A DNA stretch of 59,956 bases from an uncultured Flavobacteriales bacterium. GTDB lineage: Bacteria > Bacteroidota > Bacteroidia > Flavobacteriales_D > Sanyastnellaceae. Every line of letters begins with the position of its first letter. Within the stretch, counting starts at the first letter, position 1. Location: NCBI GenBank assembly GCA_937881575.1, contig CALGEI010000178.1:1-59956 (forward strand), given 5' to 3'. A model generated the notes under the pieces. The model ran no database searches and had not been told where the DNA came from. It saw nothing but the letters and a program-made list of their open reading frames with translations. A program made the translations under genes and the position numbers. Shown here piece after piece: positions 1 to 59,956 of the stretch.

Positions 1-390
1 CAAGTCGAGTTGTCGCCGCCACAAACGCCGCAGTCATCAGTCGTAGTCGATCCGTTCACAACTCCCGCACAATCTGTGCACGTTGAATTGTCGCCGCCGC
101 AAACACCGCAGTCATCTAAAGTCGAAGTTCCATTGGGAACACCCGCACAATCCGAGCAAGTCGAGTTGTCACCGCCACAAACGCCGCAGTCATCAGTCGT
201 AGTCGATCCGTTCACAACTCCCGCACAATCTGTGCACGTTGAATTGTCGCCGCCGCAAACACCGCAGTCATCTAAAGTCGAAGTTCCATTGGGAACACCC
301 GCACAATCCGAGCAAGTCGAGTTGTCACCGCCACAAACGCCGCAGTCATCTGTCGTAGCCAATCCGTTGGGAACACCAGCGCAATCCAAG
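1..390. repeat. Tandem repeat, 78-bp unit in a 156-bp higher-order period
   Basis: The blocks 1-156 and 157-312 differ at one base (position 15 versus 171). A third, half-length and more diverged copy covers 313-390. Each 156-bp block contains two 78-bp (26-codon) halves that differ from one another, one encoding VPNGTSTL and the other VVNGSTTT, so the period at DNA level is the dimer. The array probably continues left of the window. It encodes the DNSTC/DDCGVCGG units of the minus-strand protein. Confidence 0.95.
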
Positions 391-2249
391 CAAGTCGAGT
401 TGTCACCGGCGCAAACTTCGCATTCATCGAGTTCAGCGCACGAGTCATCGTCGTCTGTCGCTTCCGGGTCGAAGTTGCACGCTGCTTCATCTGTGCAACC
501 GAATGTCTCAAAGAAATCACAGACGCCATCGCCATCGGCATCGGCCAAGCAGACACCTTCGCAATCGTAGCCTTCTTCTGGGAAGACACAAGATCCATCA
601 TCGTCCGTTGCATCGTTGTTGTAGTTACACGCTGACTCATCATCGCAACCAGCAACTTCAAATTCGTCACAAACACCATCGCTATCTGTATCTACAAGAC
701 AAACATCATTACAATCGTAACCGGCAGACTCATAAGTACATGAGTCATCGGCATCTGTTGCACTGGCGTTGAAATTGCATGCGGTATCATCCGTGCAACC
801 CAACACTTCGTTCTCATCACACACCTCGTCTCCGTCCTCATCATTGATGCAATTGCCATCACAGTCATAATTATCGGCTGCGAATGTGCAAGAGCCGTCA
901 TCAGCATTCGCGTCCATATCATAATTGCATGCTGCTGCATCGATACAACCTAAATAGACACATGATCCATCCTCATCAGTCGCCGCAGGGAGATATGAAT
1001 CTGATTCCTCATCCGTGCAACCCGCGATCTCCAGTTCATCACAAACCAAATCGGCATCGGCATCATTCAAGCAGGCTCCAAAACAGTCCAAATATTCAGC
1101 ATCTGGATAGGTACAGCTCGCATCATCCAATGTGGCCGTTCCATCATAATTGCACGCTGCATTGTCCGTGCATCCCAAGCATGAATCAAAATCACACAGT
1201 GTGATATCTAAATAGTCCGCGTCCTCATTGTAATTGCAGGACTCAACTTCTGTACAACCAGCAACTAAACAGCTGCCATCGTCATCCGTTGCGTCTTCAT
1301 CGTATCCCGGGTTATTGATGTCAGTGCAACCCGCAATCTCATCCTCATCACAAACCAAGTCCCCGTCGATGTCATTTAGACAAACGCCATCGCAATCATA
1401 ACCTGTTTGAGGACCATTGCCGCCGCAAACTCCGCATTCGTCCGCAACATTGCCTTCACAATCACAAGCGCCTTCAGCGAAACCAGATCCACCGCACTCT
1501 CCACATTCGTCCAAATCAGCACAAGTGCCATCATCTTCCGTGGCATTGGACACATAATTACAAGCATCTGCGTCCGTACAGCCCAAAACAGGCCCTCCTG
1601 TATCGTCTGCCGGATCATAAAAAGTTCCAACACCTTCAAAGGAAATGAACTTACGGATGTCCGTAGATCCGATCCCATTTTCGAAAATCTGTAGATTGAA
1701 AGTTCCAGAAATTGCACCCTCGGTCGTGATTTGCATCACCAAAACCTGACCGTTCTCATCGGGCAAACCATTCGGCGTGTTATTCAACACGTACCATGCA
1801 CCACCGGTCTGGTCACTCAATTCAATGTCCTGACCATCAATAGCAGAACCCGAAGCGAAAGCACCAACCCAAGGTTGATCTCCACTTTCAATTGTACTGA
1901 TAGCAGTCTCAGTTCCCGTAGGTGCAGAATCGATTCCAATGGTCACCCAACTATCCGCAGCTAAATCAGGAACAAATCCAAGAAAAAATGGATTAATCCC
2001 CCCAGCGGTAGTCGCTCCAAATGGACTGTTCCAAAATCCCGCGCCACCTGTGGACAGGTAGAGCGGATGTTCCTCATTGCCGTTGACGGCACTGAGAAAA
2101 TCGTCAGTATTGATCAAATCTACGTGAATCCGATAGGTCGTCTGGTCTGGGACAATACCTGTCGAATACTCGGAAACAGTCAATGAATACTGAGCAAAAG
2201 TGAGTCCGGAAAACATGATTCCGGCGCAAAGCAGTAGAAAACGGCTCAT
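1..2249 (-). CDS. Large secreted cysteine-rich repeat protein, 3' end outside window
   Basis: Not closed by a stop: the frame opens at ATG 2249 and runs off the window after about 749 codons. Residues 1-20 are a signal peptide (MSRFLLLCAGIMFSGLTFAQ). Residues about 21-185 form a unique N-terminal domain I do not recognise. It is followed by about ten GCTD..ACNY..ATDDDGSC-type repeats interspersed with DxDGDxVCDE segments that look calcium-binding. The last visible part is a run of 26-residue DCAGVPNG..DDCGVCGGDNSTC units. Such Asp/Cys-rich repeats are common in exported Bacteroidota surface proteins; a T9SS C-terminal domain would be expected beyond the window but is not visible. A role in adhesion or as a surface stalk is inference. 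The open plus-strand frame opposite it is a by-product of the repeat. Confidence 0.85.
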   Translation of the reverse strand, partial: MSRFLLLCAGIMFSGLTFAQYSLTVSEYSTGIVPDQTTYRIHVDLINTDDFLSAVNGNEEHPLYLSTGGAGFWNSPFGATTAGGINPFFLGFVPDLAADSWVTIGIDSAPTGTETAISTIESGDQPWVGAFASGSAIDGQDIELSDQTGGAWYVLNNTPNGLPDENGQVLVMQITTEGAISGTFNLQIFENGIGSTDIRKFISFEGVGTFYDPADDTGGPVLGCTDADACNYVSNATEDDGTCADLDECGECGGSGFAEGACDCEGNVADECGVCGGNGPQTGYDCDGVCLNDIDGDLVCDEDEIAGCTDINNPGYDEDATDDDGSCLVAGCTEVESCNYNEDADYLDITLCDFDSCLGCTDNAACNYDGTATLDDASCTYPDAEYLDCFGACLNDADADLVCDELEIAGCTDEESDSYLPAATDEDGSCVYLGCIDAAACNYDMDANADDGSCTFAADNYDCDGNCINDEDGDEVCDENEVLGCTDDTACNFNASATDADDSCTYESAGYDCNDVCLVDTDSDGVCDEFEVAGCDDESACNYNNDATDDDGSCVFPEEGYDCEGVCLADADGDGVCDFFETFGCTDEAACNFDPEATDDDDSCAELDECEVCAGDNSTCLDCAGVPNGLATTDDCGVCGGDNSTCSDCAGVPNGTSTLDDCGVCGGDNSTCTDCAGVVNGSTTTDDCGVCGGDNSTCSDCAGVPNGTSTLDDCGVCGGDNSTCTDCAGVVNGSTTTDDCGVCGGDNST

Positions 2250-2421
2250 TTTCGTGATGGTTTATGGCTTCGTAAATATAGCGAAAAACTCTACACCACT
2301 CGACAATAATTGAATTAATATAGATAAAAATGTGTTTTTGCGCGTCCAAAAATTAGTTCGAACGAGCTTTCAGCCTTGATTATCAGCATGACGTTTCAAA
2401 ACTGTCTTGAAAATTCCGGAC

Positions 2422-2450
2422 AAAAAAAATGGGAGTCCGAAGACTCCCAT
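2422..2450 (-). terminator. Intrinsic terminator of the RRM gene
   Basis: Perfect 9-bp inverted repeat, ATGGGAGTC at 2429-2437 and GACTCCCAT at 2442-2450, with a 4-base loop. Read on the minus strand the stem is followed by a run of eight T (A run at 2422-2429 on plus). It lies 20 bases past the stop of the RNA-binding protein gene. Confidence 0.9.
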
Positions 2451-2469
2451 TTCCATAATTCATTTCACT

Positions 2470-3015
2470 TTAATCATCGATCTCATCATCAAGTCCCTCC
2501 AACCAATCGGGGTTCTTCGGGCGATCTCGCTTCATTTTTGGTTGACGAGGGCCATCCTGATAAATGTCGCGATTCGGCTTCATATCCGACTTTCTCGGCG
2601 GGCTCGTCGCTGGCTTAGGAGTCGCATTTTCAGGACGCTCGTGACGACTAAACTCGCCTGGACCGGCAGCGCGGTCCGACCGCAACCCACCACCTGAAGA
2701 CGGAGCCGGAGGTCGGCCTGTCGAAGGTCTGCTTGAAGAAGCCGCCCCTCCTGAGGCTGGACGCTCTCCGCGTGGACGTTCTTCAGCTTCTTTGACAACC
2801 ATGTTGAAGCGCATAAACTCATTCCCATTCAGAGCATCAATGGCTTTTCTGCCACCATCTGAATCTCGCATTTGAACGAATCCAAAGCATTTAGACTGAC
2901 CGGAGTCTCGATCGGTTACAACCCGAGCATAAGCTACTTCACCATATTGGGAAAACAACTCAACGAGGTCCTCGTCCTGAACATCTCGGTTCAGTTTAGC
3001 GACGAATAATTTCAT
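2470..3015 (-). CDS. RRM-domain RNA-binding protein
   Basis: A 181-residue protein with one RNA recognition motif at residues about 1-80. RNP2 is KLFVAKL at the extreme N-terminus and RNP1 is KCFGFVQM near residue 43, both with the aromatic residues that stack on RNA bases. The remainder is a disordered tail rich in Arg, Gly, Pro and Ser, ending in an acidic LDDEIDD. Bacterial single-RRM proteins of this build are common in Bacteroidota and cyanobacteria and are thought to bind single-stranded RNA, but the target is unknown. It is monocistronic and closed by a strong terminator. Confidence 0.9.
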   Translation of the reverse strand: MKLFVAKLNRDVQDEDLVELFSQYGEVAYARVVTDRDSGQSKCFGFVQMRDSDGGRKAIDALNGNEFMRFNMVVKEAEERPRGERPASGGAASSSRPSTGRPPAPSSGGGLRSDRAAGPGEFSRHERPENATPKPATSPPRKSDMKPNRDIYQDGPRQPKMKRDRPKNPDWLEGLDDEIDD

Positions 3016-3141
3016 CCGTAGTAGAAAAAAGTTAGGTTAAACTTGAGCAAACATTCACTCAAGAAACAAAATTTCAAATCTTCAAAATTGAGAGATCTAT
3101 ACGAAGATACGGATTCCCAACCGATTCCAATTCAATCTGAA

Positions 3142-3933
3142 TCAATTGTCACCATCCAACAGCCTTCCAAAGGCACCAAGAGGCGAGTTTTCACCCTTCG
3201 ACCGACCATTCATTGCAGGGGCATGAGCCAACACGCGATCAGCTAATCGGCTGAATGGAAGTGATTGCAACCAAATCGTCCCCGTCCCTTGCAATGAAGC
3301 CAGAAACAATCCTTCACCACCAAAAAACATGGACTTCAACCCTCCCGCCTTCGTGACGTTGTACTCAATAGATCCGGTAAAGCCAACAATGCAACCGCTG
3401 TCCACGAAAATCGTCTCACCGTTCAATTGTTTTTCGACCACCGTTCCACCGGCATGGAGAAATGCCAAGCCGTCACCCTTCAGCTTTTGCAGTATAAATC
3501 CTTCACCACCAAAAAAGCCAGCGCCCAATTTCCGCGTCAGCGCAATGGTCAATTCGGTCCCTTTTGCAGCACAGAGAAATGCATCCTTTTGACAGGTGAC
3601 CTCCCCTCCTATTTTCTTCAAATCAATCGGCATGATCTTACCAGGATAAGGCGCCGAAAAAGCGACACGCCGTCTCGTATGGCCCTGATTGGTAAAGTGG
3701 GTCATGAAGATGGACTCTCCTGTCAAAACCCGCTTTCCCATCTGAAGCATGCCGTTGAGAAAACCACTTGACGCAGAGGAGCCATCTCCCATTTTTGTAT
3801 CAAACAGGATTTCGGGCTCCATCCAATTCATCGCTCCTGCCTCCGCAACGACTGTTTCAGACGGGTCCAGAATCACTTCGACCGTTTGCATATCATCACC
3901 GAAAATTTGAAACTCGATTTCGTGGCTTCTCAT
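3142..3933 (-). CDS. AIM24 / TIGR00266 family protein
   Basis: About 263 residues from MRSHEIEF. I prefer this start because the family begins at this beta strand; an ATG at 3975 would add 14 residues. The Gly-rich beta pattern repeats through the protein: [69 protein letters not shown] and a [16 protein letters not shown] end, all hallmarks of the AIM24 fold. In bacteria the function is unknown. No signal peptide, so cytoplasmic. Divergent from the prolyl oligopeptidase gene, with 60 bases between the chosen starts. Confidence 0.85.
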
Positions 3934-3993
3934 GGTTGTAAATTGAGCACCAAATGTCGTGGAAATTTTCAGCAATCATTACAACGTAATCCC

Positions 3994-6138
3994 ATGAATT
4001 CAGCATCGTCTTTCACGTCCATCGCTTTTCTTTGTGGTGCATTCTCTTCCCTGATTTGGTCGGGGTGTCAAACTCCCCACCGACCTGCTTTTTCCAATAT
4101 GAACTATCCGATTTCGCGCATTGACCCTGTTGTCGACACCCTTTGGGACACACAGGTATCTGATCCTTACCGCTGGCTAGAAGACGATCGAGCTGAGGAG
4201 ACTACGGATTGGGTTGAAGCCCAAAATGAACTTACGCGGAGTCATCTCGACTCCATTCCCTTGCGCCCTGTGCTGCGTGAACGATTTGCGTCTTTGTACA
4301 ATTATGAGAAGATTGGAGCACCTCGAAAAATGGGTGGACGCTATTTTATTTCCAAAAATGATGGCCTCCAGAACCAGAGTGTTTGGTATGTGCGGGAGAC
4401 GCTCGACGGAAAGGACGCCTTGTTTCTCAATCCCAACGAATTGAGTGAAGATGGGACAGTCACTGCAAGCCTTGGTAGCGCTTCAGATGATGATCGATGG
4501 GTGACTGTCATCCAAAGCAGTGCTGGCTCAGATTGGCAGGAGATTCATTTATATGACCTCCAAACGGGCCAACCGACTGGAGAAACGCTTGAGTGGGTCA
4601 AATTCTCCGGAACAAGCTGGGCGGGCAATGGATTCTATTACAGCCGTTACCCAGAACCAAAGGGCAGCGAATACAGTGCTGAAAACACCTACCACAGTGT
4701 GTACTACCACGAAATAGGCACTCCGCAAAGCGCCGATCGCCTGGTTTTTAGAAATGAGAATGAGCCCAACCGCTACCATTTCGCTTATGCTACAGAAGAC
4801 AAGAAGTACCTTGTTCTCAGCACGTCAACAGGCACAGATGGCAACAGCATTCATGTTCGCTCTCTTGAAATTGACGAGGCCCCGTGGATTGAAGTTGTAG
4901 CCGGCTTTGGCACACGCAGCTCCTTAATCGACCATGTTGACGGACAATTTTTGGTCCTCACCGACCAAGGCGCGCCAAAATACCGATTGGTCGGAATTGA
5001 TTCGAAACAAACTGATCGCTGGACCGAGGTCCTTCCAGAATCAGAACACCTTCTTGAATCCGTCAATAGCACGGGTGGCCAGCTGTTCGCGACCTACTTG
5101 CGCAATGCCTGCAATGCCGTTGTTCGATTCGATGCAGATGGATCCAATCCGCGTGAAATTCAACTCCCGGGAACAGCCGGTTCTGTCGGAGGATTTGGAG
5201 GGAAGATGGACGCAGAAGAGACATTCTACGCTTACACCTCTTTTACCCAGCCCACATCCATCTATCGGTATGATTTGAAAACAGCGGCCTCCGAATTGTT
5301 TGCTGCACCATCGGTTGATTTCAACCCAGAAGATTACACGGCATACCAAGCTTGGTATCCCTCCAAAGATGGCACTTCAATTCCGATGTTCATCGTCCAC
5401 CGAAAAGATTTAGAAAAAGACGGAAAACGCCCTACCTATCTGTATGCCTACGGTGGATTCAACATCAGTTTAACGCCCAGCTTTAGCCCCTCCTTGCTCT
5501 TGCTTTTAGAACGAGGCGGCGTTTACGCGATGCCCAATCTGCGAGGCGGCGGAGAATTCGGGGAAGATTGGCATGAAGCCGGAATGCTGCTTCAAAAACA
5601 AAACGTATTTGACGACTTTATCGCAGCCGGTGAATTCCTCATCTCAGAAGGCTATACTTCGAGCGAGCGTCTTGCCATCGCAGGTGGATCCAACGGTGGA
5701 CTGCTCGTCGGTGCCACCATGACACAACGTCCCGATTTGGCCGCTGTTGCATTTCCAGCCGTTGGTGTCATGGACATGTTGCGTTATCACAAGTTCACCA
5801 TCGGTTGGGGCTGGATCCCCGAATATGGCTGTGCGGATAGCTCCAAAACTGACTTCATGAATCTAGCCGGTTATTCTCCGTATCACAACCTCAAACCCGA
5901 AACGGCTTATCCAGCCACGATGGTCTCTACAGCGGATCACGATGACCGGGTGGTACCTGCGCATTCCTTCAAGTTTGCTGCGCGTCTGCAAGCCTGCCAA
6001 ACCGGGCCGCGACCGACCCTCATTCGGATTGATCAAAACGCTGGCCATGGTGCGGGAAAACCAACATCGAAAATTTTGGATGAACAAGCGGATAAATGGG
6101 CCTTTATGCTGGACGCGATGGGCCTTGGAACCCCATGA
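3994..6138 (+). CDS. Prolyl oligopeptidase (S9A), exported lipoprotein form
   Basis: Serine peptidase cleaving after proline in short peptides. From ATG 3994 it has 714 residues. A hydrophobic N-terminus ending WSGC suggests a lipoprotein signal. The mature part starts with the family pattern DPYRWLEDD and carries a seven-bladed propeller, then an alpha/beta-hydrolase domain. The nucleophile Ser is in GGSNGG at about residue 566, the Asp region is ADHDDRVVP and the His is in AGHGAG near the C-terminus. All three elements of the triad are present. The frame is open further upstream to 3886, but that extension would put 36 residues in front of the signal sequence. The stop overlaps the next start (ATGA), implying translational coupling with the pseudouridine synthase gene. 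Confidence 0.93.
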   Translation: MNSASSFTSIAFLCGAFSSLIWSGCQTPHRPAFSNMNYPISRIDPVVDTLWDTQVSDPYRWLEDDRAEETTDWVEAQNELTRSHLDSIPLRPVLRERFASLYNYEKIGAPRKMGGRYFISKNDGLQNQSVWYVRETLDGKDALFLNPNELSEDGTVTASLGSASDDDRWVTVIQSSAGSDWQEIHLYDLQTGQPTGETLEWVKFSGTSWAGNGFYYSRYPEPKGSEYSAENTYHSVYYHEIGTPQSADRLVFRNENEPNRYHFAYATEDKKYLVLSTSTGTDGNSIHVRSLEIDEAPWIEVVAGFGTRSSLIDHVDGQFLVLTDQGAPKYRLVGIDSKQTDRWTEVLPESEHLLESVNSTGGQLFATYLRNACNAVVRFDADGSNPREIQLPGTAGSVGGFGGKMDAEETFYAYTSFTQPTSIYRYDLKTAASELFAAPSVDFNPEDYTAYQAWYPSKDGTSIPMFIVHRKDLEKDGKRPTYLYAYGGFNISLTPSFSPSLLLLLERGGVYAMPNLRGGGEFGEDWHEAGMLLQKQNVFDDFIAAGEFLISEGYTSSERLAIAGGSNGGLLVGATMTQRPDLAAVAFPAVGVMDMLRYHKFTIGWGWIPEYGCADSSKTDFMNLAGYSPYHNLKPETAYPATMVSTADHDDRVVPAHSFKFAARLQACQTGPRPTLIRIDQNAGHGAGKPTSKILDEQADKWAFMLDAMGLGTP

Positions 6139-7043
6139 CCAACACATCGCAATTGGCGCAATGGATCGTCCAAGGTTTTGAAACAAAAATGAGGCTACAA
6201 GACGCCTTGCCACTAGTTTCCAAAGACTTCATCACGAGTAAAAAAGGATGCAAAAAAGCGATTCAACGTGGGCAGGTCCTGCTGAATGGGGTTGCTGGTC
6301 AAACTGGTGATTGGGTGGCCAATGGAGATCGCATTGTGCTCATGCAAGCCGAACAAATTCGACCGGTCAACGTTCCCGTTCCGATCCACATCGGATTCGA
6401 GGATCAAGCGATACTCGTTGTTTGGAAACCCGCGGGCTTGCATACGAGCGGAAGCCATCCGACATCGCTTCGTGCTCAAGTCGCCACTCAATTTCAGGAG
6501 AACCGCTCTGTGGACACTCTTGGGCATCCCGAGCCGGCTCATCGGTTGGATTTTGCCACCAGCGGCTGGGTGGCTTTTGGAAGAACATCCGCAGCCCTTC
6601 AATCCTTGAACCTCGCCTTCAAACAAGAACAAGTCAAGAAGTCCTACCTGGCCCTTGTCCATGGGGTCTTCCCTGATGCTGTGCAAATTATGCTGCCAAT
6701 TGCCACCAAGTCAGCTTCCACATGGGCGCGATGTTGGGCGCGAGGGACGATCCCTACGCATGGTGAAGGTAGCTTGCTGCACATCACAACAGGCACAGGA
6801 CGCACCCACCAGATTAGGAAGCATTTGCACGCCATTCGGCACAGCATTGTTGGTGATGACCGCTATGCAAAAGGGCAACATTATACAGGACACGGGTTGC
6901 TTTTGTGTGCCTATCGCATCGAACTCAAGCACCCAGAAAATGGCGCTACCATTCAACTTGAGGCCCATCTTCCCCGAAAATTCACCCGCTTCCGTTGGGT
7001 CAAAAATGTCGTAACGCCAGTTCATCCGCAACGCCTATCTTAG
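6135..7043 (+). CDS. RluA-family pseudouridine synthase with S4 domain
   Basis: 302 residues from the ATG that overlaps the previous stop as ATGA. Residues about 18-70 look like an S4 RNA-binding domain (MRLQDALPLV, AIQRGQVLLNG, NGDRIVL). The catalytic domain contains HRLDFATSGWVAFGRT, with the invariant aspartate of the RluA family, followed by KSYLALVHG and the GRTHQIRKH motif. It isomerises uridine to pseudouridine in rRNA or tRNA; the exact target cannot be told from sequence alone. A second in-frame ATG at 6189 would remove the first 18 residues. Confidence 0.9.
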   Translation: MTNTSQLAQWIVQGFETKMRLQDALPLVSKDFITSKKGCKKAIQRGQVLLNGVAGQTGDWVANGDRIVLMQAEQIRPVNVPVPIHIGFEDQAILVVWKPAGLHTSGSHPTSLRAQVATQFQENRSVDTLGHPEPAHRLDFATSGWVAFGRTSAALQSLNLAFKQEQVKKSYLALVHGVFPDAVQIMLPIATKSASTWARCWARGTIPTHGEGSLLHITTGTGRTHQIRKHLHAIRHSIVGDDRYAKGQHYTGHGLLLCAYRIELKHPENGATIQLEAHLPRKFTRFRWVKNVVTPVHPQRLS

Positions 7044-7067
7044 AACGCTTCATGAATAGCGCTACCC

Positions 7068-7820
7068 ATGATTTTTAGATTCCTCCGATCCAGTTACCGC
7101 ATTCCGGGATTTCTACTGCTCTGCTCTTACTATGGTTTGGGGATGGTGCGGGTCAAAAGGAGAACAGGACAAGATCCGAAGGCCATGCATGACCTGTTTC
7201 TTCGATTCATTGCAAGCGTGCATCGCCTCATGGGCATTCGGGTCTTCCAAGAAGGCGAATTGCCCGAAGAGGCCAGCATCCTGATGGGCAACCACCGAAG
7301 CTATGTCGATGCGGTATTGGTTCCGGCCAAAAGACCGGTTGCCTTTGTGGCACGAATCGAAAGTAAGTCCTGGCCCATCATTGGCTGGTCCGCCAATACA
7401 CTGCACACCATTTGGGTTCAAAGGAAAAGCAAGGAAAGCCGGAAACACACACGTGAACAGGTCAAGCATCGGCTGCGCGATGGCTTCGGCATTGTAATTT
7501 TCCCGGAAGGAACGACTCATAAAGGACCTGAATTGCTTGAATACAGACCGTCCATGTTTTACATCAGTGCCGAAGGTGGCTTTCCCATTACCCCCATCGC
7601 CATTGAATACAGAGACCGCGACGTTGCATGGGTGAATCAACAGATGTTCATTCCACACGCTTGGAAACACTTCGGAAAAAAACACATGGACGTCCGCGTT
7701 TCGATTGGAAAAACCTTCACTGGATCTGATGGTCAAGCCCTTTTGGATGAGGCGCACAATTGGACGCAACAAGAAGTCTACCGCTTGCGAAAATTGTGGG
7801 ATGCCGAAAAAGGACAATAG
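7068..7820 (+). CDS. PlsC-type 1-acylglycerol-3-phosphate acyltransferase
   Basis: 250 residues. The acyltransferase signature NHRSYVDAV (NHxxxxD) is near residue 84 and the second block FPEGTTHKG near residue 147, as in PlsC enzymes that transfer an acyl group to the sn-2 position of lysophosphatidic acid in phospholipid synthesis. A hydrophobic N-terminal stretch (FLRSSYRIPGFLLLCSYYGL) fits membrane association. 24 bases downstream of the pseudouridine synthase, same strand, so probably one transcript. Confidence 0.88.
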   Translation: MIFRFLRSSYRIPGFLLLCSYYGLGMVRVKRRTGQDPKAMHDLFLRFIASVHRLMGIRVFQEGELPEEASILMGNHRSYVDAVLVPAKRPVAFVARIESKSWPIIGWSANTLHTIWVQRKSKESRKHTREQVKHRLRDGFGIVIFPEGTTHKGPELLEYRPSMFYISAEGGFPITPIAIEYRDRDVAWVNQQMFIPHAWKHFGKKHMDVRVSIGKTFTGSDGQALLDEAHNWTQQEVYRLRKLWDAEKGQ

Positions 7821-7863
7821 AAAATTCACTTGGAACAACGTGATGGCTGATTCTTGGCCATTG

Positions 7864-7871
7864 TATCTTCG
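7864..7871 (+). promoter_or_regulatory. Putative -7 promoter box (TATCTTCG)
   Basis: TATCTTCG resembles the Bacteroidota -7 consensus TAnnTTTG and ends five bases before the ATG at 7877, which would place the transcript start at or next to the start codon. No TTG lies 19 bases upstream, so the -33 element is absent or weak. Confidence 0.4.
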
Positions 7872-7876
7872 CCCCC

Positions 7877-8758
7877 ATGTCGCAACGCCTTTCCTGGATC
7901 AAAAATTGGCACCGGTTTCTTTCTCCCAAGTGGCAAACGGTGCATTTGGACTACCCCGTGAACTTCCAACCTCGGTCCCACCCAAGCAACAGGGATGCAG
8001 ATGCGAATTTGGAACGCATTTTAGTCGCGCGACGAGGGGTCATCGCTGAGGAAGTGCAACAGATCTTGACCTTTCAAGATGACCTTCAATCCATTCGAAA
8101 ACGGGACGAGGAAAGCAATTCTCTGAAGGCGGGATGGAACAACGGTTTCCTTCCTGGATTGGACATGGCCGCGCTCTTTAGCATGATTGCCACGCGAAAG
8201 CCAAAGCGCTACATCGAAGTTGGTTCGGGCAACTCCACCCTGGTTGCTGCCGCCGCAAAAGCGCAGCACAGCCCGCAGACGGAGATCATCAGCATTGACC
8301 CGTTTCCTCGGGCGGACATTGACCAGATTTCCCAAACCATCATGCGCTCTCCATTTCAATCGGTGGGGCGTCAAATGGCAGAGTCGTTGGAGCCTGGAGA
8401 CATCTTGTTCATTGACAATAGTCATCGGGTTCTCCCCAATTCAGATGCGACTGTGGCCTTCTTGGAATGGTTTCCACTTTTGAAGCCGGGTGTGATTGTT
8501 CAAATTCATGATATTTACATCCCCTGGGATTACCCGCAAGAAATGTGTGATCGTGCCTATTCGGAACAATACATGTTGGCCATGGCACTCCTAAGCAACC
8601 CCAAGCGTTATCAGCCGCTCTTCCCCGCTTTTTGGGTCAGTGAACAAGCTGACTTCAAGCAGGCGCTGAAACCACTTTGGAACCATCCCAACACGGCAGG
8701 TGTCGAACAGCATGGTGGTTCATTTTGGTTCGAAGTGGGGGCTTTCCCCTTCCACTAA
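7877..8758 (+). CDS. Class I SAM-dependent methyltransferase-like protein
   Basis: 293 residues. Motif I is visible as RYIEVGSGNSTLVAAAA near residue 113, followed by an acidic motif II strand (EIISIDPFP) and a motif IV-like ILFIDNSHR, the pattern of methyltransferase family 24 proteins that often sit in surface polysaccharide or secondary metabolite pathways. The C-terminal part (VQIHDIYIPWDYP) is also typical of that family. No signal peptide. Substrate unknown. Confidence 0.75.
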   Translation: MSQRLSWIKNWHRFLSPKWQTVHLDYPVNFQPRSHPSNRDADANLERILVARRGVIAEEVQQILTFQDDLQSIRKRDEESNSLKAGWNNGFLPGLDMAALFSMIATRKPKRYIEVGSGNSTLVAAAAKAQHSPQTEIISIDPFPRADIDQISQTIMRSPFQSVGRQMAESLEPGDILFIDNSHRVLPNSDATVAFLEWFPLLKPGVIVQIHDIYIPWDYPQEMCDRAYSEQYMLAMALLSNPKRYQPLFPAFWVSEQADFKQALKPLWNHPNTAGVEQHGGSFWFEVGAFPFH

Positions 8759-8790
8759 GTTCTCACGCCTTTTCTCCAGTTTGCGGAGCG

Positions 8791-11685
8791 TTATCGCGCC
8801 ACCACCAACTGAAACGACGCCGTCGTGGACCCCGAAGGATTGAACACCTGCGCGGTATAGATGCCTTCTGCCCATGCGCCGCAATCCACTGACGTGCGTT
8901 CTGATCGAATGATTCCGCTGTAGACCTCTTGTCCTTGGACATTGTAGACCACCAATGTGCGAGGTTCACTGGAGACTTGACTCCATTCTATCCACAACAT
9001 TTCTGCTACAGGATTGGGATAAGCAGACATCCCAATGGCCTCTAACTCTTGCAGCCCATTGACCAGCAAGTTGACCTGCATTTCAACCGTTCCGGCACAT
9101 CCGCTTGTATCCATCTCAGAAACAGCGATGGAACCGTTCATCCCCCCCGATAAATCGTTCCAAACCACCTCAACAGTCGTCACTCCAACACCTTCAAAAG
9201 CGCCAACAAAGCTGCCTTGGTTCACTGCCCATTCATAGGTGTGCTCATCAGGACCATCATAGCTGTAGGTCTCCGAAGTTCCACTCACAGGATCGGTTGA
9301 ACCCGAAATATCACCCTGCCCGACGTATGTGCAAGAGCCATCATCAGAATTGGCCACTTCAGAGTAATTGCAGGATTGATCATCCGTGCATCCCAACACC
9401 TCCTCAACTCCCAAACACAAACAATCGTCTCCGATCACATCCAAGATGGTCTCAGCATTGGCGTCATCGCAAGCATCACCCGTCGAAAAGCACGAGCCAT
9501 CATTGGCATTCGCTTCAGGATCATAATTGCAGGCGTTTTCTTCATTGCAGCCCACCACCACGGGAAGGCAGAAAGGATGCTGGATTGAGCTCCCAAAATC
9601 AGGTTCACCCATCGCTACGATCACGGCTCCTTCCACTGTGCTTAACACATAATTCCCATCGACATCGCACGAACCCCAGACACTTCCATTCAATCCATCA
9701 CCATATGCGTCAGTGATCGTCAACGTGTGACACCCTAAAGGCACACATCCTTGCCAGACCTCCTCGGTTTCCTCATCCGCGTAGGTATCAGCCGCAACCT
9801 CCGCAACCGTCTCTCCATTGGAATCGACAATGCTCCACCCCAATTCCTCTGGCCAGCAGTCCGTCGTTATTGTCAAAATAATGTCGAGGCAGGGGTAATC
9901 ACACGACCCATCATCGATGGTGGCATCTGCACTGTAATTGTTTGCCAACTCATCCGTACAACCTGGCACCAAAGCATCGCAATTGGGGGTTTCTATGAAC
10001 AACGTATCGCTCACCAAGGAATCCAAGGCGAAATACACCTCATACGCCGTATTGGGGTTTAAGCCATCCAACGTCACCGTATTTCCACTGGACAAATCGA
10101 CTCCCAACATCTCGGTCAAGCCACACGTCCAGTTGGCATCAGCCGTATCGCGGTAGCATAAGATCTGGGCCTCACAGAGGAAGTTTGAGAAATTCGCTGT
10201 CAAATCCATGGAGGTGATCACAGCATTGGACTGTGCATCCAACGTGCAGTAAGCTTCGCCTTCAAATGACTCGATATCGCACTCAATTGGACCACATCCT
10301 GAAAGCGCGAGCTCAATGGAGTTGGCGACATTCAAACGACCGCCCGTTGCCACTTCCGTAATCAAGTTGGGCACGAGGTCTGTTCCTTGGTAGAGGTAAC
10401 CCAGCACCAAGTCTGCCGCACCCTGTGGATTGCTGACCGCCAGGTCTGCCAGGTCGGGACAGGGAACACTGTAAATCAGCGCAATGGCTCCAGCCACGCA
10501 GGGACTGGCAAACGATGTACCGCTTGTGTTGCCATAACCGTTGCTCCCACTGGGCAAGTAGACCTGATCGCCTGGAGCAGCCAGGTCAATGGTGGTCACA
10601 CCGTAGCCACTGAACGTTCTAACATCATTGTTATTGGTTGCCGTTACAGAGACCATGTAATCCGAGCTGCATGCTGTGGGCATATCCCCCACGACATCGA
10701 CATTGAGGGCTTGGTTTGTCGTGGCTCCGCAGTTGAGAATTCCAGAAGCACCCAATTCATCATAGTAAGCACACCAAACGGGGTAGTTGGCTGGATTCGC
10801 TTGATCAATGCCCCATGATGCATTGGTCGCAACGACAAAAGCTCCTTTGGATCCTTGGGTCTCGTTGTAAAAATCACGCATGACTTTGGGATACTCATAG
10901 GACGCGATCACATTCGCCTCAGACAAACCGTTGGGCATGTCAATCTGCATGATCTCGACATCCCAGTTGACTCCGGCACCGCCGTTGCCGTTGTCTCCAG
11001 TAGCACCGATCATTCCACTGACCGATGTACCGTGACCACCCGCCGCAATGTTATCACTGTTGTTACCAGAATTCCATCCATCGTAATCATCGACGTATCC
11101 ATTCTCATCATCATCGATGCCATTGTCCGGAATTTCCAAGGTGTTCACCCAGTGGTTGTCAATCAAATCCACGTGGTTGTAATTCGATCCTCCGCCTTCC
11201 AAAACTGCCACGACAATCCGGGCTCCGTTTCCCGCATTGCCACCAGTGGTGATGTCCCATGCTAAATCAGAGTCAATGTCATGATCCCCCGATTGAACAT
11301 GATGCCATTGCTGGCCAAAATTAGGATCGTTGGGAACGGTTTCCCGCTCGGTGACCGTATGGTTCAACTGCACTGCACGCACATGTGGATGATCGGCAAA
11401 ACGATCCAAGGCCGTGGGCCAATCCGAAGCTGCAATGGACAATTGGTAAATCCCTGTGGAAGGCGAAGGCACGCTTACAATCTCAAACGAAGCGATGCCA
11501 CTCAAAGAGGACCAGACCTTGTCAGCATCAACTTGCGGATTCAACATGACCAGCAGCTCATTTGGAGCAAAAGGAGTCTCATCTGCACCCACTTGGGCGA
11601 AGATTGTTTGCATGCTAAACAGAGAGAAAAAGCCAGCAGCCATTGCAACGCCAGCAAAGGAGCAAGAAAAAGAATGTTTCATCAT
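8791..11685 (-). CDS. Secreted S8 subtilisin-like peptidase with T9SS sorting domain
   Basis: About 964 residues from ATG 11685 (ATG 11682 adjacent). Signal peptide about 1-31, then an inhibitor-like propeptide (NELLVMLNP to VRAVQLNHT). In the S8 domain the His (GGHGTSVSG, H218), oxyanion Asn (NASWG, N288) and Ser (GTSFASP, S391) are canonical. The first catalytic position, normally Asp in DTG, is Glu (VAVLEGGG, E163, codon 11197-11199). After the catalytic domain come three GCxD..NY..DGSC repeats, a PKD-like segment and a type A T9SS C-terminal domain (SAYPNPVAEMLWIEW to TASFQLVVAR). Likely a surface or released protease. The Asp to Glu change could be a subfamily trait or reduce activity. 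Confidence 0.92.
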   Translation of the reverse strand: MMKHSFSCSFAGVAMAAGFFSLFSMQTIFAQVGADETPFAPNELLVMLNPQVDADKVWSSLSGIASFEIVSVPSPSTGIYQLSIAASDWPTALDRFADHPHVRAVQLNHTVTERETVPNDPNFGQQWHHVQSGDHDIDSDLAWDITTGGNAGNGARIVVAVLEGGGSNYNHVDLIDNHWVNTLEIPDNGIDDDENGYVDDYDGWNSGNNSDNIAAGGHGTSVSGMIGATGDNGNGGAGVNWDVEIMQIDMPNGLSEANVIASYEYPKVMRDFYNETQGSKGAFVVATNASWGIDQANPANYPVWCAYYDELGASGILNCGATTNQALNVDVVGDMPTACSSDYMVSVTATNNNDVRTFSGYGVTTIDLAAPGDQVYLPSGSNGYGNTSGTSFASPCVAGAIALIYSVPCPDLADLAVSNPQGAADLVLGYLYQGTDLVPNLITEVATGGRLNVANSIELALSGCGPIECDIESFEGEAYCTLDAQSNAVITSMDLTANFSNFLCEAQILCYRDTADANWTCGLTEMLGVDLSSGNTVTLDGLNPNTAYEVYFALDSLVSDTLFIETPNCDALVPGCTDELANNYSADATIDDGSCDYPCLDIILTITTDCWPEELGWSIVDSNGETVAEVAADTYADEETEEVWQGCVPLGCHTLTITDAYGDGLNGSVWGSCDVDGNYVLSTVEGAVIVAMGEPDFGSSIQHPFCLPVVVGCNEENACNYDPEANANDGSCFSTGDACDDANAETILDVIGDDCLCLGVEEVLGCTDDQSCNYSEVANSDDGSCTYVGQGDISGSTDPVSGTSETYSYDGPDEHTYEWAVNQGSFVGAFEGVGVTTVEVVWNDLSGGMNGSIAVSEMDTSGCAGTVEMQVNLLVNGLQELEAIGMSAYPNPVAEMLWIEWSQVSSEPRTLVVYNVQGQEVYSGIIRSERTSVDCGAWAEGIYTAQVFNPSGSTTASFQLVVAR

Positions 11686-11698
11686 CAACAGGTTATTC

Positions 11699-11706
11699 CA
11701 AAAGTA
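11699..11706 (-). promoter_or_regulatory. Putative -7 promoter box of the S8 peptidase gene
   Basis: On the minus strand this reads TACTTTTG, an exact match to TAnnTTTG, ending 13 bases before the ATG at 11685. No TTG is found at the ideal 19-base distance. Confidence 0.4.
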
Positions 11707-11800
11707 GGCAGATTTTGCCTCACGAATTGAAAGAGACCGGAGATTCATTGAAACATTCCCGGCACAAAAAGCGTAAATAAGACACTAACAAGTCTCGTAA

Positions 11801-13489
11801 ATGTGTTCGATTACTGCCCTTCTTAACTTGAGAGATTCCGATGAAGCCCAGCGTGCTTTGGCTCTCAATGTTTCAAAACTCCAACGTCACAGAGGACCGG
11901 ATTGGTCCGGAGTCTACCAGCACGCTCATGCCATTTTAGCGCATGAGCGCCTTGCCATCGTAGACGTTAGCAGCGGCTCCCAACCCCTACTCGACCCCGA
12001 ACACCAGACAGCTCTCGCCGTCAATGGTGAGATCTACAATCATCAAGACATCCGCCGAAACACATCTGAATATCCGTATCAAACGGGTAGCGATTGTGAA
12101 GTGATTCTGGCTTTGTACCGTGATTTCGAAACGGATTTGGTACGACACCTCGAAGGCATGTTTGCCTTCGTTTTATTTGACCCACTTCAGAACAAATGGC
12201 TCATCGGACGCGATCCCATCGGCATCATCCCCTTGTATTATGGTCATGATGGTGATGGCACGTTGTTGGTAGCCTCAGAAATGAAGGCCTTGGCAGCACT
12301 CTGTGATGATGTCTCAGAATTCCCTCCCGGCCACATTTGGTCTTCAGACGATGCCGCTCCGCATAAGTACTTCCAAACCGACTGGATGGATTGGGAAACC
12401 ACGCCTAAAAACAAGCTTGACCTAAAGGAACTCAATGCACAGCTCACGGAGTCGGTGCGCTCTCACCTCATGGGCGATGTACCCTATGGGCTATTGATCA
12501 GCGGAGGCTTGGACTCCAGTGTGATCGCTGCCATTGCGCAGTCATTCGCCAAAAAACGTGTGGATGATAACAATGAAACCGAAGCTTGGTGGCCTCGGGC
12601 GCACAGTTTCAGCATTGGCCTGGAAGGCAGTCCCGACGTTGCTGCTGCTCAAAAAGTGGCCGAACACATCGGCACTGCCCATCACCCCTTGACATTTACG
12701 ATTCAAGAAGGTTTGGACGCTCTAGAGGATGTCATCTTGCACGTCGAGACATACGATGTCACGACCATTCGTTCCTCCACCCCCATGTACCTCATGGCTC
12801 GCCAAATCAAGGCCATGGGGATTAAAATGGTACTTTCAGGAGAAGGAGCAGACGAAATATTCGGAGGTTATTTGTACTTCCACCTCGCTCCTGACGCCAA
12901 AGAATTTCATGAAGAAACGGTCCGAAAGGTTCTAGCATTAAGTCAGTATGACTGTTCTCGCGCCAACAAAGCCATGATGGCCTGGGGCATCGAAACCCGC
13001 GTTCCGTTTTTGCACAAACCCTTCGTTGACTATGCCATGTCGCTGGACCCGGAAGTCAAGATGGGCGGAAACGGGCGGATTGAAAAACACATCATTCGCG
13101 AGGCCTTTGAAGGCACCATTCCCGATGAGATTCTTTGGAGACAAAAGGAACAATTCTCTGATGGCGTTGGCTATGGATGGATCGATGGTCTGAAGGATCA
13201 TGCTGAATCACACATTTCAGATGACGAGTTTTCTCGTGCTTCCGTGCGATTCCCGATCAATCCGCCGGATACGAAAGAGGGCTACTATTACCGCACCATT
13301 TTTGAAAACCACTTTCCCTCAGCCGCTTGCGCTGCGACAGTCCCTGGAGGGAAATCGGTGGCTTGCAGCACCGAGAAGGCGTTAGAATGGAGCGAAAGCT
13401 TAAAAAATGTAGTCGACCCTTCGGGAAGAGCGGTCACCGCTGTTCACAATGCAGGATACCAAGGGACTGACCCCAAGAATGCCCAATGA
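11801..13489 (+). CDS. asnB: Asparagine synthase (glutamine-hydrolysing)
   Basis: 562 residues, close to E. coli AsnB. Converts aspartate, glutamine and ATP to asparagine and glutamate. The N-terminal glutaminase domain begins with the catalytic Cys2 (MCSI, where most homologues have MCGI) and contains HRGPDWSG and the AVNGEIYNH block. The synthetase domain has the PP-loop SGGLDSS near residue 231 and the LSGEGADEIFGGY motif near residue 346. Convergent with the TerC gene, the two stops only seven bases apart. Confidence 0.96.
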   Translation: MCSITALLNLRDSDEAQRALALNVSKLQRHRGPDWSGVYQHAHAILAHERLAIVDVSSGSQPLLDPEHQTALAVNGEIYNHQDIRRNTSEYPYQTGSDCEVILALYRDFETDLVRHLEGMFAFVLFDPLQNKWLIGRDPIGIIPLYYGHDGDGTLLVASEMKALAALCDDVSEFPPGHIWSSDDAAPHKYFQTDWMDWETTPKNKLDLKELNAQLTESVRSHLMGDVPYGLLISGGLDSSVIAAIAQSFAKKRVDDNNETEAWWPRAHSFSIGLEGSPDVAAAQKVAEHIGTAHHPLTFTIQEGLDALEDVILHVETYDVTTIRSSTPMYLMARQIKAMGIKMVLSGEGADEIFGGYLYFHLAPDAKEFHEETVRKVLALSQYDCSRANKAMMAWGIETRVPFLHKPFVDYAMSLDPEVKMGGNGRIEKHIIREAFEGTIPDEILWRQKEQFSDGVGYGWIDGLKDHAESHISDDEFSRASVRFPINPPDTKEGYYYRTIFENHFPSAACAATVPGGKSVACSTEKALEWSESLKNVVDPSGRAVTAVHNAGYQGTDPKNAQ

Positions 13490-13496
13490 CCTCGAG

Positions 13497-14261
13497 TCAT
13501 TTGGACGATTTCTCAAATTTTCGCTGATACTTTGTTTGCACGAGATCGACCACAATCAGGACGGTCACGACGAAGTAAAACGTCGTCTTGTTCAGTGGCT
13601 CAATTGCCCCCCCGAACAAGGTCAGGTGTGCCATGTGCCCGCCTTCAGACAGCAACATGACTCCCACGATGAGCAAAATAAACAGGCCGAGCACTTCATA
13701 GGCCCGGTTCTTCTTCAAGAATTCAGCGACTCGATTGGCCAAGGCCAACATCACGACACCGCTCAATAGAATGGCCAACGCCATGATCCAGAGCACGTCG
13801 GTCAACGCAATGGCCGTCAGCACAGAGTCAAACGAAAACACAACGTTCATGAGAACAATGGCTCCGATGGCTGCGGCCGGTTTTCGGTATTTTTTAGCGG
13901 ACTGATCGGTGGATTCTTCAAAGGCCAACATGTGCCATACTTCACGCACAGCAGTGTACACAATGAATCCACCGCCCAACATAGCGATGAGGCTGTGTCC
14001 ATTGAAATGTCCCTGAACGGCCTCCCCCCAATTCACATGGAACAATGGAGCTTGGAACAAGGCAATCAGCTGAACAAGCAATACCAACAAGACCAGCCTC
14101 ATGAGGACCGCACCGACAATACCAATGCGTTGCACTCGGCGTTGTTCTTCCTTGGCCACTCGCCCAGATTCTATGGCGATGTACAACAAGTTGTCGATGC
14201 CCAAAACAGCCTCTAAAGCGATGAGCATGAACAGGGTACCAATCGATTCAACCCATTCCAT
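13497..14261 (-). CDS. TerC-family integral membrane protein
   Basis: 254 residues with about seven membrane segments. The two signature motifs with a buried aspartate are present: EAVLGIDNLLYIA near residue 17 and NVVFSFDSVLTAIALT near residue 138. TerC proteins are linked to tellurite resistance and, in other bacteria, to manganese export. Last gene of the minus-strand run, 6 bases after the nitroreductase gene, so probably co-transcribed. Confidence 0.9.
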   Translation of the reverse strand: MEWVESIGTLFMLIALEAVLGIDNLLYIAIESGRVAKEEQRRVQRIGIVGAVLMRLVLLVLLVQLIALFQAPLFHVNWGEAVQGHFNGHSLIAMLGGGFIVYTAVREVWHMLAFEESTDQSAKKYRKPAAAIGAIVLMNVVFSFDSVLTAIALTDVLWIMALAILLSGVVMLALANRVAEFLKKNRAYEVLGLFILLIVGVMLLSEGGHMAHLTLFGGAIEPLNKTTFYFVVTVLIVVDLVQTKYQRKFEKSSK

Positions 14262-14267
14262 CTTTTC

Positions 14268-15047
14268 TCAATGTTCGTGAATAAAATGTGCAGAGTCGAA
14301 CCGAAAACGTGGACCATAAACTCCTCCCTCAGCCCGTTGACCTACAGACACTGCCATGGTAATTCCAGCGGCACGAGGCAATCCCAAAAGGCGCTTCACC
14401 CTTTGAGAGTCAAGGCCTTCCATGGGACACGAATCGAATCCCTCCGCACGCACAGCGAGCATGAAATTCTGCGCCGCTAAAGCCGTAGTCTTGTGCGCCC
14501 ATGTCTGCATTTGACCCGCATGAATGGGTTCACGAGGTGTCGGTTTTTTGATTCCGCGTATGGAAAACCACACCCATTTGAATGGGCGATAAACGCTCCA
14601 AGGACCTTGGTTGTATACGATTCGAGTGATCTTGTTGAAATATTGCAACGCTTTGCCAGGCGTACCGGGTGATGCCTTCAAATGATCCAGCATCCATCCG
14701 TTGTTTCGCTTCCATAAATCTGGTCGGGCAACAAACACAACCAATTCCTGAGCCGTTGCCGCCGCAGGCTGACCCAAACAGGCATCGACCAGCAATTGCT
14801 TTTTCTCCGGGCTGCGAACCCAATGGAGTTCCCACGTCTGCAAGTTGGATGATGTCGGTGCTTTCAAGGCGGCCTCCAAGCAACGCCGCATGGTCTCTTC
14901 TGGAACAGGGGCTTTCGAATAGACGCGTACACTCCGTCGAGATTCTAGGACGTCATAAAAAGCTTGCGCGTCGACCGCGGGCGCTTCTTCCATCTTACGC
15001 GCAGAACTTTGAGCTTCCTTGGAATCGAATATCTTGACTTTCACCAT
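14268..15047 (-). CDS. Nitroreductase-family FMN oxidoreductase
   Basis: 259 residues. Residues about 30-70 carry the nitroreductase fold signature SRRSVRVYSKAPVPEET and ALKAPTSSNLQTWE, which bind FMN. A Gly-rich C-terminal loop (GLPRAAGITMAVSVGQ) also fits. The enzyme would use NAD(P)H to reduce quinone-, nitro- or flavin-type substrates; the real one is unknown. Follows the thymidine phosphorylase gene by 9 bases. Confidence 0.88.
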   Translation of the reverse strand: MVKVKIFDSKEAQSSARKMEEAPAVDAQAFYDVLESRRSVRVYSKAPVPEETMRRCLEAALKAPTSSNLQTWELHWVRSPEKKQLLVDACLGQPAAATAQELVVFVARPDLWKRNNGWMLDHLKASPGTPGKALQYFNKITRIVYNQGPWSVYRPFKWVWFSIRGIKKPTPREPIHAGQMQTWAHKTTALAAQNFMLAVRAEGFDSCPMEGLDSQRVKRLLGLPRAAGITMAVSVGQRAEGGVYGPRFRFDSAHFIHEH

Positions 15048-15056
15048 GCTCCAAAT

Positions 15057-16391
15057 CTACGCCTTCGTTCGCTCAAGCAGCATCGAATTCGTCGGGCTTA
15101 CCTGCTTTTGACTGAATGCATATGCCTCTTGGACTCGATGCGCAGCCCGCTCAAATCCGGCATCGTTTCGCGCATGCACCCAAGCCAATGGCACCTCAGC
15201 ACTTACCGGGTCGCCTGGCATCAAAAAGCCAGAACAACCTACTGCCAAATCGAGCACTTGATTGGGTCGTGTCCTACCTCCTCCCAAGGCCACTACCGCC
15301 ATGCCCAAGGACCGGGTATCCAGGTGGTCCACGAAGAATCCGTTGAACTGCGGGGCTGCGAATACTGGACGTTTCTCCGCAATTTCCAAATGCGCAGTCG
15401 GACGCTCCATGAAGTCTACAGGCCCCCCCATTGCCGCGATAGAACGGCCAAAATGTTCAGCGGCTCGACCTGATCTGAGCGCATCATCGATCATGGCTGC
15501 AGCCTTCTCGTCGCTTGAAGCCAAACTTGATTGTCTGAGCAACATGCTGACTAACGTTCTCGTTACCTCATCCAGACGTTCTGAATCGATGTTGCCTTGC
15601 AGATAACGCACCGCTTCCATCACCTCCAATGCATTTCCTGCAGAGTGAGCCAAGGGCTGATCCATGCTGGTTAGCAACGCCTCAGTTGGCATGCCCGCGT
15701 CCGTTCCCACCTTGCAAAGAGAATGAGCTAAAGCACGCGCAGCGTCCAAATCCTTCATGAACGCACCGTTGCCCACCTTGATGTCCATGACGAGGTGTTC
15801 CAAGCCGGCAGCCAACTTTTTGGACAAGATACTGGCCGTGATCAGACCGTATTGTTCCACGGTCGCAGTGACATCCCGTGTGGCATACATCCGACGATCA
15901 GCCGGCGCCAAGTCCGCTGTTTGGCCTGCGATGGCCATGCCCGTGGAAGCAACGACTTGTTGAAAATGCCGCACCGTGGGCTGGGTGGAATATCCGGGGA
16001 TGGCTTCCAATTTATCAACCGTTCCGCCCGTATGCGCCAATCCTCTTCCCGCAATCATGGGCACAAACCCACCACATGCCGCCAAAATGGGCGCCAACAT
16101 CAAGGAAACGGCATCCCCTATTCCTCCCGTTGAATGCTTGTCCAAAACAGGGCCATGCAACCCAAAGCCGCCCCAGTTCAAAACTTCACCAGAATCCCGC
16201 ATGGACTTGGTCAACTCCGTGCGTTCAGCCATGTTCAAGTCCTGAAAATAAGCCGCCATCGAAAACGCCGCAATTTGAGCGTCGCTGACTTCATCGCTTG
16301 CAACACCCTCGATAAAACGGCGAATTTCTGCAGGAGACAAGGCGTTTCCGTCCCGCTTACTGCGGATGATTTCGGGGATCAATAAATCCAT
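15057..16391 (-). CDS. deoA: Thymidine (pyrimidine-nucleoside) phosphorylase
   Basis: 444 residues from MDLLIPEIIRSKRDG; 16 codons upstream are open but would only add a non-conserved extension. The family motif DKHSTGGIGDAVSL is near residue 84, and the C-terminal pyrimidine phosphorylase domain is complete (VDFMERP to RVQEAYAFS). It splits thymidine with phosphate into thymine and deoxyribose 1-phosphate. It sits 22 bases behind the nucleoside transporter gene, consistent with uptake followed by phosphorolysis. Pyrimidine-nucleoside phosphorylase (Pdp) is the alternative name. Confidence 0.93.
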   Translation of the reverse strand: MDLLIPEIIRSKRDGNALSPAEIRRFIEGVASDEVSDAQIAAFSMAAYFQDLNMAERTELTKSMRDSGEVLNWGGFGLHGPVLDKHSTGGIGDAVSLMLAPILAACGGFVPMIAGRGLAHTGGTVDKLEAIPGYSTQPTVRHFQQVVASTGMAIAGQTADLAPADRRMYATRDVTATVEQYGLITASILSKKLAAGLEHLVMDIKVGNGAFMKDLDAARALAHSLCKVGTDAGMPTEALLTSMDQPLAHSAGNALEVMEAVRYLQGNIDSERLDEVTRTLVSMLLRQSSLASSDEKAAAMIDDALRSGRAAEHFGRSIAAMGGPVDFMERPTAHLEIAEKRPVFAAPQFNGFFVDHLDTRSLGMAVVALGGGRTRPNQVLDLAVGCSGFLMPGDPVSAEVPLAWVHARNDAGFERAAHRVQEAYAFSQKQVSPTNSMLLERTKA

Positions 16392-16413
16392 GGTTCGTGG
16401 CGTGTATTTGAAC

Positions 16414-17676
16414 TCACAAGGACAAGAAGAGCCCTGCAATCGTAGCTGACATCAAATTGGAAAGTGTAGCCGCTAAAACAGCCTGCAATCCAAACCTTGC
16501 AATGTCAGCGCGGCGCGATGGGGCCAACGATCCCAACCCTCCCAGCAAAATCGCAATGGATGAAAGATTGGCAAATCCACAAAGAGCAAACGAAACAATG
16601 GCCTTGGTCTTTTCTGACAAGACCATCACTGCACCTTCATTCAAGTAGGGCGCGAAGTCCAAGTAGGCGACGAATTCATTCACGACCAATTTCTGTCCGA
16701 TAAATGATCCGGCCACCACTGCTTCTGACCAAGGCACTCCAATCAGAAAAGCCAATGGAGCAAATAGGTATCCCAGAATGAGTTCCAACGTCAATTCCGG
16801 CATGCCAAACCAGCCACCAATGCCTCCGAAAATACCGTTGAGAAGAGCGATCAATCCCACAAAAGCCAAAAGCATCGCCCCAACATTCATCGCCAACTTC
16901 AGTCCAGAAGAAGCGCCTGTTGCGGCCGCGTCAATGACATTGACCGGTCGATCCTCCTCCGCTCCTTTGAGGTCTTCCTCACTCAGGAACTCATTCGGTT
17001 CTTCCGTTTCTGGTCGAATCAACTTGGCAAAGAGCAGCCCGCCCGGGGCCGCCATGAAGGAAGCCGCAATGAGATATTCAACCGGAACTCCCAAGGACGC
17101 ATAGCCCGCCAAAACGGATCCAGCCACTGAGGCCAACCCGCCGACCATCACCGCAAACAATTCCGATTGGGTCATGGTTTTGATGTACGGTTTGACGACC
17201 AATGGCGCCTCCGTTTGACCGACAAAAATATTGGCCGTTGCTGAAAGGGATTCGGCTTTGGATGTCCCCAAAAGACGACGAAGACCACCCCCTAGCGTAT
17301 TGATAACAAGCTGCATAACACCGATGTAGTAAAGCACTGCTATAAGCGATGAGAAAAACACGATGACCGGTAAAACCCGCACGGCGAACACAAATCCACC
17401 CGATGGAAACAAATCGAACATGGCGTCCGAATTCAACCCACCGAAGATGAATGAAATGCCATCGTTGCCATAATCAATGACACGTTGTACGCCGGCCGAA
17501 ACTTTGAGCAACGCCGTTTTTCCAAAGGGAACATACAGCACCAAGGCTCCGAAAAAAAGCTGGATTAAGAAGGCCCCCAACACAGTTCGAATGCGGATGG
17601 CTTTGCGATTGCTTGAAAGCAAAAGCGCCAAACCAATCAGGACCGGCATTCCCAATAAACTCATCATGATGCTCAT
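16414..17676 (-). CDS. nupC: NupC-type concentrative nucleoside transporter
   Basis: About 420 residues; start set at MSIMMSLLG (17676), an ATG at 17700 being possible. Multiple membrane helices, with the family blocks [41 protein letters not shown] and [16 protein letters not shown]. The last is followed by the [17 protein letters not shown] block typical of CNT transporters, which import nucleosides with H+ or Na+. Its neighbours are deoA downstream and a beta-barrel gene and cdd upstream, all on the same strand. Confidence 0.92.
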
Positions 17677-17742
17677 GGGAGCGAATCTACGCTGAAGCAA
17701 ACAAACCTCTGCAACCTCGGCCCGAAGCAGCAGCTAAAATTG

Positions 17743-19023
17743 TCAACTCGCTAGAAACCTGCTGTAACCAAGATGCCAGCGGATCCCAAACAAAACCTGG
17801 AGGTGTCCCATCGAATTGCGGTGAATTAGCGAGGCACCTTCCCGGTTCGATTGGCGCATGAGGCCTCCACCGCGAACGACATACGACCAACCGCGCACCG
17901 TGGGAATCTCGGCATCCAAACGCCAGGATGTGAGACGGTATTGCAACGACTCCAATCCCCGGTCTGTCCAAGCCAAACGGTTCTCATAACTTTCACCCCC
18001 CTTGTACAAGCCCATTTCCAATTTCAGAAAATGAGAACGACAAAAGAGGCCTCCTCCCATGGTCCAAGTCTTCCTGCCAAAATCGCCCAAGCTTTCATCA
18101 TATCGGCGATTCCATGTCACATCCATGAAAAAATCCCAACCGAAACGAGATGCAGAAGCATAGCGAGCATGGACTTCCCAATCCACCCAGACACGTTGTG
18201 GCATCAGACCCGATTGTTCCGCCCGGAACTTAAAGTCCAACGGATTGACCGGTACGATGCCGAATCCCTCGCCGACGCACCAATCATTGAAATTGCGTTG
18301 ACTGAATTGCGTTCGCATTTTCAATGCACCCGCATCTTTTGTCCTCTTCGGATTCACTAAATTAAATCTTCGCAAACCCCGAGCGCGGCGAAACAGATCC
18401 CAACGCCATTCGGCGTGCAGTTGAAACAGCTGGTTGCCATAGCTCGGCGAACTCGCCTGATACATCGAACGATTCCACGCAACCCCCACTTCGGAATGAA
18501 GATGCGGATTCACATCAAAATACATGATTCCAAAAGAATGGACGTCCATGTGTGACATCATCTGCCATTGCTCCCGATCAGCCCAATTCACCTCAAGTTC
18601 TTTTCGTTGAGAAAGAGCCAGCCCCAACTCACCTCGAACACGAGCGTTCATTTGATGGATCAGCCCGGCGCCGAAGTCCAGCTGATGCGCATTGGCATCG
18701 CTTTGAATCGCTTGCCGCTTTGCATACCCCGAAGCGCTGACGGTCCAATGGCTTTTCCCATGAGCGACCTCATTCTTCCAGCGTCCTTCCAACCGTGTGA
18801 AGACATCTTGCGTTGGCTTCTTTGCCGGGTCAGACATGCCTACAGGCATGCGCCAAACATTTCCATCCAATCCACTGCTCACCTCGACCAGTCCCACTCC
18901 TGAAAAAAATCCATCTTGACCAAAACTCGTTGGTGCGACCAGCCAAAATCCAAGGCACAGTATCAGCGGGTAGCGTTCGATTAAAAATCGCAGGCAGCCG
19001 ATATGGAACTTAGAGATGCGCAT
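17743..19023 (-). CDS. Putative outer-membrane beta-barrel protein of the nucleoside cluster
   Basis: 426 residues, no recognised family. The N-terminus is a signal peptide ending in FGQ (about residues 12-36). The rest shows alternating amphipathic strands rich in Trp, Arg, Gly and aromatic residues (for example FRAEQSGLMPQRVWVDWEV, LQVLFGIRWHLGYS) and ends in a short strand, as expected for an outer-membrane barrel. It lies between cdd and nupC with gaps of 57 and 66 bases, so it may be the outer-membrane entry point for nucleosides. That role is inference from position only. Confidence 0.6.
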   Translation of the reverse strand: MRISKFHIGCLRFLIERYPLILCLGFWLVAPTSFGQDGFFSGVGLVEVSSGLDGNVWRMPVGMSDPAKKPTQDVFTRLEGRWKNEVAHGKSHWTVSASGYAKRQAIQSDANAHQLDFGAGLIHQMNARVRGELGLALSQRKELEVNWADREQWQMMSHMDVHSFGIMYFDVNPHLHSEVGVAWNRSMYQASSPSYGNQLFQLHAEWRWDLFRRARGLRRFNLVNPKRTKDAGALKMRTQFSQRNFNDWCVGEGFGIVPVNPLDFKFRAEQSGLMPQRVWVDWEVHARYASASRFGWDFFMDVTWNRRYDESLGDFGRKTWTMGGGLFCRSHFLKLEMGLYKGGESYENRLAWTDRGLESLQYRLTSWRLDAEIPTVRGWSYVVRGGGLMRQSNREGASLIHRNSMGHLQVLFGIRWHLGYSRFLAS

Positions 19024-19080
19024 TTGCGTCGGGAGTGGAATGAACTCCTCCTACCGTTACGCATATAAACACCTAAGGTT

Positions 19081-19572
19081 TCAAACCGTTTTCAGAGGCA
19101 ATTGAAATGCCAAAGGAAGAAACCGCACCACATCGGGAGAGACCAAAACGCTCCCCGTACCGGCTTGCATCAAGAATCGAATGGGTCGATTTTGACGAAA
19201 CTCTGATTCTACCATGACTTGCCGGCAGCCTCCACAAGGCGAAAAATGCTCCAAGGCCATGTCAATGTCTGTGACGACGGCAGCAGCCACAATGGCCTCC
19301 TTTGGAAACTGAGCGCCAGCGCTGAAAAAGGCGACGCGCTCAGCACACAGGCCACTGGGGTACGCCATGTTTTCCTGGTTGCTTCCTATGACCATTTGGC
19401 CTGACTCCAATAAAACAGCAGCGCCTACCCTGAAATTGGAGTAGGGTGCATACGCGTTTTCACATGCGGCATGTGCGGCCTTGAGCAAATCTTGCTCAGC
19501 CAAATCAAGATCTCTTTCATTCCATTCCTCAAATGAGGACTCTTTATTCACTGCTTTTTTCATCAGTCGCAA
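19081..19572 (-). CDS. cdd: Cytidine deaminase
   Basis: 163 residues. The zinc-site motifs are complete: SGLCAERVAFF (Cys and catalytic Glu, near residue 75) and SPCGGCRQ (two Cys, near residue 111). The substrate-binding YAPYSNFRVGAAV is near residue 41. Deaminates cytidine and deoxycytidine to uridine and deoxyuridine, which nupC and deoA products would then use. Probable first gene of the minus-strand nucleoside operon. The start at 19572 could also be the ATG at 19560, which gives MKKAVN. Confidence 0.94.
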   Translation of the reverse strand: MRLMKKAVNKESSFEEWNERDLDLAEQDLLKAAHAACENAYAPYSNFRVGAAVLLESGQMVIGSNQENMAYPSGLCAERVAFFSAGAQFPKEAIVAAAVVTDIDMALEHFSPCGGCRQVMVESEFRQNRPIRFLMQAGTGSVLVSPDVVRFLPLAFQLPLKTV

Positions 19573-19603
19573 TGTCGCCTCAAATTCCTAAAGTCAGAGA
19601 CTC

Positions 19604-19611
19604 TATATTGC
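19604..19611 (+). promoter_or_regulatory. Putative -7 promoter box upstream of AMP nucleosidase gene
   Basis: TATATTGC, similar to TAnnTTTG, ends four bases before ATG 19616. If used, the mRNA would start at the start codon. No TTG at the expected distance. Confidence 0.3.
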
Positions 19612-19615
19612 AGAT

Positions 19616-20389
19616 ATGCATGACAAACACTCCATCGTTACCAATTGGCTCCCGAGATATACCGGCCTGGACCTCACTGGATTTGGACACTATATCCTTT
19701 TGACCAACTTCAATCACTATCTCGAAATCTTTGCTGAATCGCAAGAAGTGGAAATCGTTGGGAGAGATAAAGCCATGCCGAATGCAACGGCTCATGACAT
19801 CACGATGATCAATTTTGGCATGGGCAGCGCCAATGCAGCCACGATCATGGATTTGCTGTCTGCCATCAAACCCAAAGCAGTCCTTTTTATAGGGAAATGC
19901 GGTTCGTTGAAAGAACGCAACAAGATTGGCGACTTGATTTTACCGCTTGCAGGAATCCGAGGTGAAGGAACTTCGGACGATTACTTCCCTCCCGAAGTCC
20001 CCGCTTTGCCGAGCTTCGCACTTCAGCGGGCTATCTCGTCAACCATTCGAGACTTTAACCGTGACTATGACACCGGATCCGTTTACACGACCAATCGCAG
20101 GGTGTGGGAACACGATGAAGACTTCAAAGAGTACTTAAAAGGAACGCGTGCGCAGGCGATTGACATGGAAACAGCAACTCTATTTTCAGTTGGTTTCGCG
20201 AACCGTTTATCCGTTGGAGCACTTTTGCTCGTCAGCGATGAGCCGATGACGCCTTCTGGCGTGAAGACCGAAGAAAGTGATCGTGTCGTAACGACCAACT
20301 ATGCTGAAGAGCACATCCAAATTGGTGTCGCTTCCCTTAGAGAAATTCAGTCTGAGGGCAGGTCAATCAAACACTTACGCTGGCGCTGA
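19616..20389 (+). CDS. amn: AMP nucleosidase (Bacteroidetes type)
   Basis: 257 residues, the short form found in Bacteroidota. Phosphorylase/nucleosidase fold: TMINFGMGSANAATIMDLL, FIGKCGSLKERNKIGDL and the ribose-binding AQAIDMETATLFSVGF with its Met-Glu pair. It hydrolyses AMP to adenine and ribose 5-phosphate. Placed head to head with cdd across 43 bases, so purine and pyrimidine salvage genes share a divergent control region. Confidence 0.92.
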   Translation: MHDKHSIVTNWLPRYTGLDLTGFGHYILLTNFNHYLEIFAESQEVEIVGRDKAMPNATAHDITMINFGMGSANAATIMDLLSAIKPKAVLFIGKCGSLKERNKIGDLILPLAGIRGEGTSDDYFPPEVPALPSFALQRAISSTIRDFNRDYDTGSVYTTNRRVWEHDEDFKEYLKGTRAQAIDMETATLFSVGFANRLSVGALLLVSDEPMTPSGVKTEESDRVVTTNYAEEHIQIGVASLREIQSEGRSIKHLRWR

Positions 20390-20413
20390 TCGCTTGGAGC
20401 CAAGACTGCATGA

Positions 20414-20908
20414 TTAAGTACCAAGCGGCCAAATCTCGTCACCCTGTGTTTCTGTATGACCGTTCTGAGCATCCTCCTCGAAGGGGAAATCCTGGAAGTC
20501 CATGAACCGAGTGAAACGCGAATGTGAATCCCTTCGGCTGAGCGTAATCCACTGAGCCGGCTGACTCTCTTGAATCTCTTCTTCAGGAAGATCCAAAACG
20601 ATCTCTCCCTCACATAATTGTTGCCAAACATCACTGGCTATTCTGAGCGTTTCTTCTCTTGCCCCCGTTCGATCTTGCCAGACTTGAACGGCCTCCTCAA
20701 CATCTGAGAAAGGCAATTGACTGAGCAACTCCACAATAGGCCCTGTTACACGAGCGAAATATCCCGAGTATGGCAGCCGAATGACAACGTGTTCTCCGTC
20801 AAAATCGAATTGCGAGAAAGGATTCCAAGAAAATGCCATGGCGTGTTTTTTGTTCACATACGCAGAACAGTCGTGGTAGGTTTCGTGCAGCGGGATGATT
20901 CTATTCAT
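20414..20908 (-). CDS. Small protein, possible PqqD-like fold
   Basis: 164 residues from MNRIIPLHE; an ATG at 20920 adds four. Not recognised with confidence. Residues about 25-110 (WNPFSQFDFDGEHVVIRLP, TGPIVELLSQLPF, EAVQVWQDRTGA, SDVWQQLCEGEIVLD) follow the beta-strand, helix, helix pattern of PqqD/RRE peptide-binding domains. The C-terminal 60 residues look disordered and acidic. Convergent with amn and divergent from acs. No radical SAM or precursor peptide gene is adjacent, so if PqqD-like it is an orphan here. Confidence 0.5.
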   Translation of the reverse strand: MNRIIPLHETYHDCSAYVNKKHAMAFSWNPFSQFDFDGEHVVIRLPYSGYFARVTGPIVELLSQLPFSDVEEAVQVWQDRTGAREETLRIASDVWQQLCEGEIVLDLPEEEIQESQPAQWITLSRRDSHSRFTRFMDFQDFPFEEDAQNGHTETQGDEIWPLGT

Positions 20909-20962
20909 GCCAAAACGCAAACAATTTCATCGTTGTACCTTGACGAATTCAACACAGTGCGC

Positions 20963-22879
20963 ATGTCCTTTCAAATTCGCTCATTCGAAGCATATCAAAA
21001 AGCTTGGGGAAAAAGTCAAGACACCCCCGATGAGTTTTGGCGCGACATCGCGAACACGTTCGATTGGATGGAACCTTTTTCCTCGGTCAAAACCGGCAAT
21101 TTCCAAGAGGAACATGTCCGCTGGTTCGAAGACGGAAAGGTCAACATCACGGCCAACGCACTGGACCGCCACCTGCCGACTAAAGCGCATGAAACCGCCA
21201 TTCTTTGGGAACCCAATGACCCAAACGAATCCACGCGAAAACTGAGCTACACTGAGCTTTCTGATCAAACCTGTCAATTTGGAAATGCCCTGAAATCACT
21301 GGGAGTGAAAAAGGGAGATCGTGTTGTTTTGTACATGCCGATGACCCCTGAACTGGCCATTGCTGTGCTGGCGTGCGCTCGAATCGGAGCAGTCCATTCA
21401 GTCGTTTTTGCAGGCTTCAGCGCGCAGGCCTTGGCTGACCGCATTGAAGACGCTCAGGCCAAGGTGGTCATCACAGCAGATGAGGGCCGTCGTGGAATCA
21501 AAACCACCCCACTCAAGGCCACTGTGGATGCGGCCATCGCAAATTCCACTTTCGTGGAGTCTGTAGTCGTTCAAAAAGTAACCGGTGCAGACTGTCAAAT
21601 GGAATCGGGCAAATCCATTTACTGGCATGACCTCATTGCGGGTCATTCGACCATTTGCCCCCCTGAACCCATGGATTCAGAAGATCTCCTTTTCATTCTT
21701 TACACCTCCGGTTCAACTGGAAAGCCAAAGGGAGTGGTGCACGTGCACGGAGGATACATGGTCTATGCCGGCTACACCTTTTCCAATGTGTTTCAATACG
21801 AGCCCGGTGACGTTTATTGGTGCACTGCCGATGTGGGCTGGATCACAGGACACAGCTACATCATCTATGGTCCGCTCTTGAATGGGGCGACAACTTTGAT
21901 GTTTGAAGGCATTCCTACCTATCCCGATCCAGGGAGGTTCTGGGAAATCTGTGCAAAACATCAAGTCAATCAGTTCTATACCGCGCCTACTGCGATCCGA
22001 TCCCTCATGGCCGCTGGGACTGAACCCGTTTTGCGCCATGATCTGTCTTCCCTGAAGGTATTGGGGAGCGTCGGCGAACCCATCAATGAGGAAGCCTGGC
22101 AATGGTATCACGACATTGTTGGACAGAAACGATGTCCGATCGTAGATACGTGGTGGCAGACGGAAACCGGGGGCATCATGATCAGCGGACTGGGCGGCCT
22201 GAGTCCCCAAAAGCCGGCTCATGCCGGTTATCCGATTCCTGGGATTCACCCCGTTCTTCTTGACCCGAATGGCCAAGAAATCAAAGAAAACAATGTGGAA
22301 GGGCTCTTGTGCATTGCGCACCCCTGGCCCAGTATGATCCGCACCACATACGGAGATCATGAGCGCTGCAGAAACACCTATTTTAATCCTTTCCCCGGTC
22401 ATTATTTCACAGGAGATGGTGCGAAACGTGATGAGCATGGTATGTACCGCATCATTGGCCGAGTCGATGATGTGATCAATGTTTCAGGACATCGATTTGG
22501 CACCGCCGAAATAGAGTCCGCAATCAATGAAACTGCTGGAGCAATTGAGTCGGCCGTCGTTGGGTTTCCGCATGACATCAAAGGACAAGGCATCCATGCT
22601 TTTGTCATTTTGGATGCCAAATCCATCCATTTGACTGTAGACCAATTGGAACAAGCAGCGCAAAACGCGGTGATTCATAGCATCGGAAAAATCGCATGTC
22701 CCGATCGCATACAATTTGTTACCAGCTTACCGAAAACCCGCTCAGGAAAAATCATGCGACGCATTTTACGCAAAGTTGCGGAGGGAGAGTTTGAATCATT
22801 TGGGGACACCTCGACTCTTTTGGACCCGACTTGTGTAGATTTGCTCGTAAGCGGTGCTAAACAACTGAAAACAAAGTGA
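20963..22879 (+). CDS. acs: Acetyl-CoA synthetase
   Basis: 638 residues from ATG 20963; the frame is open further upstream but family members begin near here. AMP-forming ligase activating acetate to acetyl-CoA. Motifs: ATP-binding YTSGSTGKPKG near residue 250, WWQTETGG near residue 400, the YFTGDGAKRDEHG adenylate motif, and the C-terminal RSGKIMRR with the lysine that protein acetylases modify. No signal peptide. The TGA stop overlaps a GTG (GTGA) that begins the following giant surface protein. Confidence 0.96.
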   Translation: MSFQIRSFEAYQKAWGKSQDTPDEFWRDIANTFDWMEPFSSVKTGNFQEEHVRWFEDGKVNITANALDRHLPTKAHETAILWEPNDPNESTRKLSYTELSDQTCQFGNALKSLGVKKGDRVVLYMPMTPELAIAVLACARIGAVHSVVFAGFSAQALADRIEDAQAKVVITADEGRRGIKTTPLKATVDAAIANSTFVESVVVQKVTGADCQMESGKSIYWHDLIAGHSTICPPEPMDSEDLLFILYTSGSTGKPKGVVHVHGGYMVYAGYTFSNVFQYEPGDVYWCTADVGWITGHSYIIYGPLLNGATTLMFEGIPTYPDPGRFWEICAKHQVNQFYTAPTAIRSLMAAGTEPVLRHDLSSLKVLGSVGEPINEEAWQWYHDIVGQKRCPIVDTWWQTETGGIMISGLGGLSPQKPAHAGYPIPGIHPVLLDPNGQEIKENNVEGLLCIAHPWPSMIRTTYGDHERCRNTYFNPFPGHYFTGDGAKRDEHGMYRIIGRVDDVINVSGHRFGTAEIESAINETAGAIESAVVGFPHDIKGQGIHAFVILDAKSIHLTVDQLEQAAQNAVIHSIGKIACPDRIQFVTSLPKTRSGKIMRRILRKVAEGEFESFGDTSTLLDPTCVDLLVSGAKQLKTK

Positions 22880-25800
22880 TTTCAACTTCAAAAAACCGAA
22901 TTGCGCTCAAGCCTGACTCTCGATTGAAGCGTCATTCCCGATTTATTTGGAAAATTCTATTCATTGGATGCGTTTGGGCCGCTGCCTTCAACACAGTTGA
23001 CGCACAAGTCGATACAGAATTCTGGTTTGTAGCCCCTGAAGTTTGGGCCAATCACGGGGACAGCCCCACCCTCCTGCGTTTTGCCACATTCGACGAGCCC
23101 GCAGTGATTACAATTGAACAACCTGCCAACGCCAGTTTCCCAACGCAAACCCTGACCGTGGCTGCCAATGCCGTGGCCTCTTTGAGCCTTGCGCCTTGGT
23201 TGAGTCAGGTTGAAAACAAACCCGCCAACACCGTTCTCAATTTTGGCTTGCACATTGTCTCAACATCCCTGGTCGAGGCCTATTACGAGGTCAATCCTTC
23301 GAACAACCTCAACCCCGACATTTTCGCCCTGAAAGGCGCTAACGCCTTGGGGCTAGACTTCGTGGTGCCCTTTCAGATGTACCTCAACAACGGGTATTCG
23401 CAATCTACCTCGTCTTTTGATCTTGTGGCCACCGAGGACAATACGACGGTGACCATTACACCGCGCAAGACCATCATTGGCCATGCAGCCAATGTCCCTT
23501 TTACCATCACATTGGACGAAGGAGAAACTTGGAGTGGACGAGCGTCCTCCACGCTCGCTGCGCAACATCCTTCCGGAACGACTGTCACATCTGACAAACC
23601 CATCGCCATCACCATGAGCGACGATTCTGTTCAAGGCACGCCGTATGGTGGTTGCGCTGACATCATGGGAGATCAGATTGTACCGGTCAGTATTGTCGGC
23701 ACGGAGTACATAGCGGTCAAAGGAAATCTCAATGGACCGGACAAGATTTTCATTGTTCCTACAGTGCCTGGCACCGTCATTAGCCTCAATGGCAACGTGG
23801 TTTCTACCCTGCCATCGATCTATTCCATGTACACGCATACGCTGTCAGCGGCTGCAGCCTATTATACCACGAGCGAACCGGTCTATGTGCTTCACTTGAC
23901 CGGTTTTGGTTGTGAGGTAGGCGGAGCGCTATTGCCTCCAATTGTTTGCACCGGATCGCAAGAAGTTGCATTTGTTCGATCGACCAACGAATTCATAGGA
24001 CTCAAAATCATCGTGTCCTCCGGAGGCGAAGATGACTTCACTTTCAATGGGAACACAGCGAATGTCCAAGCGAGTGACTTCAACAATGTCCCTGGAACGG
24101 GGGGCGATTGGAAGTACGCCAACATTACGGCCTCATCATTTGTCCCCACCCTTCAGGCCTCTAGACTTTCGAATAGCTCCTCCTTATTTCACCTGGGCAT
24201 CATCCACGGAGGTGCTAGCTCAGGAACGCGCTATGGCTATTTCAGCAATTATGCGGCTCAAGCGTATGTGGTACAAGTCGAAGACAACACCCTGTGCGAA
24301 GGTGAAGCGCTGGAGTTGCAAACGAACGAAATGATTGGAGCGACCTACAACTGGACCGGCCCCAATGCCTTCACAGGTCAAGGCAACCCCTTGGATTTAG
24401 GCGTGCTCGACGCAGCAGACAATGGCGAATACATCGTCTCAGGATATGTTGGCTCTTGCCCCATTGCCAACGATACGTTGTTGCTGACGGTAAGCCCTGT
24501 TCCTGAATTGCCCCTCATTGAAGGACCGACTTGGCTTTGCGAAGGTGAGTCCATCGCATTGAGTACCGATTCCGTCGGAGCTGTTCAATATGATTGGTAT
24601 GGCCCTTCAGGCCCCTTGCCCAATGCCACCGAAATCAATATCACGAATGCGACACCGGCGGATTCTGGATCATATTCGCTGGTAGTCAATGACCATGGTT
24701 GTTTCTCTCCAGTCGCCTCATGGGACGTCAGCGTGCAGCCTCAGCTTTCGGGCATGATCGATCAGGATTCCATTGTTGTTTGCAACGGATCCAACATTTT
24801 AGTATCCTCGTTGAACCCTTCAGTTTCATCGTGGGAATGGACGTCTCCTGCAGGCAATTTGATCAGCAACGGAACCGGCATGCAAATCACCAATGCACAA
24901 GTCGACCAAACGGGATGGTACCAATTGGATGGTGTCGCCAATGATTGCCCCCTGCATACGGATTCCATTTGGGTTGAAATTATATCGACCCCAGAAGTCT
25001 TGGCCATTGATGCTCCGCCAGTTTGTTTGGGGTCCGATGCCACACTGACAGCTGAAACAACAAGCGAAGGGTGCACGTTTACTTGGTTGGATGCCGATGG
25101 CAATGTCGTGGGCACGGACAATCCGCTTGTGATCAACGAGGTGAATTGGGAGGACCCTCAATTTTACCAAGTGGTCGCTCAACTGAATGGATGCTCTTCT
25201 ATCCCCGTGGATGCTTCTGTTCAAGTGGAGATTCCCGGTGATCTGGACATTGTGGACTTAGCGGGCAATTCATTGGATGATTTCAGCATTTGCGAAGGTG
25301 ACAATTTCGAAATCTTTGCTGAAGGTCCCTCCAATGTCTCCTGGGAATGGAGCCATCCTTTGGGCAATACCAACGGCGAATCAATGGACATTGAAAATGT
25401 TCAAAGCAACAACGAGGGCTGGTATATATTAAGTGGAGAAATTGGCGATTGTCCGATGATTCCGGACTCCCTCTTGTTGGAAGTGCTCAACACCCCGTCA
25501 CCTCCAATCTTGAGTGGTTTCGACCCCCTTTGCGAAGGGGGGAGCGTCACCTTGACCGCGCAGGTCGACAACGGATCAACCGTTGTTTGGAATCACACTT
25601 TTTTCGGTTCGTATGATGCACTCGTTTGGGACATGGACTCCGTTCCATTGACAGGCAATGGAACGTACACGGTCTACGCCATTGACAATGGCTGCGTGTC
25701 CTCATCCGTTTCCGCTGAATTGGAGGTTGTGCCTCTACCGAATAACATCGCCAGTGACTTCTCTGCGCTCTCTGTCACGCATTGCCCTGAATCGGACGCC

Positions 25801-26319
25801 ATTTTATCCCTTCCCAATTTGGATGCGGCCTATCAAGTCGAATGGAATTTTATCGACGAACAAGGCAATGCCTCTTTCATAAGCGCTGAAGGAGGCATCC
25901 AAGTCTCAATGGATGGGTTGTATGAAGTTCAATTGATTACGGGACCGCCTTGCTATTTGTCTGCATCAGGTGCCTTTGAAGTGGAAACCGTCGTCTGCGA
26001 AATGGTTATTCCCAATGTCATTACGCCGAACTCAGACGGAGACAATGAGGGCTTCCACATCCCCGACTTGTCCTTTTTCCCCGGAAGCAGCTGTACGATT
26101 TACAACCGCTGGGGACAAGCCGTTTTTGCTTCCAATGATTTTGGAAACACATCCGGATGGAGGCCATCAGAGGAAGAAGCCACAGAAGGAACCTATTATT
26201 ATGTGATTCAAATTCTCCGAGATAGCGGAACGCTCTTGATAGAGGATCAATATGGCGTTCATGAATTTTCAAATGCGGGTCCCATTCAATTGACGGGAAG
26301 CCTCACATTGCTCCGTTAG
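22876..26319 (+). CDS. Giant surface protein: IgGFc-like domain, Ig-like repeats, gliding-motility C-terminal domain
   Basis: 1147 residues. No ATG precedes the signal peptide, so the start is taken as GTG 22876, which overlaps the acs stop by GTGA. Signal peptide about 20-43 (KILFIGCVWAAAFNTVDAQ). Residues about 45-460 match the IgGFc-binding domain pattern (TEFWFVAPEVWANHGDSP, VEAYYEVNPS, TLSAAAAYYTTSEPVYVLH). Six or seven Ig/PKD-like units follow, each opening with LCEGE or VCNGS and containing Trp-Gly or Trp-Glu cores. The end (VIPNVITPNSDGDNEGF, YNRWGQAVF, GTYYYVIQI) is the type B T9SS sorting domain. Probably an adhesin or gliding surface component. A close paralogue is at 28229-31771. 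Confidence 0.88.
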   Translation: MISTSKNRIALKPDSRLKRHSRFIWKILFIGCVWAAAFNTVDAQVDTEFWFVAPEVWANHGDSPTLLRFATFDEPAVITIEQPANASFPTQTLTVAANAVASLSLAPWLSQVENKPANTVLNFGLHIVSTSLVEAYYEVNPSNNLNPDIFALKGANALGLDFVVPFQMYLNNGYSQSTSSFDLVATEDNTTVTITPRKTIIGHAANVPFTITLDEGETWSGRASSTLAAQHPSGTTVTSDKPIAITMSDDSVQGTPYGGCADIMGDQIVPVSIVGTEYIAVKGNLNGPDKIFIVPTVPGTVISLNGNVVSTLPSIYSMYTHTLSAAAAYYTTSEPVYVLHLTGFGCEVGGALLPPIVCTGSQEVAFVRSTNEFIGLKIIVSSGGEDDFTFNGNTANVQASDFNNVPGTGGDWKYANITASSFVPTLQASRLSNSSSLFHLGIIHGGASSGTRYGYFSNYAAQAYVVQVEDNTLCEGEALELQTNEMIGATYNWTGPNAFTGQGNPLDLGVLDAADNGEYIVSGYVGSCPIANDTLLLTVSPVPELPLIEGPTWLCEGESIALSTDSVGAVQYDWYGPSGPLPNATEINITNATPADSGSYSLVVNDHGCFSPVASWDVSVQPQLSGMIDQDSIVVCNGSNILVSSLNPSVSSWEWTSPAGNLISNGTGMQITNAQVDQTGWYQLDGVANDCPLHTDSIWVEIISTPEVLAIDAPPVCLGSDATLTAETTSEGCTFTWLDADGNVVGTDNPLVINEVNWEDPQFYQVVAQLNGCSSIPVDASVQVEIPGDLDIVDLAGNSLDDFSICEGDNFEIFAEGPSNVSWEWSHPLGNTNGESMDIENVQSNNEGWYILSGEIGDCPMIPDSLLLEVLNTPSPPILSGFDPLCEGGSVTLTAQVDNGSTVVWNHTFFGSYDALVWDMDSVPLTGNGTYTVYAIDNGCVSSSVSAELEVVPLPNNIASDFSALSVTHCPESDAILSLPNLDAAYQVEWNFIDEQGNASFISAEGGIQVSMDGLYEVQLITGPPCYLSASGAFEVETVVCEMVIPNVITPNSDGDNEGFHIPDLSFFPGSSCTIYNRWGQAVFASNDFGNTSGWRPSEEEATEGTYYYVIQILRDSGTLLIEDQYGVHEFSNAGPIQLTGSLTLLR

Positions 26320-26359
26320 CGTCACGTTTTTTGCCTTCAACTCTCAATCGAATAAATTC

Positions 26360-28090
26360 ATGCTATTCAATTTCAAGCATTTTAAAGGGGATTTATTCGG
26401 TGGTTTAACGGCTGGAGTTGTCGCACTTCCTTTGGCGCTAGCATTCGGAGAACAATCCGGTCTTGGAGCTTCTGCGGGGCTATTTGGCGCAGCATTCATT
26501 GCCTTTTTCGCCGCCTTGTTTGGAGGCACGTCCACTCAAATTTCAGGTCCTACTGCGCCCATGACAGTCCTGAGCGCTTCGATTGTGAGCGCTATTTTGA
26601 TTCACCGAGAAGGCGATTTATCTCAAGCTCTGCCCCTGATCTTACTGGTTTTCTTCCTTGCTGGTGTTTTTCAAATAGCACTGGGAATGATGAAACTCGG
26701 ATCCTACATCCGATTCATTCCGCAAACGGTCGTGTCAGGATTCATGACCGGCATCGGGGTCATCATATTGATTACTCAAGTGTTGCCTGCTATTGGTTAC
26801 ATCCCTTCTGAAGATGAAGCACACATACAAACACACCGGATTGCTGCTAAGCGTATTCTAGTTCAAAATGCGTTTTTGTCAGCCAGTGAAGCTTGGGTTG
26901 AAGAATCTCAAGATTCAATCGGCGGGTTTGAGGTGAAGCATCATTTGAATATCTCAGTGGCTGACATCACCAATGAAGCCAAAGGAATCATTCGCCAAGA
27001 AAGCCAAGGCGTTCTCGGGGCCTTACGCTACATCCCACTGGGACTTCAGAACATCAACTGGCTGGAGCTGCTTCTCTGCCTGAGTACCATTGTCATCATT
27101 TATGGCTTTAAACGCATCACCACCGCAATTCCAAGCGCTTTGGCGGCTTTGGTGGCCATCACCAGTGTCGCCGTTTTCATGGACCTTCCTTGCCGGAGCA
27201 TATCCAAGATTGAAGCGGGCATGCCCGCCTTGCAATGGAGCATGTTTTCCTGGCCACAATTTTCCAACCTGGGTCCTTACGTCCTGACGGCCCTGATCTT
27301 GGCCCTTCTCGGGGCTATTGATTCGTTGTTGACCAGCGTCGTCGCCGACAACATGACACGAACCCAACACGAACCCAACAAAGAATTGATTGGCCAAGGC
27401 ATTGGAAACAGCATCGCCGCCATGTTTGGAGGCCTTCCTGGTGCTGGTGCCACGATTCGAACCGTTGTCAACATTCAGGCAGGCGGAAAAACACGATTGA
27501 GCGGAATGGTGGCAGGGATTCTCCTGTTTACAACGATTGTGATTCTAGGACCGATTGCCTCACAAATTCCAGCCGCTGTCTTGGCCGGAATCCTAATCAC
27601 CGTAGGCATTGGTGTAATGGATTACAAAGGCTTAAGAGGGTTGGTTAAAATGGGATGGGGAGAGCGAGTCGTGCTGCTCGCGGTCTTGATCTTGACCGTC
27701 TTTTGGCAATTGGTCTATGCCGTAGCAGTCGGCTTGGTGATCGCCTCATTCCAATTCATGAAATACATGGGGGATTGGTCCATCAGCCAATTCCGGTTGC
27801 ACATCGAGCCTGAAGAAGGCGTTCAAGATGTATTGGTCAAATCATTGCACGGCCCCCTATTTTTTGGAAACGCCTCTGCCTTGGCTGGTCTTCGGAGTCA
27901 AATTCCATCGGAAATCGACCAGGTCATCATCGACATGACCGATGTTCATTTTATAGACCAAAGTGGGGTTTCTGCATTAGAAGAAACCGTTTCAGCGATG
28001 AAAAAATCTGGAAAACACGTCGAAATCAAAGGACTCAGTGATCAACCAGAAAAGAGAATCCGTGCTGCATCTAACTTGCTGAATGACTGA
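26360..28090 (+). CDS. SulP-family anion transporter with STAS domain
   Basis: 576 residues. SLC26/SulP fold: FGGLTAGVVALPLALAFGEQSG at the N-terminus, the TQISGPTAPMTVLSA core, NKELIGQGIGNSIAAMFGGLPGAGA near residue 340, and about 11 membrane helices. Residues about 480-576 form the cytosolic STAS domain (VIIDMTDVHFIDQSGVSAL). It could carry bicarbonate, sulfate or another anion. It sits between two paralogous giant surface protein genes, with 40 and 138 bases to each side. Confidence 0.9.
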   Translation: MLFNFKHFKGDLFGGLTAGVVALPLALAFGEQSGLGASAGLFGAAFIAFFAALFGGTSTQISGPTAPMTVLSASIVSAILIHREGDLSQALPLILLVFFLAGVFQIALGMMKLGSYIRFIPQTVVSGFMTGIGVIILITQVLPAIGYIPSEDEAHIQTHRIAAKRILVQNAFLSASEAWVEESQDSIGGFEVKHHLNISVADITNEAKGIIRQESQGVLGALRYIPLGLQNINWLELLLCLSTIVIIYGFKRITTAIPSALAALVAITSVAVFMDLPCRSISKIEAGMPALQWSMFSWPQFSNLGPYVLTALILALLGAIDSLLTSVVADNMTRTQHEPNKELIGQGIGNSIAAMFGGLPGAGATIRTVVNIQAGGKTRLSGMVAGILLFTTIVILGPIASQIPAAVLAGILITVGIGVMDYKGLRGLVKMGWGERVVLLAVLILTVFWQLVYAVAVGLVIASFQFMKYMGDWSISQFRLHIEPEEGVQDVLVKSLHGPLFFGNASALAGLRSQIPSEIDQVIIDMTDVHFIDQSGVSALEETVSAMKKSGKHVEIKGLSDQPEKRIRAASNLLND

Positions 28091-28191
28091 GACAAATACA
28101 GAGGAGAAGGATGACCTTCCTGAATTCTTTCATTCAGAATGCAACTCAATTTAGGATATTGGTGTTTTTATGACACTATCGCGTCCAGCGC

Positions 28192-28199
28192 TATCTTCG
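28192..28199 (+). promoter_or_regulatory. Putative -7 promoter box (TATCTTCG)
   Basis: TATCTTCG, 29 bases upstream of ATG 28229, inside the 138-base gap after the SulP gene. The preceding sequence at 28107-28139 contains a short CTGAAT/ATTCAG inverted repeat without a T run, so it is not a clear terminator. Confidence 0.35.
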
Positions 28200-28228
28200 T
28201 TCCTGAATAACACACGTCTTTTCTCTGT

Positions 28229-31200
28229 ATGAAGCAATTTCGGAATCAGCTCTTTGCTTTCACCATCCTGCTGGTGTCGTTTGTGAATTTGTCGCAGGCT
28301 CAAGCAGACACGGAGTTTTGGTTCGTAGCACCGGAAGTTTGGGTGAATCATGGAGACAATCCAATCGTTCTTCGTTTCGCCACTTTTGACGACGCGGCCA
28401 CCATCACCATTGAGCAACCTGCCAATGTCGCTTTCCCTGCCCAAACCATCAACGTAGCGGCCAATGGGACTGCAACGGTCAATTTGTCTGCCTGGATAGG
28501 GATGATCGAAAACAAGCCCGTCAATACGACCTTGTCGTATGGATTGCACATCGTATCCGATGCGCCCATCACGGCCTACTACGAAGTCAACCACATCGAC
28601 AATCCGGATATTTTTACGCTCAAAGGTTCTTCGGCATTGGGGACTGAATTCTATACGCCTTTCCAAAACTATTTGAGCAATAACTTCCCTGAATCCAAAT
28701 CTGGAATCGATGTTGTCGCCACAGAAGACAACACGGAAATCACGGTGGTTCCCAGTGTGGCGCTTTTCGGGCATCCTGCAGGCGTAGCGTTCACAATGAC
28801 ACTTGATGCGGGACAAACGTATTCCATGCGAGCAGCTAGCACGGCAGCGAGTGCACATCCGAGTGGAACCCACATCACCAGCTCTGCTCCCATCGCCGTC
28901 ACCATGAGCGACGACTCCATCATTGGAGCTCCCTTTGGTGGCACCTGTTTGGACCTCATCGGTGACCAGCTAATTCCGGTCAGTGTTGCTGGAGATGAAT
29001 ACATTGCTGTGAAAGGTGTTCAACTGACAGGGGCCGATCGCGTTTTCATTTTGGCGACGGAGGACAACACCGAAGTTTTCATCAATGGCACTTCCACATG
29101 GACACTGAATGCCGGCGAAACATATACCCATGTTCTTGGCGCTCCGATCGCCTATTACGAAACCTCGGCCCCTGTCACCATTTTGCACATGACGGGAGTG
29201 GGCTGTGAAGTGGGCGCTGCCATCCTTCCTCCTTTGCGTTGCACCGGCTCACGTGACGTGGCCTTTGTCCGTTCGACCAATGCGTCTTTTACAATCAATC
29301 TATTGGTTCAAGCCGGAAGCGAGGGCGACTTCACATTCAATGGAAATCCTGCTTTCATCACAGCCGCGGCATTCACCGATGTACCCGGCGCCGCAGGCTT
29401 GTGGAAATATGCACAAATCACAACCACCGCATTCGTCCCGACGTTAGCGCCTTCAAGGGTGCAAAATTCAACGGGCTTTTTCCACATGGGAGTGATCAAT
29501 GGCACGCCCACGGGGTATTGCCGGTATGGTTATTTCAGTGATTTCGCTCAGTATCAATTTGAGACATTCACGGATGATGACAGTTTGTGCACAGGCGAAA
29601 CAGCCAACTTATTCGTCGACCCTATTGAGAACGCTACCTATGCATGGACTGGACCGTCAGGCTTCGAATGGGATGCGAACAGCGTGAACATCGGCCCGGT
29701 GGACGAATCGTATGACGGTCTCTACATTGTGACGGGCAACGTTGGAGCGTGTGAGATCACTCCAGACACATTGATTTTGACGGTACAGCCGGCCTTCGCC
29801 GACACCGAATTGATCTGGGAAACTCCTTCATGCGAAGGCGAGGACTTGATTCTATCGTGTCCTACACCAGGAGAAATTTGGCAATGGACCGGACCCGATG
29901 GAGTGCTAACAGAAACCGATAGTGTTCTTGTCATTCCCAATGCGCAGCCATCTGACAATGGCTTGTTTAGCGTACAGGCAGAAGTTGAAGGCTGCTTTTC
30001 GACTCCTGCTGAAGCGAATGTTGTCGTTACCGCCACAGAAACTGTGGAACTGACCGAATCCGTTGTGGAGATTTGTCTCGGAACGGATTGGTCCATTGTG
30101 CCTGAAGGGAGCCTGGATGGAGTTTCTTGGGAATGGACTTTTCCCGATGGCACTACCTTGACAAATTCCACCCTTGAGTTGACGAATCCCATCGTTGCAG
30201 ATGAAGGTTGGTATACCTTGAACGCAAACAACAGTGGTTGTGATTGGTTGCCCGATTCCGTTCAACTTCAGACCGTCAGTGCTGAGACCCTCAACTTTGA
30301 CTTCCCCGATCCCGTTTGCAGCACAGACATTCCTCTCGCATTGAATGTAAACGCTTCCAACCCTGGCACCTGGACCGCTTCCTGTGGAGCTTGCATCAAC
30401 GAAAACACGGGCGTATTTGACCCCGGCTTATCGAATGGAGAATCCGTGGAAATCACCTTTGAATCGCTCGGTGTTTGTCAGGAAACGGTCACCTCGAACT
30501 TGGTCACCGTCACCACTCCGAGCGCTGCGTTCGATTCACCGCTTTCGGCATGTTTAGGCCAAGGTGATGTTGAGTTGTCTTCGGAAAACACGGGCGGCTC
30601 ATGGAACAGTCCCTGCGATGGGTGCTTGGGTTCCGATGGCACATTCAATACGTCATTGGCTGGAGTCGGAACTTGGGACATCACCTATTCCTTGGACGGT
30701 GAGTGCCCCTCTAGTTTCACCGGAACCTTTAGCGTCACGGAAAACACGAGCAGTTCTTTCAACTCACCGGCCGCGATTTGCTTGAATGAATTGTCCGTTG
30801 AGTTGATCGGCACTGTCGCTGGAGGCAGTTGGAGCGCTGATTGCTCGGGATGTCTGAATTCGAGCGGAACGTTCAATCCAGAAATGGCCGGTACCGGTAT
30901 TCAGACCATCACATATTCCATCCTAGGCGCATGCGGAAGCTCTACGGACCAAGAAATCCTAGTGCATCCACTTCCCGTCACGGACTTCACGTCAACTCCA
31001 GCTACCGGCTGCGCGCCCATGTTGGTCGAATTGTCTGGAAACCCACAACCTGGCGCCGCGTACAGTGCTTTTGGCCTCATCGATGGCACGGGCTTCACCC
31101 TCTGGAGTGAGCAAAACAATGCGGCCGTTTTAACGGCGACACTGCCCGGATGCTATGACTTGATTTATGCTGTCACAGATCAAAACGGATGTGCCAATTC

Positions 31201-31771
31201 CACCTTGCATGCAGGAGCACTTTGCGCCACACCGCCACCTGAAGCCAACTTCAGTTTCACCCCCGCCTTGCCTGAATCGGTTGGCACGGAGGTTCAATTT
31301 TCAGTTTCAGATGAAGCTGCAACACTGAGCTACAACTGGACGATCGACAATGAAACTGTGAGCAATGAACACCAGTGGAGTATCAACACCAGCGACATCG
31401 ACCAAAATCCGTTTCAAGTTTGCCTTGAAGTTCAAGACACCTTAGGGTGCCAAGATTTGCAATGCCACGCCATCACCATGACTTCGAGCTTGTCGGTTTT
31501 TGCCCCGACAGCGTTCACTCCCGATCAAGATGGACACAACGATGCATGGCGCCTTGTATCGAGCGCTGATGTCACCTCCATCGACCTTCAGATTTACGAT
31601 CGTTGGAACAACCTCGTCTTTGAAACGCAATCCATCGAACATTGGTGGCAAGGAGATGTACTCGATGGCGATTACTTCGCTCCCGATGGCGTTTACACTT
31701 GGGTCGCTGTCTTGCGCGGAGAACAATACCAAGTGCGAAGTATCCAAGGGCATGTTGTGCTCATTCGATAA
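28229..31771 (+). CDS. Giant surface protein, paralogue of the 22876-26319 product
   Basis: 1180 residues. Signal peptide 1-24 ending in QAQ (MKQFRNQLFAFTILLVSFVN then LSQA). The IgGFc-like domain (residues about 26-440) aligns throughout with the upstream paralogue, e.g. FWFVAPEVWVNHGDNP, ITAYYEVNH, AVTMSDDS, GDEYIAVKG. Later domains include Ig-like units and two or three glycine-tryptophan units (GSWNSPCDGCLGSDG, GSWSADCSGCLNSSG) that repeat a G.W...C..C pattern, then a PKD-like domain and a type B gliding-motility sorting domain (FAPTAFTPDQDGHNDAW, YDRWNNLVF). Inferred cell-surface or matrix protein. Confidence 0.9.
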   Translation: MKQFRNQLFAFTILLVSFVNLSQAQADTEFWFVAPEVWVNHGDNPIVLRFATFDDAATITIEQPANVAFPAQTINVAANGTATVNLSAWIGMIENKPVNTTLSYGLHIVSDAPITAYYEVNHIDNPDIFTLKGSSALGTEFYTPFQNYLSNNFPESKSGIDVVATEDNTEITVVPSVALFGHPAGVAFTMTLDAGQTYSMRAASTAASAHPSGTHITSSAPIAVTMSDDSIIGAPFGGTCLDLIGDQLIPVSVAGDEYIAVKGVQLTGADRVFILATEDNTEVFINGTSTWTLNAGETYTHVLGAPIAYYETSAPVTILHMTGVGCEVGAAILPPLRCTGSRDVAFVRSTNASFTINLLVQAGSEGDFTFNGNPAFITAAAFTDVPGAAGLWKYAQITTTAFVPTLAPSRVQNSTGFFHMGVINGTPTGYCRYGYFSDFAQYQFETFTDDDSLCTGETANLFVDPIENATYAWTGPSGFEWDANSVNIGPVDESYDGLYIVTGNVGACEITPDTLILTVQPAFADTELIWETPSCEGEDLILSCPTPGEIWQWTGPDGVLTETDSVLVIPNAQPSDNGLFSVQAEVEGCFSTPAEANVVVTATETVELTESVVEICLGTDWSIVPEGSLDGVSWEWTFPDGTTLTNSTLELTNPIVADEGWYTLNANNSGCDWLPDSVQLQTVSAETLNFDFPDPVCSTDIPLALNVNASNPGTWTASCGACINENTGVFDPGLSNGESVEITFESLGVCQETVTSNLVTVTTPSAAFDSPLSACLGQGDVELSSENTGGSWNSPCDGCLGSDGTFNTSLAGVGTWDITYSLDGECPSSFTGTFSVTENTSSSFNSPAAICLNELSVELIGTVAGGSWSADCSGCLNSSGTFNPEMAGTGIQTITYSILGACGSSTDQEILVHPLPVTDFTSTPATGCAPMLVELSGNPQPGAAYSAFGLIDGTGFTLWSEQNNAAVLTATLPGCYDLIYAVTDQNGCANSTLHAGALCATPPPEANFSFTPALPESVGTEVQFSVSDEAATLSYNWTIDNETVSNEHQWSINTSDIDQNPFQVCLEVQDTLGCQDLQCHAITMTSSLSVFAPTAFTPDQDGHNDAWRLVSSADVTSIDLQIYDRWNNLVFETQSIEHWWQGDVLDGDYFAPDGVYTWVAVLRGEQYQVRSIQGHVVLIR

Positions 31772-31815
31772 CACCGACAGGAGAACAAAATCGACGATTC
31801 GAAGCTCCTACCATC

Positions 31816-32082
31816 ATGGAAGTGTTGTCCGATCTTACCCCTGAAAAAATTGACCGCATCATTGAAATGGCGTGGGAAGATCGCACGCCCTTTGATGCCT
31901 TTTTCGTTCAATTCGGTTTGAAGGAAAATGCCGTTCGCGGGATCATGCGAAAGGAACTCAAACGCTCGTCCTTCATTCGCTAGCGAATTCGGGTTAAAAG
32001 TAGAGCGACCAAGCATTTGGCTCAACGCGATTGGCCTTCGAAAGGGCGTTTTAAAAGTGCCAATCAGCGGCAACGCCCCTAA
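31816..32082 (+). pseudogene. TIGR03643/DUF2805 small protein gene with in-frame amber codon
   Basis: An 88-residue frame interrupted once. Residues 1-55 (MEVLSDLTPEKIDRIIEMAW to ELKRSSFIR) match the DUF2805 family (LTP..DRIIEMAWEDRTPF, MRKELK.SSF). At 31981-31983 stands TAG; the same frame continues RIRVKSRATKHLAQR...GRFKSANQ to TAA at 32080-32082. From memory of the family, SSFxxW follows with R.RV..R.TKH and RFK, so the amber replaces the conserved Trp (TGG to TAG). Total length then equals that of intact members. Either a recent nonsense mutation or read-through; the truncated 55-residue form may also be made. Confidence 0.75.
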
Positions 32083-32093
32083 ATCTCTCGCTG

Positions 32094-32101
32094 TATCTTG
32101 C
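32094..32101 (+). promoter_or_regulatory. Putative -7 promoter box upstream of BNR-repeat gene
   Basis: TATCTTGC ends four bases before ATG 32106, giving an essentially leaderless transcript if used. It supports 32106 rather than the ATG at 32115 as the start. Confidence 0.35.
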
Positions 32102-32105
32102 CGCC

Positions 32106-34658
32106 ATGAATCGTATGGCACAGATTTTTATAGGAAGTTTTCTGTTTCTGACAATCGGATTGGGGTTCCTTCAGTCATTTATGACGGAGGTGCCACCGAC
32201 CTCGTCGGATGCAAACAAAACGTTCAAGAAGCTCCAACCCAACTTAGCAGACGCTTGGAAGTGGAGTTATCCAGAAGAAAACTGGGACACGCAAGAGGCC
32301 GCTCATGCCCTGAACAATGTCCGAAGGTGGAGTGATGAATTCCGGGCCGAACCAGAACGCATGACCGGCGGTGAATGGAGACTCGAAGGACCGACCAACA
32401 TCGGGGGACGCTTCAATTTCATTCGACAGCATCCAACGGAAATCAATCGTTTTTATGCAGGAGCCAGTGCCGGCGGCTTGTGGATGGATTCTGGCGACGG
32501 AAATTGGGTTACCATTACCGATGACATTCCTCATTTTGCCATGGGGGACATGGCCTTCCACCCTCAGAATCCAGACCGGATATTTTTAGCCACCGGCGAC
32601 CCGCAAATAAGCAGTTTCCCCCGCATAGGAGGTGGAGTCTATCGCTCTTTGGATGGAGGAGATTCTTGGGAAAACATCGGATTGGACACCCTTGGAGTCA
32701 TCAGCCGATTGCTCATATTGCCCGACAATCCCAATACCATTTTCGCTGCCTGTATGGGCAACCCGGCCATTCCAGGCCCGACTCGTGGGCTTTTCCGGAG
32801 CAATGAGAGCGGTCAAAACTGGGAGCAGGTCTTGTTGCCCCAAGATTCAGCGGGCGTTACGGACATCGTCTACGCTGCTGAAAGCCAAACTTTGCTCGCT
32901 AGCGCTTGGCAACGCACCCGCACTTCAACGAGCAGCATCGTTTCGGGCCCTCATTGCAGATTGTGGAAATCCGTCGATGGCGGCAGCGAGTGGGTTGCGC
33001 TGGAGAATCCATGGGGAGAAGGGGTGCGCGGGCGCATCGGTTTGGCTGAATTGGGCGGCGTATTCTGGGCATTGGTTGTCGGTGCGAACAGCCAGTTGGA
33101 CAACATCTACCGTTCCGATGATGGAGGCACAACCTGGACGGCCATCATTCCTGAAGGTGAAGCACCTGAAAATGCTCTAGGAGGTTTTGGGTGGTATTTT
33201 TCCAAAGTCCGGATCAATCCATGGAATGCTGATGACATCACCATCCTCGGAGTCGAATGCTGGAATTCTCTCAATGGCGGAGCGACATGGCAGCGATTGG
33301 GCCCTGAATGGTGGACGTATGAAGTTCACGCCGACAAGCATGATTTGCAGTGGGTTGGTCCACAGAGTCTCATCTTGGCAACCGACGGAGGGTTGTACCG
33401 TTCTGATGACCATGGGATGACATGGAACGATTTGGAGGATATTCCTGTTACCCAGTTCTATCGAGCTACCTGGAATCCACACAATCTGGGACAATACACT
33501 GCTGGCGCGCAAGACAACGGCACCACGACGGGATCACATGAGGAACTCGCTGCGTGGACGCGTGATTTGGGCGGTGATGGATTCACTGCCATTTACCATC
33601 CAACCAATGCCAACTTGCGTTATGCCGGAACGCAATGGGGCAACTGGCGTTTCAGCATGACCGGACCGGAAGAGGAACCCCAGTGGAACAGCTTCATGGA
33701 CGGCATCGATGAAGAAGATCGAGTGTGGTGGGATGCGCCTTTGGCCTACCATCCAGCCAATCCAGACGAGATGTGGACTGGAACTCAACGCGTATACCGC
33801 ATGTCCAATGCCCCGTTTTCTTTCTGGCAAGCGGTCAGTCCTGATTTAACGCACAACGAAGAGCCCGGGCTTCAATACCGCTGCATCACTGTTGTGGCTG
33901 GATCTCCGTTCAACGAAGATCTCGTCGCGGCTGGCACATCGGATGGCCGCGTTTGGGTTTCAACGGACCACGGTGACAATTGGGATTCCATGGAAACAGG
34001 ACTTCCCGGACAATTCGTGACGGATTTGGTCTTCGATCCTTACCATCCTGACTCCATGTTCTGTACGGTGAGTGGTTTCAGAAATGCGCTTTATACTCCT
34101 TTTGTCTACCGTGCAGCAGTTGGTGGAGATTGGACATCAGTCCAAGGCGACTTGCCTCCCCACCCCATCAACCATTTGGAGGCATTGAATGATAGCATCT
34201 GGGTGGTCGCCACAGACGCCGGAATTCATTGGACGGAGACACGTGGCCAACATTGGGAGCCCGTAGGGTCGCATCCGTTGATTCCCGTGTACGATTTGGC
34301 TGTCGATACCATCGCAGACCGTCTGGTTGCAGGAACCTTTGCACGAAGTTTGTGGACCTTTCCCTTGGATTCGCTCCTTCCGGCAGTTGTCATCGATACC
34401 GTGCAAAATGAGATTCCTACATGGGCGCAATTCGATCACCAAGCCTTTCCCAACCCATTTCAACATACGTTGGACTTGCGGTCAGACGCCAGCGTTCAGC
34501 GACTTACTGTCTACAATACTTCCGGTCAAGTGGTGCTGGATCAAAAACCAAAGCAACGCATGACCCTGTCTACATCCGCTTGGCCCAATGGCACTTACAT
34601 CCTTCAATGGACGCATGCCAATGGCCAAAGCCACAAAGAAGTATTGCTAAAGCAGTGA
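32106..34658 (+). CDS. Secreted BNR/sortilin-type propeller protein with T9SS domain
   Basis: 850 residues. Hydrophobic N-terminus (residues 5-25), then a double beta-propeller built from BNR (Asp-box) repeats with SxDGGxTW motifs, e.g. SLDGGDSWENI, SNESGQNWEQV, SVDGGSEWVAL, SDDGGTTWTAI, SDDHGMTWNDL, STDHGDNWDSM. The N-terminal signature EGPTNIGGRFNFI is shared with glycosidase-like exoprotein families that often have no proven activity. The C-terminus (HQAFPNPFQHTLDL, NGTYILQWTHANG) is a type A T9SS sorting domain. Surface or secreted; function unknown. Confidence 0.85.
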   Translation: MNRMAQIFIGSFLFLTIGLGFLQSFMTEVPPTSSDANKTFKKLQPNLADAWKWSYPEENWDTQEAAHALNNVRRWSDEFRAEPERMTGGEWRLEGPTNIGGRFNFIRQHPTEINRFYAGASAGGLWMDSGDGNWVTITDDIPHFAMGDMAFHPQNPDRIFLATGDPQISSFPRIGGGVYRSLDGGDSWENIGLDTLGVISRLLILPDNPNTIFAACMGNPAIPGPTRGLFRSNESGQNWEQVLLPQDSAGVTDIVYAAESQTLLASAWQRTRTSTSSIVSGPHCRLWKSVDGGSEWVALENPWGEGVRGRIGLAELGGVFWALVVGANSQLDNIYRSDDGGTTWTAIIPEGEAPENALGGFGWYFSKVRINPWNADDITILGVECWNSLNGGATWQRLGPEWWTYEVHADKHDLQWVGPQSLILATDGGLYRSDDHGMTWNDLEDIPVTQFYRATWNPHNLGQYTAGAQDNGTTTGSHEELAAWTRDLGGDGFTAIYHPTNANLRYAGTQWGNWRFSMTGPEEEPQWNSFMDGIDEEDRVWWDAPLAYHPANPDEMWTGTQRVYRMSNAPFSFWQAVSPDLTHNEEPGLQYRCITVVAGSPFNEDLVAAGTSDGRVWVSTDHGDNWDSMETGLPGQFVTDLVFDPYHPDSMFCTVSGFRNALYTPFVYRAAVGGDWTSVQGDLPPHPINHLEALNDSIWVVATDAGIHWTETRGQHWEPVGSHPLIPVYDLAVDTIADRLVAGTFARSLWTFPLDSLLPAVVIDTVQNEIPTWAQFDHQAFPNPFQHTLDLRSDASVQRLTVYNTSGQVVLDQKPKQRMTLSTSAWPNGTYILQWTHANGQSHKEVLLKQ

Positions 34659-34663
34659 GTGGA

Positions 34664-35926
34664 CTACTGGATCAACAAGCGTCGGGATCTTCCCAATTCA
34701 GGAATTCGAAAAACATAGGCTCCTGAAGGGAGATATTCCGTCGGCAGCACTGCTGATGGTCCCGCTGCCAATCCGGATGCCATGATTCGACCGCGCGGGC
34801 CCCAAATCTCCCAAGACCAAGCAGAGGCCGTTCCAAGCGGTTTGCGAACCTGAATGGATTGCCCCTGTGACGCCGGATTGGGATAGAGCTGAAAAGCATC
34901 CATTCCGTCAATCGAGGTGGCTTCAATTCCGGTGTAATCGTAAGCACCACACAAAGGATCGTACCCCTGACAAAGCCAAGATGAAACGGCCCCTGAGATG
35001 GTCGACAACGTGGCGAGATACGCATCGGTATCATAAGCATGCGCCACATGACCCGCGCCTTCCAACGTCGTGAGACAATGATTCAACCCCAATGACTCTG
35101 CCAATTCGTGGATCACGCCGCTCCCCTCAACATCTGTTATGGGAAAACCATTTAGTGAAATCATACCGGCTCCATATGGGACCGTTTCATCTGCCGTACC
35201 ATGCACTGAGACGAGCGGCTCGTCCCCTTCAGAAAGGTAGGATGACGTCTTGAGGGCTCCAGCGACATTGATTACTCCCATGATATCTGAATTGTAGCCT
35301 GGATTGCCCGACTCTCCCTCCAAACCTCCAGCCATGCCTGCAGCAGATTGATCCACTTGCTCTGGAATTTCTGACACTTCATCCACATAGGCCATGTGCA
35401 AGGCAATGAACGCTCCTGCAGAAACTCCGCCCATGAGGATCCGATCCGGGTCGATGCCGTATGGATTGCCATCTTCAGCGACCGTCTTTCTGAAATATCG
35501 AACAGAAGCCTTACCGTCATGATACCCTCTCCAAACGGAACGCACCATGGCATTGGACAGATCTAAAAAATTATCAATGCCCAAGCGATAGGTGATCGAG
35601 GCGACGACATACCCCATGCGCGTCAAATCCTGACACAATGAAATCACATCCGGATTGTCATTTTCGCCTCCAATGAAAAACCCCCCGTGCGCCATAATAA
35701 TCAGAGGTCTCGACGTTTCAGTATCTCCAACGGGCTGATAGATGTCTGCAACGAGCGCTTGACTCAAGCCCGTGGCATTGATCGCGTTGCCGTAGGGGAC
35801 ATCGTATGTCACTTGCACATCCGAAAAAACGGTATTGTACCGGTAACGTTCTCCGTCACAATCGAATTGAGCTTGAATACTGAGTGATGATAAGAATACT
35901 AAGTGAAAACAGATAATGCTGCGCAT
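34664..35926 (-). CDS. Secreted carboxylesterase with T9SS sorting domain
   Basis: 420 residues with a signal peptide ending AQ (residue 19). Alpha/beta-hydrolase of the hormone-sensitive lipase/carboxylesterase type: oxyanion motif AHGGFF near residue 80, nucleophile elbow GVSAGAF near residue 168, Asp in HGTADETVP near residue 244 and His in AGHVAHAYD near residue 291. The last 75 residues (FQLYPNPASQGQSIQV to SRRLLIQ) are a type A T9SS domain. The substrate is an ester, otherwise unknown. Convergent with the BNR gene, stops 5 bases apart, and divergent from the PNGase F-like gene. Confidence 0.88.
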   Translation of the reverse strand: MRSIICFHLVFLSSLSIQAQFDCDGERYRYNTVFSDVQVTYDVPYGNAINATGLSQALVADIYQPVGDTETSRPLIIMAHGGFFIGGENDNPDVISLCQDLTRMGYVVASITYRLGIDNFLDLSNAMVRSVWRGYHDGKASVRYFRKTVAEDGNPYGIDPDRILMGGVSAGAFIALHMAYVDEVSEIPEQVDQSAAGMAGGLEGESGNPGYNSDIMGVINVAGALKTSSYLSEGDEPLVSVHGTADETVPYGAGMISLNGFPITDVEGSGVIHELAESLGLNHCLTTLEGAGHVAHAYDTDAYLATLSTISGAVSSWLCQGYDPLCGAYDYTGIEATSIDGMDAFQLYPNPASQGQSIQVRKPLGTASAWSWEIWGPRGRIMASGLAAGPSAVLPTEYLPSGAYVFRIPELGRSRRLLIQ

Positions 35927-35968
35927 GGCAAGTTTTTAGGTGAGTTAATTCAAGGTAATTTAGGCCGA

Positions 35969-37219
35969 ATGTTACAACTATTCACTTCGAAGTCTCCAGG
36001 ACCTGTTTTGGGAACCTTCACCCTTCTACTCCTCTTGGCGGGTTGCAGCTCCTCCATCAATGAAATGGACAGTCCGCAAGCAATCTCCTGCATGCGCCAG
36101 TTTCATTTGCACTTTGACCCTTCTATGAATGCAGACTCGTTGCGCGCGATTGACGGCTGGGAGCGTTATGATGCAGGCCGATTGGTTGTTCAGCATTTTT
36201 CGAAGCCAGAATTTGAGCAAGCGCCTGAGGTCACACTCCACATGACCCTGCGATCAGCAGGTGATCCATGGGACAAATCAGGAACCGTCTTCATGATTCC
36301 GGCGGCGTCCAGCATCGATTTACGGGAGTTTGAAACAGGACGTCATGCGCTGGACACGGCCCAGCACTCCTACCCCGCTGTCCTCCCATTTAAAACCGCT
36401 GCAGGTGATGCTTATGTGCCCCCCATCGAACTGCTCCGATTCATCACTCCTTTTGGAGTGGGTCATTTCAGCGACAATGAACGTCTCGACGAATACCGCC
36501 CTGTTTATGTTCCCGCTTGGGCCGACTCTTCGTCATGGAGTGCTGACATTTCGCACTTGTGGGATTCGATGGACGACAGCATCGCTTTGGGTGTTTACAT
36601 AGACACATGGACTCCTGAAGGATACACCTTGGATCTCACGATGGATTTTGAACCGCATGCTGTGTTGCAGGATGAGGCGCCTCGAATGGCCTCATTGCCC
36701 TTGTTCAACACCACCAAATTAAGCTCGAAACAACAGCATTACGATGGCTTCGCTCATGGCAGTCTCCAAGTGGACTTTTCCATGCCTGCGGATGCCGCGG
36801 GTGTCACGCTTCATTATCATGCTACTGGGCATGGCGGACATGCCACCGGAGATGAGTTTGTTCGATGCGAACATCAGATCAAGTTGGACGGCACCCTGAT
36901 AGAATCGTTCACTCCGTGGAGAGACGATTGCGCGAGCTTCAGACGCTTCAACCCGTCTTCTGGGGTCTGGACAGAACGCACATTTTGGCGAGGAGATAGC
37001 ATCGATGAACGCATTGCTTCCAGTGATTATTCACGATCCGGTTGGTGCCCTGGAAGCCATGTGGAGCCATTGAGCTTTTCATTGCAAGGAATTTCAGCAG
37101 GGAATCACACGATCGAAATCTCCGTACCGACAGCACAGTCATTCACAGACACCGAAATGAATTTCTGGAATGTCGCCGGATATCTAACGCACATATCAAT
37201 CCCTGTCCAAGAACGTTGA
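35969..37219 (+). CDS. PNGase F-like lipoprotein
   Basis: 416 residues from ATG 35969, chosen because it places a lipoprotein signal (LLLLLAGC, Cys26) at the N-terminus; the frame is open to 35903. Both eight-strand domains of peptide-N-glycosidase F are recognisable: GDPWDKSGTVF, ELLRFITPFGVG and YIDTWTPEG, then ATGHGGHATGDEF and SRSGWCPGSHV. Compared with Elizabethkingia PNGase F from memory, D60 corresponds to D102 and E206 to E296, while E118 is replaced by D212. The family removes N-glycans from glycoproteins by hydrolysing the Asn amide. Activity here is probable but the E to D change is at a catalytic residue. Confidence 0.8.
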   Translation: MLQLFTSKSPGPVLGTFTLLLLLAGCSSSINEMDSPQAISCMRQFHLHFDPSMNADSLRAIDGWERYDAGRLVVQHFSKPEFEQAPEVTLHMTLRSAGDPWDKSGTVFMIPAASSIDLREFETGRHALDTAQHSYPAVLPFKTAAGDAYVPPIELLRFITPFGVGHFSDNERLDEYRPVYVPAWADSSSWSADISHLWDSMDDSIALGVYIDTWTPEGYTLDLTMDFEPHAVLQDEAPRMASLPLFNTTKLSSKQQHYDGFAHGSLQVDFSMPADAAGVTLHYHATGHGGHATGDEFVRCEHQIKLDGTLIESFTPWRDDCASFRRFNPSSGVWTERTFWRGDSIDERIASSDYSRSGWCPGSHVEPLSFSLQGISAGNHTIEISVPTAQSFTDTEMNFWNVAGYLTHISIPVQER

Positions 37220-37245
37220 CATTTCTAGATTGTTTCCGACCTTCG
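37216..37245 (+). promoter_or_regulatory. Putative promoter of the isocitrate dehydrogenase gene
   Basis: TTG at 37216-37218, exactly 19 bases, then GACCTTCG at 37238-37245, close to TTG-N19-TAnnTTTG. It would leave a leader of about 95 bases to ATG 37349. The first base of the -7 box deviates. Confidence 0.4.
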
Positions 37246-37348
37246 CAGCCGCTATGGGCTGCACATGAAATGTTGATTCATTCCTCAATGTGTTCGTGCC
37301 ACCAAGCTTTAGACTCAACACAGTCTGAACACTTTAACGATTTCGCAG

Positions 37349-39574
37349 ATGTCAAGCATTATTTACACCCATACGGACGAAGCACCAGCTTTGGCCACCT
37401 ATTCATTCTTGCCCATTGTTCAAGCGTTTGCAGCTCAAGCAAATGTGAAGATTGAAACGCGCGATATCTCTTTGTCGGCAAGGATTTTAGCCGTTTTCGC
37501 CAATTTACTTCCAGCGGACCAACAGGTCTCTGACGACTTGAGTGAGTTGGGAGCGTTGGCCAAAACCCCTGAGGCCAACATCATCAAACTGCCCAATATC
37601 AGTGCGTCCATTCCTCAATTGAAAGCAGCGATCCGAGAGTTGCAAGCTCTCGGATTTGCCTTGCCAGACTACCCGGACGCCCCAAAAAACGACCTTGAAA
37701 AAGACGCCAAATCACGTTACGACAGTGTAAAAGGCTCCGCCGTCAACCCGGTTCTTCGAGAAGGCAACAGCGACAGGAGAGCTCCCGCCGCAGTGAAGGC
37801 CTACGCGCGCAAACATCCGCACCGGATGGGCACGTGGTCCAAAGATTCCAAATCTCACGTCGCTCACATGACGCATGGAGACTTTTATGGATCTGAAAAG
37901 TCATTGACTTTGAAGGGCGCAACTCAAGCCTCCATTCATTTTGTCAATACCGGCGGGGAAACCACTGTCTTAAAGGAGCGTGTTGACCTACTTGCAGGTG
38001 AAATTATCGACGCCGCCATCCTGAGTTTAGCTAGCCTGAAAGCGTTTGCTAAGCAAGAAATGGAAGACGCGAAAGCGCAAGATGTTCTTTTCTCTGTGCA
38101 CCTCAAAGCCACGATGATGAAGGTCAGCGACCCCATTATTTTCGGGGCCTTTGTCGAATCGTTTTTTGAAAGTGTTTTCGCCGAACACGGTGACACATTT
38201 GAATCGTTGGGTGTCGATGTCCGCAACGGATTGGGCGACGTTTATGCGAAAATCGCCTCACTTCCTGAAGATGAACGCATGGCCATTGAAGAGGCGCTTG
38301 CTGCTTCTTTTGCCAGCCGTCCAGATTTGGCCATGGTCAATTCAGATAAGGGCATTACCAACTTGCACGTTCCTTCTGACGTCATCATCGATGCGTCCAT
38401 GCCGGCTATGATTCGGAATTCGGGTCAAATGTGGGACCACGAGGGGCACTCGAAGGACACAAAAGCAGTGATACCAGACCGATCTTATGCTGGAGTCTAC
38501 CAAGCTACCATTGACTTCTGCAAAGAAAACGGAGCCTTGGATCCGCGGACAATGGGCAGCGTTTCCAACATCGGTTTGATGGCGCAAAAAGCGGAAGAAT
38601 ATGGTTCTCATGATAAAACCTTCCAGCTCAAAGAAGCAGGCACCGTTCAAGTTGTTGACGCTACAGGCCACGTTCTTTTGGAACAAACAGGCGAAACAGG
38701 TGATATCTTCCGGATGTGTCAGGTCAAGGACGCCCCGATCCAAAACTGGGTCAAGCTTGGCGTAGAGCGCGCGCGCGTGACCGGTCATCCCGCTGTTTTC
38801 TGGCTGGATCCAAGTCGAGCACATGATGCACAAATCATCGAAAAGCTCAAGACCTATTTGCCCGAGCACAATACCCAAGGCCTGACAATTGAAATCTTAT
38901 CTCCCATCGAGGCGACACGCTACTCATTGGAACGCATTGTAAAAGGTCAAGACACCATTTCGGTTACGGGCAATGTGCTGAGGGATTATCTGACCGACTT
39001 GTTTCCCATCTTAGAAGTAGGGACTTCGGCCAAAATGCTTTCCATTGTTCCGCTTATGAATGGTGGCGGTTTGTTCGAGACTGGTGCCGGAGGATCTGCC
39101 CCAAAGCACGTACAACAGTTGAACGAAGAAAACTACTTGCGCTGGGACAGCTTAGGTGAATTCCTCGCATTGGCTGTTTCACTTGATCATTTAGCGAACC
39201 ACGCGAACAATCCACAGGCACGCATTCTTGGTGCTTGTTTGGATGAAGCGACCACCCGGTTTCTAGATGAGGACAAGAGTCCAACACGCAAGATCGGCGG
39301 TATCGACAACCGAGGTTCTCATTTCTACTTGGCCCTGTATTGGGCTGAGGCCATGGCAAGCCAAAAGGAAGACGCGTTGTTCAGCGAGGCCTTTACAAAA
39401 CTCCATGCTTCATTGAGTGACTCAGCCACGACAATCGTGAATGAATTGAATGCGGTACAAGGACAACGGGCAGATACAGGAGGGTATTATCGCTTGAATC
39501 AAGAAAAAGCGGAACACATCATGCGCCCCTCTCCGACATTCAACAAGATCATCGGAGACTTCCACTTGTCTTGA
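37349..39574 (+). CDS. icd: NADP-dependent isocitrate dehydrogenase, monomeric type
   Basis: 741 residues, the length of the monomeric enzyme and unrelated in sequence to the short dimeric form. Typical blocks: [19 protein letters not shown] at the N-terminus, [14 protein letters not shown] near residue 132, [20 protein letters not shown], and [20 protein letters not shown] near residue 571. Oxidative decarboxylation of isocitrate to 2-oxoglutarate with NADPH formation in the TCA cycle. Monocistronic and followed by a bidirectional terminator. Confidence 0.96.
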
Positions 39575-39602
39575 GGAGGCAGATGATCAAAACAGATTTA
39601 AA

Positions 39603-39635
39603 CAAAAAAGCCAGCTACTGATGTAGCTGGCTTTT
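39603..39635. terminator. Bidirectional intrinsic terminator
   Basis: Perfect 10-bp stem, AGCCAGCTAC at 39609-39618 and GTAGCTGGCT at 39623-39632, with a TGAT loop. An A run lies on the left and a T run on the right, so it can stop transcription of icd and of the convergent minus-strand gene. Confidence 0.9.
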
Positions 39636-39660
39636 CTATGCAATCAATGTTCTCAACGAA

Positions 39661-40280
39661 TCAATTGAAGTTAAATCCAACAGACAATGTGACCCGATGT
39701 CCCGTTCCGCGTTCAATCACATTGGGTGGATCTTCACCCTTAAAATCTTCATGAAAATTGAAGATATCAAATGCCAAGTCACTCGTTCGTGTTGTTACCT
39801 TATCCGGTACAATCGAGAGATTGACGGGGAAGTTCAAGTCCCCTGAACGTACGTTGTATCCAATCGCAAAAACAAAGCTCAAACCCGAGAGTGAGAGATT
39901 GGGACCTGTTCCGAATTCGAAACCGCTCTTTCCACGAACACCGACCATTGTGGTCAATGAAGGTAAAAACATGCCCTTCTCCATTCCCGCTACCAAGCAA
40001 CCCATTCTACCAATCCTACGACGTCGCCTCCGTTGTCAGCGAAACGCTTCTCCCATTGCCACCCGTACTGCGTGGTAATCGTCGAGCCATCAGCATTCGT
40101 TGAAAACTCAGTAGAGTCCATCGAAAATTTTCGCTGCAAAATTTGAGACGTACTTCCGTCAGAAATGTACGAAACACCAAATCGTGGGCCTTCTAGTTGA
40201 ACCACCTGAGCATGAATTCCTTGTAAACCCAAGACTGCTAACAAGACAAATACTATCTTCTTCTTTTTTACAGAGTTAAT
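39661..40280 (-). pseudogene. Decayed outer-membrane beta-barrel protein gene (frameshift, no normal start)
   Basis: Two overlapping frames make one protein. Upstream part (to 39990): KKKKIVFVLLAVLGLQGIHAQ signal, then QLEGPRFGVSYISDGSTS and YGWQWEKRFADNGGDVVGLVEW, ending VAW-stop. Downstream part: LVAGMEKGMFLPSLTTMVGV, SGFEFGTGPNLSLSGLSFVF, YNVRSGDLNFPVNLSIVP, RVTLSVGFNFN. The reading shifts by one base between about 39994 and 40001; insertion of one base would give VEWVALVAGME. There is also no ATG, GTG or TTG before the lysine-rich n-region: the only codon after the in-frame TAA at 40284-40286 that could initiate is ATT at 40280, or TTG inside the hydrophobic core. Homologues of unknown function with this barrel are common in Bacteroidota. 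Confidence 0.75.
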
Positions 40281-40307
40281 GATTTATAATTCAAAACTAC
40301 GCAAGTT

Positions 40308-40880
40308 TTATTCTGAGGGAGCGGCATTCGCTGCGGCGGCCGGAGCTGAATCTGCTGTGGCGTCTGCGGCCGAGTCTGCGGCCGAGTCTGCTTCGACTGG
40401 GCTTGGCGCTGGCGCTGGCGCTGGCGTAATATCTCGCCAAATTTCCACCTTAACCGCCGCTAATCCACGAGGTCCCTGCTCGGTTTCAAACCGAACCTTA
40501 TTGTTCTCTCGAACCTCTTCCTTCGTATTGTTCACGTGAACAAACACACTTTCTTGAGTCTCTAAATCACGAATGAATCCGAATCCTTTTGACTCGTTGA
40601 AGAAAGTCACAATTCCAGTACGGATTGGATCATACTCCTCCTCCTCTCTTTTTGGAATTCCAATTTCTATATCCTCAAGCTTTACCTCAACTCGGGTGCT
40701 CGGGTCTGGCGGGGTAGACGTGACTTGCCCGAATTCATCAACATAAGCAATCATATCGTCTGAATCCAAGGTCATCTTGTTTTCTTGACGCTCTAACTTC
40801 TTGACTTCCTTTTCTTTACGCTTCTTTTCCCGCTTGAGTTCGCGCTCGCGCTTACTGAATGATTGTTGAGACCTGGCCAA
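40308..40880 (-). CDS. Cold-shock-domain protein with charged N-terminus
   Basis: 190 residues. A highly basic, coiled-coil-like N-terminus (KRERELKREKKRKEKEVKKL) is followed by an acidic linker. The cold-shock domain spans about residues 88-150 (GIVTFFNESKGFGFIRDLE with the KGFGFI RNP motif, then SVFVHVNNT). The C-terminus is low-complexity Ala/Pro/Asp; at DNA level it includes a GGCGCT hexamer repeated at 40405-40426 and two identical GCGGCCGAGTCT blocks near 40370-40394. Such proteins bind single-stranded nucleic acid and act as RNA chaperones. Single gene with a TACCTTGC box upstream on the minus strand. Confidence 0.9.
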   Translation of the reverse strand: MARSQQSFSKRERELKREKKRKEKEVKKLERQENKMTLDSDDMIAYVDEFGQVTSTPPDPSTRVEVKLEDIEIGIPKREEEEYDPIRTGIVTFFNESKGFGFIRDLETQESVFVHVNNTKEEVRENNKVRFETEQGPRGLAAVKVEIWRDITPAPAPAPSPVEADSAADSAADATADSAPAAAANAAPSE

Positions 40881-40964
40881 ATGAAATGGTTTTTATGAGA
40901 CGGCAAGGTACATCAAGAACCGCCCCAAGCCGAGCTTCAACGGATACTTACAATCATAACCTTG

Positions 40965-42665
40965 TCAAGGGAAAAGCCATACCGCTATCGCATTGGCCAT
41001 ACCAGATGCATCGTGGCCAACTCCCTGCACTTCCATTAAATTCCAATTCAACTCAAGGGCCTGACTCTCCGCTGTGTTTTGACTGAGTTCCCAGAAATAC
41101 TGACCGCGATCAAATCGATTAAATCCTTGCAAATCCACGTCGGGATTGTGGATGGGACCAATCGGGTTGGTGTCCGCTGTTCCCAGGGAGATGATCAGTT
41201 GAGACGGCAGGGCTTCGTCAAGCGTTCTGCCATTCACCGGGGCGTCGAGCAGCCCGTACGGATAGGCTATCGGCAAATCGGGAACCGTATACCAACCGGA
41301 GTTGGCAGCGACCGCACGATCGACGAGTTCAGACCCGTGAAACAACATGAATCGATGAACGAATTGCCCCCCGGCACTGTGTCCCCATAAATCCATCTTG
41401 GGGTCCGCATTGCCCGTGCTGTCTTGAAAAGTGGCTAACATAGGCTCAACCAAGGCGAAGGTCCATTGAGTCACCGGACGTTCAACACCATCCGCATTGA
41501 AGACTCCGCCTTGCATGTACTCTTCGCTCCCGGGGAATCCACTGCTCGTGAATTCTGGAGCGACAATCAATAGGCCCATGGCATCTGCGATTGAAATCCA
41601 ATGATCTCGATACTCCGAGGCATTGCGATTGTTTCCATGGAACACCATGACCACCGGAGCATCCGAAGTCAAGCCCGCTGGAACGTGGTAGTGCAGATTG
41701 ATTGGAGTGTCCGCAAAGGGGGCGTAACCATCGAAGACAAACTGCCCTGTACCGGTCAAGAAGACCGCATCTTCTTCAGGGCAAGACTGGCCAAATGCGG
41801 TCAACATAAGGAGCACGTCGGAGACATCGACCAGTCCATTGTCGTTCAGATCGGCAGGACATGGATTGGTGGACGACCACTCACAGGTTCCGTCATCAAA
41901 CAGCGCTTGCGCATCAAAATTTATAGCCTGGTCGTAGGTGCAACCTGCCGCACTAAAAAACTGCACATAACTGCAGCTGCCATCTTCCTCATTGGCCAAC
42001 GGATTGTAATTGTCCGCGTGGGACTCGGTACAACCCGGAAGCAGCTCAATGCATGGATTCGCAAATTCACCCGCAGGAAAAGGAATCATTGCCGCTGCAT
42101 TGGTCTCCGAGGCGCCGATTGCCCCCATCGAAACGGTCCAATCAGCACCATTGAAGACGGCACTCGGCATGGATTCACAAGAACGCCATGCCCAGCCCAA
42201 TGTGTATTCCCAATCAAAGCCCGATCCATCCTGATTGGGATCGCCAAACGCATCAATCGCCCAATCGTTTTGGAAGAGTTCAATGGCGTCGTCTCCGTTG
42301 AAATTACAGGCCAATCCATCGTCAATGAAATCGGCTTCAAACCCAAAGAAAGAAGCAAATATTTCGGATTCTTTGGAGACATACAGGAATTCCCCTGCCT
42401 GGACAGCCATCGGTGGAAATGTCCATTCCACGCCGGCACTGCCTGACCCGTTGTTCGCGGTACCAAGCCCAAATTCGGACAAATCATCAATGTCTTCGAG
42501 AACAAAGCACTCCAAGGCTTTTGGTGCACCGGCCAAGCCACCATGCACTACACCGGTGATCTGCATGGCCGCGGGTGCTTGACTCCATGCATTGGAGCTC
42601 CACAAATTGAGCGCAAGAATCAACACGATCCAGCGCTGTTCATGAAGCCATCTGCCCAACATCAT
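40965..42665 (-). CDS. Secreted modular esterase: lamin-tail domain, GCT repeats, dockerin-like motif, alpha/beta hydrolase
   Basis: 566 residues; its ATG overlaps the preceding stop (ATGA). Signal peptide 1-29. Domains in order: lamin-tail-like domain about 35-175 (type B here; LECFVLEDIDDLSEFGLG, ACNFNGDDAIELF), two GCT...DDG/EDGSC repeats about 212-265, an EF-hand/dockerin-like segment about 270-297 (DLNDNGLVDVSDVLLMLTAFG), and an esterase about 310-566. In the last, the oxyanion region is FHGNNRNASEYRDHW, nucleophile GHSAGG, Asp in LGTADTN and His in GVGHDASG. The esterase is homologous to the stand-alone lipoprotein at 46017-46949. Poly(3-hydroxybutyrate) depolymerase-like, but substrate unknown. 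It lacks a T9SS domain at its end. Confidence 0.85.
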   Translation of the reverse strand: MMLGRWLHEQRWIVLILALNLWSSNAWSQAPAAMQITGVVHGGLAGAPKALECFVLEDIDDLSEFGLGTANNGSGSAGVEWTFPPMAVQAGEFLYVSKESEIFASFFGFEADFIDDGLACNFNGDDAIELFQNDWAIDAFGDPNQDGSGFDWEYTLGWAWRSCESMPSAVFNGADWTVSMGAIGASETNAAAMIPFPAGEFANPCIELLPGCTESHADNYNPLANEEDGSCSYVQFFSAAGCTYDQAINFDAQALFDDGTCEWSSTNPCPADLNDNGLVDVSDVLLMLTAFGQSCPEEDAVFLTGTGQFVFDGYAPFADTPINLHYHVPAGLTSDAPVVMVFHGNNRNASEYRDHWISIADAMGLLIVAPEFTSSGFPGSEEYMQGGVFNADGVERPVTQWTFALVEPMLATFQDSTGNADPKMDLWGHSAGGQFVHRFMLFHGSELVDRAVAANSGWYTVPDLPIAYPYGLLDAPVNGRTLDEALPSQLIISLGTADTNPIGPIHNPDVDLQGFNRFDRGQYFWELSQNTAESQALELNWNLMEVQGVGHDASGMANAIAVWLFP

Positions 42666-44197
42666 TGAATGAGTATGCGAATCAAACGACGCTCCGTAGC
42701 GTTTTCAAGTCGCAAGAAGTAACAGCCCGTTGCCAGCCCTGACAAATCAAGGGCAGATTGCAGAGCCTTGGACTCCCAATTGCGCATGCACTGCCCTTGT
42801 GTGTTCATGATCGCAGCACTCGCCAGTGGCTGAGATGACTCAATGAACAAGGCATCCGATGTCGGGTTGGGAAAACAGCGCGTAGACCAACCGATTTCGG
42901 CCACACCATCCGGATTGACCGTGACGTTGTAAGTGCCTATTGGGAACGGTTCATTGCTGAAACCATTCGAAATCGCACCATCCAAAGCATCCAAGCTACT
43001 CATCAACCAATTGGATTGCACGAACTGATACCCGTCTGGCCCTGTGCCATCAACGCGGTAAGCCCATCCGCCAGAATACTCCCATTCCGTGCCGATTCCA
43101 TCCACATTGATGTCACCAAAAACATCCACTCCCACTCCTGCTTCGAACAACTCAACCGCATCGTTGCCATTGAAATTACAAGCCGCTCCACCGTCTACAA
43201 ATGTTGGGGGGAACCCAAAGAAATCCGCAAAAGCGACCGTATCGTTAGCGACATAAATGAACGTGTTCGCATCCGCAGACTGATCCGGAAAAGTCCACTC
43301 AACTCCGTCCGTTCCTGCTCCATTTTGTGCGGTGCCGATGGCATACTGGGCCAAAGTCTCAATGTCGTCCGTTACGTAAAACTCTAGCATTTTAGGAGCT
43401 GCACCATGGTGCACAATCCCTGTCAAAATCAGTGAGTTGGAAGGAGTGAAAACTTGTCCCAAACAATTACAGTTTTCGTCCAATGCGTCAAATACCGTCA
43501 TCGGGTTGAGATCATCGCATTCGTCACCAGGGTACACGCAGCTGAGGTCATCAACTGTCGCCTCCGCGTCGAAGTTGCAGGATGTCGTGTCCATGCAACC
43601 GGGAATGCCTTGAGCATCATCGCAAAGCGGATAGGGGCAGCTCGAATCTTCTGTGGTTGCTCCAGAAGAACAACCGACAGCGGCCGTTTCCCATTGTCCC
43701 GATTCGGACTGATACGCCCACGAGTCTGCATAGTCCCAAGAGGTGCCAGTTCCATCTTCATCGGCGTTACCATACGTTTCAACCACGCCACCATTGTGGT
43801 ACAATTCAATGGCATCGTTGCCATTTTGATTGATCGTTGAAGGAGCCACGAGGACCGATTGAAACTCTCCGATGCAAGCACCGAAATAAGCACTCATCGC
43901 AGCCGTTGAACGCGCCAACAACACATGCTCTCCCGCGGCTAAGGCCTGAGCAGGGAATGTGTATTCTTCCCCATCCGTGCCTCCCCCGTTGTTTGCAGTG
44001 CCCAGTCCATAGACACTCAGATCGGCAATGTCCTCGACAGCATAGACATGAATGGCCTTTCCATCCGAACCTCCGGATGGAACATCAAAGTCCATGACAC
44101 CCTGCAAGCGCAAGGAATCCAATTCAAGAGAAGCAAAACCCAATTGAGCGGAAAACAATAACGTTCCGAGAAGCGAAAATGACCTGAATAATTTCAT
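42662..44197 (-). CDS. Secreted protein with two lamin-tail-like domains and T9SS sorting domain
   Basis: 511 residues from MKLFRSFSLLG, chosen because it starts a signal peptide; the frame is open 60 bases further up. First domain about 27-195 (LQGVMDFDVPSGGSDGKAIH, NQNGNDAIELYHNG) resembles those of the neighbour at 44293; second about 255-420 (LTGIVHHGAAPKMLEFYVTDD, ACNFNGNDAVELF) resembles the one in the gene at 40965. One GCMDTTSCNF repeat between. C-terminus (RCFPNPTSDALFIESS to RRLIRILIQ) is a type A T9SS sorting domain. Role unknown; lamin-tail domains often occur in secreted esterases and nucleases. Confidence 0.85.
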   Translation of the reverse strand: MKLFRSFSLLGTLLFSAQLGFASLELDSLRLQGVMDFDVPSGGSDGKAIHVYAVEDIADLSVYGLGTANNGGGTDGEEYTFPAQALAAGEHVLLARSTAAMSAYFGACIGEFQSVLVAPSTINQNGNDAIELYHNGGVVETYGNADEDGTGTSWDYADSWAYQSESGQWETAAVGCSSGATTEDSSCPYPLCDDAQGIPGCMDTTSCNFDAEATVDDLSCVYPGDECDDLNPMTVFDALDENCNCLGQVFTPSNSLILTGIVHHGAAPKMLEFYVTDDIETLAQYAIGTAQNGAGTDGVEWTFPDQSADANTFIYVANDTVAFADFFGFPPTFVDGGAACNFNGNDAVELFEAGVGVDVFGDINVDGIGTEWEYSGGWAYRVDGTGPDGYQFVQSNWLMSSLDALDGAISNGFSNEPFPIGTYNVTVNPDGVAEIGWSTRCFPNPTSDALFIESSQPLASAAIMNTQGQCMRNWESKALQSALDLSGLATGCYFLRLENATERRLIRILIQ

Positions 44198-44292
44198 GAT
44201 AAGCCGTATGTAATTTATACCTGCAAGATGACGAAAAACTCGAAATCTCACACGCAAAATTGAAACAATTCAAACGACCCTGAGACCAGCTA

Positions 44293-45876
44293 TTATTCAC
44301 AATTGGTTCCAAACACAGAGAGGAAGTACAGCAAATCTGGCGTCGCCACCAAACCATCGTTATCCAAGTCACCCATGCAGCTTGAGGCCTCTACGACACA
44401 AGACCCGTCGTCCGTGTTGGCCAATGCGTCATAATTGCTTGCCGCCTCATATCGACATCCCCAAACCTTGAGCGTCGAACACGTGCCGTCATCGGCGTTG
44501 GCATACGGGTCAAATTCCATGTAAAAAGGATCGGTGCACCCCCCAATAAAACACAGGGGATACACACAAGCCGATTCGAAGGTCGTTGTGCCCTCGTCTG
44601 TACAATTCACACCTCCGTATGTCCACTCTCCGTTCGTTTTGAATGCCCACGAGTCCAAATATTCCCATGCTTGACCGGTGCCGGATGCATCCACATCACC
44701 AAACACTTCGATGGTGATTCCCGATTCAAACAATTCAATGGCATCGTCTCCATTCTGAGAAATGCTCGAATTCGCAAGAAGCACGTGCTCAAAACTGGCA
44801 TAACACCCTTCGAAGTACGCTTCCATATCAACCGGTGATCGAGCCACCAGGATGTCATCTCCTGCACTCACCGAAATGGCTGGAAAAGTGTACTCCTCAC
44901 CATTCGTACCTCCACCATTGTTGGCCACTCCAAGTCCAAAAACACTGATGTCCGCCACGTCCTCTAGCGCAACCACGTGGATCGCTTTTCCATTCGAACC
45001 CGCTGATGGAACCGTGAAGTCCATGACACCTTGGAGCATCAGCGCATTGGTCAAACTTCCCGTGTCATAGATGCAACTTCCGTCGTCCGCATTGGCCCCG
45101 TCATCAAAGTTGAGCGCATCCACATCCGTACATCCGCCAAACAGACAGCAATCTTCGCATGCGGTATTGGCCGCTTCATCATAGTTGTCAGCACCTGACG
45201 TCATGCAACCAACCATGACTGCCTCACAGGAACCGTCGTCCACCGTTGCATTCGGATTGTAGTTGAATGCCAATTCATCTGTGCACCCAGGAATGTCATC
45301 GGGCACATCGCACATGGGGTAAGGGCAATTGCTATCGAATGTCGTGGTGCTTCCGTCGGAACAATCGATTCCGCCATACGTCCAAGCTCCATCAACCTTG
45401 TATGCCCAAGAATCCAAGTAATCCCAGTCTTGCCCGGAACCATCCACATCCACGTCACCGAAAATCTCAACCACCACGCCCTCTGCATACAATTCAATGG
45501 CATCATCACCATTTTGGCTAATGGCACCCGACGCGTCAACAAAGACATGCTCAAACTCCCCAAAACAGGTAGTGAAATACGCTTCCATGGCCGACAAAGT
45601 TCGCACGACAAGAATGTCATCCCCTGCCGATACGCTGGACACAGGGAAGGTGTATTCTTGGCCATCTGTACCGCCTCCATTGTTTGCAACTCCAATCCCA
45701 TAGAGGCTCAAGTCTGAGACATCATTGACCGCAATGAGGTGAACGGCCTTGCCGTCAGATCCCCCAGTGGGCACCGTGAAATCAATGACCCCTTGCAAAG
45801 CCAAGTCATTTTGACCCAACATGGCCGAAGAAAACAAAACTCCTAAAAAGCTAAAAAAAATAGATAGATTCGACAT
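44293..45876 (-). CDS. Secreted protein with two nearly identical lamin-tail-like domains and C-terminal dockerin-like motif
   Basis: 527 residues, signal peptide 1-22 (ending MLGQ). Lamin-tail-like domain 1 about 25-190 and domain 2 about 282-440 share long stretches (FTVP..GS.GKA.H, VANNGGGT.G.EYTFP, SAGDDILV.R, SQNGDDAIEL) and so derive from an internal duplication. Between and after them are GCTD/GCMTS..NY..DDGSC repeats. The protein ends in CMGDLDNDGLVATPDLLYFL-type residues, an EF-hand/dockerin-like motif with no T9SS domain, which leaves its export and anchoring route unclear. First gene of the three-gene minus-strand set. Confidence 0.85.
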   Translation of the reverse strand: MSNLSIFFSFLGVLFSSAMLGQNDLALQGVIDFTVPTGGSDGKAVHLIAVNDVSDLSLYGIGVANNGGGTDGQEYTFPVSSVSAGDDILVVRTLSAMEAYFTTCFGEFEHVFVDASGAISQNGDDAIELYAEGVVVEIFGDVDVDGSGQDWDYLDSWAYKVDGAWTYGGIDCSDGSTTTFDSNCPYPMCDVPDDIPGCTDELAFNYNPNATVDDGSCEAVMVGCMTSGADNYDEAANTACEDCCLFGGCTDVDALNFDDGANADDGSCIYDTGSLTNALMLQGVMDFTVPSAGSNGKAIHVVALEDVADISVFGLGVANNGGGTNGEEYTFPAISVSAGDDILVARSPVDMEAYFEGCYASFEHVLLANSSISQNGDDAIELFESGITIEVFGDVDASGTGQAWEYLDSWAFKTNGEWTYGGVNCTDEGTTTFESACVYPLCFIGGCTDPFYMEFDPYANADDGTCSTLKVWGCRYEAASNYDALANTDDGSCVVEASSCMGDLDNDGLVATPDLLYFLSVFGTNCE

Positions 45877-45905
45877 AGCTTAAGATTTTACTGATATAAT
45901 CGATG

Positions 45906-45935
45906 TCAAGATAATAATTTATTTTTTCATATCAA
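45906..45935 (-). promoter_or_regulatory. Promoter of the lamin-tail gene set
   Basis: On the minus strand: TTG at 45935-45933, 19 bases, then TATCTTGA at 45913-45906, followed by ATG at 45876. Spacing fits the Bacteroidota promoter exactly; two bases of the -7 box deviate from TAnnTTTG. Confidence 0.55.
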
Positions 45936-45968
45936 ACTTGAATGAATGATAACCAGGCTTTTAAAAAA

Positions 45969-45997
45969 ATTCAACCAACAATCAGTCATTGTTGAAT
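45969..45997. repeat. Imperfect inverted repeat in divergent intergenic region
   Basis: ATTCAA-ccaa-CAAT at 45969-45982 pairs with ATTGTTGAAT at 45988-45997 across a 5-base loop, with a 4-base bulge. It lies 20 bases before the ATG of the stand-alone esterase and opposite the lamin-tail promoter. It could be an operator or 5' leader hairpin. Confidence 0.3.
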
Positions 45998-46016
45998 TGC
46001 CCCTTATTTTTACCCC

Positions 46017-46949
46017 ATGCCGATATTATCTATACATCGCAACGGCACCCTCCTTGCCTCGCAGGCCTTTCTATTCTTGCTCTTGGCTTCTTTTTCGTTG
46101 AGCGCATGCCGTGTTCCTGAGGAGGGGATCTTTTCCAACCCCGAGAACTTTAGCCTCACACGCGGCTCGGGCTCTTTTGATTTTGACCAAATCCCAGATC
46201 CCACCAAACCCGCCATTGCCGTTCATTACTTCATTCCCCAGACGGGAGAAATTACGGAAATGCCTATTCTCATTGGCTTCCATGGAGCCGACCGCAATGC
46301 CGCTGGATATCGCAATGTGTGGGAGGCCATCGCCGAAGAAAAAGGCTGCATGGTCTTCTTCCCCGAATTCACTGATGAGGCCTATCCAGGAAGTGCCTTC
46401 TACCAGCAAGGAAACATTCTCGCCTTCGGCCAAGTCACGCCTCAAACGGAATGGAGCATTTCCACCATTGCCCCGATGTTCGAAGACATTCTTGACCGGA
46501 CAGGTAGCCCTCAAATTCAATTTGATGTTTGGGGACATTCTGGGGGAGCTCAATTTGTCAACCGACTGATGATCTTCGGTGGAGAACTGAAAGTCAGAAC
46601 GGCCATCGCATCCAACGCGGGTTGGTACACCGTTCCCTACATGGAACAGGATTTTCCCTATGGCCTCACCAGCAGTCCGATTCAACTGAGTGACTTGGCG
46701 ACTCCTTTCTCCTATGATTTCAGGATACATTTAGGAACCGCGGACACGGCCTTCAATGATACGGGTTGGTCGGGAGCGTTTGTTCAAGGTGACAGCCGAT
46801 ACAGCCGTGGCTTGTTCTTTTTCAACCAAGCTGCACTTTCCGCTCAAAACGAGCTCCTTGGTTTCAACTGGTCCCAGGTCGATGTTCCTGGAGTTGGACA
46901 CGATCACATCTCCATGGCGACGCATGCTTCAGACGTACTCTATCCCTAA
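46017..46949 (+). CDS. Esterase lipoprotein, stand-alone homologue of the modular esterase
   Basis: 310 residues with a lipoprotein signal (ASFSLSAC, Cys31). The catalytic elements mirror the esterase domain of 40965-42665: oxyanion GFHGADRNAAGYRNVWEAIA, EFTDEAYPGSAFYQQG, nucleophile GHSGGAQFV near residue 182, SNAGWYTVPYMEQDFPYGLT, Asp in HLGTADTAF and His in GVGHDHIS. PHB depolymerase-like alpha/beta hydrolase, likely facing the periplasm or outer surface. Divergent from the lamin-tail set. Confidence 0.85.
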   Translation: MPILSIHRNGTLLASQAFLFLLLASFSLSACRVPEEGIFSNPENFSLTRGSGSFDFDQIPDPTKPAIAVHYFIPQTGEITEMPILIGFHGADRNAAGYRNVWEAIAEEKGCMVFFPEFTDEAYPGSAFYQQGNILAFGQVTPQTEWSISTIAPMFEDILDRTGSPQIQFDVWGHSGGAQFVNRLMIFGGELKVRTAIASNAGWYTVPYMEQDFPYGLTSSPIQLSDLATPFSYDFRIHLGTADTAFNDTGWSGAFVQGDSRYSRGLFFFNQAALSAQNELLGFNWSQVDVPGVGHDHISMATHASDVLYP

Positions 46950-46971
46950 ATTGTCTTTAAATTCTAACCCC

Positions 46972-47772
46972 ATGCTCTACTTTTCTTTCACTCGCAAGCA
47001 ACCAGCGTTGGCCTTTCTCTTTAGCGGATTGATCGGAGCCTTATTTTTGATCGGCTGTGCAAAAACAGATGATGTTGAGACGATTGTCCCAGAAGACCCT
47101 ACGGTAGGGTTCGATTTCTTGGTGCCAGATCGAGCATTCGGAGAATACCTGGTTTTCCTAGGGATCAACGGAGTCCAAGAACGAACCGACACGTTGGCAA
47201 CGGGTGCGGTGCAGGTCAATTACTACTTAAACCCCAGCCTTGTTCTGGGTGTAAACAGTTTGCAACTGAGTAAAACAAGCGGGTCCGTTGCGGCCCTGGA
47301 GGCAGCCGGTGTCGCCACAGCCTCACAAAAAATCATGGATCTTTCCGGAGTGGAATTTTTCACTGGACTGGACACGTTGGTCATTACATCCAATGACCTC
47401 ACTTCATTGGACCTGAGTGGCAACCCCACCTTATTGGAGTTGAGTATGAATTTCTGCAAGGTGGAAGCCTTGGATCTCACCGGTTGCCCGTTGCTTCAAA
47501 AACTGAGATTTCGAGGCTCATCCCAAGCCGATGCTCTTCTCGAAACCATTGACTTAAGTCAGAATACGGCCCTCAGACACCTGCACCTTCGATCGCACAA
47601 TTTCACATCGATTGACTTGACCAATAACGTTCAACTTGTGGAGGAGATTGACTTATCGAGCAATCCTGGCCCAGATGGAGATGTCAATACAGGAGACATT
47701 GTGATTCCCACCAGCATTTACGAGAATGTTCAAGGAGCTGGGGGCATCCTGATGGGCGTCATTCCAGGGTGA
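46972..47772 (+). CDS. Leucine-rich-repeat lipoprotein
   Basis: 266 residues from MLYFSFTRKQ; an upstream in-frame extension overlaps the esterase and is rejected. Lipoprotein signal ends ALFLIGC (Cys33). Residues about 115-230 are internalin-like leucine-rich repeats (LDTLVITSNDLTSLDLSGNPTL, LELSMNFCKVEALDLTGCPLL, LRHLHLRSHNFTSIDLTNNVQL). Protein-binding surface lipoprotein, partner unknown. Its stop TGA overlaps GTG just upstream of the transporter start, so it is coupled to dcuC-iadA. Confidence 0.82.
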   Translation: MLYFSFTRKQPALAFLFSGLIGALFLIGCAKTDDVETIVPEDPTVGFDFLVPDRAFGEYLVFLGINGVQERTDTLATGAVQVNYYLNPSLVLGVNSLQLSKTSGSVAALEAAGVATASQKIMDLSGVEFFTGLDTLVITSNDLTSLDLSGNPTLLELSMNFCKVEALDLTGCPLLQKLRFRGSSQADALLETIDLSQNTALRHLHLRSHNFTSIDLTNNVQLVEEIDLSSNPGPDGDVNTGDIVIPTSIYENVQGAGGILMGVIPG

Positions 47773-47774
47773 TA

Positions 47775-49142
47775 ATGGCATTCGCTCTGGCCATTGCCTT
47801 CATAGTTTCCATTGCTGCCGGTTATTTCATGGTGCGAGGAAGGCATCCGCAACTCATCTTAGCCGGTGCCGGATTGGTCATGTTAGCCTGCTCCCTGTTA
47901 CTCGGAGGAAGCGGGACAGCCGACCAGTCGACAGGGTTGGCTTTTTTTGACCTGTTTCGGTCCGTTACAGAGTCCCTCAAATCCAAACTATCCGGAATCG
48001 GCGCCATGATCATGGTCATCGCTGGATTCGTTTCATACATGGACTACATGGGGGCCACTGCCGCACTGGTACGCATCGGAACCAAGCCCATATCCGTGCT
48101 GAAACGCTGGCCATACCTCGCCGCTGTCGCTGTTATCCCACTTGGACAACTCCTCTCCTTGTGCGTGCCCAGTGCTGCGGGATTGGGTCTTTTGATGATT
48201 GCGACAGTTCACCCCATCCTCATTCGAATTGGCGTTTCGAAAATCACATCCGTCTCCATCATCGTTCTCTGCACTTGCTTCGACATGGGGCCCGCATCCG
48301 CCAATACGGCCCGAGCCGCTGAGCTTTTGCAAATGGACAATGTTCAATATTTCGTGGCTTCACAACTCCCGTTGGCCACCATGCTCACGTTTGCTCTGAT
48401 GGTGTTTGTCTATTTTCAATCGAAATATTTGGACTCCCGGATGTCTTCTGATCAGCCCTTGGCACAACAGACAGCTACTGCCGATGACGCTGCATCTCCT
48501 TTGGCCTACGCTATCCTGCCTGTATTGCCGCTTATTTTATTGATGACATTCAATGCATTCTTTCAAACTGGAGAGCATCCGATCGTGTTGGACACCACCA
48601 CGGCCATGCTCATTTCGCTCTTTGTCAGCATGGCATTCCATGGACTTGTCGCTCGCAATGTACGGGAGCTAGAATCCGGGATCATCGCTTGCTGGAACGG
48701 GATGGGACGTGCCTTTAGTACCATCATCACATTGATTGTGGCAGCCGATATTTTCGCGTCTGGCCTGATTGCATTGGGATTGATTGATGGGCTGCTTGTG
48801 TTGAGCAACGCCATGGGCTGGGGTGCGATTGGTATTTTGACCCTTTTCATTGCGCTGATTTTCTTTGCTTCCATCTTGATGGGAAGTGGCAATGCCTCCT
48901 TTTTTGCCTTTGGCCCGCTCATTCCTGACTTGGCAAGAACCTTGGGAATTCCGGGAATAAAGTTCCTACTCCCCATGCAGTTGGCCTCCAGCATGGGACG
49001 TGCCGCTTCGCCAATTGCAGGCGTTGTCATAGCGACTGCGGGGATTGCAGGAGTTAATCCCATGCACGTCGCACGCCGCAACCTTTTGCCCATGATGTTG
49101 CTTTCCTTCCTCATGGTCCTGATTCAACAATTCGCCACATGA
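47775..49142 (+). CDS. DcuC-family C4-dicarboxylate transporter
   Basis: 455 residues from ATG 47775. About 12 hydrophobic helices with family blocks LSGIGAMIMVIAGFVSYMDYMGAT, PLGQLLSLCVPSAAGLGLLM, MGSGNASFFAFGPLIPDLA and MQLASSMGRAASPIAGVVIA. DcuC/YfcC-like proteins move C4-dicarboxylates such as succinate, fumarate or aspartate. The next gene starts inside its stop codon (ATGA), which ties transport to isoaspartyl dipeptide breakdown. Confidence 0.88.
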   Translation: MAFALAIAFIVSIAAGYFMVRGRHPQLILAGAGLVMLACSLLLGGSGTADQSTGLAFFDLFRSVTESLKSKLSGIGAMIMVIAGFVSYMDYMGATAALVRIGTKPISVLKRWPYLAAVAVIPLGQLLSLCVPSAAGLGLLMIATVHPILIRIGVSKITSVSIIVLCTCFDMGPASANTARAAELLQMDNVQYFVASQLPLATMLTFALMVFVYFQSKYLDSRMSSDQPLAQQTATADDAASPLAYAILPVLPLILLMTFNAFFQTGEHPIVLDTTTAMLISLFVSMAFHGLVARNVRELESGIIACWNGMGRAFSTIITLIVAADIFASGLIALGLIDGLLVLSNAMGWGAIGILTLFIALIFFASILMGSGNASFFAFGPLIPDLARTLGIPGIKFLLPMQLASSMGRAASPIAGVVIATAGIAGVNPMHVARRNLLPMMLLSFLMVLIQQFAT

Positions 49143-50278
49143 TTCTCCTTAAAAACGCCTCAATACACGCTCCCCAATTCTTGGGAAAGCAAGATGTCTT
49201 CATCGCTCAAGGAGTCATCCAAGCCATTCAACCAGAACTCGAGATTACCGGGGTGCCTGGCTTGGAGGTTCATGATCTCAATGGCGCGATGCTCACGCCT
49301 GGATTCATTGACCATCACATCCACATTACAGGAGCCGGTGGCAAATATGGTTTTGGATCCATGACCCCCGAAGTGCACATTCGGGATCTCGTGGCGTGCG
49401 GCACAACAACCGTTGTGGGGCTGTTGGGAACGGATGGTACCGCGCGCAGTTTGAACACGCTGTATGCCAAATGTGCCGCATTAGAAGACGAGGGAATTAC
49501 CGCGCGCATGCTGACCAGTTTTTTCGGGCTGCCTGTCAAAACATTTACCGGAAACGTGCACGATGACCTGCTCTTTATCGACCGGGTAGTCGGATGTAAG
49601 ATCGCCATCGCAGACACGCGCTCATCGTATCCAAGCGCCAAAGAGTTGCTTGCTTTGCTGCGTGAAATCCAGGTTGGCGGCATGATTTCTGGCAAAGGAG
49701 GCGTGCTGCACATCCACCTCGGAGCGCTCCCTGAAGGCATGGAGCTGCTGTTCGATTTGGTGGAGCAATATCACGTGGACATTCGAAGGCTCTCCCCGAC
49801 CCATGTTGGACGGACCGAAGCGCTATTCACACAAGCACAGGCGTTCGCTAAGTTGGGCGGAATGGTGGACTTATCGACTGGAGGTACTCAATTCATTCCG
49901 CCATGGAAGGCCATCGAGTTGGCCAAAAACAACGGTGCTGACCTCGGTCAATTCACCTTGAGCAGTGATGGCAATGCCGGGATTGGCGTGCTCGACAAGA
50001 CGGGGCAATTGACTGGATTCAAAAAAGCTCCCATCGACCTCAATTTATGGAACGTGCAGCAATTGATCCGTGAAACGGAAGTGACTCCGGAAGAGGCCAT
50101 TGGACTGGTGACAAGCGGACCGGCCAAAACCATGGGGCTTCACACCAAAGGACGGCTGGCCGTCGGTATGGCTGCGGATTTCTGCATTTTCGATACCGAG
50201 TGGGAACACACCGGAACGATCGCGCGAGGAGCGTTCTTGAAACGAGACGGGGAAGTCCTCGTTCAGGGGAACTTTTAA
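49139..50278 (+). CDS. iadA: Isoaspartyl dipeptidase (beta-aspartyl peptidase)
   Basis: 379 residues of the amidohydrolase superfamily. Metal ligands are in place: DHHIHITG (two His near residue 60), the carbamylated lysine in GCKIAIADTRSS near residue 157, LHIHLG near residue 190, SPTHVGR near residue 220 and the Asp in LSSDGNAG near residue 280. Hydrolyses beta-aspartyl (isoaspartyl) dipeptides from damaged or cyanophycin-type proteins, yielding aspartate. ATGA overlap with the transporter gene indicates an operon. Confidence 0.94.
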   Translation: MILLKNASIHAPQFLGKQDVFIAQGVIQAIQPELEITGVPGLEVHDLNGAMLTPGFIDHHIHITGAGGKYGFGSMTPEVHIRDLVACGTTTVVGLLGTDGTARSLNTLYAKCAALEDEGITARMLTSFFGLPVKTFTGNVHDDLLFIDRVVGCKIAIADTRSSYPSAKELLALLREIQVGGMISGKGGVLHIHLGALPEGMELLFDLVEQYHVDIRRLSPTHVGRTEALFTQAQAFAKLGGMVDLSTGGTQFIPPWKAIELAKNNGADLGQFTLSSDGNAGIGVLDKTGQLTGFKKAPIDLNLWNVQQLIRETEVTPEEAIGLVTSGPAKTMGLHTKGRLAVGMAADFCIFDTEWEHTGTIARGAFLKRDGEVLVQGNF

Positions 50279-50346
50279 TTCAGACCCGTCTTGTGGATTG
50301 GAGTGAGACGCCAAAGGCCGAACTCTCGCATTAGCGCATTGCCTCT

Positions 50347-51600
50347 TTAGAACTGGAGCTGAACCAACACTTGACCACTCCAACCATTTTTAGCTGGTGT
50401 GTTGAAATAATTGAGGTAATCTCCGCCGAGCTGTACTTTCATGGCATTGCCCCGGTTAAACCAGGTCAGACAAGCCCCAACCGCGTCAACCGTTTCCAAT
50501 ACAGACTCCTCATTGGATTCAAACTCTGGAAATGACTGGGAAAACCGGCCGTTCACGGCCCATTTACCATCAATGGTCACCCCCAATTGAGCTTGGTATG
50601 CATTGCCCAACACCAAATACTCGCTGATTTGCTCACTCACCAACGACTCTCCATTGGCGGGATTCGTATAGGCCCCTTGTAAATTGTAGGCCGCTGCGTT
50701 GACATATTCAACCAAGAGCGTTGCCCTTTTCCACTTCAGCATCGCATCGACATAGTTCTTGAGATACTGCGGAAGTTGGTCTTGGCCATCCACCGTGTAC
50801 AACCCAAAAGCACCATGGCTTTCACCGACCGGACCACTCGCACCGTCGTTCCAACTCGATGCTCCACCCAGGACCAGTTTTGGAGTGGACTCTCCAATCA
50901 AATCGAACCCTGTCATCTCATTGCCCTCTGAAAAGCGTCCAAACGGATACACGTCCAAGCGACCGCCATATTTCAAACCGCCACGGTCTACATCGTTGGA
51001 CAACAATCCAAAACTGTTCATTCCATCTCCTGAAGTGACGGACAACATCGGAACAAGTCGGGCCTTGCCCAAACTCAAATCTGCTTTAACTGCCACACCA
51101 AATTCCCGCCCCGTCTGAGCAAACGCTGTACTGACCATCGACCGATTGAGCATGGCCAAATCGCCTTCGAAAAAGAGCATTTCTCGGTTGTTGGCGATGG
51201 ACTGAAACTGACCAATGGTTGCGGTGAAGACATTGTTGATTTGAGCCACCATGTATGCATCCAACAATGGACGCTCAGCCGCAAAGTCAGAACGAATCAA
51301 AAAGGAAACACCCTTTTCGCGATCGGATGCGCTGAATTCGATGTACGAACGCTGGATGTAAAAACTGCGCTCCAAATCACCGGATTCAACCTGAGATAAG
51401 TTGACCACTGGTTGAAGCAACCCACCCAGACCAAACGTATACATCCCATCTGAGAAGGACACTTCCAAACCATCACCAAGACTCAATTCCGCGCTGCCAT
51501 CGGAAGCACGTTCCAAGTCCTCATCTTCCGATTGAGCCCACAGCACGTGAGCACACAACACACACACAACGAGCAATCCAGTTTGCAATCGATTCTTCAT
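50347..51600 (-). CDS. O/P-type (phosphate-selective-like) porin
   Basis: 417 residues with a signal peptide ending WAQ (residue 23). Beta-barrel of the phosphate-selective porin O/P family: FYIQRSYIEFSASDREKGVSF, ATIGQFQSIANNREMLFF, RGGLKYGGRLDVYPFG, TPKLVLGGASSWNDG, and a final strand ending VLVQLQF. It is homologous to the porin at 53138-54448. 9 bases from the M14 peptidase stop, so co-transcribed. Confidence 0.82.
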   Translation of the reverse strand: MKNRLQTGLLVVCVLCAHVLWAQSEDEDLERASDGSAELSLGDGLEVSFSDGMYTFGLGGLLQPVVNLSQVESGDLERSFYIQRSYIEFSASDREKGVSFLIRSDFAAERPLLDAYMVAQINNVFTATIGQFQSIANNREMLFFEGDLAMLNRSMVSTAFAQTGREFGVAVKADLSLGKARLVPMLSVTSGDGMNSFGLLSNDVDRGGLKYGGRLDVYPFGRFSEGNEMTGFDLIGESTPKLVLGGASSWNDGASGPVGESHGAFGLYTVDGQDQLPQYLKNYVDAMLKWKRATLLVEYVNAAAYNLQGAYTNPANGESLVSEQISEYLVLGNAYQAQLGVTIDGKWAVNGRFSQSFPEFESNEESVLETVDAVGACLTWFNRGNAMKVQLGGDYLNYFNTPAKNGWSGQVLVQLQF

Positions 51601-51608
51601 GACAGCTG

Positions 51609-53138
51609 CTATTTTAATGTGGGTTTGATCACCCTCAGAATTGGAATGGTATTTTCAATCTCAAGAACACGGTATCGAATCAGCCCACAGTGAGCCTCTG
51701 GCTCCAGGCATTCTATCGCCAAATTGAATCGCTCTTGATCCGCAGGGACCCACCATCCATCCGCGGGCAAATCCATGTCTTCGCTTTCGGTCGTTGCGGA
51801 TACTATTCGCTCCTGGAATCCCTCGAAAAAATCAGCTTTCAGTCGGTTCTCCGTGATCACGTAGCGCTCCACTTCGTATTGCCCCATGGGCAGAGGCTCC
51901 ACTTCCACATCCAATATGCGCAGCTTTTCGATGACATGTGCGGCCTCTGGCAAGATGATATAGGCCATTGGACGTGAACGAATCAACTGCGGAGACAAGG
52001 CCAATCCATCGTGTTTTTCAATGTCAAAAGTCCGCAGGGAACCGTCCGACAAATCGATGAAATCCAGTTGGGACTGGGTGACTTTTTTAGATGATTCAAT
52101 GACAACATCCTGACGAGCATTTCTTCCCTGTTCGCGCGCCATCTGAATCGCGACCTTGGAGTGGTGCGCTGATTTCAAGAAGCTTGAGGCCAAGAGGTAG
52201 CCCGTTTCCACGCGGCGCTCAAACCCTTTGCGCTGCAAACCCACCCCCCGAATTTCCATCAATACCGACAGGCTATTGGCCAAGGCGAAAGACGTGGAAC
52301 TCGAATGAGCACTTGTGGCGCCGACATCGAAGCGCATGTTGCCCCGAATCACCACGGGCCGGATGTAATTGTGGAAGCGCCTTCCATGGGCTGCGAGCGT
52401 TTTACGGGCCGGATCAACGAGCAATGTCTCTGTTGCCTCCCGGATGGGTTCTGCCACATTCAAGTTGCCGGTGTACAAAAACATGGCGTCAAAGGCCGAT
52501 GTGACTCCAAAGGTTCCCATGGAAACGAAATCGGAACGATACGGCTTGTATTCGTGGAAATCCACCACGACGTCAGCGTCAAAAGCCGCATAGGCCTTCT
52601 TTAAAAACACCACCTCCTGGTTCACCAACTTGGTTTGATCCCGATTGAGATCCAATCCATTGGCAGCGTAACGATTTTGCTTGTCATATCCATCTGGATT
52701 GGCCATCGGAATGACCAACAATTCCACCGCATCCAGATAGCTATTCAGATGCCCTTCCTCTGACAACTGCTGCATGAACGCCAACAAAGCTTCAGTGCCC
52801 GCTGGTTCATTGCCATGAAGTCCACCCAAAAAAAGCACTCTAAGTTTGTCTGCGCCAGCAGAAGAACGCACACCCCAGATCACCTTTCCTTTGGCACTCA
52901 TCCCCAGCGAATCCATGGACAGGTTGCTCGAATTCTGAACCAATTCGAGCAAGAAATGCTCCATGGTCTCATGCGTCGTAAAACCCCGCTTGGTGTCAAA
53001 TGCAGGGGTCGTATACGTGGTGTCTGGAACGGGAAAGTACGTTTCTTGGATTGCCCGTGGGTCCTGCCCGCTCAATTCTAGGGCACTGCATGCCATCAAC
53101 CCCAGCACTCCCCAGAAAATTGGACTCGAAATTCGCAT
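51609..53138 (-). CDS. M14 zinc carboxypeptidase, lipoprotein
   Basis: 509 residues from MRISSPIFWG; its ATG overlaps the upstream porin stop (TAATG). Signal with GLMAC lipobox. Metal-binding HxxE is in GGLHGNEPAGTE (H108, E111), followed by the substrate-binding DLNRD near residue 164 and the third zinc ligand H195 in VDFHEYKP. Cleaves C-terminal residues from peptides (or murein peptides in related amidases). Sits between two porin genes, suggesting extracellular peptide digestion coupled to uptake. Confidence 0.88.
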   Translation of the reverse strand: MRISSPIFWGVLGLMACSALELSGQDPRAIQETYFPVPDTTYTTPAFDTKRGFTTHETMEHFLLELVQNSSNLSMDSLGMSAKGKVIWGVRSSAGADKLRVLFLGGLHGNEPAGTEALLAFMQQLSEEGHLNSYLDAVELLVIPMANPDGYDKQNRYAANGLDLNRDQTKLVNQEVVFLKKAYAAFDADVVVDFHEYKPYRSDFVSMGTFGVTSAFDAMFLYTGNLNVAEPIREATETLLVDPARKTLAAHGRRFHNYIRPVVIRGNMRFDVGATSAHSSSTSFALANSLSVLMEIRGVGLQRKGFERRVETGYLLASSFLKSAHHSKVAIQMAREQGRNARQDVVIESSKKVTQSQLDFIDLSDGSLRTFDIEKHDGLALSPQLIRSRPMAYIILPEAAHVIEKLRILDVEVEPLPMGQYEVERYVITENRLKADFFEGFQERIVSATTESEDMDLPADGWWVPADQERFNLAIECLEPEAHCGLIRYRVLEIENTIPILRVIKPTLK

Positions 53139-54448
53139 TAAAAGGCCATTTGCGTCAGGATGCGAAACGTCCACTCGTTGCCATCAAACACGTCAGAATC
53201 CACAGTCAAAGAACCCAATTCCGGAATGGACCGAATGGCCGACGCCTGGATTTTATAAGCAAAATCTCGACCAAAGTACTTGGAGGCACCCAATTCATAG
53301 TAGGCGTTTCGGTTGTAGAACGTGGGGTTGTTTAAGAATGAATAATCGTCCGGGCTAAATTTTGTGACGCGCGCATCGACGGACCACAAATTCTTGAAGA
53401 CATAACCCGCTTGTGCATTCCATGCAGAACCCAAGATCATGCGCCCTCGGACATACGCGTCCACACCGCCTGTAAACGTTGTGGCGACAGTCCCGTCGTT
53501 CCGAACCCGCTGGGTGATCTCGTCGACCGGTACATCGCAATCTGCGTAGACGTATTCTCCCAAAAAGGTGAACCCCCGAAATTTGAACAAGATGTCCGCG
53601 CCCAATTTCCAATAGTCTGGTAAGGCTTCATTGCCGAAATTGTCCAGATATAGAATCGCGCCACTTTCCCTTCCGCGCCTGCTGCTCATTCCACGATTCA
53701 TACTGCCGTATGATCCAATCAGCAGCTTGGGTTGAACTTCTCGCGCCAAATCGACTTCTCTGAACTCACCAAAGGACCGAAATAACCCCAATGGCAACCA
53801 ATTCACACGGGCACCAAATTTCAATCCGCCATGATCCACTCCAAACGCGTTGGAACCATCACCGCTTGTCAAAGCACCAGACACTTTGAACCACCCAACC
53901 GCTCCAGCTCTCAGTCGGCCTGAAGCAAACAATCCAAAATCTCGAATGGATGAAAAGGCTGATGTCAAACGACTGCGGTCGGTCAACTGCAGCGCAGAGG
54001 AGGCCATTTGAAGTTCCAAATTGTCCAAAGGAGTCGCTCGCTGGCCAAAGCTCAGCTCAAACCGATTGCTCGGACGATAGGCCACCCAACCATCGAGCAA
54101 CATGCCCCGCACTTCGTCATCACCTTCAAGCGATTGTGCAAAATCAAATTGCACCCGGTATCGTAATTTATCGGAAGGACTACTTCCCACAATCCGCATC
54201 CGCATGCGGCGGGCACGAAAGCGATTGTACGTTTCATCCACTCCGTCAAAACGCCTCGACTCCGCCATGAACTGAGCATAGGCACGAATCTGCATGCGGT
54301 AGCCCGTTATTGGATTTCGAATCACCATTCCATCACCAGGACTATAACTGTCCAAGGAGGAGGATTGAGCTTGTATCGGATTGGTATAAGCCCAAGCTAG
54401 AGAGCAAACCAACACCACAATCTTTAGGACACCTGGTACCCTATGCAT
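53138..54448 (-). CDS. O/P-type (phosphate-selective-like) porin
   Basis: 436 residues, signal peptide ending QAQ (residue 28). Barrel strands with the O/P porin motifs RFRARRMRMRIVG, KLRYRVQFDFAQS, LLDGWVAYRPS, LSFGQRATPLDNLELQM, GGLKFGARVNWLPLG, KLLIGSYGSMNRG, ending TFRILTQMAF. Same family as the porin 1.6 kb downstream. A specificity for phosphate is not implied by sequence alone. Confidence 0.85.
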   Translation of the reverse strand: MHRVPGVLKIVVLVCSLAWAYTNPIQAQSSSLDSYSPGDGMVIRNPITGYRMQIRAYAQFMAESRRFDGVDETYNRFRARRMRMRIVGSSPSDKLRYRVQFDFAQSLEGDDEVRGMLLDGWVAYRPSNRFELSFGQRATPLDNLELQMASSALQLTDRSRLTSAFSSIRDFGLFASGRLRAGAVGWFKVSGALTSGDGSNAFGVDHGGLKFGARVNWLPLGLFRSFGEFREVDLAREVQPKLLIGSYGSMNRGMSSRRGRESGAILYLDNFGNEALPDYWKLGADILFKFRGFTFLGEYVYADCDVPVDEITQRVRNDGTVATTFTGGVDAYVRGRMILGSAWNAQAGYVFKNLWSVDARVTKFSPDDYSFLNNPTFYNRNAYYELGASKYFGRDFAYKIQASAIRSIPELGSLTVDSDVFDGNEWTFRILTQMAF

Positions 54449-54524
54449 GCCGCGAAATTTTTATAAAGAATATACTCCCACACCCACAGCGAACTTAAAA
54501 CATAAACTTTGAACGCAGAGCGCC

Positions 54525-55712
54525 CTATTGAAAAACTCGGATGTAATCGACGGCCATGAAAACCGGGAAGGTGGTCGTTTCATCAGGATAACCAGGCCAA
54601 TTTCCACCCACCGCTACATTCAAGATGAAAAAGAAATTCTCATTGAAAGGGTAATTCTGCCCATTCATCATCGCCGTATTCACGGTGAAAAACACTTCGT
54701 CATCCATCAAATAATTGATCTCATTCGGAGTCCAATCGATGGAGAACACGTGGAATTCTCCATCAAAATGATCCGGGTAAATGCTGATGTCATTGCCTTG
54801 GTGCTGCCATTGCGAATAGTCATCACCCCAATGGGCTGTACCGTGCACGGTGCCAGCTTGGTGCCCCAGAAGTTCCATGATATCAATCTCGCCACAAGCC
54901 GGCCACCCCATTTGAGAATAGTTGGCTCCGAGCATCCAAATCGCTGGCCACACGCCTTTGCCTTTTGGAAGCAATGCCCGCACATCGATTCGTCCATATT
55001 GGAACTCCTGAAGTCCCAAAGACTTCATTCGAGCCGAAGAGTACGAATACTCCCCGGTCTTTTCTGCCTTGATGATCAAGCGACCGTCGGAGATGTATGA
55101 ATTGGTTGGACTGTTGGTATACGTCTGCAACTCATTGTTGCCCCAGCCACCGTTTCCATTCCCCAAGTCATAGCCCCAATTGTTGTAATCGATGTAATCT
55201 CCATTGAATTCATCGGACCACGCGAGCGAAAGGCCTTCATAGGACGTTGCCGATTGGTAGCCTTCATCGGAGATGTTGATCATGGAGTCGTCATTGCGAA
55301 TTCCTCCTGTTGCCGTGGGCTCACCAATTTTGATGTAACCGTTGATGGGATTGGAAAGGTTGACGGTAAACACCTCGTCCTGTTCCAAATAGTCATCCAC
55401 AATGATCGGAATCACAACGGCCTTATTCACTTCACCTGGCGCAAACACCACAGTTCCCGAAGTGGCAACGTAGTCCTCCCCGGCTAGAGCCGTCCCGTCA
55501 ATGGTCTCATATTGAACCGAAACCTCTTTGCTATTGGCCTGATTGAGGCGCACCTCAAAGGTCATTGAAGACGTGGATTCCGTTTCAAACACCGTGATGT
55601 CATTGGCCCATCGGATTTCCGAATTCACTTCCGGCTCCGGTTCATTGCATGCTTCACATGAAACCAGCGTCAGGCAAAGAACTGCTAAAAAAGAATGTGT
55701 CAATTTCATCAT
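54525..55712 (-). CDS. GH16 endo-beta-1,3-glucanase (laminarinase) with Calx-beta domain
   Basis: 395 residues. Lipoprotein signal (VLCLTLVSC, Cys19). Residues about 35-140 form a Calx-beta domain (VFETESTSSMTFEVRLN, GTALAGEDYVATSGTVVFAPGE). GH16 follows: LSLAWSDEFNGDYIDYNNW, then the catalytic ExDxxE, CGEIDIMELLGH (E275, D277, E280), and TAHWGDDYSQW. Cleaves beta-1,3-glucans such as laminarin. Fourth gene after susC-susD and the PKD lipoprotein: the standard laminarin utilisation arrangement. The longer gap to the porin behind it (76 bases) marks the likely end of this unit. Confidence 0.93.
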   Translation of the reverse strand: MMKLTHSFLAVLCLTLVSCEACNEPEPEVNSEIRWANDITVFETESTSSMTFEVRLNQANSKEVSVQYETIDGTALAGEDYVATSGTVVFAPGEVNKAVVIPIIVDDYLEQDEVFTVNLSNPINGYIKIGEPTATGGIRNDDSMINISDEGYQSATSYEGLSLAWSDEFNGDYIDYNNWGYDLGNGNGGWGNNELQTYTNSPTNSYISDGRLIIKAEKTGEYSYSSARMKSLGLQEFQYGRIDVRALLPKGKGVWPAIWMLGANYSQMGWPACGEIDIMELLGHQAGTVHGTAHWGDDYSQWQHQGNDISIYPDHFDGEFHVFSIDWTPNEINYLMDDEVFFTVNTAMMNGQNYPFNENFFFILNVAVGGNWPGYPDETTTFPVFMAVDYIRVFQ

Positions 55713-55748
55713 ATAAACTAGGTTTAAGCGCCCAAATCAACTGCTGAC

Positions 55749-56621
55749 TTAAGGAGCTGCTGTAAAAATTAAAGTAAACCAACCATCAGTCTGCTGGCAA
55801 TCCCCAGATTGCGTAGGACCGTGAATCACCAAGCGATCTTCTGTGATCTCGATGATGTCATAATAGGGACCTGAATCCCAAATCCCCATGAAGCCACAAA
55901 GCGTTTCACTGAAGGCAGCCAAGTTGATTTGATCTTCGCCTGAAGTTCCTGAACCTGGCGTCAAAAAGTACGTCGAAGGTGGGATTTCAAGCTCCGTCTC
56001 TACATATCCATCGAAAGGATTCATGGTACTTCCGTTGTTGTTGTACAGATAAGCTCCATCCTCTGTGAATTGGTAGCGGTCGTCATCCTGGAATTCAGTT
56101 TGACCATTTGGAGGAGAGCTGTACCATTCCGTTGAATACGGCGCAGGCCCGACTGAAACCGCTCCGATTTCTGTCGAAAGCTTCCACGATTTCTGGTTGT
56201 CACATCCTGTGAGCAACGCCAACGTGCCTTCGCAAGGAAGCTCCAACGTTTGCGCAATCGACACCATCGCCGAAGCTTGTCCCATGCCGCCATTGGTATG
56301 CACAGAGTATGAAACATCATAATCTCCTTCAACAGGATAATACGCTGTATCCATAGGTTGATCGGACGTCATCCCATTGCCAAAATCCCAAAGGTGCAAG
56401 AATGCTCCTTCCACGGCTTCAGCAGAGACCGCGATGCGGTTGGAATCGACACCAATAACGGTGCCCGTTGAATCCAACGCATCAATGAATTCCCATTGAA
56501 TGGAAGTGACCGGAGCTCCAGGCAAATCGATGCCTTCATCTTCATAAGGAGCGCATTGACTGAGGATCAAAGCACATGCAGAAACCACTGTGACCGAACT
56601 GAATTTTATAACCTTCAACAT
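55749..56621 (-). CDS. PKD-domain surface lipoprotein of the SusCD locus
   Basis: 290 residues from MLKVIKFSS, one base behind the SusD stop; an overlapping ATG at 56633 is possible. Signal with ILSQC lipobox (Cys23). Residues about 28-125 are a PKD domain (WDFGNGMTSDQ, PVEGDYDVSYSV). The rest (SWKLSTEIGAVSVGP, YQFTEDGAYLYNNNG, EDRLVIHGPTQ) resembles glycan-binding surface proteins. Position after susD and before GH16 points to a beta-glucan-binding role, inferred. Confidence 0.8.
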   Translation of the reverse strand: MLKVIKFSSVTVVSACALILSQCAPYEDEGIDLPGAPVTSIQWEFIDALDSTGTVIGVDSNRIAVSAEAVEGAFLHLWDFGNGMTSDQPMDTAYYPVEGDYDVSYSVHTNGGMGQASAMVSIAQTLELPCEGTLALLTGCDNQKSWKLSTEIGAVSVGPAPYSTEWYSSPPNGQTEFQDDDRYQFTEDGAYLYNNNGSTMNPFDGYVETELEIPPSTYFLTPGSGTSGEDQINLAAFSETLCGFMGIWDSGPYYDIIEITEDRLVIHGPTQSGDCQQTDGWFTLIFTAAP

Positions 56622-56622
56622 A

Positions 56623-58155
56623 TCAGTATCCATTGTTTTGTGTAATCAAACCTCCCGAAAGCGTAATCTCTGCTTCAGGGATGGGGTAAACTTCATGGGT
56701 TCCAGAAGTGAAACCATCTTCGGCCAATATAGTTGCAGCCCGGCCCTGACGAACGATGTCAAAAAAGCGATGCCCCTCAAGCCCAAGCTCAACGCGGCGC
56801 TCGTGGTAGATGGCTTCGAGCAAAGCTTCACCCGTGGCGCTGTTCACCGCCGTATTGGGCAGCAGGCCGGGGAATTGCAGTTCAGCTCCTCCTCGCGCTC
56901 GATCACGGATCATGCGCACGGCTGCTTTGGCCTCCACTTCATTTCCCAAGTAATAAGCCGCTTCCGCTTTGAATAGAATCACATCGGCGTATCGAATCAT
57001 GCGGTCATTGGAATAACCGTTGGGATTGGGATCGCCAAATGGAGCCTCATCCCCTGCATTGATGAAGTACTTCTTCGAGTAATGCGCATGCGGCATGCCG
57101 GTGGCATCCGGTGTGAAGACACCGCGATCGCCCATCACGTCGCCCTCTTGGAATACGGTGGCAGTCAATCGTGGATCATTCGCTTCAAATTCATCTACGA
57201 AATTTTGCTCAGGAATGTTGAATCCATATCCTCCAAACTGACCACGAGCTCGTGTAAACACATTCGTGAATGTTCCTTCCAACTGGTTGCCCCAGTTTCC
57301 TCCAGAGGCATTCATGTATTGAATTTCCCAAATCGAACCCGGACCATTTTCACCGTTCTCCGTGAAGATGTTGCTGTAGTTCGGATCTAAAAAGTACTCC
57401 CCCGAATTCACGACTTCGTTCGCCATGTCATAGCAAGCTTGCCACTCACCCTGGTATGCGTGAGCCTTTGCAAGCAGAGACGTCGCAGCGCCCCATGTTG
57501 CACGGCCAATTTCAGAAACGGACATGCCACTGCGCTTCGGCAAGCCATCGCGTGCAGTTGTCAAGTCCGATTCAATTTGCGCCCAAATCGCTGACGCAGG
57601 AGAACGCTCCTGTTGGTATTCGCTTGGAGCCAAATTATCTAGCACCAAAGGTACATCACCAAACATCGTCACGAGATTGAAATACCACAATGCTCGGATG
57701 AAGGCCGCTTCACCCAAGTATCTCGCTTTGTCTGTAGGGTCCATGTCGATATCCGGAATCCGGTTTGTCGATAGATTGCAATACGCAATGCCACGGTAAG
57801 CTGCTTGCCACTCCGCAAGAATCAATTTTGAAGTCGAATTCCCTTGGAAATTTTCGAACAACAGCAATTCTGGCTCATCGCCATCGCCGGATCCTCCTTT
57901 GAAGGAATCATCCGAAACAATGTCTCCAAAATACCAACGGAAGTGCGGTGCCAACTGACCAAAGCCTTGGAGGTTCGTTACCTCCTGCTGCAAAGGATTG
58001 TAGCAGGCAATGATGCTAGACTCTGCGTCCGCTGCGTTCAAAAAGAAGTTGGCTTCTGAAGCGCCCACGAGAGGCTTGATCTCCAAGAAGTCTTGCTTGC
58101 AGGCCATCAAAGAGACCGCCAAAATGCATGCTGAAAATAGTGTTTTCTGATTCAT
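56623..58155 (-). CDS. susD: SusD/RagB-family glycan-binding lipoprotein
   Basis: 510 residues, lipoprotein signal ending SLMAC (Cys19). TPR-rich SusD fold: FLEIKPLVGASEANFF, GDIVSDDSFKGG, GEAAFIRALWYFNLVTMFGDVPLV, GAATSLLAKAHAYQG, RYADVILFKAEAAYY, and the C-terminal HERRVELGLEGHRFFDIVRQG. Lid of the SusC transporter on the cell surface. Begins 10 bases after susC. Confidence 0.95.
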   Translation of the reverse strand: MNQKTLFSACILAVSLMACKQDFLEIKPLVGASEANFFLNAADAESSIIACYNPLQQEVTNLQGFGQLAPHFRWYFGDIVSDDSFKGGSGDGDEPELLLFENFQGNSTSKLILAEWQAAYRGIAYCNLSTNRIPDIDMDPTDKARYLGEAAFIRALWYFNLVTMFGDVPLVLDNLAPSEYQQERSPASAIWAQIESDLTTARDGLPKRSGMSVSEIGRATWGAATSLLAKAHAYQGEWQACYDMANEVVNSGEYFLDPNYSNIFTENGENGPGSIWEIQYMNASGGNWGNQLEGTFTNVFTRARGQFGGYGFNIPEQNFVDEFEANDPRLTATVFQEGDVMGDRGVFTPDATGMPHAHYSKKYFINAGDEAPFGDPNPNGYSNDRMIRYADVILFKAEAAYYLGNEVEAKAAVRMIRDRARGGAELQFPGLLPNTAVNSATGEALLEAIYHERRVELGLEGHRFFDIVRQGRAATILAEDGFTSGTHEVYPIPEAEITLSGGLITQNNGY

Positions 58156-58165
58156 GATTCTGCGA

Positions 58166-59956
58166 TTAGAATGTGATGTTTATACCCGCCATGAAGGAAC
58201 GAGCTGAAGGATAAAATCCACGATCAATGCCGATTTCCAATGTTCCTCGTGATCCAATTTCAGGATCCAATCCGCTGTAGTCCGTGAAGGTGAATAGGTT
58301 GCTGGCTGCAACATAAATACGGAATTTGGCGATTTTCATCTGCTCCAAGACAGAAGCTGGAAGCGTGTACCCCAACTGCAAGTTCTTGATGCGCATGTAG
58401 GATCCATCCTCGATGAAGCGATCCGAAACTCGGTTGTTTTGGTTGGGGTCAGAATGGGAGATGCGAGGATAGAGATCGCTCGTGCCCTCTCCTGTCCAAC
58501 GCTCCAAGGCAGACACAGGCAAGTTGGTCGTGTTCAAGTCATAACGGAACACCCCGTTGTACAAATCGTTGCCATGGGAGCCTTGCAAGAACAAGCTCAA
58601 GTCAAACCCGTTGTACTTCGCTTCCATGTTGAGTCCGTAGGTGAAATCCGGGTGTGGATTACCAATCTGGACCTTGTCTTGACCGTCGACGACGCCGTCA
58701 TTGTTTTGATCTACAAATATGACATCTCCTGCCTGCGCATCGGGCAATGCCGTGTATGCACTGGCCTCTGCGTCGGTCTGGAAAATACCGTCGGTTTCGT
58801 AGCCATAGAAATAGGCAATCGGCATGCCGATCTCCGTGTAGGAAACAAAGTCGCCTGCGCCAAACACATTGCCTGTTGAAATCGGCTGACCGCCTTCTCC
58901 AAGATCCGTCACTTCATTCTTGATGAATGCGATGTTGCCTCCAATGCTGTAATTCCACTTCCCCACCTGATTGCGATGGTTCAATGCCAACTCAACTCCG
59001 CTGTTCCTCGCTGACGCCACGTTGGTGGCAGAAGGGCTGAAGCCCACGACACCCGGCAATGGCACCACGGCCAACATGTCATTTGTGCTCTTGACGAAGT
59101 AATCCAACACAATGTTGAGCTTGCCTTTGTACAAATCTGCATCCAAACCGAAGTTCGTTTGAACAACCGTTTCCCACTTCAAATCAGGATTCGAAGTGTT
59201 GACAGGACCGGCTCCGTTCACCTGCTGTTGGTCTGGGCCGAACGTGTAATTCAAGCCGTTGTATACCAACGAGGTGTAGTCAAAGTTTCCGATGCCGTCC
59301 GCATTTCCGTTTTGACCCCAGCTTCCCCGAAGCTTGAGGAAATCGATCCAATCTTTCTCCGCAACCCATGGCAATTCTGTCATGTTGTAAGCTGCTGAGA
59401 GCGACGGGAAAATACCGTAGCGGTTGTTGGCGCCAAATCGAGACGAGCCGTCCCGACGAACCGTGCCTGAGAACGACCAAGCATTGGCCAAGCTGTAATT
59501 GACCCGCATGAATTGCGCAACAAACGCTGATTCACTCACGCCGCCATTGGCTGAGGGAGCCTGCTCGGCTGCATTCAAACTGTTGTTGAGATAGGCATAC
59601 TCAAACTCGTTGGAGACCAAGCTGTCTCGAGAGCCGTAAAAATTGGTGTAATGGCTGCGCAAGGCTGAGTAGCCTGCGGTGACTTGAATGTCATCGCCGT
59701 TTTGGAATTCCTTGGTGTAATCTAAGGTGTTCTCCCACTGCCAAGTACTCCATTTGTTCTCTCCGCGCACCAAAGAATTGGTTTCGCGCCATTCGTAGGC
59801 GGGACGATTCGGGTCATTTGGCCCAATGCCCAGATCGTACGTAGGGCTGAAAATCGTTTGTGATCCCAAGCTCAAATCCACGGACATCGTTGAACGGAAT
59901 TTGAGGTTGGAAAGAATGTCATACTCACCGAAAGTGGATCCAACAAAACGGTTGGT
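58166..59956 (-). CDS. susC: SusC-type TonB-dependent receptor, C-terminal part (5' end outside window)
   Basis: The last 596 codons are visible; the frame stays open to the window end (TNRFVGSTFGEYDILS precedes the internal Met at 59887). Barrel strands of a SusC receptor: AYNMTELPWVAEKDWIDFLKL, GSWGQNGNADGIGNFDY, NPDLKWETVVQTNFGLD, NSGVELALNHRNQVGKWNYS, and the terminal FTFTDYSGLDPEIGS, PSARSFMAGINITF. Imports oligosaccharides, here most likely laminarin fragments given susD and GH16 downstream. N-terminal plug and any signal are not seen. Confidence 0.95.
   Translation of the reverse strand, partial: TNRFVGSTFGEYDILSNLKFRSTMSVDLSLGSQTIFSPTYDLGIGPNDPNRPAYEWRETNSLVRGENKWSTWQWENTLDYTKEFQNGDDIQVTAGYSALRSHYTNFYGSRDSLVSNEFEYAYLNNSLNAAEQAPSANGGVSESAFVAQFMRVNYSLANAWSFSGTVRRDGSSRFGANNRYGIFPSLSAAYNMTELPWVAEKDWIDFLKLRGSWGQNGNADGIGNFDYTSLVYNGLNYTFGPDQQQVNGAGPVNTSNPDLKWETVVQTNFGLDADLYKGKLNIVLDYFVKSTNDMLAVVPLPGVVGFSPSATNVASARNSGVELALNHRNQVGKWNYSIGGNIAFIKNEVTDLGEGGQPISTGNVFGAGDFVSYTEIGMPIAYFYGYETDGIFQTDAEASAYTALPDAQAGDVIFVDQNNDGVVDGQDKVQIGNPHPDFTYGLNMEAKYNGFDLSLFLQGSHGNDLYNGVFRYDLNTTNLPVSALERWTGEGTSDLYPRISHSDPNQNNRVSDRFIEDGSYMRIKNLQLGYTLPASVLEQMKIAKFRIYVAASNLFTFTDYSGLDPEIGSRGTLEIGIDRGFYPSARSFMAGINITF

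Follow-up and report, generated by a model that had tools for sequence, protein, structure and literature searches.

Poly(aspartic acid) hydrolase-1 (PahZ1) of Pedobacter sp. KP-2 cuts beta-amide, not alpha-amide, bonds; its subsites require three Asp units, and it leaves beta-Asp dimers which the same enzyme cannot cut (PMC4456602, in the available part of the article). The reference PahZ1 enzymes have been studied on synthetic thermal poly-aspartate, that part of the article giving no natural role, and our literature searches found no paper on PahZ1 gene context or natural substrate. For one clade of Bacteroidetes, a "cyanophycin utilization locus" has been recorded in which cyanophycinase is joined by iadA and a transporter (excerpt of PMC10206079).

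In this study we examined the window, i.e. the whole 59,956-nucleotide stretch of DNA from an uncultured Flavobacteriales bacterium, in which a four-ORF cluster described in an initial annotation constitutes about half of a conserved locus of about ten genes (40965-54448). The likely role predicted for this locus is the catabolism of an anionic polymer whose C4-diacid units, aspartyl or malyl, are joined by beta-linkages. Its features, in which LTD stands for lamin-tail domain, are as follows.

40965..42665, minus strand: LTD-B (42063-42572), GCT motifs, dockerin-like part and PahZ1-family hydrolase (40965-41756)
42662..44257, minus strand: exported LTD protein with domains A (43622-44122) and B (42926-43438) and a T9SS type A sorting tail (about 42662-42874); likelier start at the ATG near 44197
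44293..45876, minus strand: exported LTD protein, in the order A1 (45310-45810), GCT repeats, A2 (44551-45048), GCT, dockerin-like part
46017..46949, plus strand: second PahZ1-family hydrolase, predicted lipoprotein (lipobox LSAC)
46972..47772, plus strand: LRR lipoprotein (lipobox LIGC), with LRR matches under the curated cut-offs
47769..49142, plus strand: DcuC-family C4-dicarboxylate carrier (NF037994, 338.9 bits against a cut-off of 100)
49139..50278, plus strand: IadA-like amidohydrolase from a divergent clade (Lys77 and Phe137 in E. coli numbering)
50347..51600, minus strand: outer-membrane porin B, similar to porin A
51609..53174, minus strand: exported M14 zinc carboxypeptidase (PF00246, 62 bits against 21.6), with a likely start at the ATG at about 53138
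53138..54448, minus strand: outer-membrane porin A, Porin_O_P family (PF07396, 27 bits against 20.9), with a computed pI of 9.1

The PahZ1-family hydrolases and the lamin-tail proteins

All four ORFs of the initial annotation (44293, 42662 and 40965 on the minus strand, 46017 on the plus strand) were recovered with the module orders it had proposed, namely A-A, A-B-T9SS and B-GCT-dockerin-like-hydrolase, and the ATGA coupling between 42662 and 40965 is present in the sequence; a further ATGA overlap joins the DcuC gene to the IadA-like gene at 49139. GCT motifs also occur in 44293 and 42662, not in 40965 alone. The two lipoproteins were called by the lipobox rule.

Both "esterases" of the cluster are members of the PahZ1 family, and the corresponding activity is predicted. 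In phmmer searches of the PDB, the 40965 hydrolase matched the PahZ1 structures 6ve6 (2.2e-55) and 9o7u (3.6e-49), as did the 46017 protein (1.6e-42 and 2.7e-35, respectively), the fold test being made on the fusion protein 40965 and the lipoprotein being assigned by sequence alone. The LTD half of the full-length 40965 model was poor (pLDDT under 50) and the hydrolase half alone was used, for which Foldseek returned 9o7u (TMt 0.93), 6ve6 (0.92-0.93) and LpqC (0.83-0.84), the next match lying at 0.57. Residues S430, D498 and H551 are present in 42/42 aligned rows, including both window proteins and both references, and by alignment and knowledge of the fold they are the Ser-Asp-His catalytic triad; four arginines are invariant or nearly so in the same alignment, from which L022 was left out as lying on the same contig as L049. 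The hydrolase domains of the initial annotation are upheld, but its name for them is not, since PahZ1-family hydrolase fits better in sequence, fold and catalytic residues. The ORF caller, given 41 loci, returned a PahZ1 ORF in 37, the exceptions (L029, L031, L038 and L043) being due to longer overlapping ORFs or weak similarity.

The A and B domains of the LTD proteins are related, with identities far above chance within the window (A-A 57-63%, B-B 45%, A-B 34-44%), and share the lamin-tail fold, as the initial annotation had supposed. An AlphaFold model of the domain (mean pLDDT 78) retrieved only lamins at Foldseek ranks 1-15, the best E being only 5.8e-3, and VIA placed lamins in 12 of its 13 top rows (lamin B2: Z 9.3, rmsd 3.2, 113 aligned). 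Pfam PF00932 found nothing at E<=1 when the three LTD proteins of the window were searched whole; it matched 2 of 10 separately searched LTD domains (best 5e-4) and exceeded its cut-off in proteins of the related loci L077 and L078. The former carries an LRR-Calx-LTD fusion, a relative of the LRR lipoprotein. The domains are very acidic (K+R 1.2-1.9%), a composition that would sit oddly with polyanion binding unless metal ions took part.

The sorting tail of 42662 scores above both of its cut-offs (PF18962, 37.7 bits against 27; TIGR04183, 33.1 against 23). Together with the export signals, the two lipoproteins and the LTD-hydrolase fusion, it bears out the exported multi-domain system of the initial annotation, whose emphasis on cell surface binding misses the likely feeding role. 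The dockerin-like label is the weakest part of that annotation: none of the three proteins matched a Pfam dockerin at E<=1, and a single PDB dockerin was hit at E 0.15. As no cohesin (PF00963, E<=0.01) was found in the genome, which is 99% complete, a cellulosome-like dockerin system was rejected.

Conservation of the locus

In a class sample of 395 genomes, 15 have PahZ1 and 12 have this IadA, every one of the 12 being among the PahZ1 carriers; in 11 of these, from 7 families, the two genes share a contig and lie about 8 kb apart at most. The genomes are related, so the counts are not independent; nor are the 22 loci read, among which G020 nearly duplicates the window and G008 nearly duplicates G009. 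In a phylum sample of 394 genomes, IadA was found in 9, PahZ1 in 20 and both in 4, close together in all 4; when the window and G025 were left out, the two-genome test in the phylum gave only P 0.037. PahZ1 without IadA occurs in 16/20 genomes of the phylum sample and 3/15 of the class sample. One PahZ1-positive genome, G605, was scored from a contig-edge fragment of 71 residues.

Conserved synteny, whose absence the initial annotation had set as a ground for its own refutation, is present: the same arrangement of genes is seen outside this family too. Moreover, each window hydrolase groups with orthologues from other species (support 100/99 each) and the two are only 37.6% identical to each other, so that a recent local duplication was rejected in favour of old paralogues; likewise, the domains of 42662 are 71-73% identical to their orthologues in a second genus of the same family, compared with 57% and 45% for the nearest paralogues in the window. 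The locus is therefore not locally evolved, contrary to the initial annotation.

DcuC was present in all 22 loci read and the M14 carboxypeptidase in 21, the contig of the remaining locus ending first; residues H120, E123, H207 and E307 of the latter are invariant wherever the aligned sequence covers these positions. LTD proteins were found in 18/22 loci and both porins in 17/22. Porin B gave no Pfam match at E<=0.1, and its likeness to porin A (5e-29) was obtained in the near-identical locus L044. An LRR-type protein occupies the same slot as 46972 in 9/22 loci, and a DASS or SDF dicarboxylate carrier occurs in 10/22. SusC/SusD genes stand beside DcuC in only 3/22, and in these three neither porins nor LTD proteins were found; the SusC/SusD pair of the window (56623-59887) lies beyond GH16 and PKD genes and not within the conserved unit.

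PahZ1 and M14 form a single ORF in L032 and L103. Elsewhere PahZ1 adjoins PahZ2 (7ljh, 5e-130), and both are encoded in one ORF in L041. A biosynthetic poly-amino-acid locus was considered for Arthrobacter L024/L027, with PGA_cap and ABC genes beside PahZ1, and rejected: the P-loop gene looks DUF1611-like and not ligase-like (sub-threshold).

The IadA-like enzyme and the candidate substrates

The 49139 protein matches IadA in the PDB at 9.7e-80 and narrowly misses the curated cut-off of TIGR01975 (329.7 bits against 331.25). IadA-like enzymes of PahZ1 loci form a separate clade (support 100/100). The metal ligands of the binuclear site of IadA (H68, H70, K162, H201, H230 and D285) are kept in 22/22 loci, as are its two substrate arginines. 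Position 77 is Lys in 18 and Gln in 4 of the 22 loci and Glu in 5/5 comparison IadAs, whereas position 137 is Phe in 9 loci including the window and Tyr in the other 13 and in all five comparison enzymes, a set from which the non-PahZ1 IadAs G299 and G413 were left out. Since Glu77, which holds the substrate amino group, is lost in every locus, these enzymes probably act on something other than an ordinary isoaspartyl dipeptide. Mutants of the Colwellia IadA matching these changes showed no activity (E80Q) or under 10% (Y140F), according to the available part of PMC5517026, and together with the residue losses they make a classical isoaspartyl dipeptidase step at the locus unlikely.

The co-occurrence of DcuC, the IadA-like enzyme, M14 and two porins with PahZ1-like hydrolases suggests feeding on a polymer. 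From families, LTD and PahZ1 folds, synteny and residue changes, all of them computed, we infer the substrate, the locations and the order of steps. Surface LTD proteins would anchor either the polymer or the enzyme while the secreted LTD-PahZ1 fusion (40965) makes internal chain cuts; acidic oligomers would then cross the outer membrane via the two porins, to be shortened by the PahZ1 lipoprotein (46017) and the M14 carboxypeptidase. DcuC would import the C4 products into the cell, where a cytoplasmic IadA-like amidohydrolase may split the last dimer-type linkage. We lean towards an aspartyl rather than a malyl substrate, on the grounds that PahZ1 and PahZ2 take their names from poly-aspartate and that a MocR-type (PLP-fold) regulator occurs in 11/22 loci.

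More tentatively, the locus may be a system dedicated to using a natural beta-linked C4 polyacid, either poly-beta-malate or a hitherto undescribed aspartyl polymer that is N-blocked or resembles beta-poly-aspartate. The change from Glu to Lys or Gln would then mark a new enzymatic step, on a dimer that lacks a free alpha-amino group, and LTD proteins and porins would take the place of SusC/SusD. The known bacterial polymalate hydrolase, from Comamonas, is described in the available part of PMC9210645 as a 43 kDa protein with no serine-esterase activity; it is by those properties unlike PahZ1, a difference that lends polymalate no support as the substrate and is no strong argument against it.

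Aged protein could also be the food, with PahZ1-like and IadA-like enzymes opening the isoaspartyl bonds that ordinary proteases leave. An IadA family member, M14 and DcuC would indeed feed on Asp-rich peptides, and PahZ1 prefers beta-linkages; this is nevertheless unlikely, given that an isolated isoAsp would remain uncut if the enzymes resemble KP-2 PahZ1, which needs three Asp units (both properties from the available part of PMC4456602), and that Glu77 is lost. We are more doubtful still of cyanophycin utilisation through a new locus type, in which PahZ1 would stand in for cyanophycinase and IadA would split beta-Asp-Arg. It has the recorded Bacteroidetes locus as a precedent, acidic LTDs could suit an arginine-rich polymer, and the genome has one S51-family gene. 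That gene is the only S51 match and lies on contig C112, not on the contig of the locus, C178; a search of 10 genomes with the locus gave no S51 match in 3; the transporters are of the C4-dicarboxylate and not the basic-amino-acid type; and the Glu needed to bind the free alpha-amino group of beta-Asp-Arg is Lys or Gln in 22/22 loci.

An esterase display system for polyesters, e.g. of the PHB type, is very improbable. LpqC, the third structural match, is titled a PHB depolymerase, and PHA depolymerase models gave sub-threshold matches (TIGR01840, cut-off 107.85: 29.6 for 40965 and 12.6 for 46017; NF050058, cut-off 150: 33.7 and 32.2). With the curated cut-offs so far from reached and PahZ1 structures ranking first, a generic esterase or PHB depolymerase was rejected, and the four near-invariant arginines and the dicarboxylate carriers point to an acidic substrate. 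Equally hard to credit is a chance neighbourhood of two unrelated modules (LTD-PahZ1 array; DcuC-IadA-porin-M14), to which the divergent strands of the window and the many genomes with PahZ1 but not the rest might point, against the linkage in 11/12 class genomes of 7 families despite rearrangements and the PahZ1-M14 ORFs of two loci.

Significance and comparison with known systems

While the PahZ1 family has been studied on a synthetic polymer, the locus points to a natural one, which aquatic and gut Bacteroidota would meet often enough to keep a system for its capture, cutting, import and splitting. Four or five purified proteins would suffice for a direct test of this natural substrate. A new activity is predicted for the IadA clade, which automatic annotation will probably call isoaspartyl dipeptidase, and bacterial lamin-tail domains gain a repeatable genomic setting.

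The window hydrolases share fold and triad with PahZ1 of Sphingomonas sp. KT-1 and Pedobacter sp. KP-2 (6ve6, 9o7u), to which they are 31-38% identical, the two references being 40% identical to each other; unlike these, one window copy forms a fusion with a lamin-tail domain, the second is a lipoprotein, and both sit within a larger locus. The IadA-like enzymes of the loci have whole-length similarity, metal ligands and substrate arginines in common with IadA (E. coli 1onw; Colwellia CpsIadA), but differ in Lys or Gln at 77, Phe at 137 in 9/22 loci, a clade of their own and a score just under the curated cut-off. The LTDs share the fold of the lamin-tail domain (PF00932) of ExeM exonucleases (sub-threshold ExeM match, 35.7 bits against 1300); in contrast to that nuclease-linked domain, they are a divergent type that Pfam does not call in the whole proteins, and are tied to PahZ1 loci.

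As a whole, the locus resembles the cyanophycin utilization locus of the same phylum (Ben Hania 2017, as summarised in the available part of PMC10206079) in combining a polymer-cutting enzyme, an IadA family member and a transporter; on that description it differs in lacking cyanophycinase, in having PahZ1, M14, porins and LTD proteins instead, and in an IadA without the amino-binding Glu. With SusC/SusD polysaccharide-utilisation-type loci it would share surface capture, cutting, outer-membrane passage and inner-membrane import, with LTD proteins (18/22) and both porins (17/22) found instead of SusC/SusD and, unlike in those loci, a target that is probably not a sugar polymer.

Extent and conservation of the locus

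The four open reading frames of the initial annotation were found at their positions in the window (genes are named here by start coordinate), and the span assigned to them proved too small: the conserved locus (40965-54448) is larger, with genes on both strands beyond 46017. Downstream of 46017, an LRR lipoprotein gene is followed by a DcuC carrier and then by an isoaspartyl dipeptidase (IadA)-like gene, with short or overlapping junctions.

40965, minus strand: B-type lamin-tail domain (LTD) fused to a hydrolase similar to poly(aspartic acid) hydrolase-1 (PahZ1)
42662, minus strand: protein with A-type and B-type LTDs
44293, minus strand: protein with two A-type LTDs (A1, A2)
46017, plus strand: PahZ1-like lipoprotein
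downstream of 46017: LRR lipoprotein
downstream of 46017: DcuC carrier (338.9 bits, cut-off 100)
downstream of 46017: IadA-like protein (329.7 bits, cut-off 331.25)
50347, opposite strand to the DcuC and IadA-like genes: porin B
51609, opposite strand to the same genes: M14 carboxypeptidase (62 versus 21.6 bits)
53138, opposite strand to the same genes: porin A (Porin_O_P, 27 versus 20.9 bits)

Past porin A adjoins a separate glycan-type locus (54525-59887, minus strand; Calx-beta/GH16, PKD, SusD and SusC genes). On the other side lie a Peptide-N-glycosidase F homologue (35903-37219, plus strand; PF09113 8.9e-44, PF09112 2.7e-36) adjoined by a BD-FAE-type esterase (34664-35926), an apparent small exported protein split over two frames (39661-40244, minus strand; 39661-40005 and 39990-40244), which looks like a frameshift or an assembly error, and a cold-shock-domain protein whose long N-terminal part is charged and whose tail is rich in Ala and Pro (40308-40880, minus strand).

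The locus is conserved. Among near genomes PahZ1-like genes were patchy, occurring in 8/60 with the window's own counted; the remaining carriers were five of the genus's other 21 genomes plus two members of the same family, G025 and G029. The search for conserved gene order recovered the same set around PahZ1 in all eight carriers, syntenic in seven and rearranged in G025, some of these loci being cut by contig ends. In an even sample of the phylum (394 genomes), PahZ1-like genes occurred in 20 genomes, IadA in nine and both in four, against 0.46 expected, and in all four the two genes lay within about 8 kb; with the window and its family mate removed, the co-occurrence had a P of 0.037. The class sample (395 genomes) held IadA in 12 genomes and PahZ1 in 15, and every genome with IadA also had PahZ1 (12/12 against 0.46 expected; hypergeometric 1.8e-20, relatedness being ignored). 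These 12 genomes span nine genera and seven families; the two genes shared a contig within about 8 kb in 11, and in the remaining one (G556) they lie on two contigs, each near a contig end.

Two further loci came from a named genome collection (L025, a Bacteroidia MAG, and L032, a Mediterranea MAG). Across the 22 loci read, the window counted as one, DcuC was present in all and M14 in 21, the exception being G637, whose contig ends before M14. Both porins were found in 17 loci, one in G002 and none in G637 (contig ends in each case), while LTDs occurred in 18, a MocR-type regulator in 11 (that of G025 lies in an adjoining stretch, L051), a DASS or SDF dicarboxylate carrier in 10 and an LRR protein in nine. 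The locus exists in two versions, one with LTDs and porins and the other with SusC/SusD, since neither porins nor LTDs were found in the three SusC/SusD loci (L025, L032 and G707); LTDs were likewise not found in G737 within the stretch fetched. PahZ1 and M14 form a single reading frame in L032:8854-11460 (868 aa) and, in G707, L103:10803-13832 (1009 aa).

Hydrolases and IadA-like enzyme

Both window hydrolases are closest to PahZ1: the 46017 protein matched the PDB entries 6ve6 (Sphingomonas sp. KT-1) at 1.6e-42 and 9o7u (Pedobacter sp. KP-2) at 2.7e-35, the 40965 protein matched them at 2.2e-55 and 3.6e-49, and both scored far below the cut-offs of PHA depolymerase models. The modelled hydrolase half of 40965 superposed on 9o7u with TM 0.93 and rmsd 1.5, its best match outside the PahZ1/LpqC group reaching TM 0.57. 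Throughout an alignment of 42 members, of which 37 came from fetched loci, two from the window and three from the PDB, Ser430, Asp498 and His551 (40965 numbering) were invariant, as were Arg347, Arg517, Arg520, Gln513 and Trp541; Arg438 was Arg in 41. Identity to the two references was 38.4% and 36.0% for the fusion domain (40965) and 34.8% and 31.3% for the lipoprotein domain (46017), the references being 40.1% identical to each other and the window copies 37.6%. In the tree, the fusion domain clustered with its fused counterpart in G029 and the lipoprotein domain with lipoprotein copies of G029, G002 and G019 (support 100/99 each); the two are old paralogues.

The 22 cluster IadA-like proteins form one clade (support 100/100). 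In E. coli IadA numbering, the metal ligands checked (H68, H70, K162, H201, H230, D285), R169 and R233 were kept in all 22, while Glu77 was replaced by Lys in 18 and Gln in four, and Tyr137 by Phe in nine, including the window. Glu and Tyr occupied these positions in 5/5 IadAs taken for comparison: that of E. coli, 7cdh and three Bacteroidota ones encoded away from PahZ1, the set being without two more such genes, of G299 and G413. In Colwellia IadA, the equivalent Glu80 is described as contacting N11 of beta-isoaspartyl lysine, with E80Q inactive and Y140F below 10% activity (PMC5517026); we infer that N11 is the alpha-amino nitrogen. Because Glu77 is replaced throughout the cluster and given these contact and mutant data, the cluster enzyme most likely takes a substrate that lacks a free alpha-ammonium group, candidates being a malyl unit (an oxygen isostere), an aspartyl unit carrying an N-acyl group or the end of an oligomer.

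Lamin-tail proteins

Three consecutive minus-strand genes carry five related LTDs, and the proposed kinship of A and B types across genes was borne out (identities 57-63% among A, 45% among B, 34-44% between types). The A1 model, built from a ten-row alignment (mean pLDDT 78, pTM 0.78), retrieved lamin tail domains at ranks 1-15 in Foldseek against the PDB (best E 5.8e-3, a modest value; probability 1.00); VIA-align 2 gave Z 9.3 to lamin B2, and its top 13 rows comprised 12 lamins and one DUF4876 protein. The model thus upholds the lamin-tail call, for a divergent type: Pfam PF00932 matched none of the window LTD proteins and weakly matched two of ten separate LTDs.

The dockerin-like piece is one short motif; dockerin models matched none of the window LTD proteins, and cohesin had no match anywhere in the genome. 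GCT-repeat and dockerin-like modules, again without a cohesin match, are scattered over many contigs of this genome. The locus-specific part is the LTD and not the GCT module, since the LTD profile had seven matches in the genome (five in the locus, a strong one on contig C157 and a weak one on C79), against 81 places for the 44293 protein, mostly via its GCT and dockerin-like parts. Place, export signals and fusion suggest a putative binding or anchoring role for the LTD proteins, whose strong acidity argues against mere electrostatic attraction to a polyanion. In G025 a 964-residue protein with four tandem A-type LTDs (L050:11366-14260) adjoins the LTD-PahZ1 fusion, and in G392 a single protein (L077:9178-10797) combining LRR, Calx-beta and a Pfam-level LTD takes the place that the LRR lipoprotein has in the window.

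Proposed substrate and comparison with known systems

PahZ1 of strain KP-2 is reported to cut beta-amide and not alpha-amide bonds, to need three Asp units and to release beta-Asp dimers that it does not cut (PMC4456602). In the window, PahZ1 would cut a polymer outside the cell, porins, exopeptidase and C4-dicarboxylate carrier would provide further steps and the IadA-type enzyme would act inside, a set that most likely matches the requirements for using such a polymer completely. The change at Glu77 argues that the last intermediate would not be plain beta-Asp-Asp. The substrate is most likely a beta-linked C4-diacid polymer, aspartyl or malyl; we lean towards aspartyl because the MocR-type regulators, whose class usually goes with amino compounds, and the link to PahZ2 favour an amino polymer. 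Poly-beta-malate, with an ester in place of the amide, is a natural polymer with marine and terrestrial producers, on which bacteria are reported to grow (PMC9210645).

Other PahZ1 settings are in agreement. A PahZ2 relative (7ljh, 5e-130) adjoins PahZ1 in a Brevundimonas MAG; in Pyrinomonadaceae, a PahZ2-like M20 is either close to PahZ1, together with a DASS carrier (L042), or part of the same reading frame as PahZ1, with an SDF carrier nearby (L041:8687-10747); and L082, L084 and L087 pair PahZ1 with a peptidase-T-like M20 and M14. None of these partners was seen at several other PahZ1 loci (e.g. L080, L085, L089). In Arthrobacter (L024, L027), a PahZ1-like gene lies directly 3' of PGA_cap (CapA-like), ABC transporter and DUF1611-like P-loop genes, possibly a polymer-making setting.

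Literature searches, covering open-licence papers and little of the subscription literature, found no report on PahZ1 gene context or natural substrates, which is no proof of absence. Among described loci, the cyanophycin utilization locus, with cyanophycinase, iadA and a transporter, comes closest (PMC10206079). Identity with it was rejected because, unlike there, the genome's only S51 (cyanophycinase-family) gene lies on another contig, S51 was absent from three of the ten carrier genomes searched, and the cluster IadA-like enzyme lacks the amino-binding Glu. The locus would thus work like a cyanophycin utilization locus but is not one.
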